A stretch of 64,000 nt of DNA from Streptantibioticus silvisoli (GTDB lineage: Bacteria > Actinomycetota > Actinomycetes > Streptomycetales > Streptomycetaceae), in contig NZ_JAAGKO020000006.1 of the NCBI RefSeq assembly GCF_027947535.2, positions 186,001-250,000 of the forward strand, read 5' to 3'. Below, piece after piece: positions 1 to 64,000 of this stretch. A program made the translations under genes and the position numbers. The first letter of the stretch is position 1. Each line of letters starts with the position of its first letter. Under the pieces are notes generated by a model. It saw nothing but the letters and a program-made list of their open reading frames with translations. It was not told the origin of the DNA and ran no database searches.

Positions 1-1
1 C

Positions 2-82
2 ATCGCCGGGCTCGTCGTCGGTGTCCTCGGTCTGATAGCCGGCGGCCTGGCCCTGGTCCGCTCCCGCCGCACCGCCTCCTGA
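2..82 (+). CDS. C-terminal end of a membrane-anchored protein (5' part outside window)
   Basis: The first 27 codons form an open frame ending at TGA (80-82). The residues are a hydrophobic Gly/Ala/Leu/Val helix followed by an RSRR-type positive tail, which is a classic C-terminal membrane anchor with an inside-positive end. In actinomycetes such tails occur on YcnI/DUF1775-like and CopC-like secreted proteins, but nothing else of the protein is present, so the family is a guess. No start lies in the window. Confidence 0.4.
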   Translation: MAGLVVGVLGLIAGGLALVRSRRTAS

Positions 83-609
83 CCCACCGCCCCATGGGCC
101 CCGGCCGGAGGCAGACGTGCGTGCCGCCTCCCGCGCCGGGGCTCGGGCCCCTACCACCGCGGAACAGCGACTCCATCCGTACGCTCAGCCATGGATGCCC
201 GGCCCGGCCGCCCGCACCGTGCGGTGGCTCGAAGCGGTCGAGGGGGTCGTCCAACGCTTCGGCGGTGACGGTGAGCGCGTTCCGGTCCGCGCGGCGGCCG
301 CGTTCGCGGAGGCGGCGGAGCAGCCCGGCGTGTTCCACGGGGAAGTGCAACAGCCGCCGGATGCCGCCGGCTTGCCCGATCAGGCTCTGCCACGCCTCGC
401 GGTCCCGCCTGGGCCGCACCTCGCGGTCCAGGACCACGCCGTGCGCGTCGGCCACCAGGTCGGCAAGGCGAACGACCGCGGAAACCGCCACCGCACGCAC
501 CCGTCGACCCGTCAGGTACGGCTGCGCATCGCGGCTGTCCTCCGGCGTGGGCTCCGCCCGACGCTGCGCCCCCGGGCGTTGGCCGCGGAGATACCGATCC
601 CGAGAGCGA
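83..609. other. Region without a convincing intact gene; coding-like minus-strand stretch
   Basis: No gene with a plausible start and full length was found. On the minus strand about 170-580 reads without stops and has a protein-like stretch (for example RRDREAWQSLIGQAGG, then LLHFPVEHAGLLRRLRE), but there is no good start, ribosome site or recognisable family. It may be the remnant of a gene destroyed together with the methylase tail that follows at 610-720. Confidence 0.3.
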
Positions 610-720
610 CGCCGCCTCATCGGCGTCGAACTGTCCGACCGCTACGCCGACGTCGCCGGACGCCGACTCCGAGGGTGGCTGCCCCGGAAAGACCGCACCC
701 TGGCCGGACCGGAGGCGTGA
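610..720 (+). pseudogene. C-terminal remnant of a DNA methyltransferase
   Basis: The last 36 codons before the TGA at 718-720 read RRLIGVELSDRYADVAGRRL and then a short basic tail. This matches the C-terminal signature of site-specific N4-cytosine/N6-adenine DNA methylases (R-R-x-I-G-[IV]-E-L-x-x-x-Y-x-x-x-A-x-x-R-[IL]). The frame continues upstream but loses any resemblance to a methylase: neither the SAM-binding FxGxG motif nor the catalytic DPPY/NPPY motif can be found before it. I read it as a 5'-deleted relic. A chance match is possible because the conserved stretch is only about 20 residues. Confidence 0.5.
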
Positions 721-761
721 CCATGACCGTCGTGCCGCCGCAGGCGGCGGATCGCAGACGC

Positions 762-809
762 CGAAGGGCGGCCGGTGCAGCGCAGAACCGCTGCACCGGC
801 CGCCCTTCG
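762..809. terminator. Strong 21-bp perfect inverted repeat, likely terminator
   Basis: Left arm 762-782 and right arm 789-809 pair perfectly over 21 bp around a 6-base loop. No U-run follows, as is usual in Streptomyces. It lies just after the methylase relic stop (720) and before the hairpin at 826-855, so it probably serves plus-strand transcription. Confidence 0.7.
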
Positions 810-825
810 CCACCCCAGGCCGCTT

Positions 826-855
826 CGAACACCCCATGACCACATGGGGTGTTCG
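826..855 (-). terminator. 13-bp inverted repeat, likely terminator of the secreted-protein gene
   Basis: Arms 826-838 and 843-855 are perfectly complementary with a 4-base loop. The repeat sits eight bases beyond the stop codon of the minus-strand gene at 864-1286, where an intrinsic terminator is expected. Confidence 0.7.
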
Positions 856-863
856 GCCGTGGG

Positions 864-1286
864 TCAGGAGATCTGCACGAGATAGACGGAGGCCTGTCCG
901 GAGCCTTCGGGGCCGGCCACCTGCACCAGGTGACCGCCCGCGGACAGCGACACCGAACGCGTCTGGTAGACCCCCGGCGATGCTCCCACGTAGCCCAGCT
1001 CCGTACCGTCGATGTACGTGTCGAACGCGGCGTTGCCCGTCACGTCGTACTCGACGGCGTAGACGCCTGCGACCGGCGCGCTGGCCTCAAGATACGTTGG
1101 CCCGCTGACCTGGCCGAGCAGTTGCCGCGACAGCGCCTTCGGCGCCGCGGCGCTGTGGATCGCCGTGGCGGGGCCATGTCCGGTGGCTGCGCTGGCATTC
1201 CCGCAGAACGCCCCGACGGCCACGGACGCGGTGATGCCGCACACCACTGGAACCGCCGCGTTCCTCACCAGTTTCCACACGTTCAA
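864..1286 (-). CDS. Small secreted protein of unknown function
   Basis: About 140 residues. The N-terminus is a Sec-type signal peptide: a basic start (WKLVR), a hydrophobic stretch and an Ala-rich end (CGNASA). The mature part of about 105 residues is rich in Gly, Val and Tyr with short alternating segments that look like beta strands (AVEYDVTGNAAFDTYIDG). No enzyme motif is visible. The chosen start is a TTG at 1286 because GGAAGGAG (1300-1293) lies 6 bases before it. A GTG at 1280 has a 12-base spacer and is nearly as good; the longer open frame to 1361 has no ribosome site. The gene stands alone and is followed by a hairpin. I do not recognise the family. Confidence 0.6.
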   Translation of the reverse strand: MNVWKLVRNAAVPVVCGITASVAVGAFCGNASAATGHGPATAIHSAAAPKALSRQLLGQVSGPTYLEASAPVAGVYAVEYDVTGNAAFDTYIDGTELGYVGASPGVYQTRSVSLSAGGHLVQVAGPEGSGQASVYLVQIS

Positions 1287-2089
1287 GAGAAACTCCTTCC
1301 CGTATTGCAAAGCAGTGATGTTCCTGATTCGTGCCTCCGGGGCCGGCGAAGGGGATGGCACACACCGGACACGGCCTGACGAGGTGTCTGCGGTCCCCGT
1401 TCCGGAGATGGTGATACATAGTGTGGCCTCCTGTTCGTTTTCGGGTCAAGTGCCATGCAAAAGAAACAAGTTCGCACACAATCGGAGTGGGGACCGTTCT
1501 CACGCCGCCCCTCCCTCGGTTGACACGCGACGGCCGACCGGTTCGTCGGCGCACTCCGTGTCCCGGTCGCCGTCCGGGCCCGGACCGGTCGCGTGGGCGG
1601 GCGCTCCACCGAACTGCTGGCTCTGGCGGTTCGTCCCGCATCCCTCGTGCGGCGCGAGGGCCATCGCATGACTTTCCTGCAATGAACGAAGGCTTTGGTA
1701 TGTCCGTTCAAACGCGAACGCGAACGCAAATGCAAACGCGAACGCGAACGCAACGCAAAGGCAGACGTGATCCGGGGCCGGCGGGCGCACATGGTTTGAA
1801 TGGAATGCTTCCCCTCGCGTAACGGCGGGTCAGGTCCGCCGCACCGCGGGTCGGACGTGTCGCCCACCTGTCGTTCTGCCATGCCGGGGGCAAACTTGGA
1901 CGTCGGCGGACAGTCGGCAGGATGACGCGGTCACCGAAGGAGTTCGCGGAGGTACTCGGACTGCGGTTGTCAGGAACCGGGCGTGGGCGGGGCGTGTGCG
2001 GGCGTGCCCCACGGCACGCAGTCGCAGGGGGCGGCGGTGACGGCCCGTTGCGCCCGCTGGAGTGCCCGGCGCTCGCATCGTGCGCGGCG
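1287..2089. other. Intergenic region, no gene recognised
   Basis: About 800 bases between the secreted-protein gene and the 3' end of the glycoside hydrolase. Open frames here have no credible start or family and their codon pattern is unlike the neighbours. The region holds the upstream signals of the gene at 864-1286 and the hexamer repeat at 1711-1758. Confidence 0.5.
1711..1758. repeat. Degenerate hexanucleotide tandem repeat (AACGCG/AACGCA)
   Basis: About eight tandem copies of a 6-base unit AACGCG with A/G changes at the last position. Read in frame on the minus strand it encodes an Ala-Phe alternation, but no gene carries it. It looks like a slippage-prone microsatellite in noncoding DNA. 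Confidence 0.75.
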
Positions 2090-4399
2090 TCAGGGGAGGG
2101 CCCAGTGCTGGCCGGGGCCGCCGTCGCAGGTGCGCAGGTCCAACCGCGTCCCGGGCGAGGTGTTGGTGCCCGGGTCGTCGAGGCATTTGCCGGAAGCCGT
2201 GTTGACCAGCGTGCCGTTCACGGCCTTCCACTGCTGCGCCCCGGTGCCGTCGCAGCCCCACTCCTGGATCGGGGTGCCGTCGGTCGTTCCGCTGGACGTG
2301 ACGTCGAGACAGCGGCCGTCGGCCTGCACCGTGCCGTCCGGTTCGAGGGTCCACTGCTGGGCCGTGGTGTAGTCGCAGCCCCACAGCTGGATGGCCGTGC
2401 CGTCGGCGGTCGAGTTCTGGTTGACGTCGACGCACTTGTCGCTGTCGGCGTCCGAGACGACCGTGCCGGTGGCCGGAGTGGGCTGGGCGCCGGTGAGCGT
2501 GATGTCCACCGTGTGCGACCCCGTCAGGGAGCTGGGGACGGAGTCCGCCGTGGTGGTCGTCCCGTCGAGCTTGAACGAGCTGATCACGTTGCCGGACCCG
2601 TGCAGCGCGACGGTCAGGGTCGCCCCCCGGTAGCCGACTCCCGAGAGCGTGGCGTCACCCCAGCCGGCCGGGAGGGTGGGCCGGAAGGTGATGCCGCTGG
2701 TGGTGAACTTCAGGCCGAACAGGTCGTCGTCGATCATCCGCAGGTACGCGGTCGCCGACCACGTCTGGTCCGTTGCCGCGTCCCAGTGGCCACCGGTCTG
2801 CCAGCCGCCGTCCACCGCGCCGCTCTGCGCGTTGTACGCCTCGGCGAACTGCCCGCTGGAGTCGGCGAGCCCGGCGAGTGTCCGGACCTCGTTGGCGAAG
2901 CGTGACTGGTTGCCCGCCTGCGCGGCCGCGTCCGCCCAGTAGCCCTCCACCATCGGCCAGACCAGGACGTTGTGACGCCCGGGTTCCGCGTCGCTGTAGC
3001 GCGCGTAGTTCGGGTAGGTGTCCACGATGCCGTAGGGCTGTAGGTGCGCGTTCTGCAGGATCGACTGCGTCTGGGCGGCGTCGGCGATGCCGAAGAGGAT
3101 GGCGAAGGAGAGGCCGCTGCCCTCCTCGGTCTGGTCCAGCTGCCCCGCCATGCTGTCGCTGCCGTGCACGAAGTAGCCGTACAGGCCCTTGGCCGGGATC
3201 CAGAAGTTCTTGTTGATCGCGGTCTTGAGGCTGTCCGCCTGCGTGTTGAGGGCGCTGACCTCGCCGGCGGGCCTGCCGAGCGCCGATGCCATCAAGGCGG
3301 TGCTGCGGTACGCCGAGTAGTACAGCTCGTTGGTGCTCAGGGTCATCATGGTGGCGGTCGCCGCGTAACTGCCGACGTAGGAGCCCTGGCTCTCCGTGGC
3401 GTCGGCCGGCGGAGCCGGGTAGCCGGCGATGCCGTCGTTGAAGAACGCCGGCCCCTGGAACAGGCCGTAACCGGTGTTGTAGTTCTGGCTCCTGCGCTGG
3501 TTCAGGGTGTTCGTGGCCGTCTGGTAGGCGTTGGTGAGGAAGGTCTGGTCCCCGGTGACCAGGTAGTGGTTCCAGGCGGCCGTGGCCCACACGACCTGGT
3601 CCCACGTCTCGTTGTCCTGTTGCACGATCAGCTGGCCGTTCGACTGCTTGACCACGGTCGCCCACAGGGTGTTCGCCGCCGACTTCGGCTCCAGCAGGCT
3701 CCCGGCGTTCCAGGAGTTGACGGACGCGTCCCTGGTCCACGGCTGGCTGTACCCGCCGCCCGCCCGGATGAACGTCTGCGGAGAGGTCGTCATCAGACCC
3801 GACGAGTTGTACGTCGCCGGGTCGAAGGTGACCGTGTTGGTGTCGAGCAGGTTGGCCAGCGCCTTGGTGTACGCCGTGCCCAGCGTCGCCTGGGTGGAGG
3901 GGTCGGCGAACGACAGGGCCGGACGGGCCGCGCCGCCGGTCGCCGCCACGGCTTGCGTCTGCCCGCCGCCGGACAGGCCCGCGATGACCAGGGCCAGCGC
4001 ACCGATCCCGGTCAGCAGGCGGAAGCGCGATGTGTGTCCCGCCGCCGGCCGCGCGCCCCGGAGCCCGTCGGCACCGGAGCCCCGGCCGGTGCTTCCGCCA
4101 CGTCCCGGCCGGCGCAGGGAGCGGCTCCACCGGCGCCGCCCGCGCACGCCGTCGGCGCCTCCTGCCGGACTTCGCCGGGCGGGGTACGCGGGGCCTGGCC
4201 GGGATGCTCTGTCGGCCGCGTCGAAATCCACTGCCGGGGCGGACCGCTGCTTCCCGCCCCCGGCCGGGTGGCCCGGCAGCTCCGCGCCGCCCGCCGCCGT
4301 TGCGGGCGCTCCCTCGCCGGCGCCCGCTCGGTGGACGCCGTCGCGTCCTCCCGCCGCCCGGCCTGCGGGGCCGGGGGTGTTGACAACGTTGTCTGCCAT
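2090..4399 (-). CDS. Secreted glycoside hydrolase (six-hairpin/MGH1-like) with C-terminal ricin-type lectin domain
   Basis: A Sec signal helix (RFRLLTGIGALALVIAGLSG) is followed by a catalytic region of about 470 residues with the pattern of an (alpha/alpha)6 barrel: repeated Trp/Tyr/Asp-rich helices such as YSQPWTRDASVNSWNAG, NETWDQVVWATAAW, TEEGSGLSF and WDAATDQTWSATAYLRM. A short beta linker and a ricin B (CBM13) domain form the last 130 residues, with three QxW-type repeats (AQQWTL, AQQWKA, GQHWALP). It probably binds and cleaves an extracellular polysaccharide; the exact GH family is not certain. The ATG at 4399 has a weak AGAGG site but puts about 130 Arg/Gly/Pro-rich residues before the signal helix, which is odd. 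No ATG/GTG lies close to that helix, so the true start is unsettled. Confidence 0.75.
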   Translation of the reverse strand: MADNVVNTPGPAGRAAGGRDGVHRAGAGEGAPATAAGGAELPGHPAGGGKQRSAPAVDFDAADRASRPGPAYPARRSPAGGADGVRGRRRWSRSLRRPGRGGSTGRGSGADGLRGARPAAGHTSRFRLLTGIGALALVIAGLSGGGQTQAVAATGGAARPALSFADPSTQATLGTAYTKALANLLDTNTVTFDPATYNSSGLMTTSPQTFIRAGGGYSQPWTRDASVNSWNAGSLLEPKSAANTLWATVVKQSNGQLIVQQDNETWDQVVWATAAWNHYLVTGDQTFLTNAYQTATNTLNQRRSQNYNTGYGLFQGPAFFNDGIAGYPAPPADATESQGSYVGSYAATATMMTLSTNELYYSAYRSTALMASALGRPAGEVSALNTQADSLKTAINKNFWIPAKGLYGYFVHGSDSMAGQLDQTEEGSGLSFAILFGIADAAQTQSILQNAHLQPYGIVDTYPNYARYSDAEPGRHNVLVWPMVEGYWADAAAQAGNQSRFANEVRTLAGLADSSGQFAEAYNAQSGAVDGGWQTGGHWDAATDQTWSATAYLRMIDDDLFGLKFTTSGITFRPTLPAGWGDATLSGVGYRGATLTVALHGSGNVISSFKLDGTTTTADSVPSSLTGSHTVDITLTGAQPTPATGTVVSDADSDKCVDVNQNSTADGTAIQLWGCDYTTAQQWTLEPDGTVQADGRCLDVTSSGTTDGTPIQEWGCDGTGAQQWKAVNGTLVNTASGKCLDDPGTNTSPGTRLDLRTCDGGPGQHWALP
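4382..4393. promoter_or_regulatory. Perfect 12-bp palindrome, LacI-family-type operator
   Basis: GACAACGTTGTC is a perfect palindrome with a central CG, the layout of LacI/GalR-family operators that control sugar and polysaccharide genes in actinomycetes. It sits six bases inside the ATG-4399 candidate reading frame of the glycoside hydrolase. Either the operator overlaps the coding start or the real start lies further downstream. Confidence 0.5.
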
Positions 4400-4713
4400 A
4401 GTGGACGCACCTCTCGACGCGGCGAGGATGGGCAGGGCCGTCGCTGACGGATGGTCAACGGTTCGGGCCACGGCAAGTAAAGGGCAACCTGCCGAGGTGT
4501 GTAAATAGCTCCGACCACGCGGGGCCCCGCGTCCCGGAGCGGACGGCCGCAGCGGTACCGTCCGGCTCCAGATCATGGGCGCGTTGCTGCTGCTCAGCGA
4601 CTTCTTTCCGGAGGGCGAGTCACTGCCGTCCGGGACGCGTGGCCGCCCCCGGGCCGTTCGCGGACGGCCGGTTCCGCGGGGCCCGGCATCGAGGCCGGCG
4701 GCGACCGCACCGC

Positions 4714-4848
4714 CCGCCACGTCCAGCACGCCGGCGGTCCCAGGGTGTTCTCCGGCGCCGCATTGACCGCCACGTCCACCACGCCGACGGTCCCGGGGTG
4801 TTCTCCGGTGCCGCACACCAAGCGCCGCCCGCCGCATCCAGCACGCCG
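4714..4848. repeat. Two 49-bp direct repeats plus a third partial copy
   Basis: Copy 1 (4714-4762) and copy 2 (4767-4815) differ at about four positions and are separated by four bases; a partial third copy covers 4829-4848. The block lies in the roughly 530-base gap between the divergent glycoside hydrolase and nitroreductase genes. No gene is supported in this gap. Confidence 0.75.
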
Positions 4849-4926
4849 CGGGGCGGGAGGCGGTCGGGCCCCGCCGCCCCGCGCGGGCCCGGTCGCCGGC
4901 CGCGGCGGTGGGGGAGACCCGTCACG

Positions 4927-5565
4927 GTGCCGGAGCACGCCTACCATCGCGTGATGGAATACCGCGATGTCATTCGGCGGCGCCGTATGGTGCGCCATTT
5001 CTCGGACCGTCCTGTGCCCGCCGACGCGGTGGAACGCATCCTGGCCAGCGCCCTGCGGGCGCCATCGGGCGGATTCGCCCAGGGCTGGGCGTTCCTGGCC
5101 CTGACCGGGGCGGCCGATCGCGCCCGGTTCTGGGCGTGCGTCCCCAACGCCACCGAGCACGCTCCGGAGTTGCAGCCCGCTCCGCTGGTCGTCGTGCCGA
5201 TGGCCCGGGAGAAGTCCTATGTCGAGCGGTACTCGATGCCGGACAAGATCGAGGACGATCCGGACGGTCCCCGGTTCTCGGTGCCCTACTGGTACATCGA
5301 CGCGGGCATGGCCTCGCTGCTGATGCTGCTGAGCACGGTGGACGAGCACCTGGACGCCGGCTTCTTCACCATCGGCGTGGCCGAGATCCCCGTCGTCAGG
5401 GACGCCTTCGGAATCCCCGAGGACTACGACCCCATCGGCGCGATCGCGATCGGCCACCGCGCGGAGAACCTCCCCCCGCAGGTCGGGCGGATCGCTGAGC
5501 GGCGCCTCGGAGTCGACGTGCTGGTGCACCGCGGCGCCTGGGGGCGGCACCACGTGGACCCGTGA
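4927..5565 (+). CDS. Nitroreductase-family flavoprotein
   Basis: A protein of 212 residues that begins like FMN-dependent nitroreductases: EYRDVIRRRRMVRHFSDRPV, then RAPSGGFAQGWAFLAL, the FMN-contact Arg/Ser segments of the family. The C-terminal half keeps the conserved IDAGMASLLMLLSTVDE helix and GIPEDYDPIGAIAIGHR. Such enzymes use FMN and NAD(P)H to reduce nitro groups, quinones or similar acceptors in the cytoplasm; the substrate cannot be predicted. Start: GTG 4927 has GGGGAG (4911-4916) at 10 bases. The ATG at 4954 is the usual family N-terminus and is the alternative. The next segment downstream (5802) is a broken flavin-reductase-like gene, so the two may once have formed a flavin pair. 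Confidence 0.85.
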   Translation: MPEHAYHRVMEYRDVIRRRRMVRHFSDRPVPADAVERILASALRAPSGGFAQGWAFLALTGAADRARFWACVPNATEHAPELQPAPLVVVPMAREKSYVERYSMPDKIEDDPDGPRFSVPYWYIDAGMASLLMLLSTVDEHLDAGFFTIGVAEIPVVRDAFGIPEDYDPIGAIAIGHRAENLPPQVGRIAERRLGVDVLVHRGAWGRHHVDP

Positions 5566-5801
5566 GCCCGTTGCCCCGCCGACCGGACCGGGAAGGCGGG
5601 CCGGCTCCGGGACGGCGCGGGGGGACGGGGGCGTGTGCCGCGCCCATGTCCACGTCCGTCGGCGAATGCGGCGTGAGCGTGACGAGGGCCGCGGTGCCGG
5701 CGCGCTGGCGCTGTCGGACAAGCCGGCGGAGTGGCGCCGGTCCGGCGCCGTCGGGCGAGGGGCTTTCGCCGTGCGTGGGGCCGACCGGGGTACTCGGGCC
5801 C

Positions 5802-5939
5802 CTGCGTATCGACTTCGATGCCGAGATCGTGGGACGCAACCCGTTCTACAACCTGCTCACCGCTGTCGTGGTGCCCCGGCCGATCGCCCGGGTGTCTTCG
5901 GCCGGCGCGGACGGAACGTCCCACCTCGCCCCCGCGTGA
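5802..5939 (+). pseudogene. Truncated flavin-reductase-family gene (N-terminal fragment)
   Basis: Forty-five codons read LRIDFDAEIVGRNPFYNLLT then AVVVPRPIARVSSAGADGTS and HLAP before a TGA (5937-5939). This is the N-terminal FMN-binding segment of DIM6/NTAB flavin reductases (R-P-I-x-x-V-S-[TS]-x-x-x-D-G-x-x-N-x-A-P). The rest of the domain, normally about 150 further residues, is absent in all frames, and no start with a ribosome site is evident. It is therefore a broken remnant. Confidence 0.65.
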
Positions 5940-6264
5940 TGCGGCGGAAAGCGCTGCCGCTACGGGGGACGGCAGTCGGGAGAGTGGAATCCGGCAACGG
6001 CCCCGGGCACAGGCGGCTCGAAGCGCTGATCGCGGCGAAACGCCGGCACGCCGACCGGACCGGCCACTGCTGCTGGCCAGCCGCCGACATCCTCTCGGGG
6101 GCTGCGCGGTAGGGACGGCCCCGGCCCTCGACGCTGCCCGTACCGCGCCGCCGCGAACCCCCGGACCCCTCCCCAGACCTCCGGGGACTGCCGGTACCCC
6201 CAAAGCTCCCGGATCTGCGACGCCTGCTCCCACCGGGCTTTCCGCCGCACCGGTGGGCGAACGG
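5940..6264. other. Intergenic stretch with no recognised feature
   Basis: About 325 bases between the flavin-reductase relic and the 3' end of the large minus-strand gene. No gene, clear hairpin or repeat was found. Confidence 0.4.
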
Positions 6265-8616
6265 TCAGGGCCGGCCCGTGGTGCGGCCGAAGCGGTGTTC
6301 GAGGCGGGCGCGCAGTACCCGGACGCACGGGTCGTCCTGGTATCCGCTCAGGGCGAGCACCGCGTCCAGGTCCGCGGGTTCCAGGTCCGCCACGGGCCGG
6401 CCGAGCAGTGCGAGTACGGCGCCGCGCCGCAGGTCGTACAGCTGCAACCGGTCACGGTCGGGCGCTCCGGTGGTCAGGTAGGAGGTGCCGGGGAGCACGG
6501 TCGGCCGGTTCACGTCCCGGTACTCGTTCCAGCGGATCGCGGGCGACATCGCCGGCAGTGCGTCGTACCGGGCGGGGTCCTGTGCCAGAACCACCTGTGC
6601 CGTCCTGACCCGGTCTCGCGTGACGGGCGCCCGGCGCGGATCGGAGTCGGACGTGCTGCCCTCGACGCCGGTCAGCAGCAGGCCCGAGGGACAGCAGGGG
6701 AGTTCCTCCACCGTCAGGCGCCAGTCGACCCAGTCGGGGTGACGGGTGTCCTCGCGGTCCTCGTTCTCGTACCGCGCCGTGAAGTGCCACACGCGCCAGA
6801 ACCTCCTGCCGCGGGCCAGCCCTCCGTTCGGGGCCACCGTCCAGCACACCAGGCTCCAGGAGTCGTGGACGGTCACCTCCTGCCAGTCCCGGTCGCCGTA
6901 CTCGACGACGTCCGCCTTGTTCTCGCGTCGGACGGTCCGATCCCGGCTCGCGGTGATGAGGGCGTCGCCGAGGAAGCCGAGCGCTTCCACCGGCGCGGTC
7001 GGCTCGCGCTCGAACCCGCGCGATACCTGCCCGGGTTGCTCAGCCTCCGGCCGCCCGGCGGCGAGGAGCCGACCGTTCTGGTCGGTGACCACGACGCGGC
7101 CACCGCCGGCGAACGCCAGGCGGGTGCCGTCCGCCGACACGACCAGCTGATCGACGGGCCGCTCCCACCGGGACCGTCCCGGTGCGAGTCCGAGGTCACT
7201 CAGCGGCACGCGGTGGGTCAACTCACCTTGTGCCGAGCCGATCAGCAGGTCCGTCGCCGACGTCGCGGCCCACCCGCCCGCGGTGGCCACCAGGTGCCCC
7301 ACGCAGCCTCCGTATATCCGGGTGCGGTCGTCGTCGGTGTAGCGCCACAGCGACGCCGGTTCGCCGGCGACCACGGTGCCGCCCTCGCACGGCACCACGA
7401 GGACGGGGTACGTCGGCTCGTCGTACGGGCGGCGGCTGAGGAGTTCGCCGCTCGGCAGCGCGTACCGCTCCAGATACAGGGGGGCGCTGTCGCGGGACGG
7501 CCTGCGGCCGGCGGACCGCTGGATGATGGCGGCGGCCCGTGACCTGCCGAGCCCGATGAGCTTCGCGGCGCGCAGTTCGACGGTCGTCAGCAGCTGCGGA
7601 TCGGCCGCTGCCGCGGCCACCGCTCCGGCCGGAGCGGCCCGCAGTTCGGCGTACAGCGGTCGTTCGGCCGCCCGCTCCGGGCCCCACTGCGGGGGGAACC
7701 GGCCGATCTGGCGCACCGCGTCGGCGACCGGGAGCTCGATGACGTGCCGCCAGAGCTGCGCCCACCGTTCGTGGCGGGCCAGGGACGCACACAGTTCGGC
7801 GAGGGGCTTCCCGCTCAGCAGGGCGGTGCGCGCCTCCCCGCCGCTCGCGGTGATCCGGTGCAGCAGGTCGAACAGGCCGCCGTCGATCACCGCGCTCGTC
7901 AGGCGGGGCCGGGTGGCGGCGTCGGCGCCGGCGTACGCCTCCAGTGCCAGCGAGCCGTCCGGGTCGGCGGCGCGGTACCGCGCGTACCGCCCGTGGAGCA
8001 GCAGGAAGCAGGCGGCACGGGTCGGGTCCGCGGGTACCAGGTCGTGCCGCAGGCAGAACTCGGCGAGTGCCGGTACGTCGCGGGCCAGCTCGCACACGTC
8101 ATCGACGACGTCCTGATCGCCCGCGGCGAGGATCTTGCGGCGGGCGATGCCGGCGACCGGATGGCCGGTCAGCGCGGCCGCCACGGCGATGCCCGGCCGC
8201 ATGTCATCGGTCAGCTCGTGCTCACCCGGACGCATCGCGATGATGCCGAGCGGATCGCTCACGGCGGGCTCCTGCGACAACGGCGAGTGGCCGCGGAGCA
8301 GGTGGTGGAGCAGCACACGCACCTCGTAGTGCCTCCGGAACCACTCGGTCCACGCCGTGCTCAACCGCGGATCGGGCAGCGGCCCGGGACCCGCCAGCAC
8401 CAGCAGCGCGGTCATGTTCCCTGCCAGCGCGGCCTGTTGCAGCCTCTCCTGTGCGGCGCGGCCCCGCGGCCCCAGCGTGGGCACCATCCACCACCGACGA
8501 CCCCGGTTCGCGCGCCGCAGCAGCTCGCGCGCCTGCTCCTCGGTCATCCCCGGCTCCGCCGGTTCGCTGAGCACCCAGCTGATCCCGGCGATCCCGACCT
8601 GTCTCGCTCCGGCCAT
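6265..8616 (-). CDS. Large cytoplasmic protein of unknown function with a predicted C-terminal beta-propeller
   Basis: The reading frame gives 783 residues with no signal peptide or membrane helix. Residues 25-400 are mostly helical and Ala/Leu/Arg-rich (ARELLRRANRGRRWWMVP, MTALLVLAG, VRVLLHHLLRGHSPL), suggesting alpha-solenoid repeats. Residues 400-640 look like WD40-type blades, with recurring hydrophobic strand plus Asp/Gly turns (VDQLVVSADGTRLAFAGGG, VEALGFLGDALITASRDRTV). No catalytic motif is visible. A scaffold or sensor role is only a guess. The start may be ATG 8616 or the Met 24 codons later (MTEEQARELL), where conserved-looking sequence begins. It stands alone between relics, and the 45-bp repeat array lies upstream. 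Confidence 0.7.
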   Translation of the reverse strand: MAGARQVGIAGISWVLSEPAEPGMTEEQARELLRRANRGRRWWMVPTLGPRGRAAQERLQQAALAGNMTALLVLAGPGPLPDPRLSTAWTEWFRRHYEVRVLLHHLLRGHSPLSQEPAVSDPLGIIAMRPGEHELTDDMRPGIAVAAALTGHPVAGIARRKILAAGDQDVVDDVCELARDVPALAEFCLRHDLVPADPTRAACFLLLHGRYARYRAADPDGSLALEAYAGADAATRPRLTSAVIDGGLFDLLHRITASGGEARTALLSGKPLAELCASLARHERWAQLWRHVIELPVADAVRQIGRFPPQWGPERAAERPLYAELRAAPAGAVAAAAADPQLLTTVELRAAKLIGLGRSRAAAIIQRSAGRRPSRDSAPLYLERYALPSGELLSRRPYDEPTYPVLVVPCEGGTVVAGEPASLWRYTDDDRTRIYGGCVGHLVATAGGWAATSATDLLIGSAQGELTHRVPLSDLGLAPGRSRWERPVDQLVVSADGTRLAFAGGGRVVVTDQNGRLLAAGRPEAEQPGQVSRGFEREPTAPVEALGFLGDALITASRDRTVRRENKADVVEYGDRDWQEVTVHDSWSLVCWTVAPNGGLARGRRFWRVWHFTARYENEDREDTRHPDWVDWRLTVEELPCCPSGLLLTGVEGSTSDSDPRRAPVTRDRVRTAQVVLAQDPARYDALPAMSPAIRWNEYRDVNRPTVLPGTSYLTTGAPDRDRLQLYDLRRGAVLALLGRPVADLEPADLDAVLALSGYQDDPCVRVLRARLEHRFGRTTGRP

Positions 8617-8735
8617 CCCCGCCCGCCCCCCGTCTCCGATCTCCTTCCCCGGCCAAGGCAGCCTGACGCGCGGTCGGACGTCCCCTCGGCGGGGAACCAG
8701 GCCCCAGGTGTCTCAAGGCCGACCCCGGCAGGGAC

Positions 8736-8870
8736 GGACGAACGCCGGCTCGGATGGTGCACGGTCGCCGGTACGTACGCGGACGAACGCCGGGTCGGAT
8801 GGTGCACGGTCGCCGGTACGTACGCGGACGAACGCCGGGTCGGATGGTGCACGGTCGCCGGTACGCACGC
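8736..8870. repeat. Three perfect-register copies of a 45-bp tandem repeat
   Basis: Copies start at 8736, 8781 and 8826; they are nearly identical with only one or two changes each. The unit length is a multiple of three, so all frames stay open through it, which produces spurious reading frames. There are no unique spacers, so it is not a CRISPR array. It lies upstream of the gene ending at 6265 and next to an SDR relic. Confidence 0.85.
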
Positions 8871-9169
8871 GACCACGAACTCGTCCAGTACTCCGGAACC
8901 CTCGTCACCCGAGCCGCCATCACCTTGATGGCCGGGCGCGTCACCCGGCGGCGCCGCTCGGCCGGCCAGCGCGCTGATCGCCTTCACTGATGTCACGGCC
9001 ACTGATGTCACGGCCGAGTTCGAGGGGCCAGCGTGATCGTTCCCGCCGCCGTCGGATCGCTTGTGATGACCGCGAGACGTCTGTCCCCAGGTCCTCGGAG
9101 TCCAGTGCCTCGTGTGTCCAGGACCAAGGGTCGGTGCCCCGGGTCCCGGGCCGGGGCAGCCGCGGATCC

Positions 9170-9474
9170 CGCTCCGAAGTGCTCGACCCCGGCGTTGCCG
9201 ACCAGCAGGTCCGGGCCGCCGAACGCGGACACCACCGCGCCGACGAGCTCGTGGGCCCGCGCCCTGTCACCGGTATCGGCCGGGAGGCCGACGCGGCACA
9301 TCCGCTGTCCCGGAGTTCGCCGACGAGCGCATCGGCGGACTTCCGATCGGATCGGTAGTTGACCGCGACCGTGGCTCCCCGGGAGGCGAGCCGCCGCACG
9401 GTCGCGGCGCCGATCCCGCTGCTGCCTCCGGTGACCAGGGCCCGCTTGCCCGCCAGGCTTGATGTGGGTGTCAT
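9170..9474 (-). pseudogene. Frameshifted and truncated short-chain dehydrogenase/reductase
   Basis: From ATG 9474 the frame reads a classical SDR start: GKRALVTGGSSGIGAA (the TGxxxGIG cofactor motif), then ATVAVNYRSDRKSADALV. Near 9295 the homology jumps frame and continues as LPADTGDRARAHELVGAVVS and LLVGNAGVEHFG (the NNAG motif with N to G). After that no SDR sequence follows: the catalytic Ser-Tyr-Lys half is missing. At least one frameshift and a 3' loss are needed to explain it. It is divergent to the MarR gene, an arrangement in which MarR commonly controls its neighbour. Confidence 0.75.
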
Positions 9475-9573
9475 CGAGCCAACCGCGCTCTCTGTCGTGT
9501 CCGAAGGTGAAAAGTCCTTGGACCGCACTACCTGTCCCTTCGTCGGGCCTCCGGCCGCTTTGGTTAGGGACAT

Positions 9574-9588
9574 TGACTATTGTGGTCA
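9574..9588. promoter_or_regulatory. TGAC-N7-GTCA inverted repeat, possible MarR operator
   Basis: TGAC at 9574 and GTCA at 9585 form an interrupted palindrome in an AT-richer patch between the SDR relic and the MarR gene. Position and symmetry suit a MarR-family binding site. The assignment is inferred from position only. Confidence 0.35.
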
Positions 9589-9777
9589 TGTGCGGCACCC
9601 ACGGCAACAGCGGTCGGCCTGGGCCGGTCGAGGAGCGGCCGGCGCGTGCGGAATGCGGCGAGCGCGGAGCCGTGCCCGCGTCATCGCGGCGAGGGCCGGG
9701 GGCGATCCGGTCCGGCGGCGGTGACGTAGGGTGTGAGCGCCCTGTGGGATCGGATGGTCGACGGAACCGAGAGCGGT

Positions 9778-10221
9778 ATGGACGACGAGCAGCGGATTGA
9801 CCTAGGGGTGTCGTTGTTCATCCCGTACCGGTACACCGAGGACCGGATGTTCCGGGCCCTGCGGGACGCCGGGTTCGACGACTGGACCCTCGCCCAGTGC
9901 CGGGTGTTCCAACGCGTCTCTCCGGACGGTTCGCGCCTCAAGGACCTCGCTGACCAGGCGCAGATGACCAAGCAGAGCGCCAGCGTGATGGTCGATCAGC
10001 TGGAGCGTCTGGGCTATGTGCGCCGACTCCCCGACCCTTCGGACGGCCGTGCCCGGCTGATCGTGATCGAGGAGCGCGGCAGGCGGGCGGTCGAAGTCGC
10101 CTCGAAGGCGCTCGACGAGATCCTCGCGGAGTGGAAGGCATACCTGGGCACCCGCAACTTCACGTTGCTGCACCAGATCCTCGATCAACTCCGAGAGATC
10201 ACCGACCCCTACGCGCGGTAG
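9778..10221 (+). CDS. MarR-family transcriptional regulator
   Basis: A protein of 147 residues with a MarR winged helix-turn-helix: residues 48-78 give LKDLADQAQMTKQSASVMVD (helix-turn-helix) and the wing is YVRRLPDPSDGRARLI, a strongly conserved MarR pattern (D-x-D-R-R-x-x-x-[IV]). N- and C-terminal helices supply dimerisation. It probably binds its own promoter region and responds to a small ligand. Possible starts are GTG 9733, ATG 9754 and ATG 9778; the last gives the usual family length but its ribosome site is weak. The divergent neighbour is a broken SDR gene, so the original target may be lost. Confidence 0.85.
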   Translation: MDDEQRIDLGVSLFIPYRYTEDRMFRALRDAGFDDWTLAQCRVFQRVSPDGSRLKDLADQAQMTKQSASVMVDQLERLGYVRRLPDPSDGRARLIVIEERGRRAVEVASKALDEILAEWKAYLGTRNFTLLHQILDQLREITDPYAR

Positions 10222-10337
10222 ACGCGGTCGCGCCGAGCCGTCCGCCCCCGATCCCCGTTCGCCCCGAGCCGCCGGGTTCCGGCGGACGCGGGCAGGCTGT
10301 CGGCTGCACCTCGAAGTGGTCGGCTCGGCCGACTTGT

Positions 10338-10356
10338 TGGTCACCTATTCTGACCA
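10338..10356. promoter_or_regulatory. TGGTCA-N7-TGACCA inverted repeat
   Basis: A perfect 6-bp inverted repeat with a 7-base AT-rich centre (CCTATTC). It stands 27 bases before the relic of the ABC ATPase gene and resembles a regulator binding site. Its owner is unknown. Confidence 0.35.
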
Positions 10357-10382
10357 TGTCGGCGATGGGGCGCGCGGCTGCC

Positions 10383-10464
10383 GCGGGTCGAGCGGAACGT
10401 GGCGTTCGGTCTCAGGGCGCGCCGGACACCGCGCGCGACGATCGCCGGACGGGTCACCGCGGCG
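10383..10464 (+). pseudogene. 82-bp fragment duplicated from the phosphonate ABC ATPase gene
   Basis: Bases 10383-10464 match 17611-17692, inside the ABC ATPase gene of the phosphonate operon, at 78 of 82 positions. The encoded residues (NVAFGLRARRTPRATI, then GRVT) come from the segment after the Q-loop. Nothing on either side resembles the rest of that gene, so this is an isolated copy, transferred or left from a decayed paralogue. It lies in a gap of about 600 bases that otherwise holds only the inverted repeat at 10338 and the repeat at 10781. Confidence 0.8.
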
Positions 10465-10780
10465 TGTTCAGCTACTGGCGCCAAGCGGGCAAGGGGAGCG
10501 CGGGCCGTGCTCGGCCGCCCCGCTGACCGGAGCCGGGCGGCGACGGCGCCGATGCGCCCGGTGGCCCGCAGCATCACGGCACCTCATCGAGACCCCCGAC
10601 GCGGCAGATTGCCGGAGTACGTCGCGGCGAACCCCGCGCCGAGGGTTCACAGCCGCTGCGGACGGGACGGGCTGCTGTCCGCGCGGGCGGTGACGGCCCG
10701 CGGCGGCGCGGAGCCCGTCGGTCCCGTTCGACGGCGGCACCGCCTTGATGGTGTCCCGGCACCGACCCGCCGCCGCGCGG

Positions 10781-10848
10781 CCCGACGCCGGGAAGGTCAC
10801 CCGTGGAAGCCCGGCCCGACGCCGGGGAGGTCACCCGTGGAAGCCCGG
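10781..10848. repeat. 34-bp tandem duplication covering the end of the next gene
   Basis: Copy 1 is 10781-10814 and copy 2 is 10815-10848, with one mismatch. The second copy contains the last codons and stop of the minus-strand gene at 10831-11064, so the first copy is a downstream duplicate of that gene end. Confidence 0.85.
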
Positions 10849-11064
10849 AATGATCAGGTAGAGCCCGTACACGACGGCCGCCGCGCAGGCGAGGAAGCAC
10901 AGTCCGGCCGCCGTCAGTGCGCTGCCGCCGCCTCGACCGCTCTCGCGGGCCGTCTCCCGCTGGGAGAGCGCGAGGACCCCCAGGACGAAGACGGTGACCA
11001 CCGCGACGGTGGCCCCCACGCTCACTCCGGCGACCTCACCGAAGGCGTTCCAGTCCAGATTCAT
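10831..11064 (-). CDS. Small two-helix membrane protein beside the phosphate transporter
   Basis: A protein of 77 residues with two transmembrane helices (VSVGATVAVVTVFVLGVLAL and LTAAGLCFLACAAAVVYGLY) separated by a short charged, Gly-rich loop (SQRETARESGRGGG). It lies 52 bases downstream of the PiT gene on the same strand, so the two are probably cotranscribed, and it may be a small partner of the transporter. I know no characterised family. The end of the gene is duplicated in the adjacent 34-bp repeat. Confidence 0.7.
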   Translation of the reverse strand: MNLDWNAFGEVAGVSVGATVAVVTVFVLGVLALSQRETARESGRGGGSALTAAGLCFLACAAAVVYGLYLIIPGFHG

Positions 11065-11116
11065 CGTCCAACTCCTGTTCGTTGTCGCCGGTCGTTTCCC
11101 GTCGGACCGCGGTGGT

Positions 11117-12265
11117 TCAGGCGGCCGCTACCGCGGGGGCGGACGGCCGTACGGCGACGTCGTGCGCGTCGTTGACGTTGTCGGCCCGGACGGGGTTGCG
11201 GCGCGAGAGCAGGACGATCCCGCCCGCCACGGCGGCGGTCAGGACGGCGATCACCACGATGCCGGCGGTCCCGCCGTGCACGACGACCGCGGCCGCCACC
11301 GCCCCGACCGCGGCGGCCGAGGGAAGGGTGACGAGCCAGCCCACGGCCATCCGCGAGGCGACGCCCCAGCGCACCTCGGCCAGGCGGCGGCCGATACCGG
11401 CGCCCAGGATGCCGCCGGAGCACACCTGGGTCGTCGACAGGGCGAAGCCGAGGCTGGCGGAGCTGAGAATGACCGCGGTGGACGCCGCCTCGGCCGCGAA
11501 GCCCTGCGGTGCCTGGATGTCGGTGATGCCCCTGCCCATCGTCCGGATGATCCGCCAGCCGCCGATGTACGTCCCCAGGCCGATGGCCAGGCCCGCCGTG
11601 CCGATCACCCACACCGGCGGCCCCGCCTGCTTGCCCAGCGCCCCGCAGGAGATCAGCGTCAAGGTGATGACGCCCATGGTCTTCTGCGCGTCGTTGGTGC
11701 CGTGGGCGAGGGAGACCATCGAGGCGGAGGCGATCTGGCCGATGCGGAATCCGCGGCCGACCGTCCTCTCCCTGGCGCGGCGGGTGAGGCGGTAGGCGAG
11801 ATAGGTGGCCAGCAGCGCCGCCACGCCCGCCACCACCGGCGACAGCACCGCCGGGACGATGATCTTCTCGACCACCATTTCGAAGTGCACGCCGTGCTCG
11901 CCGGCGCCCACCCACACCGCGCCGATCAGCCCGCCGAACAGGGCGTGCGACGAACTCGACGGCAGGCCGAGCAGCCAGGTCATCAGGTTCCACAGGATCG
12001 CCCCGACCAGCCCGGCGAAGATCATCGCCGGAGTGACGAGGGCGTCGTCGACGATGCCTCCGGACACGGTCCTGGCCACCTCGGTCGACAAGAACGCGCC
12101 GACGAGATTGAGCACCCCGCTGATCAATACCGCTACTTTGGGCCTTAAGGCGCCGGTCGCGATGGATGTGGCCATCGCGTTCGCCGTGTCGTGAAAGCCG
12201 TTGGTGAAATCGAATGCCAATGCCGTGGCGATGACGACCGCCACGAGAAATGTGATGTGGCCCAC
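11117..12265 (-). CDS. pit: PiT-family low-affinity inorganic phosphate transporter
   Basis: A protein of 382 residues with about ten membrane helices. Both PiT signatures are present: the N-terminal FDFTNGFHDTANAMATSIAT and the internal copy SLAHGTNDAQKTMGVITLTL. Substrate coupling in the family depends on these GANDVAN-like repeats. It imports metal-phosphate with protons across the inner membrane. GTG 12265 is chosen because HITFLVAVVIATALAF is the usual N-terminus; the ribosome site is weak. The small membrane gene at 10831-11064 follows closely. Phosphate supply fits with the nearby phosphonate operon, though no clear PHO box was found upstream. Confidence 0.93.
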   Translation of the reverse strand: MGHITFLVAVVIATALAFDFTNGFHDTANAMATSIATGALRPKVAVLISGVLNLVGAFLSTEVARTVSGGIVDDALVTPAMIFAGLVGAILWNLMTWLLGLPSSSSHALFGGLIGAVWVGAGEHGVHFEMVVEKIIVPAVLSPVVAGVAALLATYLAYRLTRRARERTVGRGFRIGQIASASMVSLAHGTNDAQKTMGVITLTLISCGALGKQAGPPVWVIGTAGLAIGLGTYIGGWRIIRTMGRGITDIQAPQGFAAEAASTAVILSSASLGFALSTTQVCSGGILGAGIGRRLAEVRWGVASRMAVGWLVTLPSAAAVGAVAAAVVVHGGTAGIVVIAVLTAAVAGGIVLLSRRNPVRADNVNDAHDVAVRPSAPAVAAA

Positions 12266-12664
12266 CCGCCCAGCGAAGCAGCCGGAGACGTACCCCGGAC
12301 GACACGCGTGTGAAGCACCCGCAGTTATTGAGGGTGAGAACGTACAACACCACCCGGCGTAATGAGCCGGACGTCGTGGGCGCCGGCCCGTCGGTCCCGC
12401 GGAAGTGCGGGGACTTGAAGCCGTGGAGCCGTGGAGCCGGACCAACACCCGCTCGACGGCCACCCCGAACGCCCCCGTCACACCGCTGGTTCGGCACTCC
12501 CGGGCCAGGCGGCCGGCCGTTCTCGGGAAACGAGCGAAAAGGTACCCGAAACGATGAAAGATGCGTCCAGTCAGCGAAAAACGTTTCGTGAACGGACGTT
12601 TTGCGGGGTGATGGCTCCTGGTTAAAGCGGCGTTCACGCGGGGGCGCGATGGTGCCTCGTGATC
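12266..12664. other. Divergent intergenic region between pit and the glycosyltransferase
   Basis: About 400 bases without a gene. It must hold the promoters of both divergent genes. A 14-base palindrome-like element (12575-12588, CGAAAAACGTTTCG) and an AT-richer patch near 12530-12615 are the only notable items. Confidence 0.5.
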
Positions 12665-14350
12665 ATGAGTGAAGTGTCGCGTCGGGCCGGTCGGGAGATC
12701 GGGGCCGACAGCCCCGGACGTGGGCGTGGCGACCACGCGGGGAGCGCTGTGCGCTGGGCGGGGCCGGCCGCCTCGGGTCTGGTGGCGTCGGTCTTCGGGC
12801 TGTGGCGGCTGACCGGGGCGGGAATGTGGCGGGACGAGGCGGTCACGTACTACGTCGCGCAGCGGAGCGTGTCGCAACTGTGGCGGCTGACCGGTCACGT
12901 GGACGCCGTCCACGGGTGCTACTACCTGCTCATCCACCTGGTCTTCGTGGTCTTCGGCCCCAGCGTGCCGGCCCTCCGGCTGCCGTCCGTGCTGGCCGGC
13001 GCCGGGACGGCCGCGCTGATCGCCGCGGTCGGGGGGCGGCTGGCCACCCGCCGGGCCGGGCTGTTCGCCGGGGTGTTCTGGGCCGTGCTTCCGCAGATCA
13101 GCCGGTACCTCCAGGAGGGCCGCTCCTACGCACTGGTGTCGTTGTGCACGGTGGCGGGCGCCTACTTCCTGGTGAGACGCCGATGGGCGGCCTTCGCGCT
13201 CGCGCTGGCCCTGGCCTGCGCGCTGAACCTGCTCGCCGTACTCGGCCTCGCCGCCTTCGGGGTGACGATCCTGCTCCGGCGCCTCCAGTGCGACGCGGAT
13301 CGCCCGGCGACGGTTCGCGCCGTGTCCGCCCTGATGGCAGCGGCACTGGCGGGCGCCGTTCCGGTGGCCCTGCGCAGCCGCGGCGAGAGAGCCGCGATGA
13401 TCAGCTGGATTCCGCGCCCCACCCCCAGGACCTGCGTCCACCTCGTCACCATGATGAGCGGCAGTCGACGCGTGGTACTACCGGTCCTCCTCGTCGCCGC
13501 CGTCGGCTGTCTGAGCCTCCTCGCCCGCCCGGCCCGCGAGGGCGTACGCGGCGACCGCGCTGACCGGCACCGTGAACGGGACGGTCGCGACCACCGCGGC
13601 CGAGAACGGCAGCTCGTCGCACTGGCACTGCCGCTGGCCGTGCTCCCGCCCTCGTTGCTCGTCGGCTACTCCCTGATCGCCGCCCCGGCGTTCATGCCGC
13701 GCTACGTGTTGTACGCGTTCGCCGGCGCGGCACTGCTCACCGGCCTCGGGCTCGACACGCTGGTGCGGGTGACGGGCGTGCTGCTGGAGCGAGCGGCCGG
13801 GCGGCGGCCGGGACGGATCGGCTCGGCCGGTGCGGACGGCGGCCGGGCCGGCGCGAGGGGTGGTCCGCACCGCGTCGCGCGCTGGAAGGGCGGCTTTCCG
13901 GGACTGGTGGCCGGGTGCGCGGCGATCGCGGTGGTCGCCGCGAGCGGGTGGCACGCCCAGCTGACGATCCGCAGGGCCGACGGCCACGGCGATCCGTTGC
14001 TCCGCATGGCCCGCGTGGTCCAGGACAACGCGAAGCCCGGCGACGGCGTACTCTTCCTCCCGGCCGAGAGCCGGTACGCCGAACTCGCCTACCCGGGCTG
14101 CTTCCGCCGCACCACCGACCTCGTCCCCGGTGCCACCCCTGCCCAGGCCGCCGGCCTCGTCGTCGACGACTACCCTCCGGCCGAACTCGCCGCCCGCCTG
14201 TCCGGTCATCGACGTGTCTGGGTCGTCCGGAGCTACTCGGCCTCCGACGACGAACCCGACTCCTACGCCCTGCTCCGCGCCGATGGCTACCACCGGACGC
14301 GTTCCTGGGCCGTGTGGACCACACGGGTCGTCCAGCTCTGGGTCGAATAG
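12665..14350 (+). CDS. Polytopic membrane glycosyltransferase, GT39-like
   Basis: A protein of 561 residues with many hydrophobic helices (for example LLVAAVGCLSLLARP and LVAGCAAIAVVAASGW). The first loop has GLWRLTGAGMWRDEAVTYYV, the R-D-E acidic pair seen in GT39/PMT-type and ArnT-like transferases that use polyprenyl-phosphate sugars, followed by an extracellular LPQISRYLQEGRSYALV segment also typical of the family. The C-terminal 150 residues are a soluble extracellular domain (AKPGDGVLFLPAESRYAELA). The substrate is unknown; cell-envelope glycosylation is likely. ATG 12665 is preferred over GTG 12659. A charged, Arg/Asp-rich insertion (about residues 300-320) breaks the membrane region. 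Confidence 0.8.
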   Translation: MSEVSRRAGREIGADSPGRGRGDHAGSAVRWAGPAASGLVASVFGLWRLTGAGMWRDEAVTYYVAQRSVSQLWRLTGHVDAVHGCYYLLIHLVFVVFGPSVPALRLPSVLAGAGTAALIAAVGGRLATRRAGLFAGVFWAVLPQISRYLQEGRSYALVSLCTVAGAYFLVRRRWAAFALALALACALNLLAVLGLAAFGVTILLRRLQCDADRPATVRAVSALMAAALAGAVPVALRSRGERAAMISWIPRPTPRTCVHLVTMMSGSRRVVLPVLLVAAVGCLSLLARPAREGVRGDRADRHRERDGRDHRGRERQLVALALPLAVLPPSLLVGYSLIAAPAFMPRYVLYAFAGAALLTGLGLDTLVRVTGVLLERAAGRRPGRIGSAGADGGRAGARGGPHRVARWKGGFPGLVAGCAAIAVVAASGWHAQLTIRRADGHGDPLLRMARVVQDNAKPGDGVLFLPAESRYAELAYPGCFRRTTDLVPGATPAQAAGLVVDDYPPAELAARLSGHRRVWVVRSYSASDDEPDSYALLRADGYHRTRSWAVWTTRVVQLWVE

Positions 14351-14368
14351 TCGACGGGGGCCGTCGAC
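14350..14368 (+). terminator. Short hairpin directly after the glycosyltransferase stop
   Basis: Arms GTCGACGG (14350-14357) and CCGTCGAC (14361-14368) pair perfectly with a 3-base loop, starting at the last base of the stop codon. Possible terminator; the stem is only 8 bp. Confidence 0.4.
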
Positions 14369-14631
14369 CGCCCTCGTCGTCACGGAAGGTGTGGTGGCGG
14401 AATCAATACGGTCCTCGCTGCGGAAAGGCGCCGAGGGCGGTGGAAAGCTCCTGATACCGCGGCTGTGGATTCGCCGAACAGTGGTGCTTCATTCATGCGT
14501 CGTACATGCCGTGATGGCACGACAGCCGCACCTCGGCGTCATATGGGACGGCCGCGTGGACGGGTCGTCGCCGCACCGGGACGGGATCCGAGGGCGCGGG
14601 AGGCCCCCGGGCATCTGGGAGAATCGGGGGG

Positions 14632-15387
14632 GTGAGCGAACGGGCCGATCCCCATACCCCGATCCGGGCGGGCATTCCGGAACACGGCAGGGTGCCGAAG
14701 TACTACGCGGTGAAGGCCCGCGTCGAGGTGCTGATCGCGGACCTGGGGGAGGGTGGGCTGCTGCCCACCGAGCGGGAGTTGGCGGCCGACTTCGGGGTGG
14801 CCCGTGAGACCGTGCGGCAGGCGCTGCGCGAGCTGCTCATCCAGGGCCGGGTGCGCCGCAAGGGGCGCGGCACCGTGGTCGCCGAGCCGAAGCTCGTGCA
14901 GCCGCTGTCCACCGCGAGCTACACCGAGGGCGTGCGCCAGCAGGGGCGGGTGCCCGGCCGGCACCTCGTCGGGCTCGAGCGGCTCCACGCCGACGTGGCG
15001 CTCGCGGCGGAACTGCGGCTGGAGGCCGGCGCGCCGGTCTGGCACATGGAGCGGGTGCTGCTCGCCGACGACGAGCGGGTGGGGCTGGAGAGTACGTACC
15101 TGGCGGTCGCGCGGGTGCCGCACCTGGAACGGGACTTCGCGCCGGACGCCTCCTTCTACGCCTTCCTGCGCGAGCGGCTCGGTGTCGAGCCGACGGTGGT
15201 GGACGAGCGCATCGAGACGGTGCTGGCCACCCCGCGCGAGGCCCTGCTGATCGGTACGCCGCCCGCGCTGCCGATGCTCCTGCTGCACCGTTCCAGCAGT
15301 GACGCCGAGGGGCGGCCGCTGGAGCGGGTGCGTTCCCTCTACCGTGGCGACCGTTTCAGCTTCACCGTCCGCCTGAGCCGTCCCTGA
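14632..15387 (+). CDS. GntR-family (HutC/UTRA subfamily) regulator of the phosphonate operon
   Basis: A protein of 251 residues. Residues 22-85 form the GntR winged helix: KYYAVKARVEVLIADL, then LLPTERELAADFGVARETVR and QALRELLIQGRVRRKGRGT. Residues 95-245 form a UTRA ligand-binding domain (PVWHMERVLLADDERVGLES, FTVRLSRP). GTG 14632 has a GGGGG-rich ribosome site. It precedes phosphonate-type catabolic and transport genes on the same strand, so it is probably a repressor relieved by a phosphonate, like PhnF/PhnR-type HutC regulators. A near-palindromic GGTCTAGTCC site stands in front of the next gene. Confidence 0.9.
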   Translation: MSERADPHTPIRAGIPEHGRVPKYYAVKARVEVLIADLGEGGLLPTERELAADFGVARETVRQALRELLIQGRVRRKGRGTVVAEPKLVQPLSTASYTEGVRQQGRVPGRHLVGLERLHADVALAAELRLEAGAPVWHMERVLLADDERVGLESTYLAVARVPHLERDFAPDASFYAFLRERLGVEPTVVDERIETVLATPREALLIGTPPALPMLLLHRSSSDAEGRPLERVRSLYRGDRFSFTVRLSRP

Positions 15388-15487
15388 CGCTCCCGGGGCC
15401 GGTGGGGCGCCACAACGCCAGGACCGGCCTCCTCGCGGGGCCCGGCGCACCCGTCCTCCACCCCGTAAATATCACGGAAAGATAACG

Positions 15488-15497
15488 GGTCTAGTCC
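15488..15497 (+). promoter_or_regulatory. Near-palindromic GGTCTAGTCC, candidate GntR/HutC operator
   Basis: GGTCTAGTCC differs by one base from the perfect palindrome GGTCTAGACC. HutC-type regulators of phosphonate and amino-sugar genes recognise GGTC/TA-rich sites of this form. It lies between the regulator stop (15387) and the oxidoreductase start (15556), in an AT-rich patch (15468-15486) that could hold a promoter. Confidence 0.45.
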
Positions 15498-15555
15498 AAG
15501 TTTGCCGCCCCGTTCACCCGCGGGTCGGAATCCCGTCGGAGGGCGGCCACCTGGA

Positions 15556-16692
15556 GTGGCGAACGTCGTCGCCGTGCGAACAACTGTCGTCGGAGCCGGG
15601 GTGCTGGGCACCATGCACGCCTGGCACGCCATAGAACGCGGCCATGAGGTCGTCCATCTGGAGCGGGAACGCGAGGCGCGCGGCGCCTCCGTCCGCAACT
15701 TCGGTCTGGTGTGGGTCAGCGGGCGGGCGGCCGGCGCCGAACTCGACGCCGCGCTGCGCGCCCGCGAGCTGTGGGAGGGGATCGGCGCGCGGGTGCCCGG
15801 CGTCGGCTTCCGCGCCAACGGGTCGCTGACCGTCGTGCGCACCCCGGCGGAGGAGGCGGTCGCCCGCGAGGCGCTCGACCGCCCCGACGCGGCCGCGCGC
15901 GGCCTGCGGTGGCTGGACCCGGACCGGGCCCGCGCCCTCAATCCCGCCCTGCGCGGTGCGTTGTCGGGCGCGCTGCACTGCGCGAGGGACGCCGCCGTCG
16001 AGTCCCGGGTGGCTCTGCCGGCGCTGCGCGCCGCGATGGAGGCCACCGGCCGCTACACGTTCCTGCCCGGACGGGAGGTCCGCGAGGTCGGACCGCACCT
16101 CGTCCGGGACGACCACGGCGTCCGCCACGCGTGCGACACCGTCGTGGTGACCACCGGCGCCTGGCTGTCCGGCCTCGTCCGGGAACTGGCGCCGCGACTG
16201 CCGGTGCGCCGGGTGCGGCTCCAGATGGCGCAGACCGATCCCCTGGACGAACCGCTGACGACGTCCCTGGCGGACGCCGACAGCTTCCGGTACTACCCCG
16301 CCTTCGCCGGCGGCGCGCTGGACGCCCTCGGGGCCGGGCAGCCCCAGCCGCCGACGGCCGCCGCGCACCGCATGCAGCTGCTGATGGTCCAGCGCCTCGA
16401 CGGCGGCCTGACCATCGGCGACACCCACGAATACGACGAGGCCTTCGCCTTCGACGTCACCGAGGACCCCTACGACCACCTGCGGGAGCGGGCCGCCGAA
16501 CTGCTCGGCCGGCCACTGCCCCGCATCCGCCGCCGCTGGGCCGGGGTGTACGCGCAGTGCGTGGACACCGCCCGGGTCGTGCACCGCGAGCAGGTGCTCG
16601 ACGGGGTGTGGCTGGTCACCGGCCCGGGCGGCCGCGGCATGACCTGCGCCCCGGCGATCGGCGAGGCGACCGCGAACGAGATCGGCTGGTGA
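15556..16692 (+). CDS. FAD-dependent amine oxidoreductase of the phosphonate-associated TIGR03364 type
   Basis: A protein of 378 residues in the glycine oxidase/sarcosine oxidase (DAO) fold. The N-terminus has the dinucleotide motif TVVGAGVLGTMHAWHAIERG and RGASVRNFGLVWVSG. The C-terminus has TIGDTHEYDEAFAFD and LVTGPGGRGMTCAPAIGEA, the second FAD contact. This subfamily recurs in phosphonate gene clusters; members are thought to deaminate (N-substituted) aminoethylphosphonates to phosphonoacetaldehyde. Here it could replace the usual PhnW transaminase, which is absent. GTG 15556 is preceded by GGAGG at about 12 bases; GTG 15574 is an alternative that still keeps the Rossmann motif. Its stop overlaps the next gene. 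Confidence 0.85.
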   Translation: MANVVAVRTTVVGAGVLGTMHAWHAIERGHEVVHLEREREARGASVRNFGLVWVSGRAAGAELDAALRARELWEGIGARVPGVGFRANGSLTVVRTPAEEAVAREALDRPDAAARGLRWLDPDRARALNPALRGALSGALHCARDAAVESRVALPALRAAMEATGRYTFLPGREVREVGPHLVRDDHGVRHACDTVVVTTGAWLSGLVRELAPRLPVRRVRLQMAQTDPLDEPLTTSLADADSFRYYPAFAGGALDALGAGQPQPPTAAAHRMQLLMVQRLDGGLTIGDTHEYDEAFAFDVTEDPYDHLRERAAELLGRPLPRIRRRWAGVYAQCVDTARVVHREQVLDGVWLVTGPGGRGMTCAPAIGEATANEIGW

Positions 16693-17336
16693 ACGACATG
16701 ACGACCCCCACCCCCACCACCCCGCCCACCCTGGTCGTGCTCGACATGGCAGGCACGACCGTGGCCGACGACGGCCTGGTCGAGTGGGCCTTCTCCCGGG
16801 CCGCGGAGGAACTCGGCGTCGAACCGGGCAGCCCCGACCACCAGGAGAAGCTGGACCACGTCCGCGCCACCATGGGCGAGTCCAAGATCACCGTCTTCCG
16901 CACCCTGTTCGGGACCGAGGAGCGCGCCCGGCGGGCCAACGCGGCGTTCGAGCGGGCCTACGCCGGCCTGCTCGACTCCGGTGCCTGCACCCCGCTGCCG
17001 GGAGCGGCCGACGCCATCGGGCAGTTGCGCTCCGCGGGGCGCACGGTCGTACTGACCACCGGTTTCTCCCGCACCACGCAGGACGCGATCCTGGCCGCCC
17101 TCGGCTGGCGGGACATCGCCGACCTCACGCTGTGCCCGGCCGACGCCGGACGCGGGCGCCCCTACCCCGACATGGTGCTCACCGCCTTGCTGCGCACCGG
17201 GACCGAGTCGGTGCGCGACATCGCGGTGGCGGGCGACACGGCCTACGACATGCTCAGCGGCGTGCGGGCCGGCGCCACCCACGTGCTCGGCTCGGTCGCC
17301 GAACTCCCGGCGCTGCTGGAAGGCACGGCCGGATGA
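16689..17336 (+). CDS. Phosphonatase-like HAD hydrolase (PhnX-like, TIGR03351 type)
   Basis: A protein of 215 residues of the HAD superfamily. Motif I is VVLDMAGTTVADDG (nucleophile Asp; the D-x-A-G-T-T form is shared with phosphonatase PhnX). The cap has RATMGESKITVFRTLFG, whose Lys stands where PhnX carries its Schiff-base Lys. Motif II is VVLTTGFSRTT and motif III/IV is RPYPDMVL and VAGDTAYDMLSGVRAGA. The probable reaction is C-P bond hydrolysis of phosphonoacetaldehyde, or of a related aldehyde. GTG 16689 overlaps the upstream TGA (GTGA); ATG 16698 is the alternative start. Coupled translation with the FAD oxidase supports a two-step pathway. Confidence 0.88.
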   Translation: MNDMTTPTPTTPPTLVVLDMAGTTVADDGLVEWAFSRAAEELGVEPGSPDHQEKLDHVRATMGESKITVFRTLFGTEERARRANAAFERAYAGLLDSGACTPLPGAADAIGQLRSAGRTVVLTTGFSRTTQDAILAALGWRDIADLTLCPADAGRGRPYPDMVLTALLRTGTESVRDIAVAGDTAYDMLSGVRAGATHVLGSVAELPALLEGTAG

Positions 17337-18448
17337 GCGCGGCGGGAGGCGTCCGCCTCGACGGCGTCACGGTGGCCCACGGCGGCACGACCGTTCTGGA
17401 CCGCCTGGACCTGTCCGTCGGGCCGGGCGAGGTGATGGCGCTGCTCGGGCCGTCCGGTTCCGGCAAGACGACCGCGCTGCGCGCCGTGGCCGGGTTCGTG
17501 CGCCCGTCCGCCGGCCGGGTGCTGATCGGCGGCCGCGACGTCACCGGGCTGCCGCCGTACCGCCGGGGCATCGGCATGGTCGTCCAGCAGTACGCGCTCT
17601 TCCCGCACTTGCGGGTCGAGCAGAACGTGGCGTTCGGCCTCAGGGCGCGCCGGACACCGCGCGCGACGATCACCGGACGGGTCACCGAGGCGCTGGAGAT
17701 GGTCGGCATGGCCGGTTACGCGCGCCGCCACCCGCGTGAGCTGTCCGGCGGGCAGCAGCAGCGGGTCGCGATCGCCCGGGCCCTGGCGATCCGGCCGGAC
17801 GTACTGCTGCTCGACGAGCCGCTGTCCGCGCTCGACGCCCGGCTGCGCTCCGGAATGCTGGCCGAACTCGCCCGGCTGCACCGGGAGTTGCCGCACGTGT
17901 CGATCCTGTACGTCACGCACGACCAGATCGAGGCGCTGACCCTGGCCGACCGGGTCGCCGTGCTCGACCAGGCCCGGCTGCGGGACTGCGGGACCCCGTA
18001 CGAGCTGTACCGGACGCCGCGCACGGCGTTCACCGCCTCCTTCGTCGGCAACGCCAACCTGCTGCCCGTTCGCGGGGAGCGGGACGGCCGGGTCCGGCTG
18101 GCGGACACCCCGCTGCGGGTCGCGTCCGGCGCCGCCGGTCCGGGGGCGGGGGCCGAGGCCACCGTGTGCGTCCAGCCCCACCTGCTGCGGCTGCTCCCGG
18201 CACCGGACGCGGTCGGCGCCACCGGCGGCGCCGGGAGCGCCAACGTGCTGCGCGGCACCGTCACCGCCGTGCAGTGGCGCGGCCACACCCACCGGCTGCT
18301 GGTCGACGTTCACGGCCACGAGGTGCGCGCCGACGTCGGCGATCTGCGGCAGCCGCCCGCAGCGGGCGACGAGGTCGCCCTGGCCGTCGACCCCGAGGAC
18401 ACCGTCCTGCTGCCCGGCGGCCTCACCGACGGCGGCCACCGTGGCTAG
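17333..18448 (+). CDS. phnT: Phosphonate ABC transporter ATP-binding protein (PhnT-like)
   Basis: A protein of 371 residues. It has Walker A GPSGSGKTTALR, Q-loop MVVQQYALFPH, signature LSGGQQQRVAIARALA, Walker B VLLLDEPLSALDARL and H-loop LYVTHDQ, so it is a complete ABC ATPase. The C-terminal 130 residues form a regulatory TOBE domain (ANLLPVRGERDG). The architecture fits the PotA/FbpC/PhnT group; neighbours point to 2-aminoethylphosphonate uptake. ATG 17333 overlaps the previous TGA (ATGA). An 82-bp piece of this gene is duplicated at 10383-10464. Confidence 0.92.
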   Translation: MSAAGGVRLDGVTVAHGGTTVLDRLDLSVGPGEVMALLGPSGSGKTTALRAVAGFVRPSAGRVLIGGRDVTGLPPYRRGIGMVVQQYALFPHLRVEQNVAFGLRARRTPRATITGRVTEALEMVGMAGYARRHPRELSGGQQQRVAIARALAIRPDVLLLDEPLSALDARLRSGMLAELARLHRELPHVSILYVTHDQIEALTLADRVAVLDQARLRDCGTPYELYRTPRTAFTASFVGNANLLPVRGERDGRVRLADTPLRVASGAAGPGAGAEATVCVQPHLLRLLPAPDAVGATGGAGSANVLRGTVTAVQWRGHTHRLLVDVHGHEVRADVGDLRQPPAAGDEVALAVDPEDTVLLPGGLTDGGHRG

Positions 18449-19349
18449 CCCGGAACGCGCCGCGCCCCTCCCGGCCGGAACCGCCGCACGCCGCACCGGA
18501 CCCCGGCGCGTCCTGCCCGGATGGCTGTGGGCGCTGCCCCCGGTCGGCGCGCTCGGGCTGGTCTTCCTCCATCCGCTCGTGCTGGTGGTCCGCCAGTCGC
18601 TTTCGCCGGACGGGGGCGGGCACTCGTTCGCGGCCTACGCACAGGTCCTCCAACAGGTGCCCTTCCGCGACGCGTTGTGGAACACCGTGTGGATCGCCGT
18701 GGCCTCCACCGCCGGCTGCCTGGTGCTCGGTTCGGTGCTGGCACTGGTGATCGCCTTCGTGCCGTTCCCCGGCGGCCGGGCGCTGAGCCGCTTCATCGAC
18801 GTCTTCCTCGCCTTCCCGTCGTTCCTGATCACCCTGGCGCTGCTGTTCGTCTACGGCACAGTGGGCATGGCCAACGGCCTGTGGACCGACGCGACCGGCG
18901 CCGCCGACGGGCCGTTCACCTTCCTGCGGACGCCCTGGGGCGTGCTGCTCGCCGAGATCACCTACTTCACGCCGTTCGTCATGCGCCCGCTGCTCGCCGC
19001 GCTGTCCCAGGTGGACACCGCGCAGTTGGAGGTGGCCTCCTCACTGGGTGCCCGCGCCCCGCGCATCCTGCGGCAGATCGTGCTGCCCGAGGTGCTGCCC
19101 GCGCTCGGCGCCGGCGGCAGCCTGGTGCTGGTGCTGTGCCTCAACGAGTTCGGCATCGTGCTGTTCACCGACGCCAAGGGCGTAACGACGCTGCCGATGC
19201 TCGTCTACAGCAAGGCGATCCTCGACGGCGACTACCCGGGGGCGTGCGTGGTCGCGGTCGTCTCCGTGGCGCTGTCGGTCACGCTGTACACCCTCTACCG
19301 GGCGGTCCTGGCCCGCGCCGCGGGAGGTGCCCGCCGTGCTGGTGCATAG
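18441..19349 (+). CDS. phnU: Phosphonate ABC transporter permease (PhnU-like)
   Basis: A protein of 302 residues with about six membrane helices (LPPVGALGLVFLHPLVLVV, VLGSVLALVIAFVPF and others). The EAA loop that docks to the ATPase is EVASSLGARAPRILRQIVLP. Its N-terminus carries a basic stretch. GTG 18441 overlaps the end of the ATPase gene by 8 bases. Family and position match the first permease of AEP-type phosphonate importers. Confidence 0.9.
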   Translation: MASPERAAPLPAGTAARRTGPRRVLPGWLWALPPVGALGLVFLHPLVLVVRQSLSPDGGGHSFAAYAQVLQQVPFRDALWNTVWIAVASTAGCLVLGSVLALVIAFVPFPGGRALSRFIDVFLAFPSFLITLALLFVYGTVGMANGLWTDATGAADGPFTFLRTPWGVLLAEITYFTPFVMRPLLAALSQVDTAQLEVASSLGARAPRILRQIVLPEVLPALGAGGSLVLVLCLNEFGIVLFTDAKGVTTLPMLVYSKAILDGDYPGACVVAVVSVALSVTLYTLYRAVLARAAGGARRAGA

Positions 19350-20133
19350 CAGGGCCGGCCGCTGGACGGCCTGGACGGTGTTCTTCGTACTGTTCCTGCC
19401 GCTGTTCGCCCTGCCCTTCCTGGTCGTACTGGCGGCGTCCTTCGCCACGCACTGGAGCGGGGCGCTGCCCTCGGTGCCGACGCTCGCCCACTACCGGGAG
19501 GCGCTGCACGGCGACTCGCTGCATGCCCTGACCACGAGCCTGCTGACCGCGACCGGGGCGAGCGTGTCCGCGCTGGTGCTGGGCGGCTGGGCCGCGCTCG
19601 CCGCCGAGCGGCTGCCGCGCCGGCTGCGCCGGGTGGTGGACGCGCTGTTCATGCTGCCGCTCGCGGTGCCGTCGGTCGTCGTCGGCCTGTGCCTGCTGGT
19701 GGCCTTCTCCCAGCCACCGTTCCTGCTCAACGGAACCGCCTGGATCGTGGTGCTGGCGCACACCGTGCTGGTGACCGCCTTCGCCCACCAGTCGGTCGGC
19801 GCGGCGCTGACCCGGCTGGACCCCGCCTACGAACAGAGCGCCGCGAGCCTGGGCGCCCGCCCGCTGTACGTGCTGTGGCGCATCCGCCTGCCGCTGCTGC
19901 TTCCGTCGCTGACGGCGGCCGCGGGGCTGTGCTTCGCCCTGTCGATGGGCGAGTTGAGCGCCACGGTGATGCTCTACCCGCCGGGCTGGGTGCCGCTGCC
20001 GGTGCGGATCTACAGCGCCACCAGCCGGGGCTCGCTCTTCGAGGGGGCCGCGCTGGCCGTCGTGATGATGGCCGCGACGCTCGCGGTCCTGCTCGGTGTC
20101 TCCCGCATCCGCAACCGGGCCGCCCACCGCTGA
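19336..20133 (+). CDS. phnV: Phosphonate ABC transporter permease (PhnV-like)
   Basis: A protein of 265 residues with six membrane helices; the EAA loop is QSAASLGARPLYVLWRIRLP. GTG 19336 is preferred because GGAGG (19323-19327) is 8 bases upstream; an in-frame GTG at 19327 sits on that ribosome site. It overlaps the preceding permease by 14 bases. With the other permease it would form the heterodimeric membrane channel. Confidence 0.9.
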   Translation: MLVHSRAGRWTAWTVFFVLFLPLFALPFLVVLAASFATHWSGALPSVPTLAHYREALHGDSLHALTTSLLTATGASVSALVLGGWAALAAERLPRRLRRVVDALFMLPLAVPSVVVGLCLLVAFSQPPFLLNGTAWIVVLAHTVLVTAFAHQSVGAALTRLDPAYEQSAASLGARPLYVLWRIRLPLLLPSLTAAAGLCFALSMGELSATVMLYPPGWVPLPVRIYSATSRGSLFEGAALAVVMMAATLAVLLGVSRIRNRAAHR

Positions 20134-20221
20134 CCCGCCCGGCGACCCTCCTCCCCGTCCCCCTCCTCCCGAACCACCGCTGCCCGGGCGACGCCCCGCA
20201 CAGCCGAAGGAGCACAGCGTC

Positions 20222-21304
20222 ATGCCCACGAAGAATCGTTTCCTCACCACGCTCGCCGCAGGCGCCGCCACCCTGTCCCTGGCGGCCGTCCTGACCGCCT
20301 GCGGCGGCTCCCCCGCGGCCGGCAGCGGCAAGCCGTCGACCGAGGTGACCGTCTACAGCGCGGACGGCCTGCACTCCGACGACGGCGACGGCTTCTACGA
20401 CAAGGCGTTCAAGCAGTTCACCGCGGCCACCGGCATCAAGGTGAACTACGTCGAGGGCGGTTCCGGCGAGATGGTGCAGCGCCTGGTGCGCGAGCGGTCC
20501 AACACCCAGGCCGACCTGATCGTCACCCTGCCGCCGTTCATCCAGCAGGCCGAGAGCAAGGGCCTGCTCCAGACCTACCGGCCGGCCGGCGCCGACCAGG
20601 TGGCCGCCGCCGACAAGGACCCGGCCGGCCGGTGGACCTCCATCGTCGACAACTACCTGTGCTTCGTCTACAACACCCAGAAGCTGCCGTCACCGCCGAA
20701 GACCTGGAACGACCTGCTCGCGCCGGCGTTCAGGAGCAAGCTCCAGTACTCCACGCCGGGCGTCGCCGGGGACGGTACCGCCGTGCTGATCAAGGCCATG
20801 CACGACCTGGGCGGCCAGGGCCCGGCCCTGGACTACCTCAAGAAGCTCCAGACCAACAACGTCGGCCCGTCCGCGTCCACCGGCCAGCTCGCCGCCGAGG
20901 TCGACAAGGGCGAACTGCTCGTGGCCAACGGCGACGTGCAGATGAACTACGCCGACCGGACCACCATGCCGCACCAGGGCATCTTCTTCCCGGCCGCCAC
21001 CGCCGGCGGCCGGCCGACCACCTTCGCGCTGCCGTACGCGGCGGGCCTGGTGGCGAACGCACCGCACGCCGACGCCGGCAAGAAGCTGCTGGACTTCCTG
21101 CTGACCGCGCCGGTGCAGAGGGAAGTCTTCTCGGTCGGCGGCGGGTTCTCCTCCCGCACCGACGTGCACGCGACCGACCCGGACGCCGTCGGGCTGCGCA
21201 GGACCATGGCCGGCGTCGAGGTCTTCACCCCGGACTGGAAGGACATCGCCGCCCACCTGACGGCGTACGTGGACGCCTGGCAGTCCGCCACCGGCAGCAG
21301 CTGA
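20222..21304 (+). CDS. phnS: Phosphonate ABC transporter substrate-binding lipoprotein (PhnS-like)
   Basis: A protein of 360 residues. A lipoprotein signal peptide ends at lipobox LTAC-G. The mature part is a type II periplasmic-binding fold: TEVTVYSADGLHSDDGDGF, FTAATGIKVNYVEGGSGEMV, IVDNYLCFVYNT, KTWNDLLAPAFRSKLQY and AGLVANAPHADAGKKLLDF. This matches the iron/AEP-binding protein group (PhnS/FbpA). AAGGAG lies 8-10 bases before ATG 20222. It would be anchored outside the membrane and pass the ligand to the two permeases. Confidence 0.9.
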   Translation: MPTKNRFLTTLAAGAATLSLAAVLTACGGSPAAGSGKPSTEVTVYSADGLHSDDGDGFYDKAFKQFTAATGIKVNYVEGGSGEMVQRLVRERSNTQADLIVTLPPFIQQAESKGLLQTYRPAGADQVAAADKDPAGRWTSIVDNYLCFVYNTQKLPSPPKTWNDLLAPAFRSKLQYSTPGVAGDGTAVLIKAMHDLGGQGPALDYLKKLQTNNVGPSASTGQLAAEVDKGELLVANGDVQMNYADRTTMPHQGIFFPAATAGGRPTTFALPYAAGLVANAPHADAGKKLLDFLLTAPVQREVFSVGGGFSSRTDVHATDPDAVGLRRTMAGVEVFTPDWKDIAAHLTAYVDAWQSATGSS

Positions 21305-21406
21305 CCGCCGCACCGGCCGGCACGGAACCGCACCGCCCCCACCCCACCCCGCACCGCACCGCATGTGCGTACCCCTGGGCACCACCCACCCCATCGAGGA
21401 GAATCC

Positions 21407-23353
21407 GTGACGCCCCTGACCCGCCGCACGTTCCTCGGCGCCGCCGCCGCGACGTCCCTCGCCGCCACCGCCGGCGTCCTGCCCGGCTCCCTCCAGCAGG
21501 CGATGGCCGCCGCACCGAGGACCGGCACGCTCGACGACGTCGAGCACGTGGTGATCCTCATGCAGGAGAACCGCTCCTTCGACCACTACTTCGGCACCCT
21601 CAAGGGCGTCCGCGGCTACGCCGACCGCTCGAAGCTGCGCTTCCCGTCCGGGTCCGACGTGCTGCACCAGACCAGCTCGGGCCCGTCCGGCGGCAACCTC
21701 GTCCTGCCCTGGCACCTGGACACCTCCACCACCGACGCCCAGCGGATCAGCGACCTCGACCACGGCTGGTCCGGCACGCACAGCGCCTGGAACAACGGCC
21801 TGTACAACAACTGGGTGCCGGCCAAGACCGCGACCTCCATGGGGTACTACCAGCGCTCCGACATCCCGTTCCAGTACGCGCTGGCCGAGGCGTTCACCGT
21901 CTGCGACCAGTACTTCTGCTCGGTGCAGGGACCGACCAACCCCAACCGGCTCTACCAGTGGAGCGGGATGATCGACCCGGCCGGGACCGGCGGCGGGCCC
22001 GTGACCGACAACTCCGAGCAGGGGTACAGCTGGACCACCTACGCCGAGCGGCTCCAGGCGGCCGGCATCTCGTGGCGGGTCTACCAGCAGCAGGACAACT
22101 ACGACGACAACCCGCTCGCGTGGTTCAAGAACTTCCAGAACGCGGCCACCACCTCACCGCTGTACGTCAACGGCCTCCAGCGGCGCGGCGCCGACGCGTT
22201 CGCCGCGGACGTCGCCGCCGGCACGCTGCCCGCGGTCAGCTGGGTCGTCGCCCCCACCGCGCAGAGCGAGCACCCCGACTACCCGCCGGCCTACGGCGCC
22301 GACTTCACCTCGACGTACCTCCTGAAGGCGCTGGCCGCCGACCCGGCGGTGTGGGCGAAGACGGTGGTCTTCCTCAACTTCGACGAGAACGACGGCTTCT
22401 TCGACCACGTCGCACCGCCGGTCGCCCCCGCGGGCACGGCCGACGAGTTCATCGGCGGCGCGCCGATCGGGCTCGGGCCGCGGGTGCCGATGATCGTCAT
22501 CTCGCCCTGGAGCCGCGGGGGTTACGTCAACTCCCAGGTCGCCGACCACACCTCTCCGCTGCGGTTCCTGGAGAACTGGACGGGCGTGAAGGAGACCAAC
22601 ATCTCCGCCTGGCGGCGGACCGTGTGCGGCGACCTCATGTCGGCGTTCGACTTCACCACCGCCAACACCACCTTCCCCTCACTGCCGGACACCGCCGCCC
22701 TGGTCACCGCATGCGACGCCGAGCAGTCGCTACCGGCCGCCGAACCCCCGGCCACGCCGGTCGCACCGGTCCAGGAGGCGGGCACCCGGCCGGCCCGCAC
22801 GGTCGACTACTTCTTCGACACCACGTCGTGGACCGACACCTCGACCGGCCGCATCTGGTTCAAGACCACCGGCACCGGCTCACTCGGCGGCGGGTTCACC
22901 GCCTACACCGTCAACCACCGCAGCTACGACAGCTGGAGCTACACGCTGACGGCCGGCGGCAGCATCTCGGACTACTTCAGCGCCCAGACCTACGGCGGCG
23001 GCCCGTACGACATCGACCTGCACGGACCGGACGGCTACCTGCGCGGCTTCCAGGGCGACGTGCGCACCTGGAGCGACACCACGAAGGGCCACCCGGAGGC
23101 GGCACTGTCCATCGCCCCGTCCGCACCACTGGCCCTGGTGCTGACCCTGACCAACTCCGGCGGCGCCGCGGTGACGTTCACCGTGGGCGCCAACGGCTAC
23201 ACCGGCACCGGGGGATCCAGCGCCACGGTCGCGGCCGGTGGCACGAAGACACTCACCCTCGCACCGGCCTCCGACGGCCAGTACGACTACACGGTGACCG
23301 CGAACGTCGGCGACGGCTTCACCCGGCGGTTCGCCGGACGCACCCACGCGTAA
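21407..23353 (+). CDS. plcC: Tat-exported phospholipase C (phosphocholine-specific type)
   Basis: A protein of 648 residues. The Tat signal is TRRTFLGAAAATSLAATAG. The phosphoesterase core (about residues 45-430) has EHVVILMQENRSFDHYFGTL, DQYFCSVQGPTNPNRLYQWS, VFLNFDENDGFFDHVAPP and GPRVPMIVISPWSRGGYV, the metal and phosphate residues of the AcpA/PlcC family. A beta-sandwich region of the DUF756 kind fills residues 460-645. The enzyme should act outside the cell on phosphocholine lipids and sphingomyelin. GTG 21407 follows GAGGAG. It ends the phosphonate operon just before a strong hairpin, which suggests it feeds the transporter, possibly from phosphonolipids. Confidence 0.88.
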   Translation: MTPLTRRTFLGAAAATSLAATAGVLPGSLQQAMAAAPRTGTLDDVEHVVILMQENRSFDHYFGTLKGVRGYADRSKLRFPSGSDVLHQTSSGPSGGNLVLPWHLDTSTTDAQRISDLDHGWSGTHSAWNNGLYNNWVPAKTATSMGYYQRSDIPFQYALAEAFTVCDQYFCSVQGPTNPNRLYQWSGMIDPAGTGGGPVTDNSEQGYSWTTYAERLQAAGISWRVYQQQDNYDDNPLAWFKNFQNAATTSPLYVNGLQRRGADAFAADVAAGTLPAVSWVVAPTAQSEHPDYPPAYGADFTSTYLLKALAADPAVWAKTVVFLNFDENDGFFDHVAPPVAPAGTADEFIGGAPIGLGPRVPMIVISPWSRGGYVNSQVADHTSPLRFLENWTGVKETNISAWRRTVCGDLMSAFDFTTANTTFPSLPDTAALVTACDAEQSLPAAEPPATPVAPVQEAGTRPARTVDYFFDTTSWTDTSTGRIWFKTTGTGSLGGGFTAYTVNHRSYDSWSYTLTAGGSISDYFSAQTYGGGPYDIDLHGPDGYLRGFQGDVRTWSDTTKGHPEAALSIAPSAPLALVLTLTNSGGAAVTFTVGANGYTGTGGSSATVAAGGTKTLTLAPASDGQYDYTVTANVGDGFTRRFAGRTHA

Positions 23354-23360
23354 CGCACGA

Positions 23361-23390
23361 TCCGCCGGGCGGGAGCCCCCGCCCGGCGGA
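23361..23390. terminator. 13-bp perfect hairpin, terminator of the phosphonate operon
   Basis: Arms 23361-23373 and 23378-23390 pair perfectly around a 4-base loop, eight bases after the phospholipase stop. The converging regulator gene ends at 23618, so the hairpin may work in both directions. Confidence 0.8.
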
Positions 23391-23617
23391 CCGGGCCCGG
23401 CGACACCGCGCCCGGAGGCTCCCCGCACGTTCCCCTCCGGGGTGCCGCTTCGGCGGTACGAGCCGCTGGTCGTGACGACCTTCCCGCCAACTCGCCGGGA
23501 CATCGCCCGGCACCCGGTTCGTCGAACCCGGCCGGACCCGGCGGACCCGGCGGTCGGGGCCGACGGCGTGCCCTCCGGGCGGCCCGCAGTCCCGGCCGGC
23601 GGAGCACGCGGTCACTG

Positions 23618-24511
23618 TCAGGACATCGCACCGGCCCGCTGATCGGTGCGATGGCCCGCCGGCTGCGTGTCGGCACGGTCCCGGCTGTCCGGGCCCAACG
23701 GTGCCAGCAGCCCCCGCTGCGATGCGTGCGCCCCCGCCTGGAAGCGGGACTCGGCACCCAGCAGCGTCATGATCTCGGCCACGTACCGCCGGTAGGTGCG
23801 CACCGACACCTCCAGCTCGCGAGCGGCGACCTCGTCGGTCAGGCCCAGCCGCAGGCAGCTGAGGACCTGCCGGACGGTGTCGGAGCGGACCCGGTCGCCG
23901 AAGCAGATCCGGTCCGCGGTGACCGTGGAGCTCTTCCAGATGGTGTCGGCCAGTGAGCCCAGGGCCTGGATCACCGAGGGGGACCGGATCATCGAGGCCC
24001 GGACGCCGACGGAGGACTCCGCGCAGACGAGTGCCTCGCGGCGGTCGACGATCACCGCGGTGAGCGGGGCCATCGCGAAGATCCGCAACTTCAACGACCC
24101 GTCGGTGCCGGAGGCGCGTTCCGCCAGCTTCCGGTCGAGCGTGCCACGGGTGCATAACATGCGAACGGTGACCTGCTGCGATCCGGAGACCAGCAGGTCG
24201 CCCACCGCGGAGTTGACCGCGCGGGCGACGTTCGGATCGCCCGACAGCAGAACGTCGACCGACTCCTTCGCCTCCTTGATCATCTGCTTCGCCGAGGACG
24301 CCACCTCGCCGTCCTCGGCCCCCAGCACGCTGACCAGGGCGTCCCTCGTTATCCGGTCGCGGTGCCTGGCCATCATCCGGTCGATGAGCGAGCGGGCCTC
24401 CAGCAGGTCCTTCTCGAAGTCGTCGCTCACCTGGTCGAGCCGGTCGATCCGCGCGGACGGATCGTGGATGTCGCGGCCCGCGGTGTGTCTTGAAGTCGTC
24501 GAATCGTTCAC
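23618..24511 (-). CDS. LuxR-type pathway regulator with a TTA codon
   Basis: A protein of 297 residues. Residues 35-215 resemble the TrmB/sugar-phosphate-binding-like domain of actinomycete pathway regulators (LLEARSLIDRMMARHRD, VTVRMLCTRG, AVIVDRREALVC). The C-terminal HTH is LGLTDEVAARELEVSVRTYR then RYVAEIMTLLGAESRFQAG, a LuxR-like helix-turn-helix. Leu119 is encoded by TTA (24157-24155), so translation should depend on the bldA tRNA and follow development. GTG 24511 has GGAG. It is followed on the same strand by nothing for 260 bases and preceded by a paralogue 44 bases upstream. Likely cluster-situated regulator of the NRPS genes. Confidence 0.82.
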   Translation of the reverse strand: MNDSTTSRHTAGRDIHDPSARIDRLDQVSDDFEKDLLEARSLIDRMMARHRDRITRDALVSVLGAEDGEVASSAKQMIKEAKESVDVLLSGDPNVARAVNSAVGDLLVSGSQQVTVRMLCTRGTLDRKLAERASGTDGSLKLRIFAMAPLTAVIVDRREALVCAESSVGVRASMIRSPSVIQALGSLADTIWKSSTVTADRICFGDRVRSDTVRQVLSCLRLGLTDEVAARELEVSVRTYRRYVAEIMTLLGAESRFQAGAHASQRGLLAPLGPDSRDRADTQPAGHRTDQRAGAMS

Positions 24512-24555
24512 GCCCTGCTCCCTGCGCCGTGGTCGGGACTGTGGTCAACCTGGTC

Positions 24556-25353
24556 TCAGAGCACCTGTTGGCCGCATTCCGGAAGCAAACGCAGTTCGGC
24601 TGCCCGGACCCCCGCCTGGAAACGGGAGTTGACGCCGAGGTCGCGCATGATCTCCGCGACGTGCCGGCGGTAGGTGCGCAGTGACACGTTCATCTCCTGT
24701 GCGGCGACGGCGTCGGTGCGCCCGGCGTACAGGTGCTCCAGGATGCGCTGCCCCATGTCGGTGTGCAGCCGGCCGTCGAGCCGCTCGTACTCGTCGAGGA
24801 GCACCGCGCCGCGCCAGACGCAGGCGAACAGCAGTTCAAGGGTCCGGGCCGCTGCGGGGTCCTCCATCACCCGGCCGTTCACGTCGTCCTCCTGGGGCGC
24901 CCTGACCACCGCGGCCCTGCCGTCCATCATCAGGGCCTCGTCCAACTTGACGTCGGTGACCCGGACTTCGCAGTTCGGCACGCGGGGAACGATGTGCCGC
25001 ACCAGGGGCGTGCCGAGCGCCCTCGGCGCGCACAGCAGCCGGACGGCGACCGAACGGCCCCCGGCCCTGCTGCGGCGTACGAGTGCGGTCGCGATCTCGG
25101 TCGCCTGGTCCGCGTCGCCCGAGAGGGTCGCACTGACCCGCTGCCGCGCGCCGCCGACGAGGGTCAGGACGGGGCTCTCGCTGCTTTCGCGGTCGGATCC
25201 CGTATCGTCGCGGCCGCGCTGCGCCGACAGCGAGCGATAAGCGGTCACGGTCGAATCTATAAGTGACCGCGCCTCCAGAAGCCTTCGTTCGAAACCGTCC
25301 GGGGCTGCCTCGTTCGGATTGGCCCTGGAAAGCAATGCCGTGCTGGTTGCCAC
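24556..25353 (-). CDS. Second LuxR-type regulator, paralogue of the downstream gene
   Basis: A protein of 265 residues with the same plan as its neighbour: FERRLLEARSLIDSTV near the N-terminus, VAVRLLCAPRALGTPLV in the middle, and C-terminal HTH AGRTDAVAAQEMNVSLRTYR then RHVAEIMRDLGVNSRFQAG. The conserved spacing shows a tandem gene duplication followed by strong divergence. GTG 25353 is preceded by GGGGGAAAA; longer starts up to 25440 remain possible. It is probably transcribed together with the gene at 23618 from a promoter in the AT-rich DNA near 25400-25560. Confidence 0.8.
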   Translation of the reverse strand: MATSTALLSRANPNEAAPDGFERRLLEARSLIDSTVTAYRSLSAQRGRDDTGSDRESSESPVLTLVGGARQRVSATLSGDADQATEIATALVRRSRAGGRSVAVRLLCAPRALGTPLVRHIVPRVPNCEVRVTDVKLDEALMMDGRAAVVRAPQEDDVNGRVMEDPAAARTLELLFACVWRGAVLLDEYERLDGRLHTDMGQRILEHLYAGRTDAVAAQEMNVSLRTYRRHVAEIMRDLGVNSRFQAGVRAAELRLLPECGQQVL

Positions 25354-27092
25354 TTTTCCCCCACCCGTTGGGAATGCAAGCGAGCCCGGGGATACAGAAA
25401 ATCGCCGAGATCTCAGAGACATGGTCGATCGAATACTCACCGGTAGCCGAGGCTTCTCAGGCTCGGGGGTGAAGGCGACCTATCCTATGCCCGTCGCAGA
25501 CATTATCCATGCCACCTCTATCGAGTCAATGTGAGGGTGTTGGTGAATTATCAACGAACGGCAATCGGTCTATCACCGCACTTGTAGCGGTTCGGCTCCC
25601 CTGTCCCGAGTTGGCCGTTATGTCGCGGCGCGGGATTGGGGGTCTGGCAGTTTCCTGTTACGGGCATTGCCGGGCGGTGGGCGCCCGTATACCAGGGGAC
25701 GGATTGCAAAAACGATTCGGGCAACCGGCAAGATGGTCGCCGATCTTGCCCTCGAAGTGCCGGAATGGCTGTCGGGCGTGCCGACCTGCGGTATGAACGA
25801 GGTATGCGGCATACGCGGGGCGGCGGGCGCGGCGCTGAACATCGTCGGTTTCGCGCGCGGTTACGGACCGGGACGGGCTGTTCACCCGGGGCGAGCGAGT
25901 CCGGCGGCTTCCTGGGACCTGCGCATCGGTGACCGGTCGGTGCGGCGAGGGCGGCGGGCGCGGCAGAAGGCGGCCGGCCGGCCCGGCGGTCCCGGTGCCC
26001 GGCATCGTCGGTGAGGCCCGGCGAGCAGCTGCCCGACCCGCCTTGGAATGCACCGCTCGAAACCCGGTGGATTGGGGTTGGAATCGGTGCGCACGCGTTG
26101 CCCAAGCCGATGGCAAAACTCTGTTAACGGTATTCCTAAGTCGCAGGGGTAACCGCAAGGAAGGTCGACGGTGTACTCGTGGCGATGCCGCACGGACACC
26201 GTCGGGCTTCCGCGACGAGCGAATCGCCGTGAAGACGGGAACCTCGTCGTGAACACGGGAACCGCCCTCTTCCGGTTCCCCGGTCGCGCACGCCAATGCC
26301 CCGACGGGGATAGGCACATCGAGGCGGAACGGTTTCGGGCGCGGCGGGGGCGCCGCAACTGCGAGCCGGGAAAACCCGCGCCCGCGGGGAAGGGCGGCAG
26401 CGGCACCGAGAAGGGAAAATGCGGACGGCGAATGCCGAAAGGCACGCCGCTGAACAGCGGTGCCCGGCCGGAGGCAGAACCGGTCGATCCGCCCCGGAGG
26501 TTATCACCGTCGGACGGCACGCCCTGCCGCGGGTTCGATGGTCCGTGCGACCTCGCGCACGACGTGGCGACGGCGAGTGCGGCGTCCGGCCGGTTCGCCG
26601 GCAGCAAAAGGGGGCCGCACTCCCGGCGTGGCTGCTCCGACCGCCGCAGGTGTCGGGGAACGTATCGGGGTGACCGGCTTCCTTGCCGGCTCGAAGGGCG
26701 GCCCGGGCCGGGCTCGACGCGGAGATCGCGGCGTGCGCCGAGGTGCGATCACGTCGCGCCGACGGACCGCGTGCGCAAGAGGACCAGGGATGAACGCTCC
26801 CGGCGCGGACCGGCCGGCCGCGGCTCACCGCGCACCGGCGCCGCGGCCGGCATCAGGGACGGGTCACCTACGGCCGCGCGCTCTCCAGCCTCGGCGAGGC
26901 GCCGTGGCCCGCACCAGGGGCGGGCGTTCCGACGGCAGGTCCGGTCCCGCCGGGTGGGAGTGGTCCCGCCGGGTGGGAGCAGTGCTGCCTGCGGGCCGGG
27001 GCGCCGGTCCGGCCGGAGCGGCGCCCCCGCCCGCTCGTTCGAGGCGGCACCGCCGTCCTGCCGTCCGGCCCGGGGCGCCGAACGCCGGTGCG
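25354..27092. other. 1.7-kb region without a recognisable gene
   Basis: Open frames on both strands lack ribosome sites, families and normal codon bias. Bases 25400-25600 and 26080-26180 are less GC-rich and are the likely promoter zones, the former for the regulators. The rest shows no pseudogene I can name. Confidence 0.45.
26943..26979. repeat. 18-bp direct repeat, two copies
   Basis: GGTCCCGCCGGGTGGGAG occurs at 26943-26960 and again at 26962-26979. Each copy is itself a near-palindrome (TCCC...GGGA), so the pair could be a regulator site. It lies about 110 bases beyond the MbtH stop. Confidence 0.6.
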
Positions 27093-27299
27093 TCAGCCCA
27101 TCGCGTCCTGGAGGCTCTTGGGGCGCATGTCGGTCCAGTGCTCGGTGATGTGGTCCAGGCACGCCTGGCGGGGCGCCTCACCGAAGGCCACCCGCCAGCC
27201 GGCCGGCACCTCGATGAAGGACGGCCACAGCGAGTGCTGGAGCTCGTCGTTCACCAGGACGAGGAATGAACCGTTGTCGTCCTCGAATGGGTTGCTCAC
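27093..27299 (-). CDS. MbtH-like protein
   Basis: A protein of 68 residues with the MbtH signature: [33 protein letters not shown] and a C-terminal WTDMRPKSL. MbtH proteins bind adenylation domains of NRPSs and are needed for their folding or activity. It is the only one seen in the window, so it may serve all the NRPS genes from 37 kb onward. GTG 27299 follows GAGGGG. It lies 93 bases after the UbiB-like gene. Confidence 0.95.
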
Positions 27300-27392
27300 A
27301 GGTTTTCCCCTCGGAATCGTTCCCGGACTGCTGGATTCCCCTCATACAAGCCGTCGGGAGCCGTCCGCCTCAAGGCCGGCAGCAGGTAGCTG

Positions 27393-29339
27393 TCACGGCC
27401 GGCGGGGCCGGGAGGCCGAGAACAGCACGCGCATGACCAGGACGGCGGAGACCAGCAGCAGGTGGTAGCCGAGGAGTTCGGTGAGGCTGATCGACGGCGT
27501 CACCATCGGCCCGCGCCGGACGTTCAGCAGCACGGTGCCCATCACGCCGGTGGTCGCGCCCAGGAGCGTCAGCAGGACGTCGTACAGGAGGGTGCGCAGG
27601 TACGCCCGGTCCTGCGGGTCGGCGAACATCCGCACGCCCACGGTCAGCCGGCCGTGCTCCAGCGCACCGGTCACCCGGTCCAGCCGGCGCGGCAGCCGCC
27701 GCAGCACCGCCAGCGCCCCGGCCAGCTCGCCGCCGACCGCCTGCCGTACCGCCTCCGGCCCGCCACCGGCCAGCTGCTTCCTGACCATGCCCTGCGCCTG
27801 CTCCACCAGGTTGAACCCGGGACGGATCCGCACCAGGGTGCCCTCCAGCGTCGCCAGCGCCCGGAAGACGGTGGCCACCTCCGGCGGGATCTTCAGCCCG
27901 TGGGCCGCCACCAGCCGGAACAACGCGGTGAACACCTGGATGTCGGGGAGGCTGCCCGGTGCGAAGTGCACGGCCATGAACCGTCCCAGGGAGCGTTCCA
28001 GGCCGTGTTCGTCCAGGTCGTCGGGGCGGTCGACCACCTCGAGCAGTGCGTCGCACAGCGCGGCGGCGTTCCCGCGGTGCACCGCCGAGATGAACCTCCG
28101 CAGTCCGGACTGCAGGCGGGCGTCCACCCGGCCGACCGAGCCGAAGTCCACCAGGCCGATGCCGCCGTCGTCGAGCAGCAGGATGTTGCCGGGGTGGGGA
28201 TCGGCGTGGAAGGTGCCGTCGACCATGATCTGCTGGAGCATGTTCGCCAGCAGGCTCCCGGCGAGGTCCGCACGGTCGAGCCCCAGGTCGTCCAGGGACG
28301 CGTAGGCCGCGCCGATGGGCCGGCCCGGCAGGCGCTCCAGCACCAGGACCCGCTCCCCGGACAACTCCTCGTAGGCGGACGGCAGCCGGACCACCGGATC
28401 CTGGGGGCGGCGGGCCCACGCCCTGGTGATGACGGCCAGGTTCCTGGCCTCGGTCCGGAAGTCGAGTTCCTCGTGCACCGAAGCGGCGAAGGCCTCGGCC
28501 AGCTCGACCACGCCGAGCGCGGCGGCCCACCGGGTCCGCTCCTCCAGCATCCGGGCGAGCCGGCAGATCACCTCCAGGTCCCGTTCCACCACCGGCCTGA
28601 TGCCGGGGCGTTGGACCTTGACCACCACCGGCTCGCCGCAGTGCAACCGGGCCAGGTGGACCTGCGCCACCGAGGCGGCGGCCAGCGGCTCCGGGTCGAA
28701 CTGCGCGAACACCTCGGCGACCGGCCGGCCGTACGCCTCGCGCAGCACCGCCTCGACCTCGGTCCACGGCGCGGGCGGCACCTGGGACTGGAGCCGGCTC
28801 AACTCGGTGACGAACGCCGGCGGCAGCAGGTCGTCACGGGTGGAGAGCATCTGGCCGAGCTTCACGAACGTCGTCCCGGCCTCCTCCAGCGCCAGCCGCA
28901 GCGGGTACGCCAGCTGGTCGCCGCTCCTGCCGCGCCCGCCGGGCCCGCGGCCGCGCAGGTACGGGCGCAGTCCGTGCCGGACGATGATGGAGCTGATGTG
29001 GGAGTAGCGGCGGCCGCGGTCGAGCCGGGAGCGCACGCTCCGCAGCCAGGCGGCGGGCCGGCACGAGCCGCTGGGGACCACCACCTCCGAGACGGCGAGG
29101 AAGCCCATCGCCACCACCAGCGCGCTGCCCACCTGCACCCCGGTCAGCACACCGCGCTGCTCGGGCCGCTGCATCACCGAGCTGAAGACGGCCAGCCCGG
29201 CGATGCCCACCAGGCCGGTGAGCAGGGTGCGCAGCACGCTGGTGCGCACGCCCAGCAGTCTGCGCGCACCGGCGGCGAAGGCCGTGACGAACACGATGAG
29301 CACGAGGGACGCGCTGATGAACTCGGCGGCTTTCATCAT
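27393..29339 (-). CDS. UbiB/ABC1 (AarF-type) atypical kinase, membrane-bound
   Basis: A protein of 648 residues. N-terminal helices (ASLVLIVFVTAFAAG, LVGIAGLAVFSSVM) and two C-terminal helices anchor it. The kinase core has all UbiB marks: TTFVKLGQMLSTRDDLLP (KxGQ), PLAAASVAQVHLARL (Ala-rich loop), VVVKVQRPG (Lys), HEELDFRTEARN, FHADPHPGNILLL and GLVDFGSVGR. Members support isoprenoid-quinone or lipid metabolism with ATPase rather than protein-kinase activity. Its task in an NRPS cluster is unknown; it may be a passenger or a lipid-linked helper. ATG 29339 with an immediate second Met codon. The hairpin at 29599 separates it from the ABC genes. Confidence 0.88.
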   Translation of the reverse strand: MMKAAEFISASLVLIVFVTAFAAGARRLLGVRTSVLRTLLTGLVGIAGLAVFSSVMQRPEQRGVLTGVQVGSALVVAMGFLAVSEVVVPSGSCRPAAWLRSVRSRLDRGRRYSHISSIIVRHGLRPYLRGRGPGGRGRSGDQLAYPLRLALEEAGTTFVKLGQMLSTRDDLLPPAFVTELSRLQSQVPPAPWTEVEAVLREAYGRPVAEVFAQFDPEPLAAASVAQVHLARLHCGEPVVVKVQRPGIRPVVERDLEVICRLARMLEERTRWAAALGVVELAEAFAASVHEELDFRTEARNLAVITRAWARRPQDPVVRLPSAYEELSGERVLVLERLPGRPIGAAYASLDDLGLDRADLAGSLLANMLQQIMVDGTFHADPHPGNILLLDDGGIGLVDFGSVGRVDARLQSGLRRFISAVHRGNAAALCDALLEVVDRPDDLDEHGLERSLGRFMAVHFAPGSLPDIQVFTALFRLVAAHGLKIPPEVATVFRALATLEGTLVRIRPGFNLVEQAQGMVRKQLAGGGPEAVRQAVGGELAGALAVLRRLPRRLDRVTGALEHGRLTVGVRMFADPQDRAYLRTLLYDVLLTLLGATTGVMGTVLLNVRRGPMVTPSISLTELLGYHLLLVSAVLVMRVLFSASRPRRP

Positions 29340-29654
29340 CCTGGATAGACCTGCGTTTCCGCTTCGTTGTCCGGAGCCACGGCTGCCGCGCGGAGGCTTC
29401 GTCCCCGGTCGCGGCCGTGTCGGTCCGATGCACGCTAGACGGGCCCTCGGGACGCCTCGCGGGCAGTTGCAGGAACCTGCCGCACCGCTGGACGCGGCCC
29501 GCCGTGGGGCCGGAAGGAGCGGCGGTGCGCCGTTCGAGCGCACCGCCCACCGTCCGCGGCTCCCGCCGGGAGGGAGCACGTCCCGGCCGGAACGCGAACG
29601 GCCGGGTGGACCCTGACGGGGGCCACCCGGCCGACGGTCCTTCCGGGCCGGTGG
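29340..29654. other. Gap between the ABC exporter and the UbiB-like gene
   Basis: About 315 bases holding the terminator of the ABC genes (29599-29633) and probably the promoter of the UbiB-like gene. No small gene is supported. Confidence 0.5.
29599..29633 (-). terminator. 11-bp hairpin after the ABC exporter genes
   Basis: Arms 29599-29609 and 29623-29633 pair perfectly. It stands 22 bases past the stop of the permease on the minus strand. Confidence 0.65.
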
Positions 29655-30443
29655 CTAACGCGCCGCGGCCCGCTGGTAGGCCCGGGCGGTGAGCGGTACC
29701 AGGACGATGAGCGCCACCCCGAGGGTCACGCAGGACACGAGCACCGGGTGCTGCGTCGGGAACGCGTTGTCGGTGACCAGGCCCTGGTTGGCCCACAGGT
29801 GGCGGCAGGAGGCGACGACGGAGCTGATCGGGTTCCACTCGGCGATCACCTGGAGCCACCGCGGCAGCCCGTTGAGCGGCACGAACGCGTTGGACAGGAA
29901 GATGAACGGCATCATCAGCAGCATCGCGACCGAGTTCACCGCCTCGGTGCTGCGGATCACCAGGCCGAGCAGCGCGCCCAGCCAGCACATGGTGAAGCCG
30001 AGCAGCAGCAGCAGCGCGAAGCCCGCGGCGGCCTGGAGGACGCCGTTGTGCGCGCGCCAGCCGATCAGCGCGCCGACCACCGCCATCACGACGCAGCTCA
30101 GCGAGGTCATCAGCAGATCGGAGACCGTCCGGCCCAGCAGCACCGCGAAGCGCGACATCGGCAGCGAGCGGAACCGGTCCACCAGTCCGTTGTGCAGGTC
30201 GCCGGAGACCCCGGCGGCGCTGGTGCCGACCGCCGAGAACATCACCTGGGTGAAGATGCCGGCCATGATGTACTCGCGGTAGTTCACCCCCGGCACCTGC
30301 ATGGCGCTGCCGAAGAGGTAGCCGAAGACCAGGACCAGCACGATGGGGCCGACCGTCACGCCGATCAGCTTCTCCGGGACGCGGGCGATGTGCCGCATGT
30401 GGCGCCCGGTCAGCGCCATGGTGTCGTACGCGAGACCGCTCAT
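29655..30443 (-). CDS. ABC-2 type exporter permease (DrrB-like)
   Basis: A protein of 262 residues with six membrane helices and the ABC-2 exporter pattern: GPIVLVLVFGYLFGSAM, NYREYIMAGIFTQVMFSA, GLVDRFRSLPMSRFAVLLGR and FVPLNGLPRWLQVIAEWNP, as in daunorubicin DrrB. Its ATG overlaps the stop of the ATPase (ATGA at 30443-30440). Together they probably export the cluster's peptide and may give self-protection. Confidence 0.93.
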   Translation of the reverse strand: MSGLAYDTMALTGRHMRHIARVPEKLIGVTVGPIVLVLVFGYLFGSAMQVPGVNYREYIMAGIFTQVMFSAVGTSAAGVSGDLHNGLVDRFRSLPMSRFAVLLGRTVSDLLMTSLSCVVMAVVGALIGWRAHNGVLQAAAGFALLLLLGFTMCWLGALLGLVIRSTEAVNSVAMLLMMPFIFLSNAFVPLNGLPRWLQVIAEWNPISSVVASCRHLWANQGLVTDNAFPTQHPVLVSCVTLGVALIVLVPLTARAYQRAAAR

Positions 30444-31411
30444 GCCTCGGACTCCTTCTCCTCGGTCGGCGTGCCGGCGTGGCCGGTGAGGCTCAGGAAC
30501 ACGTCGTCCAGCGAGGGCCGGCGGATCGCGAAGTCGGCCACACCGATGCCGGCCTCCCGCAACGCGACGGCCGCGTCGGCGATCGTGTCGATGCCCGAGT
30601 CGATCGTCGCGGAGATCCGCCGGTCCTCCTCGGCGACGACGGGTTCCCCCACCGCGACCTTGCTCAGCACCCGCGCGGCCTCGGCCAGTTCGCTGCGGAC
30701 CGCCACCGTCACCTCCAGGCGCTCGCCGCCGACCTTGTCCTTCAGGTCGTCGGGCGTGCCCTCGGCGATCACCGTGCCCTTGTCGATCACGGCGATCCGG
30801 TCGGCGAGGTGGTCGGCCTCCTCCAGGTACTGCGTGGTCAGCAGTACGGTGACGCCGCCGGTGACCTGCTCGCGGACGGTCTTCCACAGCGTCATCCGGC
30901 TGGTCAGGTCGAGTCCGGTGGTCGGCTCGTCCAGGAACAGCACCGACGGCTCCGCGAGCAGGCAGGCCGCCAGGTCCAGCCGCCGCCGCATGCCGCCCGA
31001 GTACGTCTTGACCCCGCGGTCGGCGGCCTCGACCAGTTCGAACCGCTCCAGCAGCTCCTCGGCCCGCGCCTTGGCACCCTTGCGGCCGAGACGGTGCAGT
31101 TTGCCGATCAGGACCAGGTTCTCCCGGCCGGTGAGCAGTTCGTCCACGGCGGCGTACTGCCCGGCCAGGCCGATCTGCCGGCGGACCTTCTGCGGGTCCT
31201 TCGCGACGTCGTACCCGGCGACCACGGCCCGGCCCTCGTCCGCCGCCAGCAGGGTGGCCAGGATCCGGACCGCCGTGGTCTTGCCCGCGCCGTTGGGGCC
31301 CAGCACGCCCATCACGGTCCCGGCCGGCACCGACAGGTCGATGCCGGCCAGCGCCTGATGGTCGCCGTAGCGCTTGCGCAGCCCCTCTGCCTCGATGGCA
31401 ACGTCGTTCAT
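30440..31411 (-). CDS. ABC exporter ATP-binding protein (DrrA-like)
   Basis: A protein of 323 residues: Walker A GPNGAGKTTAVR, signature YSGGMRRRLDLA, Walker B VLFLDEPTTGLD and H-loop LTTQYLEEADHLAD. The C-terminal 100 residues match the DrrA extension (RRPSLDDVFLSLTGH). ATG 31411 follows GAGGTGGG. It forms an operon with the permease. Confidence 0.95.
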   Translation of the reverse strand: MNDVAIEAEGLRKRYGDHQALAGIDLSVPAGTVMGVLGPNGAGKTTAVRILATLLAADEGRAVVAGYDVAKDPQKVRRQIGLAGQYAAVDELLTGRENLVLIGKLHRLGRKGAKARAEELLERFELVEAADRGVKTYSGGMRRRLDLAACLLAEPSVLFLDEPTTGLDLTSRMTLWKTVREQVTGGVTVLLTTQYLEEADHLADRIAVIDKGTVIAEGTPDDLKDKVGGERLEVTVAVRSELAEAARVLSKVAVGEPVVAEEDRRISATIDSGIDTIADAAVALREAGIGVADFAIRRPSLDDVFLSLTGHAGTPTEEKESEA

Positions 31412-31483
31412 ATGACCCACCTCATGGTTGTCGTCGGGTGTCCGCGCGGCGCGGGCCTCGCGGGAGTAGGGGAGGGCACCGGG

Positions 31484-33160
31484 TCAGCCGATCCGGGCCA
31501 GACCGCGGGCCGTGCGGCGCAGGGTGCCGCGGGAGACGGCGAGCGGATCCCAGTCCTCGGTCCGCTCGGGCAGCAGGTCGGGGTCGCCCAGCACGGTCCC
31601 GCTGTGCACCTCGTGCATCAGCCGGCGGCCGAGGATCTGTGCGGCGCAGGAGATGCCGCCCAGGGCGACTCCGGTGATGCCGCTGCCGTAGCGGGTGTTG
31701 GCGCCGACCACGTGCAGCCCCTGGACGGCGGTGCGGGTGTCCGGGCGGTTGCCCGCGCCACCCCAGTTCGCCAGTCCGAACGGGGTGCCGCCGGTGGAGA
31801 GGGTGTAGCGCTCGTGGGTCAGCGGTGTGGCCGCCTCCAAGTGCACGATGTGGTCGCGGAACGGCCCGATGGCCTCCTCGGCGGCGCTCAGCATCGCCTC
31901 GGTCAGCCGGGCCTTCTGCTCCTTGTACGTGGTCCGGCGGCGGTAGCGCCCGCCGGACGCCGGCCCCTCGGCCACGCCCCAGTGGTCGTAGCCGGACGGG
32001 CACATCGTCATGATCTGGAAGTTGCTGTGCCCGGGCGGGCAGACGGTGCGCGACCCCGGGTCCTTGAGGGACGCGAAGGACATGAACAGGAAGTCCACCG
32101 GGTCCAGGCCGCTGCCGGCCAGCCGGTCGTAGTAGGCGTTGATGTCGTCGCCCCGGTACCACCACAGGTTGGCGTTCGGGCGCGGCGGCAGTTCGGTGTC
32201 CAGCGCGACGTACAGCGTGGCGAACGGCAGCCCCATCGTCGCGTCGGCGGTCTTGGCGACCAGGCGGCGCGAGAAGTGTTCGGGGCCGACCAGGTCGAGC
32301 ACGGTGCGTCGGTAGTCCGCGTTGGAGACCACCAGCGGGGCCTTGAACGCACTGCCGTCCCGCAGACCGACGCCGGTCGCCTTGCCGTCCTCGACCAGGA
32401 TGCGCTCCACCGTGCAGCGGGTGCGCAGTTCACCGCCGTGCGCCTCGAGCGTCTCCACCAGGGCCGCCGCCAGCATCTGGCCGCCGCCCTCGGGGTAGTA
32501 GGCGCCGCGCACGTAGTGGTCGGTGACCGTGGCGTGCATGGCGACGCTCGCCTGGTCCGGGCCCATCCCGTAGTTGGGCGACTGGGCCGCGAGCACGGTC
32601 CTGGCCGGGACCGACAGGCCGCAGTGGTCGAACAGCTCGGTCAGGGTGCGGCGTCCCCACTGCACGGTGACCGGGGTGCGGGCGACGAGTTCGGTGATGG
32701 TCAGGTCGTGCGGCGACAGCAGTGCCTGGCGCATCTCCTCGCCGAGGCCGGAGACGACGTCCAGGAACAGGTCGATGCCGGGCCCGTCGGCCGGCAGCGC
32801 CTCCTTGAGCCGCTGCCGGTAGGCGGGCCAGCCGGCCGGCATGTCCATCGTGACGCCCGGGACGACGATCCGGTCGAAACCGCCCTGGTCCATCTCCCGG
32901 TACTGCACCCGCTTGTCGAGGCCGAGTCCCGCGAAGATCGCCGGCAGGATGCCGTCAGGGCCGCAGTCGCCGAGGTAATGCACCCCGACGTCGAATTCGT
33001 ACTTGCGGCGGCGGCGGAACACGTGGCTGTTCCCGCCGGCGACGTCGTGCTGCTCCAGGACCAGGACCCGGTGGCCGCCGACGGCCAGATAAGCCGCGCA
33101 GACCAGTCCGCCGAGTCCGGAGCCGACGACGATGGCATCCCATTCTTCCCGGTTCGACAT
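31484..33160 (-). CDS. Phytoene-desaturase/retinol-saturase-like FAD oxidoreductase
   Basis: A protein of 558 residues. The N-terminus is a Rossmann FAD motif: WDAIVVGSGLGGLVCAAYLA followed by VLVLEQHDVAGGNSHVFRR. The C-terminus has TALQ-like TAVQGLHVVGANTRYGSG, the second FAD contact of the carotenoid desaturase/isomerase family (CrtI, CrtISO, retinol saturase). Such enzymes desaturate, saturate or isomerise polyenes. In NRPS clusters, similar genes help build unsaturated or aryl acyl groups, so a role in tailoring a lipid or polyene part is a reasonable inference. ATG 33160 follows GGGAAG. The ketosynthase-like gene lies 100 bases upstream, and the ABC exporter is 72 bases downstream. Confidence 0.82.
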   Translation of the reverse strand: MSNREEWDAIVVGSGLGGLVCAAYLAVGGHRVLVLEQHDVAGGNSHVFRRRRKYEFDVGVHYLGDCGPDGILPAIFAGLGLDKRVQYREMDQGGFDRIVVPGVTMDMPAGWPAYRQRLKEALPADGPGIDLFLDVVSGLGEEMRQALLSPHDLTITELVARTPVTVQWGRRTLTELFDHCGLSVPARTVLAAQSPNYGMGPDQASVAMHATVTDHYVRGAYYPEGGGQMLAAALVETLEAHGGELRTRCTVERILVEDGKATGVGLRDGSAFKAPLVVSNADYRRTVLDLVGPEHFSRRLVAKTADATMGLPFATLYVALDTELPPRPNANLWWYRGDDINAYYDRLAGSGLDPVDFLFMSFASLKDPGSRTVCPPGHSNFQIMTMCPSGYDHWGVAEGPASGGRYRRRTTYKEQKARLTEAMLSAAEEAIGPFRDHIVHLEAATPLTHERYTLSTGGTPFGLANWGGAGNRPDTRTAVQGLHVVGANTRYGSGITGVALGGISCAAQILGRRLMHEVHSGTVLGDPDLLPERTEDWDPLAVSRGTLRRTARGLARIG

Positions 33161-33260
33161 TGAGGCTTCCCGTTCCTGTCTCATGGCTGGTGGCACCGTG
33201 ACACCGTGGCAGCAGGACCGGCCGGCACATCGGCGGCTGACCGGAACCTGCCACCGCGGT

Positions 33261-34370
33261 TCACAGGAGGCGTAGGAGGGCGGTGGCGAGGACGCCGTCG
33301 CGGTCGATGGCGGTGATGAGGGCGATGCGGTTGGGGGGTTGGGGGTGTTGTTGGTGGTGGCTGAGGAGGGTGGTGATCTGGAAGGTGGCGGTGGCGGCTG
33401 CGGTGTCGCCGATGGGGCCGGGTGCGGGGATGTGGTGGGGTGTGTGGTCGGTGAAGATGAGGTCGAGGGCGTTGCGTTCGTGGTCGGCGGTGGTGCCTGG
33501 TGGTGTGGAGGGGGAGACGGCCCAGATGTCGTGGGGGTTGAGGCGTGTTTGGTGGAGGGCGCGTTTGATGGTGTGGGCGAGGGTGGTGGTGATGTGGTGG
33601 GGGTGGGTGATGGCGGTGGTGATGCACAGGAGTTCGGCGAGTGGGTGGGGGTGGGTGCCGGGGGGTTGGAGTCGTAGGACGGCGCAGCCTTCTCCCAGGA
33701 CGGTGGCGTTTTCGTCGGGGTGTCGGGTGTGTCGTTCGAGCCAGGATCGGGCGGGGGAGTATTCCTCGGCGGCGCCGCACAGGATGGTGTGGGCGCGTCC
33801 GGCGGTGAGCAGGCGGCGGGCGTAGTTGAGGGCGAGCAGGCCGGAGGCGCGGCCGCCGGCCACGGTGGTGTTGGGGCCCTTGAGGCCGTACCAGATCGCA
33901 CACTGCCCCGCCGCACAGTTCATCACCGTGTTGGGGAACCGCCCGGGGTCGACGTGGAACGGCGCCTCGTTGATCCAGGTGTCGCGGGTGAGGTCCATCA
34001 TGGACTGGGCGCTGCCGGTGGTGGTGCCCAGGACCAGCGCCGCCACCTCCTCGTCGGCGAACGGGTCCCGCTGCCGCGTCTCGTCCCGCAGCAGTTCGCG
34101 TACGGCCGTGACGGCCAGGCCGGTGACCCGGTCCATCGACCGGGTCCCCTTCTTGCCCAGCACCTCGCGGACGTCGAAGTCCGGTACCAGGCAGGCGAGT
34201 TCGTCGGGGCCCGGCCACTTGTCGGTGTCCAGTACCGAGACGGTGGCGCGCCCGCTGCTCACCCCTTGGACGAAGGCGTCCCGCCCGATCCCGTACGGCG
34301 AGACCGCCGACCACCCGGTGATGACCGGACCACGCACCTGATCGGGCACCGCGATGCCCATCGCGCTCAC
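33261..34370 (-). CDS. Ketosynthase-like protein without the catalytic triad (CLF-like)
   Basis: A protein of 369 residues with the thiolase fold of beta-ketoacyl-ACP synthases: VITGWSAVSPYGIGRDAFVQ at the start and CAIWYGLKGPNTTVAGGRAS in the middle. The active Cys of TACASG is replaced: the sequence is AGGRASG (Arg). The first His (AHGTGT) aligns with SPSTPPGT, and the second (GHTLGA) with IGDTAAA. All three catalytic residues are therefore lost, as in chain-length factors of type II PKSs. No partner ketosynthase or ACP gene is in the window. GTG 34370 has GGAG at 10 bases. The 3' half (33261 to about 33830) is unusually rich in CAC/ACC codons, with a His/Thr/Pro-rich product. Confidence 0.78.
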   Translation of the reverse strand: MSAMGIAVPDQVRGPVITGWSAVSPYGIGRDAFVQGVSSGRATVSVLDTDKWPGPDELACLVPDFDVREVLGKKGTRSMDRVTGLAVTAVRELLRDETRQRDPFADEEVAALVLGTTTGSAQSMMDLTRDTWINEAPFHVDPGRFPNTVMNCAAGQCAIWYGLKGPNTTVAGGRASGLLALNYARRLLTAGRAHTILCGAAEEYSPARSWLERHTRHPDENATVLGEGCAVLRLQPPGTHPHPLAELLCITTAITHPHHITTTLAHTIKRALHQTRLNPHDIWAVSPSTPPGTTADHERNALDLIFTDHTPHHIPAPGPIGDTAAATATFQITTLLSHHQQHPQPPNRIALITAIDRDGVLATALLRLL

Positions 34371-34505
34371 AGCAGACCCACTCCTCATCGGTAGAAGACG
34401 CCCGGCGCGATCGGCGCCCGCCGCCCGGGCCGTATCCGGGGACCCGCCGAGCGGTCCCGGTGGCCCCGGGCCGGTGCCCGGGGCGCCACGCTCACGTCCG
34501 GCGGC

Positions 34506-34910
34506 TCACAGGAAGAACACCGCGCGGTAGCCGGACCACCGGGCGGCCATCGATCCGCCCGGCACGCTCCGCACGCCGGGCAGCAGGCTGTCCTCACCGG
34601 CCAGCCCGTACGCCAGCAGGTCCGGCTCCTCCGCCCACACCCCGACCCCGGACTCCAGCAGCACGCTCAGGCCCTGCCCGGGCTCGGTACCGGTGCTGAA
34701 GGTCGTCCCGCCCAGTCGCAGCGGGGGCGTTCGGGCGGCGCGGGCCGCGTACCCGACGGCCGGGCCGCGCAGCAGCACGTCCAGACCGCCGAGGTGGCGG
34801 TGGAAGAGGAAGGCGCAGTAGAGCGCGTCGGAGAACTGCGTCTCCACGGTGCCCCGGTAGGCGCGTTCGACGATCGCCAGGGCGCGGGTGGACTCGGCCG
34901 CCGTCATCAC
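34506..34910 (-). CDS. DsrE-superfamily small protein (TusC/DsrF-like), third of three
   Basis: A protein of 134 residues. It has the DsrE-type opening of a helix rich in Ala/Leu around VETQFSDALYCAFLFHRHLG followed by GLDVLLRGPAVGYAAR and ends with a hydrophobic strand (YRAVFFL). A single Cys sits in the SDALYCAF helix. GTG 34910 overlaps the stop of the preceding gene (GTGA), so the two are translationally coupled. The family assignment rests on the fold-like pattern and on its two neighbours; taken alone it would be uncertain. Confidence 0.55.
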   Translation of the reverse strand: MMTAAESTRALAIVERAYRGTVETQFSDALYCAFLFHRHLGGLDVLLRGPAVGYAARAARTPPLRLGGTTFSTGTEPGQGLSVLLESGVGVWAEEPDLLAYGLAGEDSLLPGVRSVPGGSMAARWSGYRAVFFL

Positions 34911-35314
34911 ATCACCCCCAGGTAGAGCGTCTTGCCGGCCGCCGCCACGTGTTCGGCGAACTTCGCCGGCGCCCGGGTCGGGACCTGCTCGATGTGCGCG
35001 ACGGCCCCGCGGTCGTCACTGCAGAACCGGCAGGCGAACCAGTGCAGCCGGCCGGGGAAGGCCGCCAGCATGTCCTGCACGACCGCCGCCATCGACGGGT
35101 ACGCAGTGGACCACGCCGCCAGGTTGCGCGGCTTGCTGTCGCCGAGGCCCTGTTGCGTGAGCATGGTGGCGTACCCGCACGCCCAGACCTGTACGGTCGC
35201 CCCGCTCTCCAGCAGCGCCTGGGACAGCCGGAGCACACTGGTGATCAGGTCGCTCTCGTGCGGCGCGCCCATCACCGTCAGCAGCACGTCGGTCTGCGGA
35301 ACCCGTGTCGGCAT
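34907..35314 (-). CDS. DsrE-family protein (TusD/DsrE-like), second of three
   Basis: A protein of 135 residues. It starts with a strand and dinucleotide-like loop (DVLLTVMGAPHESDLITSVL), then LSQALLESGATVQVWACGYA and LHWFACRFCSDDRGAVAHIE. The CxxC-like ACRFC pair and the Cys in VWACGY are possible persulfide carriers, as in DsrE/TusD. The last residues LYLGVM form the final strand. ATG 35314 lies one base after the upstream stop. It is bracketed by two other DsrE-like genes. Confidence 0.65.
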   Translation of the reverse strand: MPTRVPQTDVLLTVMGAPHESDLITSVLRLSQALLESGATVQVWACGYATMLTQQGLGDSKPRNLAAWSTAYPSMAAVVQDMLAAFPGRLHWFACRFCSDDRGAVAHIEQVPTRAPAKFAEHVAAAGKTLYLGVM

Positions 35315-35315
35315 G

Positions 35316-35681
35316 TCAGTGCCACACCACCCTCACGTCCGGCTCCAGCAGACGCGCGGAGACCTCGGCCATGTCCACGATCCGTGCCGTCGGCAGCAGT
35401 TGAGCGGCGCACAGCCCGCGCTGGGTGAGCGAGAAGTCGTCCACCAGGACCTCCGCCCCGGCCGCCGCGGCCTCCCGGGCACTCCACGGTGCCGCGCCCA
35501 CCGCGGCGCCGACGCCCTCCTGGATCAGCAGCAGCTGCACCCGGTGCCCGAGCCGGGCCAGGTCGCGGGCGTCGCGCAGGAATCCGGCGTCGGCGCCCCC
35601 GGCCCCGGGTCCCTGGCTCTCTATCAGCAGATGGGGAGTTGCGCCGGGTGGCCGGACGCCCTGTCCCGCTTCCTCGTTCAC
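35316..35681 (-). CDS. DsrE-family protein (TusB/DsrH-like end), first of three
   Basis: A protein of 121 residues: HLLIESQGPGAGGADAGFLR, ARDLARLGHRVQLLLIQEGV, VLVDDFSLTQRGLCAAQLLP and final VRVVWH. This order (amphipathic helix, LLLIQEGV strand, RGL-C turn, terminal VVWH) is characteristic of small DsrE/TusB proteins. GTG 35681 is chosen because GGAGGG lies 10 bases upstream; ATG 35699 is the alternative. With the two following genes it gives three DsrE-like subunits, like TusBCD/DsrEFH, which form a sulfur-relay hexamer in other bacteria. The link to sulfur here is inference. Confidence 0.65.
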   Translation of the reverse strand: MNEEAGQGVRPPGATPHLLIESQGPGAGGADAGFLRDARDLARLGHRVQLLLIQEGVGAAVGAAPWSAREAAAAGAEVLVDDFSLTQRGLCAAQLLPTARIVDMAEVSARLLEPDVRVVWH

Positions 35682-35812
35682 AGACCCGCTGCCCTCCATC
35701 ACTCATCGGTCGGTGTGCGGCACGACCCGGCCGCCAGGGGTCAGCATCGCGGCGGCCGGCGGCGCGGCCCAGGGGCGTTGCATGGTCCTGCCAGAACCGG
35801 CCGGGTGAGCCC

Positions 35813-37041
35813 TCAGCGGGCGGGTACCGCGACGACCGGCAGCTTCGAGGCGCCGATCATGTCGCTGGTGTCCAGGAAGGTGACCGGCCGGTCGCGGTCG
35901 ACCGTCAGCCGGGCGTACCGGTCGAGCAGCAGGTCGAACACGATCCGCGCCTCCAGCCGCGCCAGCGGGGCGCCGATGCAGAAGTGGATGCCCTGGCCGA
36001 AGCCGATGTGCCGGTTCGGCGTGCGGTCGATGTCGAAGTGCTCGGGGTCGGGGAAGTACGTCTCGTCCCGGTTGGCCGCCGAGATCCAGACCTTCATGAA
36101 CGACCCGGCCGGGATGAACTGGCCGCCCAGCTCCGTGTCCTCGCCGGTCATCCGGATGAAGCTGCTGAACGACGGGCGCACCCGCATGATCTCCTCGACG
36201 GCCTGCGTCACCAGCGTGCGGTCGGCCCGCAGCCGGGCCCACTCCTCGGGGCGGCGGTCGAAGCTCAGCACGATGTTGCCGATCAGCGCCGCCGTGGTGG
36301 TGATGCCGGCGATCAGCATCAGGCCGACGAAGCCCACGATCTCGTCGTCGGCCAGCCGGCGTCCCTCCACCTCGGCGGCGATCAGCAGGCTGATGACGTC
36401 GTCCTGCGGATCGGCCCGCCGCTTGCGGATCTGGCCGAAGATGTAGGTGTTCATCGAACGCATGTTCTTCGCCGCGTTGTTCAGGCCCTCCACGCTGGCG
36501 CCACCGGTGTGCAGCAGTTCGGCCCACTGGGCGAACAACTTCAGGTCCGACTGCTCGGCGCCGAGGATGGCCGCGATCACCGTGGCCGGGAGCGGGAAGG
36601 CGATCGCCTCGGCGAAGTCGAACCGCTCCTGGCCGGCGACGGCGTCGACCAGTTCGGCGGCGACCCGGGTCACCCGCTCCTCCATGCCCGCGATGTACCG
36701 GGCGCTGAAGACCTTGTTGACCAGCTGGCGGAACTGCCGGTGCCGCGGCTCGTCCATGGCCGCGATGTTGCCCTTGAAGAACACGTCGTAGTCCGGGTGC
36801 GGCGGCGTGATCGAGGACAGGTCGCTGACGAACACGTTCGGGTTCGACAGCACGTGCACGATCTCCTCGCGCCCGAACACCGACCAGCTGCCGTTCGACG
36901 GGTCGAAGCTGACCGGCTCGTTGTCCCGCATGTGCCGCAGCCACTCGAAGAACTCCGCCTGGGGCTCGGAGTCCGCCGGATCAGCGGCCGAGTGCCCCAC
37001 CGGGCACCGCGCGAGGCCCTCGTCCACTGTCCCGTTCCCGT

Positions 37042-37045
<4 letters not shown>
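35813..37045 (-). CDS. Cytochrome P450
   Basis: A protein of 410 residues with the CYP fold: the ExxR helix EEIMRVRP, the PxxF-type segment [18 protein letters not shown] and the heme loop [18 protein letters not shown] with the ligand Cys. The I-helix reads [16 protein letters not shown], where the usual acid of AGxxT (E or D) is Thr. That acid normally guides protons to oxygen, so the enzyme may have an altered reaction. It is the only P450 in the window; NRPS-D starts 4 bases downstream with ATGA overlap (37045-37042). It may hydroxylate or couple residues of the peptide. Confidence 0.93.
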
Positions 37046-41046
<4,001 letters not shown>

Positions 41047-41072
41047 GGTCGTCTCCTCGGTTGTCTCCGGGA

Positions 41073-48218
<7,146 letters not shown>

Positions 48219-48220
48219 GG

Positions 48221-56091
<7,871 letters not shown>

Positions 56092-56095
<4 letters not shown>

Positions 56096-56170
56096 GCGGG
56101 GTTCCTCCACTCGGATTCCAACACGTCGATTTCGGCCTGTGACAGCGACACCAGCGGAAGGCCCCCGAGG
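56092..56170 (-). pseudogene. 3' end of a lost or rearranged NRPS gene (E-domain tail)
   Basis: Reading minus, the last codons before TGA (56094-56092) encode [20 protein letters not shown] then RNPA. NRPS-A ends [18 protein letters not shown] at 61046, so this is the end of a gene of the same kind. The TGA overlaps the ATG of NRPS-B (ATGA), a coupling expected of a genuine upstream NRPS gene. Further upstream a second frame reads [19 protein letters not shown], like the next-most C-terminal part of NRPS-A with a deletion and frameshift, so the remnant may reach about 56225. The rest of the gene is absent here; the intervening DNA to 61 kb is unrelated. Confidence 0.7.
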
Positions 56171-56706
56171 GCGACAGATCTGACGGCCCCGTCCGGACGT
56201 CGCCGTCCGGAGTGTCACGCAAGAAGGTGGGCAGGCCGTCAGCCGTTCCCCAGCCGCAGCCCCGCGTGCCCAGTGTCGCCGCCCGGGGCGGTGAACCGGG
56301 GCGGGCCGTCATAGTCCTGCCAAGATCGCCCGACTTCCTCGACGTCCTGACCTCGGAATGCCACGACGTGAGGACGCGACCGCCCGACGCCGACGTACGC
56401 GACCGGCCCGTACGCGAGGAACGGCACCCCGAACGGAGCGTGTTCCTCCGCCCGTCGGTCATCCGGCGCATCAGCGCGCGCGGCCACCGACGAACCCGGC
56501 CGCTTTCACCGCCCCGGGGCCGATCCCGGCCCGTCGTCCCCTCACCGGTGCGGTGTGCGGATTTCCCCGCGGAACGGCATGCCTTCGGTCGCGACGGGCA
56601 GGAGTCCGGTCCACGTTAAGTGCCGTCCCACCGCATCCGGGCGGGCGTGGCAGGAACCTGTCCCGAGGGTCGACAGCGCAGGTCCACACCCCTGTAAACA
56701 AAGGGA
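56171..56706. other. Region between the NRPS relic and the glycosyltransferase gene
   Basis: About 530 bases. No intact gene; bases up to about 56225 may still be NRPS remnant. The last 100 bases should hold the promoter of the glycosyltransferase gene. No obvious repeat. Confidence 0.4.
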
Positions 56707-57915
56707 ATGACCACCCCCGCCGGCCACATCGCCTTCTTCTGCATACCGTCGTCCGGACACTTCAACCCGACCGTGCCCATGGTGTCCGAACTGGTCCGAC
56801 GCGGACACCGGGTCAGTTACGCCACGACCGCCGACTTCGCCCCCGAGGTGGCCGCGGCCGGTGCCGAACCCGTCGTGTGCACTTCCGTCCTGCCGTCCAC
56901 CCAACGCGGAGTGCCGTGGCCCATCGGGGACACGGTGGCCATGTCCGACCTCTATCTCCAGGAGGCGATCGTCTCGCTGCCGGAGCAGGCGGCCGCTTTC
57001 GAAGCCGACCGTCCCGACCTGATCGTCTACGACTGCCTGTCCTTCACCGCGCAGGTCCTGGCCCGGCGCTGGGGAATCCCCTCGGTGCGCACCCTGCCGA
57101 CCCATGAGTTCGGGCCGGACATCTGGGACGAGATGGAAGTACTGGACCTCATGCTCGAGGAGGAACCGGGGTGGCACGTCTACCGCCGGGCGTTCCGGGA
57201 GTTCCTGGACGCCGCCGGAATCGAACTCGGCATTGACGAGTTCATCTACCGCGGCCACGCCGACCGTTATCTGGTGACCATTCCGCGGGAGTTCCAGAAG
57301 GACGCCGACCGGATCGAGGACCGCTTCACCTTCGTCGGGCACTGCATCGACGAGCGGCGCGCCGGCGAGCAGTGGGAGCGCCCCGCCGACGGCCGGCCGC
57401 TGCTGCTGGTCAGCATGGGCTCGGCGCTGAGGGTCGACCCGGACTTCTACCGGTTGTGCGTGGAGGCGTTCGGCGGCTCGCGGTGGCAGGTGGTGCTCGT
57501 CGTGGGCGGCAAGGCCGACCCGGACGCCTTCGGCGACGTGCCGCCCAACTTCGAACTCCACGCCTTCGTACCGCAGTTGAGTGTACTGTCGCAAGCATCG
57601 GCCTTCGTCACGCACGGCGGGATGGGAGGCACGCTGGAGGGGCTGTACCACGGCGTCCCCATGGTCGTCCTGCCCCAGGTGTTCGACGCGTTCGGCAACG
57701 CCGCGCTGCTCGAGCGGCTGGGCGTCGCCGTGAGTTTCACCGTCGACGACCTCACGGCGCATCAGCTGCGCGACGCCGTCGAGTCGCTGGTTGCGGATCA
57801 GGCGGTGGCCGGGCGGCTGGCCGAACTGCGGACCGCGATGCGCGCGGGCGGCGGCCCGGCCGCCGCCGCCGACGTCATTGAGGAATGCCTCCGCAACGTG
57901 GTTGCCGCACAGTAG
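56707..57915 (+). CDS. Macrolide-type UDP-glycosyltransferase (MGT, GT1 family)
   Basis: A protein of 402 residues with GT-B fold. N-terminal acceptor side starts GHIAFFCIPSSGHFNPTVPM; the C-terminal donor signature is ASAFVTHGGMGGTLEGLYHG then VPMVVLPQVFDAFGNA. This matches OleD/OleI and Mgt, which attach glucose to macrolides and other phenols or alcohols. In an NRPS cluster it could glycosylate the product or inactivate it inside the cell for self-protection. It lies on the opposite strand to the NRPS genes. ATG 56707 has a poor ribosome site (AGGGA at two bases). Confidence 0.88.
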   Translation: MTTPAGHIAFFCIPSSGHFNPTVPMVSELVRRGHRVSYATTADFAPEVAAAGAEPVVCTSVLPSTQRGVPWPIGDTVAMSDLYLQEAIVSLPEQAAAFEADRPDLIVYDCLSFTAQVLARRWGIPSVRTLPTHEFGPDIWDEMEVLDLMLEEEPGWHVYRRAFREFLDAAGIELGIDEFIYRGHADRYLVTIPREFQKDADRIEDRFTFVGHCIDERRAGEQWERPADGRPLLLVSMGSALRVDPDFYRLCVEAFGGSRWQVVLVVGGKADPDAFGDVPPNFELHAFVPQLSVLSQASAFVTHGGMGGTLEGLYHGVPMVVLPQVFDAFGNAALLERLGVAVSFTVDDLTAHQLRDAVESLVADQAVAGRLAELRTAMRAGGGPAAAADVIEECLRNVVAAQ

Positions 57916-58088
57916 TTCTTTGGTCCGACGCGGATCATCCAGGAGTAGGACGTGGATTCCACGGGGGATCTGGGAGCCTGGCTGCGGTGACTTCATCGTC
58001 CACGGTGTCCACGGCATTCAGGTCGACCGTGTCGAACCACGCCGGACGCATTCAGAAAATTTCCCGTCCACAAGGAGAAGTCTGTCCC

Positions 58089-58700
58089 ATGAGTTTGCCC
58101 TGGAGCACGAAAAGCAGCCCCGAACGCATTGCTCCGCCGGCCTCCAAATCCCTCCGCAAAGCGGGCATCGTTGCTTTCGTGTGGGTCGTGGTGTTCGACC
58201 TTGCCCATGTCTACTGGGCGTGCGGCGGGAAACTCGGTTTCGGCAATGAGCCCGAGTCCGCGATCGAGCCGCCGGTGAACAGCCTGGGGAGCTGGATCTT
58301 CGTGGTCATCACGGGCGGGATGTTCCTCATCGGCACGATCGTCCCCCTGGCGCTCTACCAGGACTGGGGCCGCCGGGTCCCCGCCTGGATGCTCTCCTGG
58401 TGCTGCTGGATCGCGGCCGTGATCCTCCTGCTGCGCGGCGTCTCCGCGTGGATCGACACCGCACTGCGCGGCACCGGCCTGGTGCGCAACGGCCTGACCG
58501 GACTGACCTACAAGCAGGAGACCGGTCTCGCCCACCCCTCGCTCTACACCCTGTGTTCCACCAGCGCGATCGACTCGTACTTCGCCATCGGCGGGGCCAT
58601 CTTCCTCGTGGTCGCCATCACCCACCGCCGGTCCCGGCGCGGCGCGGCAGTGGAGTCCGCGGCGGCGGTGCGCGGCACCGTCGCGCACGACGCGGCCTAG
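58089..58700 (+). CDS. DUF3995-like four-helix membrane protein
   Basis: A protein of 203 residues with four membrane helices: AGIVAFVWVVVFDLAHVYWA, SWIFVVITGGMFLIGTIVPL, WMLSWCCWIAAVILLLRGVS and a C-terminal YFAIGGAIFLVVAITHR. The ordering and the conserved HVYWA motif resemble DUF3995. The function is unknown. ATG 58089 follows AAGGAG. It is 173 bases after the glycosyltransferase on the same strand. Its TAG stop (58698-58700) lies at the edge of the IS element; the same TAG would be restored if the IS were removed. Confidence 0.75.
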   Translation: MSLPWSTKSSPERIAPPASKSLRKAGIVAFVWVVVFDLAHVYWACGGKLGFGNEPESAIEPPVNSLGSWIFVVITGGMFLIGTIVPLALYQDWGRRVPAWMLSWCCWIAAVILLLRGVSAWIDTALRGTGLVRNGLTGLTYKQETGLAHPSLYTLCSTSAIDSYFAIGGAIFLVVAITHRRSRRGAAVESAAAVRGTVAHDAA

Positions 58701-58718
58701 AGCCCGTCTGACAAATGA

Positions 58719-59262
58719 TCATCTGCCTGGCTCGCGGAGCCAGAGGATGAGGGAGGCCAGGACGACTCCGGCGCGGTATCGGTCGGCGAGTTTGTCGAAG
58801 CGCGTGGCGACCGCACGGAACTGCTTCAGGCGGGCGAAGCATCGCTCGACCACGTTGCGGTCGCGGTAGATCTCCTTGTCGAAAGCAGGAGGTCGGCCGC
58901 CGAGGCGCCCACGGCGTCGGCGGTTGGCCTCCTGGTCGCGGCGTTCGGGGATCGTGGCAGCGATGCCCCGGCGCCGCAGCAGGTGGCGGATCGCCCGGCT
59001 CGAGTACGCCTTGTCGCCGAGCACCCGCTCCGGCGTCGTGCGCGGGCGACCCGCAGCGGCGCGCGGGACGCGGATCCCGTCGAGGACCTCCCCGAACACG
59101 GTGGCGTCGTTGACGTTGCCGGGGGTGAGCACGATCGACAGCGGCAGGCCCCGACCGTCCACGGCCAGATGGATCTTGGTAGTCAGTCCTCCCCGGGACC
59201 GGCCGAGGGCCTGGCACGCCTGCGAGCGGCCCGGATCTTCCAGTTCGTCCCCGTCCGCGGCC
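58719..59262 (-). CDS. IS5-type transposase, C-terminal part (OrfB)
   Basis: Encodes DGRGLPLSIVLTPGNVNDAT (second catalytic Asp region), LGDKAYSSRAIRHLLRRRGI and NVVERCFARLKQFRAVATRF (the C-terminal Glu region, E-R-x-F-x-R-[LF]-K). It lacks its own good start. A run TAAAAGGGGG on the minus strand (59271-59261) lies at the end of OrfA and allows a -1 shift from OrfA into this frame, giving one long transposase. Confidence 0.8.
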
Positions 59263-59608
59263 CCCTTTTACGGGCGCCGGCCGCGTGCTGGTGGGCCCGG
59301 ATGACCGTGGAGTCGACGGCGATCGTCCACTCCACCCGGCCCACGGCGTCGTCGCGGACCTGAACGTGCTCCAGCAAGCTCGCCCACGTGCCGTCCGCCT
59401 CCCAGCGAGCGAACCGCTCGTAGACGGTCTGCCACGGACCGTACCGCTCAGGGAGATCGCGCCACGGAGCCCCGGTCCGCAACCGCCACAGCACCCCGTT
59501 GACCACCTGACGGTGATCACGCCACGGACGACCACGCCCGTCCACCCTGGGCAGCAGGGGCTCTATCCGCTCCCACGCCGCGTCCGTCAACTCACCCCGA
59601 CCAGCCAC
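59183..59608 (-). CDS. IS5-type transposase, N-terminal part (OrfA)
   Basis: A product of 141 residues: helix-turn-helix and DDE start LTDAAWERIEPLLPRVDGRG, VNGVLWRLRTGAPWRDLPER, YERFARWEADGTWASLLEHV and IAVDSTVIRAHQHAAGARK, the last holding the first catalytic Asp. Without the shift it ends in a short basic tail. GTG 59608 is the probable start, just inside the inverted repeat. Confidence 0.8.
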   Translation of the reverse strand: MAGRGELTDAAWERIEPLLPRVDGRGRPWRDHRQVVNGVLWRLRTGAPWRDLPERYGPWQTVYERFARWEADGTWASLLEHVQVRDDAVGRVEWTIAVDSTVIRAHQHAAGARKRGPRTGTNWKIRAARRRARPSAGPGED

Positions 59609-59728
59609 AAGATCAATTATCAGACAAGCTCTAGTACCGCAACGGCGTTCGCGGTTGCCGTACTGGGGCCTGCCCCGGGTGCCGCCCGCCGTGACCCACC
59701 CGGCACGTCCTGGGAGCAGCACGCGACG

Positions 59729-59766
59729 AGGCCGGGTGGACGCCGAAATCCGGGTCCACCCGGCCT
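59729..59766 (-). terminator. 13-bp hairpin beyond the hydrolase gene
   Basis: Arms 59729-59741 and 59754-59766 pair perfectly around a 12-base loop. It lies 55 bases past the stop of the minus-strand hydrolase gene, and could also have terminated the DUF3995 gene before the IS inserted. Confidence 0.65.
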
Positions 59767-59820
59767 TCCGCTGTCGGGGGTGGGCGGTGCGCGGCCCCGG
59801 GTGGGCGGGCCGGCCGGCCG

Positions 59821-60852
59821 TCACATCGGGTGCGGTCCGGTCCGCAACGTCTTCCCCAGCCAGTCGGCGATTCCCGCATTGACGTCGCCGGGCTTCTCCA
59901 GGGCCACCCAGTGGCCCGCGTCGATCACGACCTCGGTGAGGTCGTCGCACGCCTCCCGCATCGGTTCGGCGAGCCGGGAGGTGACCGTTTCGCAGGCGGG
60001 GTCCCAGGAAGCGTGCACGAAGAGCACGGGAGGACGGACACGGCTGTCCCCGGGGCCGGGCCGGCCGGCGCGCAGTTCCTCGCCCGCGTTCGCGTACCAC
60101 CGGTGCGGCCCGAGGAAGCCGGTCTTCCCGTACGCCCGGACGAGCGTGTCCAGCAGCTCCTCGGACAGCACGGTCTCGTCGCGGTCCATTTTCGGCGCCC
60201 GCCGGGACGGTCCGAACCAGCCGCCCTGCGCGCGCACGATCGAGGTGAACGACGGCGTGCCGAGCGTCATGGGATCACCGCCGCGGAAGACGACCGCGAA
60301 CGTCGCTTCGAGGTCGGCCGCGAACTCCTCGGCGACGAGCTCCGGTTCGTCGATGGCCAGCTGCATGTACTCCCACTGGCCGAGCGGGAACACCTCGACC
60401 GGGTACAGGCTCCGGTCCACCAGCGGCGTCAGGTGCTCCAGGGTGAGCCCGCCCGGGATATAAGGCACGGTCAGGCTGACGACGGCCCGGCAGCGCTCGG
60501 CGTGCCGCACGGCCATGGACCAGACCACCTCGCTGCCCCAGTCGTGGCCGACCCACACGGCCGCCCGCCCGCCGAGGGCGTCGTGGAGTTCGACCATGTC
60601 GTCGACGACTTCGGCGACGGCGTAGGCGGCCGCGCCCGTCGGGACCGAGGACCCGCCGTAGCCGCGCATGTCCGGCGCGACGCAGTGCCAGCCCCGTTCG
60701 GCGAAGTGGTCCAGCTGCGGCCGCCACATGGCGCCGAGCCCGGGGAACCCGTGCACGAAGAACATCAGCGGGCCGTCCGGCGGCCCCGCGCTGAGGTAGG
60801 ACGTCCGGTGCCGGGGACTGTCCAGTACGTGGGTGGTGATCTCTACGCCCAT
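59821..60852 (-). CDS. Epoxide-hydrolase-like alpha/beta-hydrolase
   Basis: A protein of 343 residues. The oxyanion motif is FFVHGFPGLG; the nucleophile elbow is VWVGHDWGSEV with Asp, the form found in epoxide hydrolases and haloalkane dehalogenases; the acid is near VHASWDPACE; the catalytic His is DAGHWVALEKP. The cap holds the Tyr/Trp pairs usual for epoxide hydrolases (GQWEYMQL, GWFGPSRR). It may open an epoxide in the peptide or its acyl part, or act in detoxification. ATG 60852 follows GAGGAG. It lies 193 bases downstream of NRPS-A, same strand. Confidence 0.85.
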   Translation of the reverse strand: MGVEITTHVLDSPRHRTSYLSAGPPDGPLMFFVHGFPGLGAMWRPQLDHFAERGWHCVAPDMRGYGGSSVPTGAAAYAVAEVVDDMVELHDALGGRAAVWVGHDWGSEVVWSMAVRHAERCRAVVSLTVPYIPGGLTLEHLTPLVDRSLYPVEVFPLGQWEYMQLAIDEPELVAEEFAADLEATFAVVFRGGDPMTLGTPSFTSIVRAQGGWFGPSRRAPKMDRDETVLSEELLDTLVRAYGKTGFLGPHRWYANAGEELRAGRPGPGDSRVRPPVLFVHASWDPACETVTSRLAEPMREACDDLTEVVIDAGHWVALEKPGDVNAGIADWLGKTLRTGPHPM

Positions 60853-61045
60853 GGCGTTCTCCTCCTGGGGTGTTCGCGGTCCCCCGCGCCGCTGTCGTGG
60901 TGCCGCACGTCGGCCCCGGTTCCGCCTGCGGTGCGGGGCCGGGCCGGGCCGGGGAGGCACCGGCCCTCCTCGTCCAGCCGACCGCGCGACGAGCTGCCCT
61001 GGCGCGGCGGGGACGGGCGCGGGACGTCAGGAGGTCCCGCCGTGA

Positions 61046-64000
61046 TCAGGACCATTCGGATTCCAGCAGGTCGATCTCGCCCTGCGACAACGACACCAGC
61101 GGAAGGTCCGAAGGCGTCCAGCCGCTGGCCCCCGTCCGGCCGACGTGCGCGGTCAGCGCGTCGAGGGCGTCGAACCAGGCACCGGCCAGGTCGCGGACAT
61201 CGTGCTCGGCGAGCACCCCGTCCGGCCAGGACCACACCGCTTCCAGCCGCGGCCCGTCCGGGGTGTCGCGGGTCACCGCGTTCACTTCGAGGACGTGTGC
61301 CAGCGGCATCCGCGCGTCGGCGCCCGCGCCCAGCACGTCCGCCAGCGGGTCCGCCGTCCACTCCGGCACCCGCGGGCCCTGCGGCGCGTCGAAGCGGCCG
61401 AGGTAGTTGAACGAGATCTGCGGCCCGGGCCGGCCGGCGAGCGCCGCGGCGGTGCGGGGGTTGAGGTGGCGTAGCAGCCCGTAGCCGAGGCCGTTGTCCG
61501 GCAGGGCGCGCAGCTGCTCCTTGATCCGCTTGAGCGCGTCGCCCGCCGCGGGGCCGCCGGACCGGACCTCGGCCAGGTCCAGGTGGCCCGGGTCGAGCCG
61601 TACCGGGAACAGGCTGGTGAACCAGCCGACCGTACGGGACAGGTCCACCCCGTCGGCGAACTCCTCCCGGCCGTGGCCCTCCAGGTCCAGCAGCACCGCG
61701 GTGTCGTCGCCGCCCCCGTGCCGCCGCCGCCAGCTGCCGACCGCGAGCGCGAGCGCGGTCAGCAGCACGTCGTTGACCCCGGCGTTGAACGCGCCCGGGA
61801 CGGTGGTCAGCACCGGTGCGGTCCGCTCCGGTGCCAGGCGGAGCGTGAGCGAGCGGGCGCTGCCGGCGGTGTCCTTCGCGCCGTCCAGCGCACGGCTGCC
61901 GAGCAGTGGTTCACGGTGGTCCGTCATCGCGGTCCACAGCGGGAGTTCGGCGATCCGGGCCGGGGCGGCGGCGGAGGCCGTCAGGTGCTCGGCCCAGCGG
62001 CGGAAGGAGGTGCCGACCGGCTCCAGCCGCGCCGCGCGACCGTCACGCGCCGCCTCCCACGCCTCGGCGAGGTCGGGCAGCAGGATGCGCCAGGAGACGC
62101 CGTCCACCACCAGGTGGTGCAGTGCCAGCAGCAGCCGCCCGGGCCGGTCGGGTCCGGCGTCGAACCACACCGCCCGGACCATCCGGCCCGCCTCGGGGTC
62201 GAGCCGGTCGAGCGCCTCGTCCGTCCGCGCCCGGACCAGGGCGGCCAGCTCGTCGCCATCCGTCGACCCGGCGTCCACCCGCGTCACGCACCCGTCCGCC
62301 GTGACGGCGCCGCGCGGGAGGACCTCCAGCGCCCAGGTGCCGTCCGCCGGACGGCCCAGCCGCATCCGCAGGGCGTCGTGGTGGTCGAGCAGCGTGCCGA
62401 GGGCCGCCGTGATCCGCTCCCCGCCCAGGCCGGCCGGCACCCGGATCAGTGTCGTCTGGCTGAAGCGGCCGACCGGGCCGCCGCGTCCGTGCTGCCACGC
62501 GATGATCGGGGTGAGCGGGACCGGTCCGGTGCCGGCGTCCGGATCCGCGCCGCGAGGGTCGGCGGCGGCCCCGTCCGGCACGGTCGCCGCGCGGGCCAGC
62601 GCCTCGACCGTGCGGTGCCGGAACACGTCGCGCGGGGTGAAGACCAGACCGGCCCTGCGGGCGGCGCTGACCAGCTGGATGGAGGCGATGCTGTCGCCGC
62701 CGAGGTCGAAGAAGGCGTCGTCCGGGCCCACGTCGGGCAAGCCGAGCACCTGCGCGAAGACCTCGCAGAGGACACGCTCGCGCTCGGTGCCCGGCTTGCG
62801 GCCCGCACCGGTCCCGCCGCCGTCCGGCGCGGGCAGCGCCTCGCGGTCGAGCTTGCCGTTCGGCGTCAGCGGCAGCTCGTCCAGCGCCACGAGCGCGGAC
62901 GGCACCATGTAGTCCGGCAGCGCCTGTGCCGTCTCCTTGCGCAGGACGCCCAGGTCGGGGTGCGCCGCGCCGGACGCGGGCACCACGTAGCCGACCAGCC
63001 TGCGCTGTCCCGGCCGGTCCTCACGGACCACGACCACGCTCTCCCCGACCCCTTCGTGCCGGGCCAGCACGGCCGCCACCTCGGCCAGTTCGATACGGAA
63101 GCCGCGGATCTTCACCTGTCCGTCGGCACGCCCGGCGTACCGCAGCTCCCCGTCCGCCGTCCACGCCACGATGTCGCCGGTGCGGTACATCCGCGATCCG
63201 GCGGGACCGAACGGGTCGGCGACGAAGCGCTCGCCGGTCAGCGCGGGCCGGCCCAGGTAGCCGCGGGCCAGGCCGTCGCCCGCGATGTACAGATCGCCCG
63301 GCACACCGTCGGGCACCGGCCGCAGGCCGTCGTCCAGCACGTACACGCGGGTGTTGCGCACCGGGCGGCCGATCGGCGGGGCGGCGGGCGAGGGGGCGAG
63401 CGGGGCACTGGTGGTGGCCGCGACCGTGGACTCGGTGGGCCCGTACGCGTTGACCATCCGCCGCCCGGCCGACCAGCGCGCCACGAGCTCCGCCGAGCAC
63501 GCCTCCCCGCCGACGATGAGCGTGCGCAGGGCGGGCAGGCCGACGGCCGGCACGCTGGCCAGCGCGGCGGGCGGGATCAGCGCGTGCGTCACCGCGTCGC
63601 GCTCCAGCACCTCGGCCAGCGGCTCCCCGGCCAGGGGGCCCGGCGGCGGCACCACGAGCGCGGCGCCGGCCGGCAGCGCCATGCACACCTCCAGCACGGC
63701 CGCGTCGAAGCTCGGGGAGGAGAACTGCAGGACGCGGCTGTCGGGCGTGACGAAGAAGCGGTCCACCGCGCTGGCGGAGAAGGCGGCGATGCCCCGGTGC
63801 GTCACGGCCACGCCCTTGGGCGTGCCGGTGGAGCCCGAGGTGTAGATCACGTACGCCGGGTGGTCCACGCTCAGCGGCGCGGTGCGCTCGGCGTCCGTCA
63901 CGTCGTGGTCCGGCCGCTCGGACAGGCGCGCGGCCAGGGGGTCGTCCAGCACCAGCAGGCCGGGTCCGTCGGCCGGCAGGTCGCGGCGTGCGTCATCGGT
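61046..64000 (-). CDS. NRPS-A (partial): A-PCP-E, 5' end outside window
   Basis: The coding frame runs to the right edge. Visible: the adenylation core ([20 protein letters not shown] near 63845), then [14 protein letters not shown] (near 62700), then an epimerisation domain ([12 protein letters not shown] near 62110; [14 protein letters not shown]). The A-domain residue code read by eye is D-A-L-L-I-G-A-V-A, close to aromatic (Tyr/Phe-type DAL..GAV) codes, though not exact. The module should load and epimerise this residue before passing it to NRPS-B, whose first C domain is of the D-accepting type. The tail [18 protein letters not shown] is a short docking-like end, repeated in the relic at 56092. 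Confidence 0.95.

What the first reader, a model, noticed from the sequence alone, without database searches (positions are those of the whole stretch)
31484..35681. Cassette of dead ketosynthase, FAD polyene enzyme and three DsrE-like genes inside an NRPS cluster
Five consecutive minus-strand genes encode three small DsrE/TusBCD-like proteins, a ketosynthase-like protein and a phytoene-desaturase-like FAD enzyme, flanked by a P450/NRPS and an ABC exporter. I know of no described pathway with this set. In TusBCD/DsrEFH the three subunits relay sulfur through persulfides; here they could relay sulfur to a peptide, or have been recruited as a scaffold. The gene order and overlaps are seen; the function is inferred.
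Basis: partly seen in the sequence, partly recalled or inferred. Interest (0 to 1): 0.72.

Follow-up and report, generated by a model that had tools for sequence, protein, structure and literature searches.

The report
Sulfur-relay lookalikes that close benzene rings
Three small genes that look like a bacterial sulfur-relay complex sit in a peptide-making gene cluster beside a duplicated dead ketosynthase partner, and because they appear to be relatives, gene for gene, of the three proteins reported to close the benzene ring of the peptide kitacinnamycin, they are predicted to do that here rather than move sulfur.

Summary
In detail: five minus-strand genes at 31484-35702 encode three DsrE-like proteins (D1, D2, D3), a dead ketosynthase and a CrtI-like flavoenzyme. 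The set recurs, but the pathway is not new. [quoted passage not shown] The "dead KS" is a second copy (94.7% identical DNA) of that PKS's chain-length factor. D1-D2-D3 correspond to Kcn19, Kcn18 and Kcn17 of kitacinnamycin, whose cluster I found through a glycosyltransferase identical to Kcn28 in the PDB. A paper states that Kcn17-18-19 perform the 6pi-electrocyclic closure of the benzene ring. In 394 family genomes D2 occurs in 35; all 35 have this PKS's KS and 34 its isomerase (the other assembly is cut). Sulfur relay is unlikely: D1 and D3 have no conserved cysteine, and no DsrC/TusE was found in the genome. Open: the three invariant cysteines of D2, the flavoenzyme's job, and what closes the ring in the 40 of 74 KS-and-isomerase genomes where no D2 was found. 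A new member of a known kind, with a little-noticed fold link.

The parts
35316..35702 (-). D1, DsrH/TusB-like protein, 128 aa; counterpart of Kcn19
   Evidence: PF04077 E 6.6e-4, under the cut-off; family profile to DsrH 2hy5_C E 0.088 and TusB-type 2d1p_C E 0.17; 44% to gene 19 of the kcn cluster; not modelled
34907..35314 (-). D2, DsrE/YchN-like protein, 135 aa; counterpart of Kcn18; invariant Cys46, Cys95, Cys98
   Evidence: AF2 pLDDT 91.3; Foldseek YchN 3.1e-6, DsrEFH chain A 1.3e-5; Cys in 44 of 44 and in 115, 114 and 114 of 115; 63% to gene 18
34506..34910 (-). D3, DsrF/TusC-like protein, 134 aa; counterpart of Kcn17
   Evidence: Profile to 1l1s E 0.0019; AF2 pLDDT 86.8; Foldseek YchN 3.6e-6, DsrEFH and TusBCD chains; 47% to gene 17
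33261..34388 (-). Chain-length-factor type ketosynthase homologue (CLF_Q), second copy; Arg-Ser-Asp in place of Cys-His-His
   Evidence: 94.7% DNA identity over 1092 bp to the CLF of the PKS operon, L048 6444-7532; active site; PDB 6kxd_B E 5e-80
33251..33740 (.). Strongly strand-skewed 3' part of the CLF gene, shared with the other copy
   Evidence: GC skew up to 0.74; the only segment over 0.5 (150-base windows) in the window; partner at L048 6421-6930
31484..33160 (-). CrtI/phytoene-desaturase-like FAD enzyme, 558 aa
   Evidence: TIGR02734 E 9.3e-37, below its cut-off; PF01593 over its cut-off; close homologues within 60 kb of the same PKS KS in 27 of 44 genomes
30440..31420 (-). ABC exporter ATPase, DrrA type
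   Evidence: PF00005, PF13732
29655..30443 (-). ABC-2 membrane protein
   Evidence: PF01061; gene
35813..37045 (-). Cytochrome P450
   Evidence: PF00067 E 9.7e-34
37042..41076 (-). NRPS, C-A-T-TE
41073..48218 (-). NRPS, two modules and TE
48221..56110 (-). NRPS, two A domains, three C domains
61046..63952 (-). NRPS piece at the window end, next to the NRPS and PKS operon of L048
27393..29339 (-). ABC1/UbiB-like kinase gene, also next to the trio in kcn (gene 16, 46% identity)
   Evidence: PF03109 E 2.5e-61
27093..27299 (-). MbtH-like protein
   Evidence: recurrent family in 19 of 45 stretches, the window included; name from its sequence, no family search
23618..25440 (-). Two adjacent LuxR-type regulators, as described for other cinnamoyl clusters
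   Evidence: PF00196: one over the cut-off, one just under; homologues in 19 of 45 stretches, the window included; PMC9381841 on such pairs

Best explanation
The three small genes encode DsrE-like proteins that are homologues, gene for gene, of what by gene count are Kcn19, Kcn18 and Kcn17 of the kitacinnamycin cluster, and they are predicted to form a heteromeric cyclase that would close the benzene ring of a cinnamoyl group likely made by the type II polyketide synthase encoded just beyond this window. Proposed order of steps: KS/CLF, KR and DH build an acyl-carrier-bound polyene (known family roles); the DsbA-type isomerase turns one double bond to cis (stated for YsfG in PMC9381841); D1-D2-D3 bind the polyene and promote 6pi-electrocyclisation (stated for Kcn17-18-19 in PMC9321520, inferred here); oxidation gives the benzene ring (agent unknown); the NRPS takes the cinnamoyl group as its N-cap (inferred from cluster type). 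The dead KS is a second copy of the non-catalytic chain-length partner of the PKS. The FAD enzyme likely oxidises the polyene, the cyclised intermediate or the acyl group, and is not needed for ring closure in general, since no match was found in the 80 kb around kcn. Shown here: fold of D2 and D3, homology, synteny, active-site loss, PKS operon, co-occurrence. Not shown: any activity of these proteins.
For: The own contig beyond the window holds AT, ACP, KS, KS, CLF, hydrolase, thioesterase-like, CLF, ACP, DH, DH, KR and isomerase in that order. A Kitasatospora cluster has a glycosyltransferase that matches Kcn28 (PDB 6j31) residue for residue over 396. Published landmarks are Kcn4 ACP, Kcn14 KR, Kcn21-23 NRPSs with nine modules, Kcn27 P450, Kcn28 GT (passages of PMC6510318 and PMC9321520). 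Between KR and the first NRPS my gene calls give six genes, as the numbers demand, and the third, fourth and fifth are D3, D2, D1. PMC9321520 states that Kcn17-18-19 catalyse the 6pi-electrocyclic ring closure. In 394 genomes D2 was found in 35; 35 of 35 also have the PKS KS and 34 of 35 the isomerase, the exception being cut at a contig end. Of 28 genomes with the KS but no isomerase found, only that one has D2. In most named loci the trio lies inside or against the PKS genes.
Against: The primary report (Shi 2022, JACS 144:7939) is not held; I saw one sentence about it and its title. Homology is moderate (44, 63 and 47%). 40 of 74 genomes with both KS and isomerase have no D2 found, so ring closure would have to be done otherwise there; in the epoxinnamide cluster, too, no Kcn17-19 homologue was found by its authors (PMC9321520). 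The paper calls kcn7 a KS; my gene 7 is of CLF type. L014, L031 and L036 have the trio with no full PKS within the fetched stretch. Co-occurrence counts genomes, not independent events, and the search scored only the best few candidates per genome.
Confidence: 0.84

Rival explanations
1. The trio is a true sulfur relay: D2 carries a persulfide on Cys95 and hands sulfur to the peptide or acyl chain.
For: DsrE fold of D2 and D3; D2 keeps a CxxC...RG motif aligned with YchN and three invariant Cys. The genome has a TusA-family protein.
Against: D1 and D3 have no conserved Cys; no DsrC/TusE found in the genome while the E. coli control rings; D2 goes with polyene-PKS genes in the 394 genomes; Kcn17-18-19 are stated to be a cyclase (PMC9321520).
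Confidence: 0.05
2. The trio is a scaffold or docking complex that holds ACP, isomerase or CLF, and the ring closes unaided or on another enzyme.
For: Next to ACP, CLF or DH genes of the PKS in 13 of 14 regions fetched by place, and next to the CLF in 35 of 42 named loci; electrocyclisations of trienes can run unaided (established chemistry). No D2 was found in 40 of 74 KS-and-isomerase genomes.
Against: The published sentence assigns catalysis to Kcn17-18-19 (PMC9321520); invariant polar residues and Cys in D2 suggest an active site.
Confidence: 0.08
3. The trio supplies thiol or persulfide chemistry to the DsbA-like cis-trans isomerase, that is, it helps isomerisation rather than cyclisation.
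For: 34 of 35 D2 genomes carry the isomerase; actinomycetes use mycothiol, not glutathione (established), so a thiol partner is conceivable.
Against: In 40 KS-and-isomerase genomes no D2 was found. The statement on kcn puts the trio at ring closure (PMC9321520).
Confidence: 0.03

Closest known systems
Kcn17-Kcn18-Kcn19 of the kitacinnamycin cluster
   Same: Three consecutive genes of the same three families in the same order, in a CCNP cluster with the same PKS operon; trio outside that operon in both
   Different: 44, 63 and 47% identity; in kcn the trio follows the isomerase and an ABC1-kinase gene on the other strand, with no CLF copy beside it and no match to the FAD enzyme in the 80 kb examined
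DsrEFH and TusBCD sulfur-transfer complexes
   Same: Fold of D2 and D3, three-subunit set, DsrH/TusB-like D1 by weak match; D2 has Cys at the place of the YchN CxxC
   Different: No conserved Cys in D1 or D3, no DsrC/TusE found in the genome, polyene-PKS context
gla cluster of Streptomyces globisporus C-1027 (globisporamic acid)
   Same: The gene letters whose roles the paper gives (D-G, J, K, Q-V) fit the order in L043 and L044, with N, O, P at the place of D1, D2, D3 and Q (CLF1) at that of the dead KS (PMC9381841, section read)
   Different: L043 and L044 have an extra acyltransferase gene after the CLF; the text I read does not say what GlaN-P are, so the match is by position only
Chain-length factors of polyene type II PKSs (PDB 6kxd chain B, named 'Ketosynthase'; recalled as the ishigamide CLF Iga12)
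   Same: Full-length match E 5e-80 to the dead KS
   Different: Here a second copy, parked beside the trio

Membership tests
CCNP biosynthetic gene cluster | NRPS genes clustered with an intact type II PKS: KS, KR, DH, ACP and isomerase (PMC6510318) | tested here: met
   All found on the own contig, L048 plus window
CCNP biosynthetic gene cluster | Product is a peptide capped with a cinnamoyl group | not testable with these tools
   Needs metabolite analysis
Kcn17-18-19-type cyclase | Homologues of all three subunits, adjacent and in order | tested here: met
   that genes 17-19 are Kcn17-19 rests on gene counting in a cluster identified by Kcn28
Kcn17-18-19-type cyclase | Occurs with an isomerase-bearing polyene PKS | tested here: met
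   34 of 35 genomes, the other cut; own genome included
Kcn17-18-19-type cyclase | 6pi-electrocyclisation to the benzene ring | not testable with these tools
   Stated for kcn (one sentence, PMC9321520); no assay here
DsrEFH/TusBCD sulfur relay | DsrE fold in the subunits | tested here: met
   D2 and D3 by structure; D1 by weak profile match only
DsrEFH/TusBCD sulfur relay | Sulfur-carrying Cys in the DsrE/TusD subunit | tested here: inconclusive
   D2 Cys95-x-x-Cys98 aligns with the YchN CxxC; equivalence to DsrE Cys78 is recalled, not computed
DsrEFH/TusBCD sulfur relay | Conserved Cys in the DsrH subunit (recalled as a DsrH trait) | tested here: not met
   No conserved Cys in 40 D1 sequences; the commonest Cys column has 13 of 40
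DsrEFH/TusBCD sulfur relay | DsrC/TusE acceptor in the genome | tested here: not met
   PF04358: 0 matches in G000; of the 14 control genomes E. coli rings. Assembly 98% complete, 130 contigs
Type II PKS chain-length factor | KS-fold protein lacking the catalytic Cys-His-His | tested here: met
   Cys replaced by Arg in 36 of 36; first His by Ser in 29 and Cys in 5; second His by Asp in 33
CrtI phytoene desaturase | Score above the family cut-off | tested here: not met
   TIGR02734 126.8 bits against 238.1; TIGR02730 carotenoid isomerase 133.7 against 586.9

The most novel reading that the evidence does not exclude
A sulfur-relay complex has been turned into a benzene-making enzyme: the DsrEFH/TusBCD fold became a heteromeric pericyclase, and the three invariant cysteines that D2 keeps work as a redox centre that takes two electrons from the cyclised ring, so that one complex both closes and aromatises it.
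Probability: 0.2. Interest if true: 0.75.

Novelty: new member of a known kind. Interest (0 to 1): 0.42.

Why it matters
It gives the odd five-gene set a pathway and a testable job, and ties a reported benzene-ring cyclase to the sulfur-relay fold. That link says where to look for the active site (the subunit with three invariant cysteines), gives a search handle for benzene-forming polyene PKS clusters, and sets them apart from the 40 of 74 KS-and-isomerase genomes in which no D2 was found and which would need another way to close a ring. If the cysteines prove redox active, a fold known for moving sulfur would be doing carbon-ring chemistry.

Tried and rejected
Sulfur relay to the peptide: rejected on cysteines, missing DsrC/TusE and context. 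FAD enzyme as an obligate part of the cassette: rejected; it follows the trio in 7 of 42 named loci, has no match in the 80 kb around kcn, and of its 21 copies within 6 kb of the PKS KS, 10 are in genomes where no isomerase was found. FAD enzyme as the alternative cyclase where the trio is missing: not supported as a rule, since both occur in several genomes, but not excluded for L114-like clusters.

Literature: DsrE with nonribosomal peptide, phytoene and ketosynthase (0 papers), cinnamoyl with type II polyketide, nonribosomal peptide and phytoene, skyllamycin with cinnamoyl and phytoene dehydrogenase, and DsrE with biosynthetic gene cluster, Streptomyces and cyclization (unrelated by title) gave no paper that links DsrE-like proteins to cinnamoyl synthesis. 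Further listings. The held library lacks the two key JACS papers, so the fold link may be in print there. Seen: PMC9381841 abstract, passages and one section; PMC9321520, PMC6510318, PMC10054270 and PMC12664062 passages; PMC13311259 passages and two sections; PMC9230751 searched for terms, none found; the rest search listings only. A D3 homologue, P0173, in a record of Streptomyces sp. SANK 60404 might belong to the mbg benzene-forming cluster; could not settle it.
Full report
What is there. The window is G000:C87:186001-250000 of an 8.7 Mb genome. Minus-strand genes run P450 (35813-37045), D1 (35316-35702), D2 (34907-35314), D3 (34506-34910), a KS-like gene (33261-34388), a FAD enzyme (31484-33160), an ABC ATPase and an ABC permease.

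Families. Single-sequence Pfam gives D1 a weak DsrH match (E 6.6e-4, under the cut-off) and D2 and D3 none; Pfam's DsrE model finds one other protein in the own genome and none of the trio. Of 27 D2 relatives, 10 match PF02635 DsrE at E 0.1 or better (best 0.0072), and of 31 D3 relatives 3 do at E 1 or better (best 0.024). Profiles against the PDB give D1 to DsrH and a TusB-type chain (E 0.088 and 0.17), D2 to YchN (0.021) and D3 to MTH1491 (0.0019). AlphaFold models (pLDDT 91.3 for D2 and 86.8 for D3) match YchN, DsrEFH and TusBCD chains, the best at about 3e-6. So the DsrE fold is well supported for D2 and D3 and rests on weak sequence matches for D1, which was not modelled.

Residues. D2 keeps Cys46, Cys95 and Cys98 in 44 of 44 sequences and in 115, 114 and 114 of 115; Cys95-x-x-Cys98...Arg-Gly aligns with the same motif in YchN (a weak alignment, E 0.021). 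D1 and D3 have no conserved cysteine (at most 13 of 40 and 12 of 43).

The set recurs. A pattern scan of 84,980 species genomes with a D2 alignment gave 42 confirmed loci, a lower bound. D2 and D3 are adjacent in 42 of 42. D1 is seen in 40 by tblastn, in a 41st (L022) as a called gene of the D1 cluster, and L035 starts inside the set. The dead KS follows D3 in 35 of 42; of the other seven, two end there (L005, L045), two have another KS-CLF pair (L033, L042), and three have neither (L014, L031, L036). A KS of the polyene PKS lies within the fetched stretch in 28 of 42. The usual layout is ACP-KS-KS-CLF-hydrolase-thioesterase-like-D1-D2-D3-CLF-ACP-DH-DH-KR-isomerase, often with MbtH and NRPS after it (families). 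In the window's own group (L007-L013) the trio and a CLF sit apart, between a P450 or GT and the FAD and ABC genes. A first search of 61 relatives found D2 in 3, the own genome included.

The pathway. The own contig past the window (L048) holds that same operon without the trio: AT, ACP, KS (79% to L019), KS, CLF, hydrolase, thioesterase-like, CLF, ACP, DH, DH, KR, DsbA-type isomerase, then NRPS. [quoted passage not shown] The window cluster meets that definition.

The dead KS. It is 94.7% identical over 1092 bp to the CLF in L048. All 36 CLF_Q sequences have Arg for the catalytic Cys, while 27 of 27, 27 of 27 and 10 of 10 of the three KS types keep Cys-His-His. The best PDB match is chain B of 6kxd, which I recall as a CLF. 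I asked for six related genomes and five were searched: G061-G064 have two or more copies, one beside the trio and one in the operon; G065 has one. So it is a second chain-length factor.

The link to kitacinnamycin. Genome G168 has the trio 2.4 kb past the isomerase. I read 80 kb there. The protein of its gene 28 matches PDB 6j31, Kcn28, residue for residue over 396 in the printed alignment. The papers give Kcn4 as ACP, kcn14 as KR, kcn4-15 and kcn33 as the PKS-like set, Kcn21-23 as NRPSs with nine modules, Kcn27 as P450 and Kcn28 as GT (passages). In my gene calls these fall on the same numbers, gene 33 is a second isomerase, and the NRPSs have nine A domains. The printed numbers start at a cut that I chose, and that they agree from 4 on is partly luck; but anchored on KR = 14 and first NRPS = 21, six genes must lie between, six do, and the third to fifth are D3, D2, D1. 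One landmark is loose: the paper calls kcn7 a KS, and my gene 7 is of CLF type. Identities to the window are 47, 63 and 44%. PMC9321520 says that Kcn17-18-19 and YssX catalyse the 6pi-electrocyclic ring closure, citing Shi 2022, and that the epoxinnamide cluster has no homologue. I did not see Shi 2022 itself.

Co-occurrence. In 394 genomes of the family (a sample; the tool scored only the best few candidates in each, so absences are less sure than presences), D2 is in 35, the isomerase in 79 and the PKS KS in 102. All 35 D2 genomes have the KS and 34 the isomerase. The exception, G067, has its PKS operon cut off at a contig end before the isomerase. Of 28 genomes with the KS but no isomerase found, only G067 has D2; of 74 with both, 34 have D2 and in 40 none was found. 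Fisher's test for D2 and isomerase gives 6e-26, without correction for kinship. Of 37 D2 copies, 21 lie within 12 kb of the KS, 9 within 60 kb, 1 further off and 6 on another contig. In the 14 regions that I fetched by place, chosen by hand, 13 have PKS genes next to the trio; L106, of the window's own group, has only the CLF.

Sulfur relay. Besides the missing cysteines, no DsrC/TusE was found in the genome (E. coli rings as control), though it has a TusA-family protein. A persulfide on D2 is not excluded, but no acceptor for it is seen.

The FAD enzyme. It is related to CrtI but under that family's cut-off. Close homologues occur in 44 of 394 genomes, within 60 kb of the PKS KS in 27 and within 6 kb in 21, of which 10 are in genomes with no isomerase found. 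In Virgisporangium it directly follows the isomerase (L066). No match lies in the 80 kb around kcn. I infer an oxidation of the polyene or the acyl group, not ring closure itself.

Verdict. Observation confirmed; interpretation partly right. The set is the ring-closing and chain-length part of a cinnamoyl peptide cluster. What I could not find in print, within the searches named under Tried and rejected, is that the cyclase trio has the DsrE fold.

Noticed in passing
33251-33740 and L048 6421-6930: The 3' halves of the two CLF copies are the only strongly strand-skewed segments (GC skew over 0.5 in 150-base windows, up to 0.74) in the window and the two flanks read, and are nearly identical (446 of 450 bases over six blocks of 75), while a stretch before them differs more. 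They resemble the skewed repeats called GRINS in polyketide genes (name recalled; paper not held) and suggest gene conversion. The PKS-operon CLF of Streptomyces sp. H39-S7 has one too (L065 10921-11390).
   Followed up: partly
27393-29339: An ABC1/UbiB-like kinase gene recurs beside these clusters: in 8 of 42 named loci and as gene 16 of the kcn cluster (46% identity), next to the trio there. Its role in peptide clusters is unexplained.
   Followed up: partly
37042-48218: Two successive NRPS genes each carry a C-terminal thioesterase domain.
   Followed up: no
58719-60960: A transposase piece and an alpha/beta hydrolase gene lie between NRPS genes, next to a plus-strand glycosyltransferase gene (56707-57915).
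   Followed up: no
L099 and L100 (G368); G089: Two of the 394 genomes carry two separate D2 genes; in G368 both are in trios, one beside a different KS-CLF pair with no isomerase in the 20 kb fetched.
   Followed up: partly
L114 (G406) 4788-7164: An isomerase-bearing PKS operon with the FAD gene directly after the isomerase and no D2 found in the genome: a place to look for another ring-closing route.
   Followed up: no
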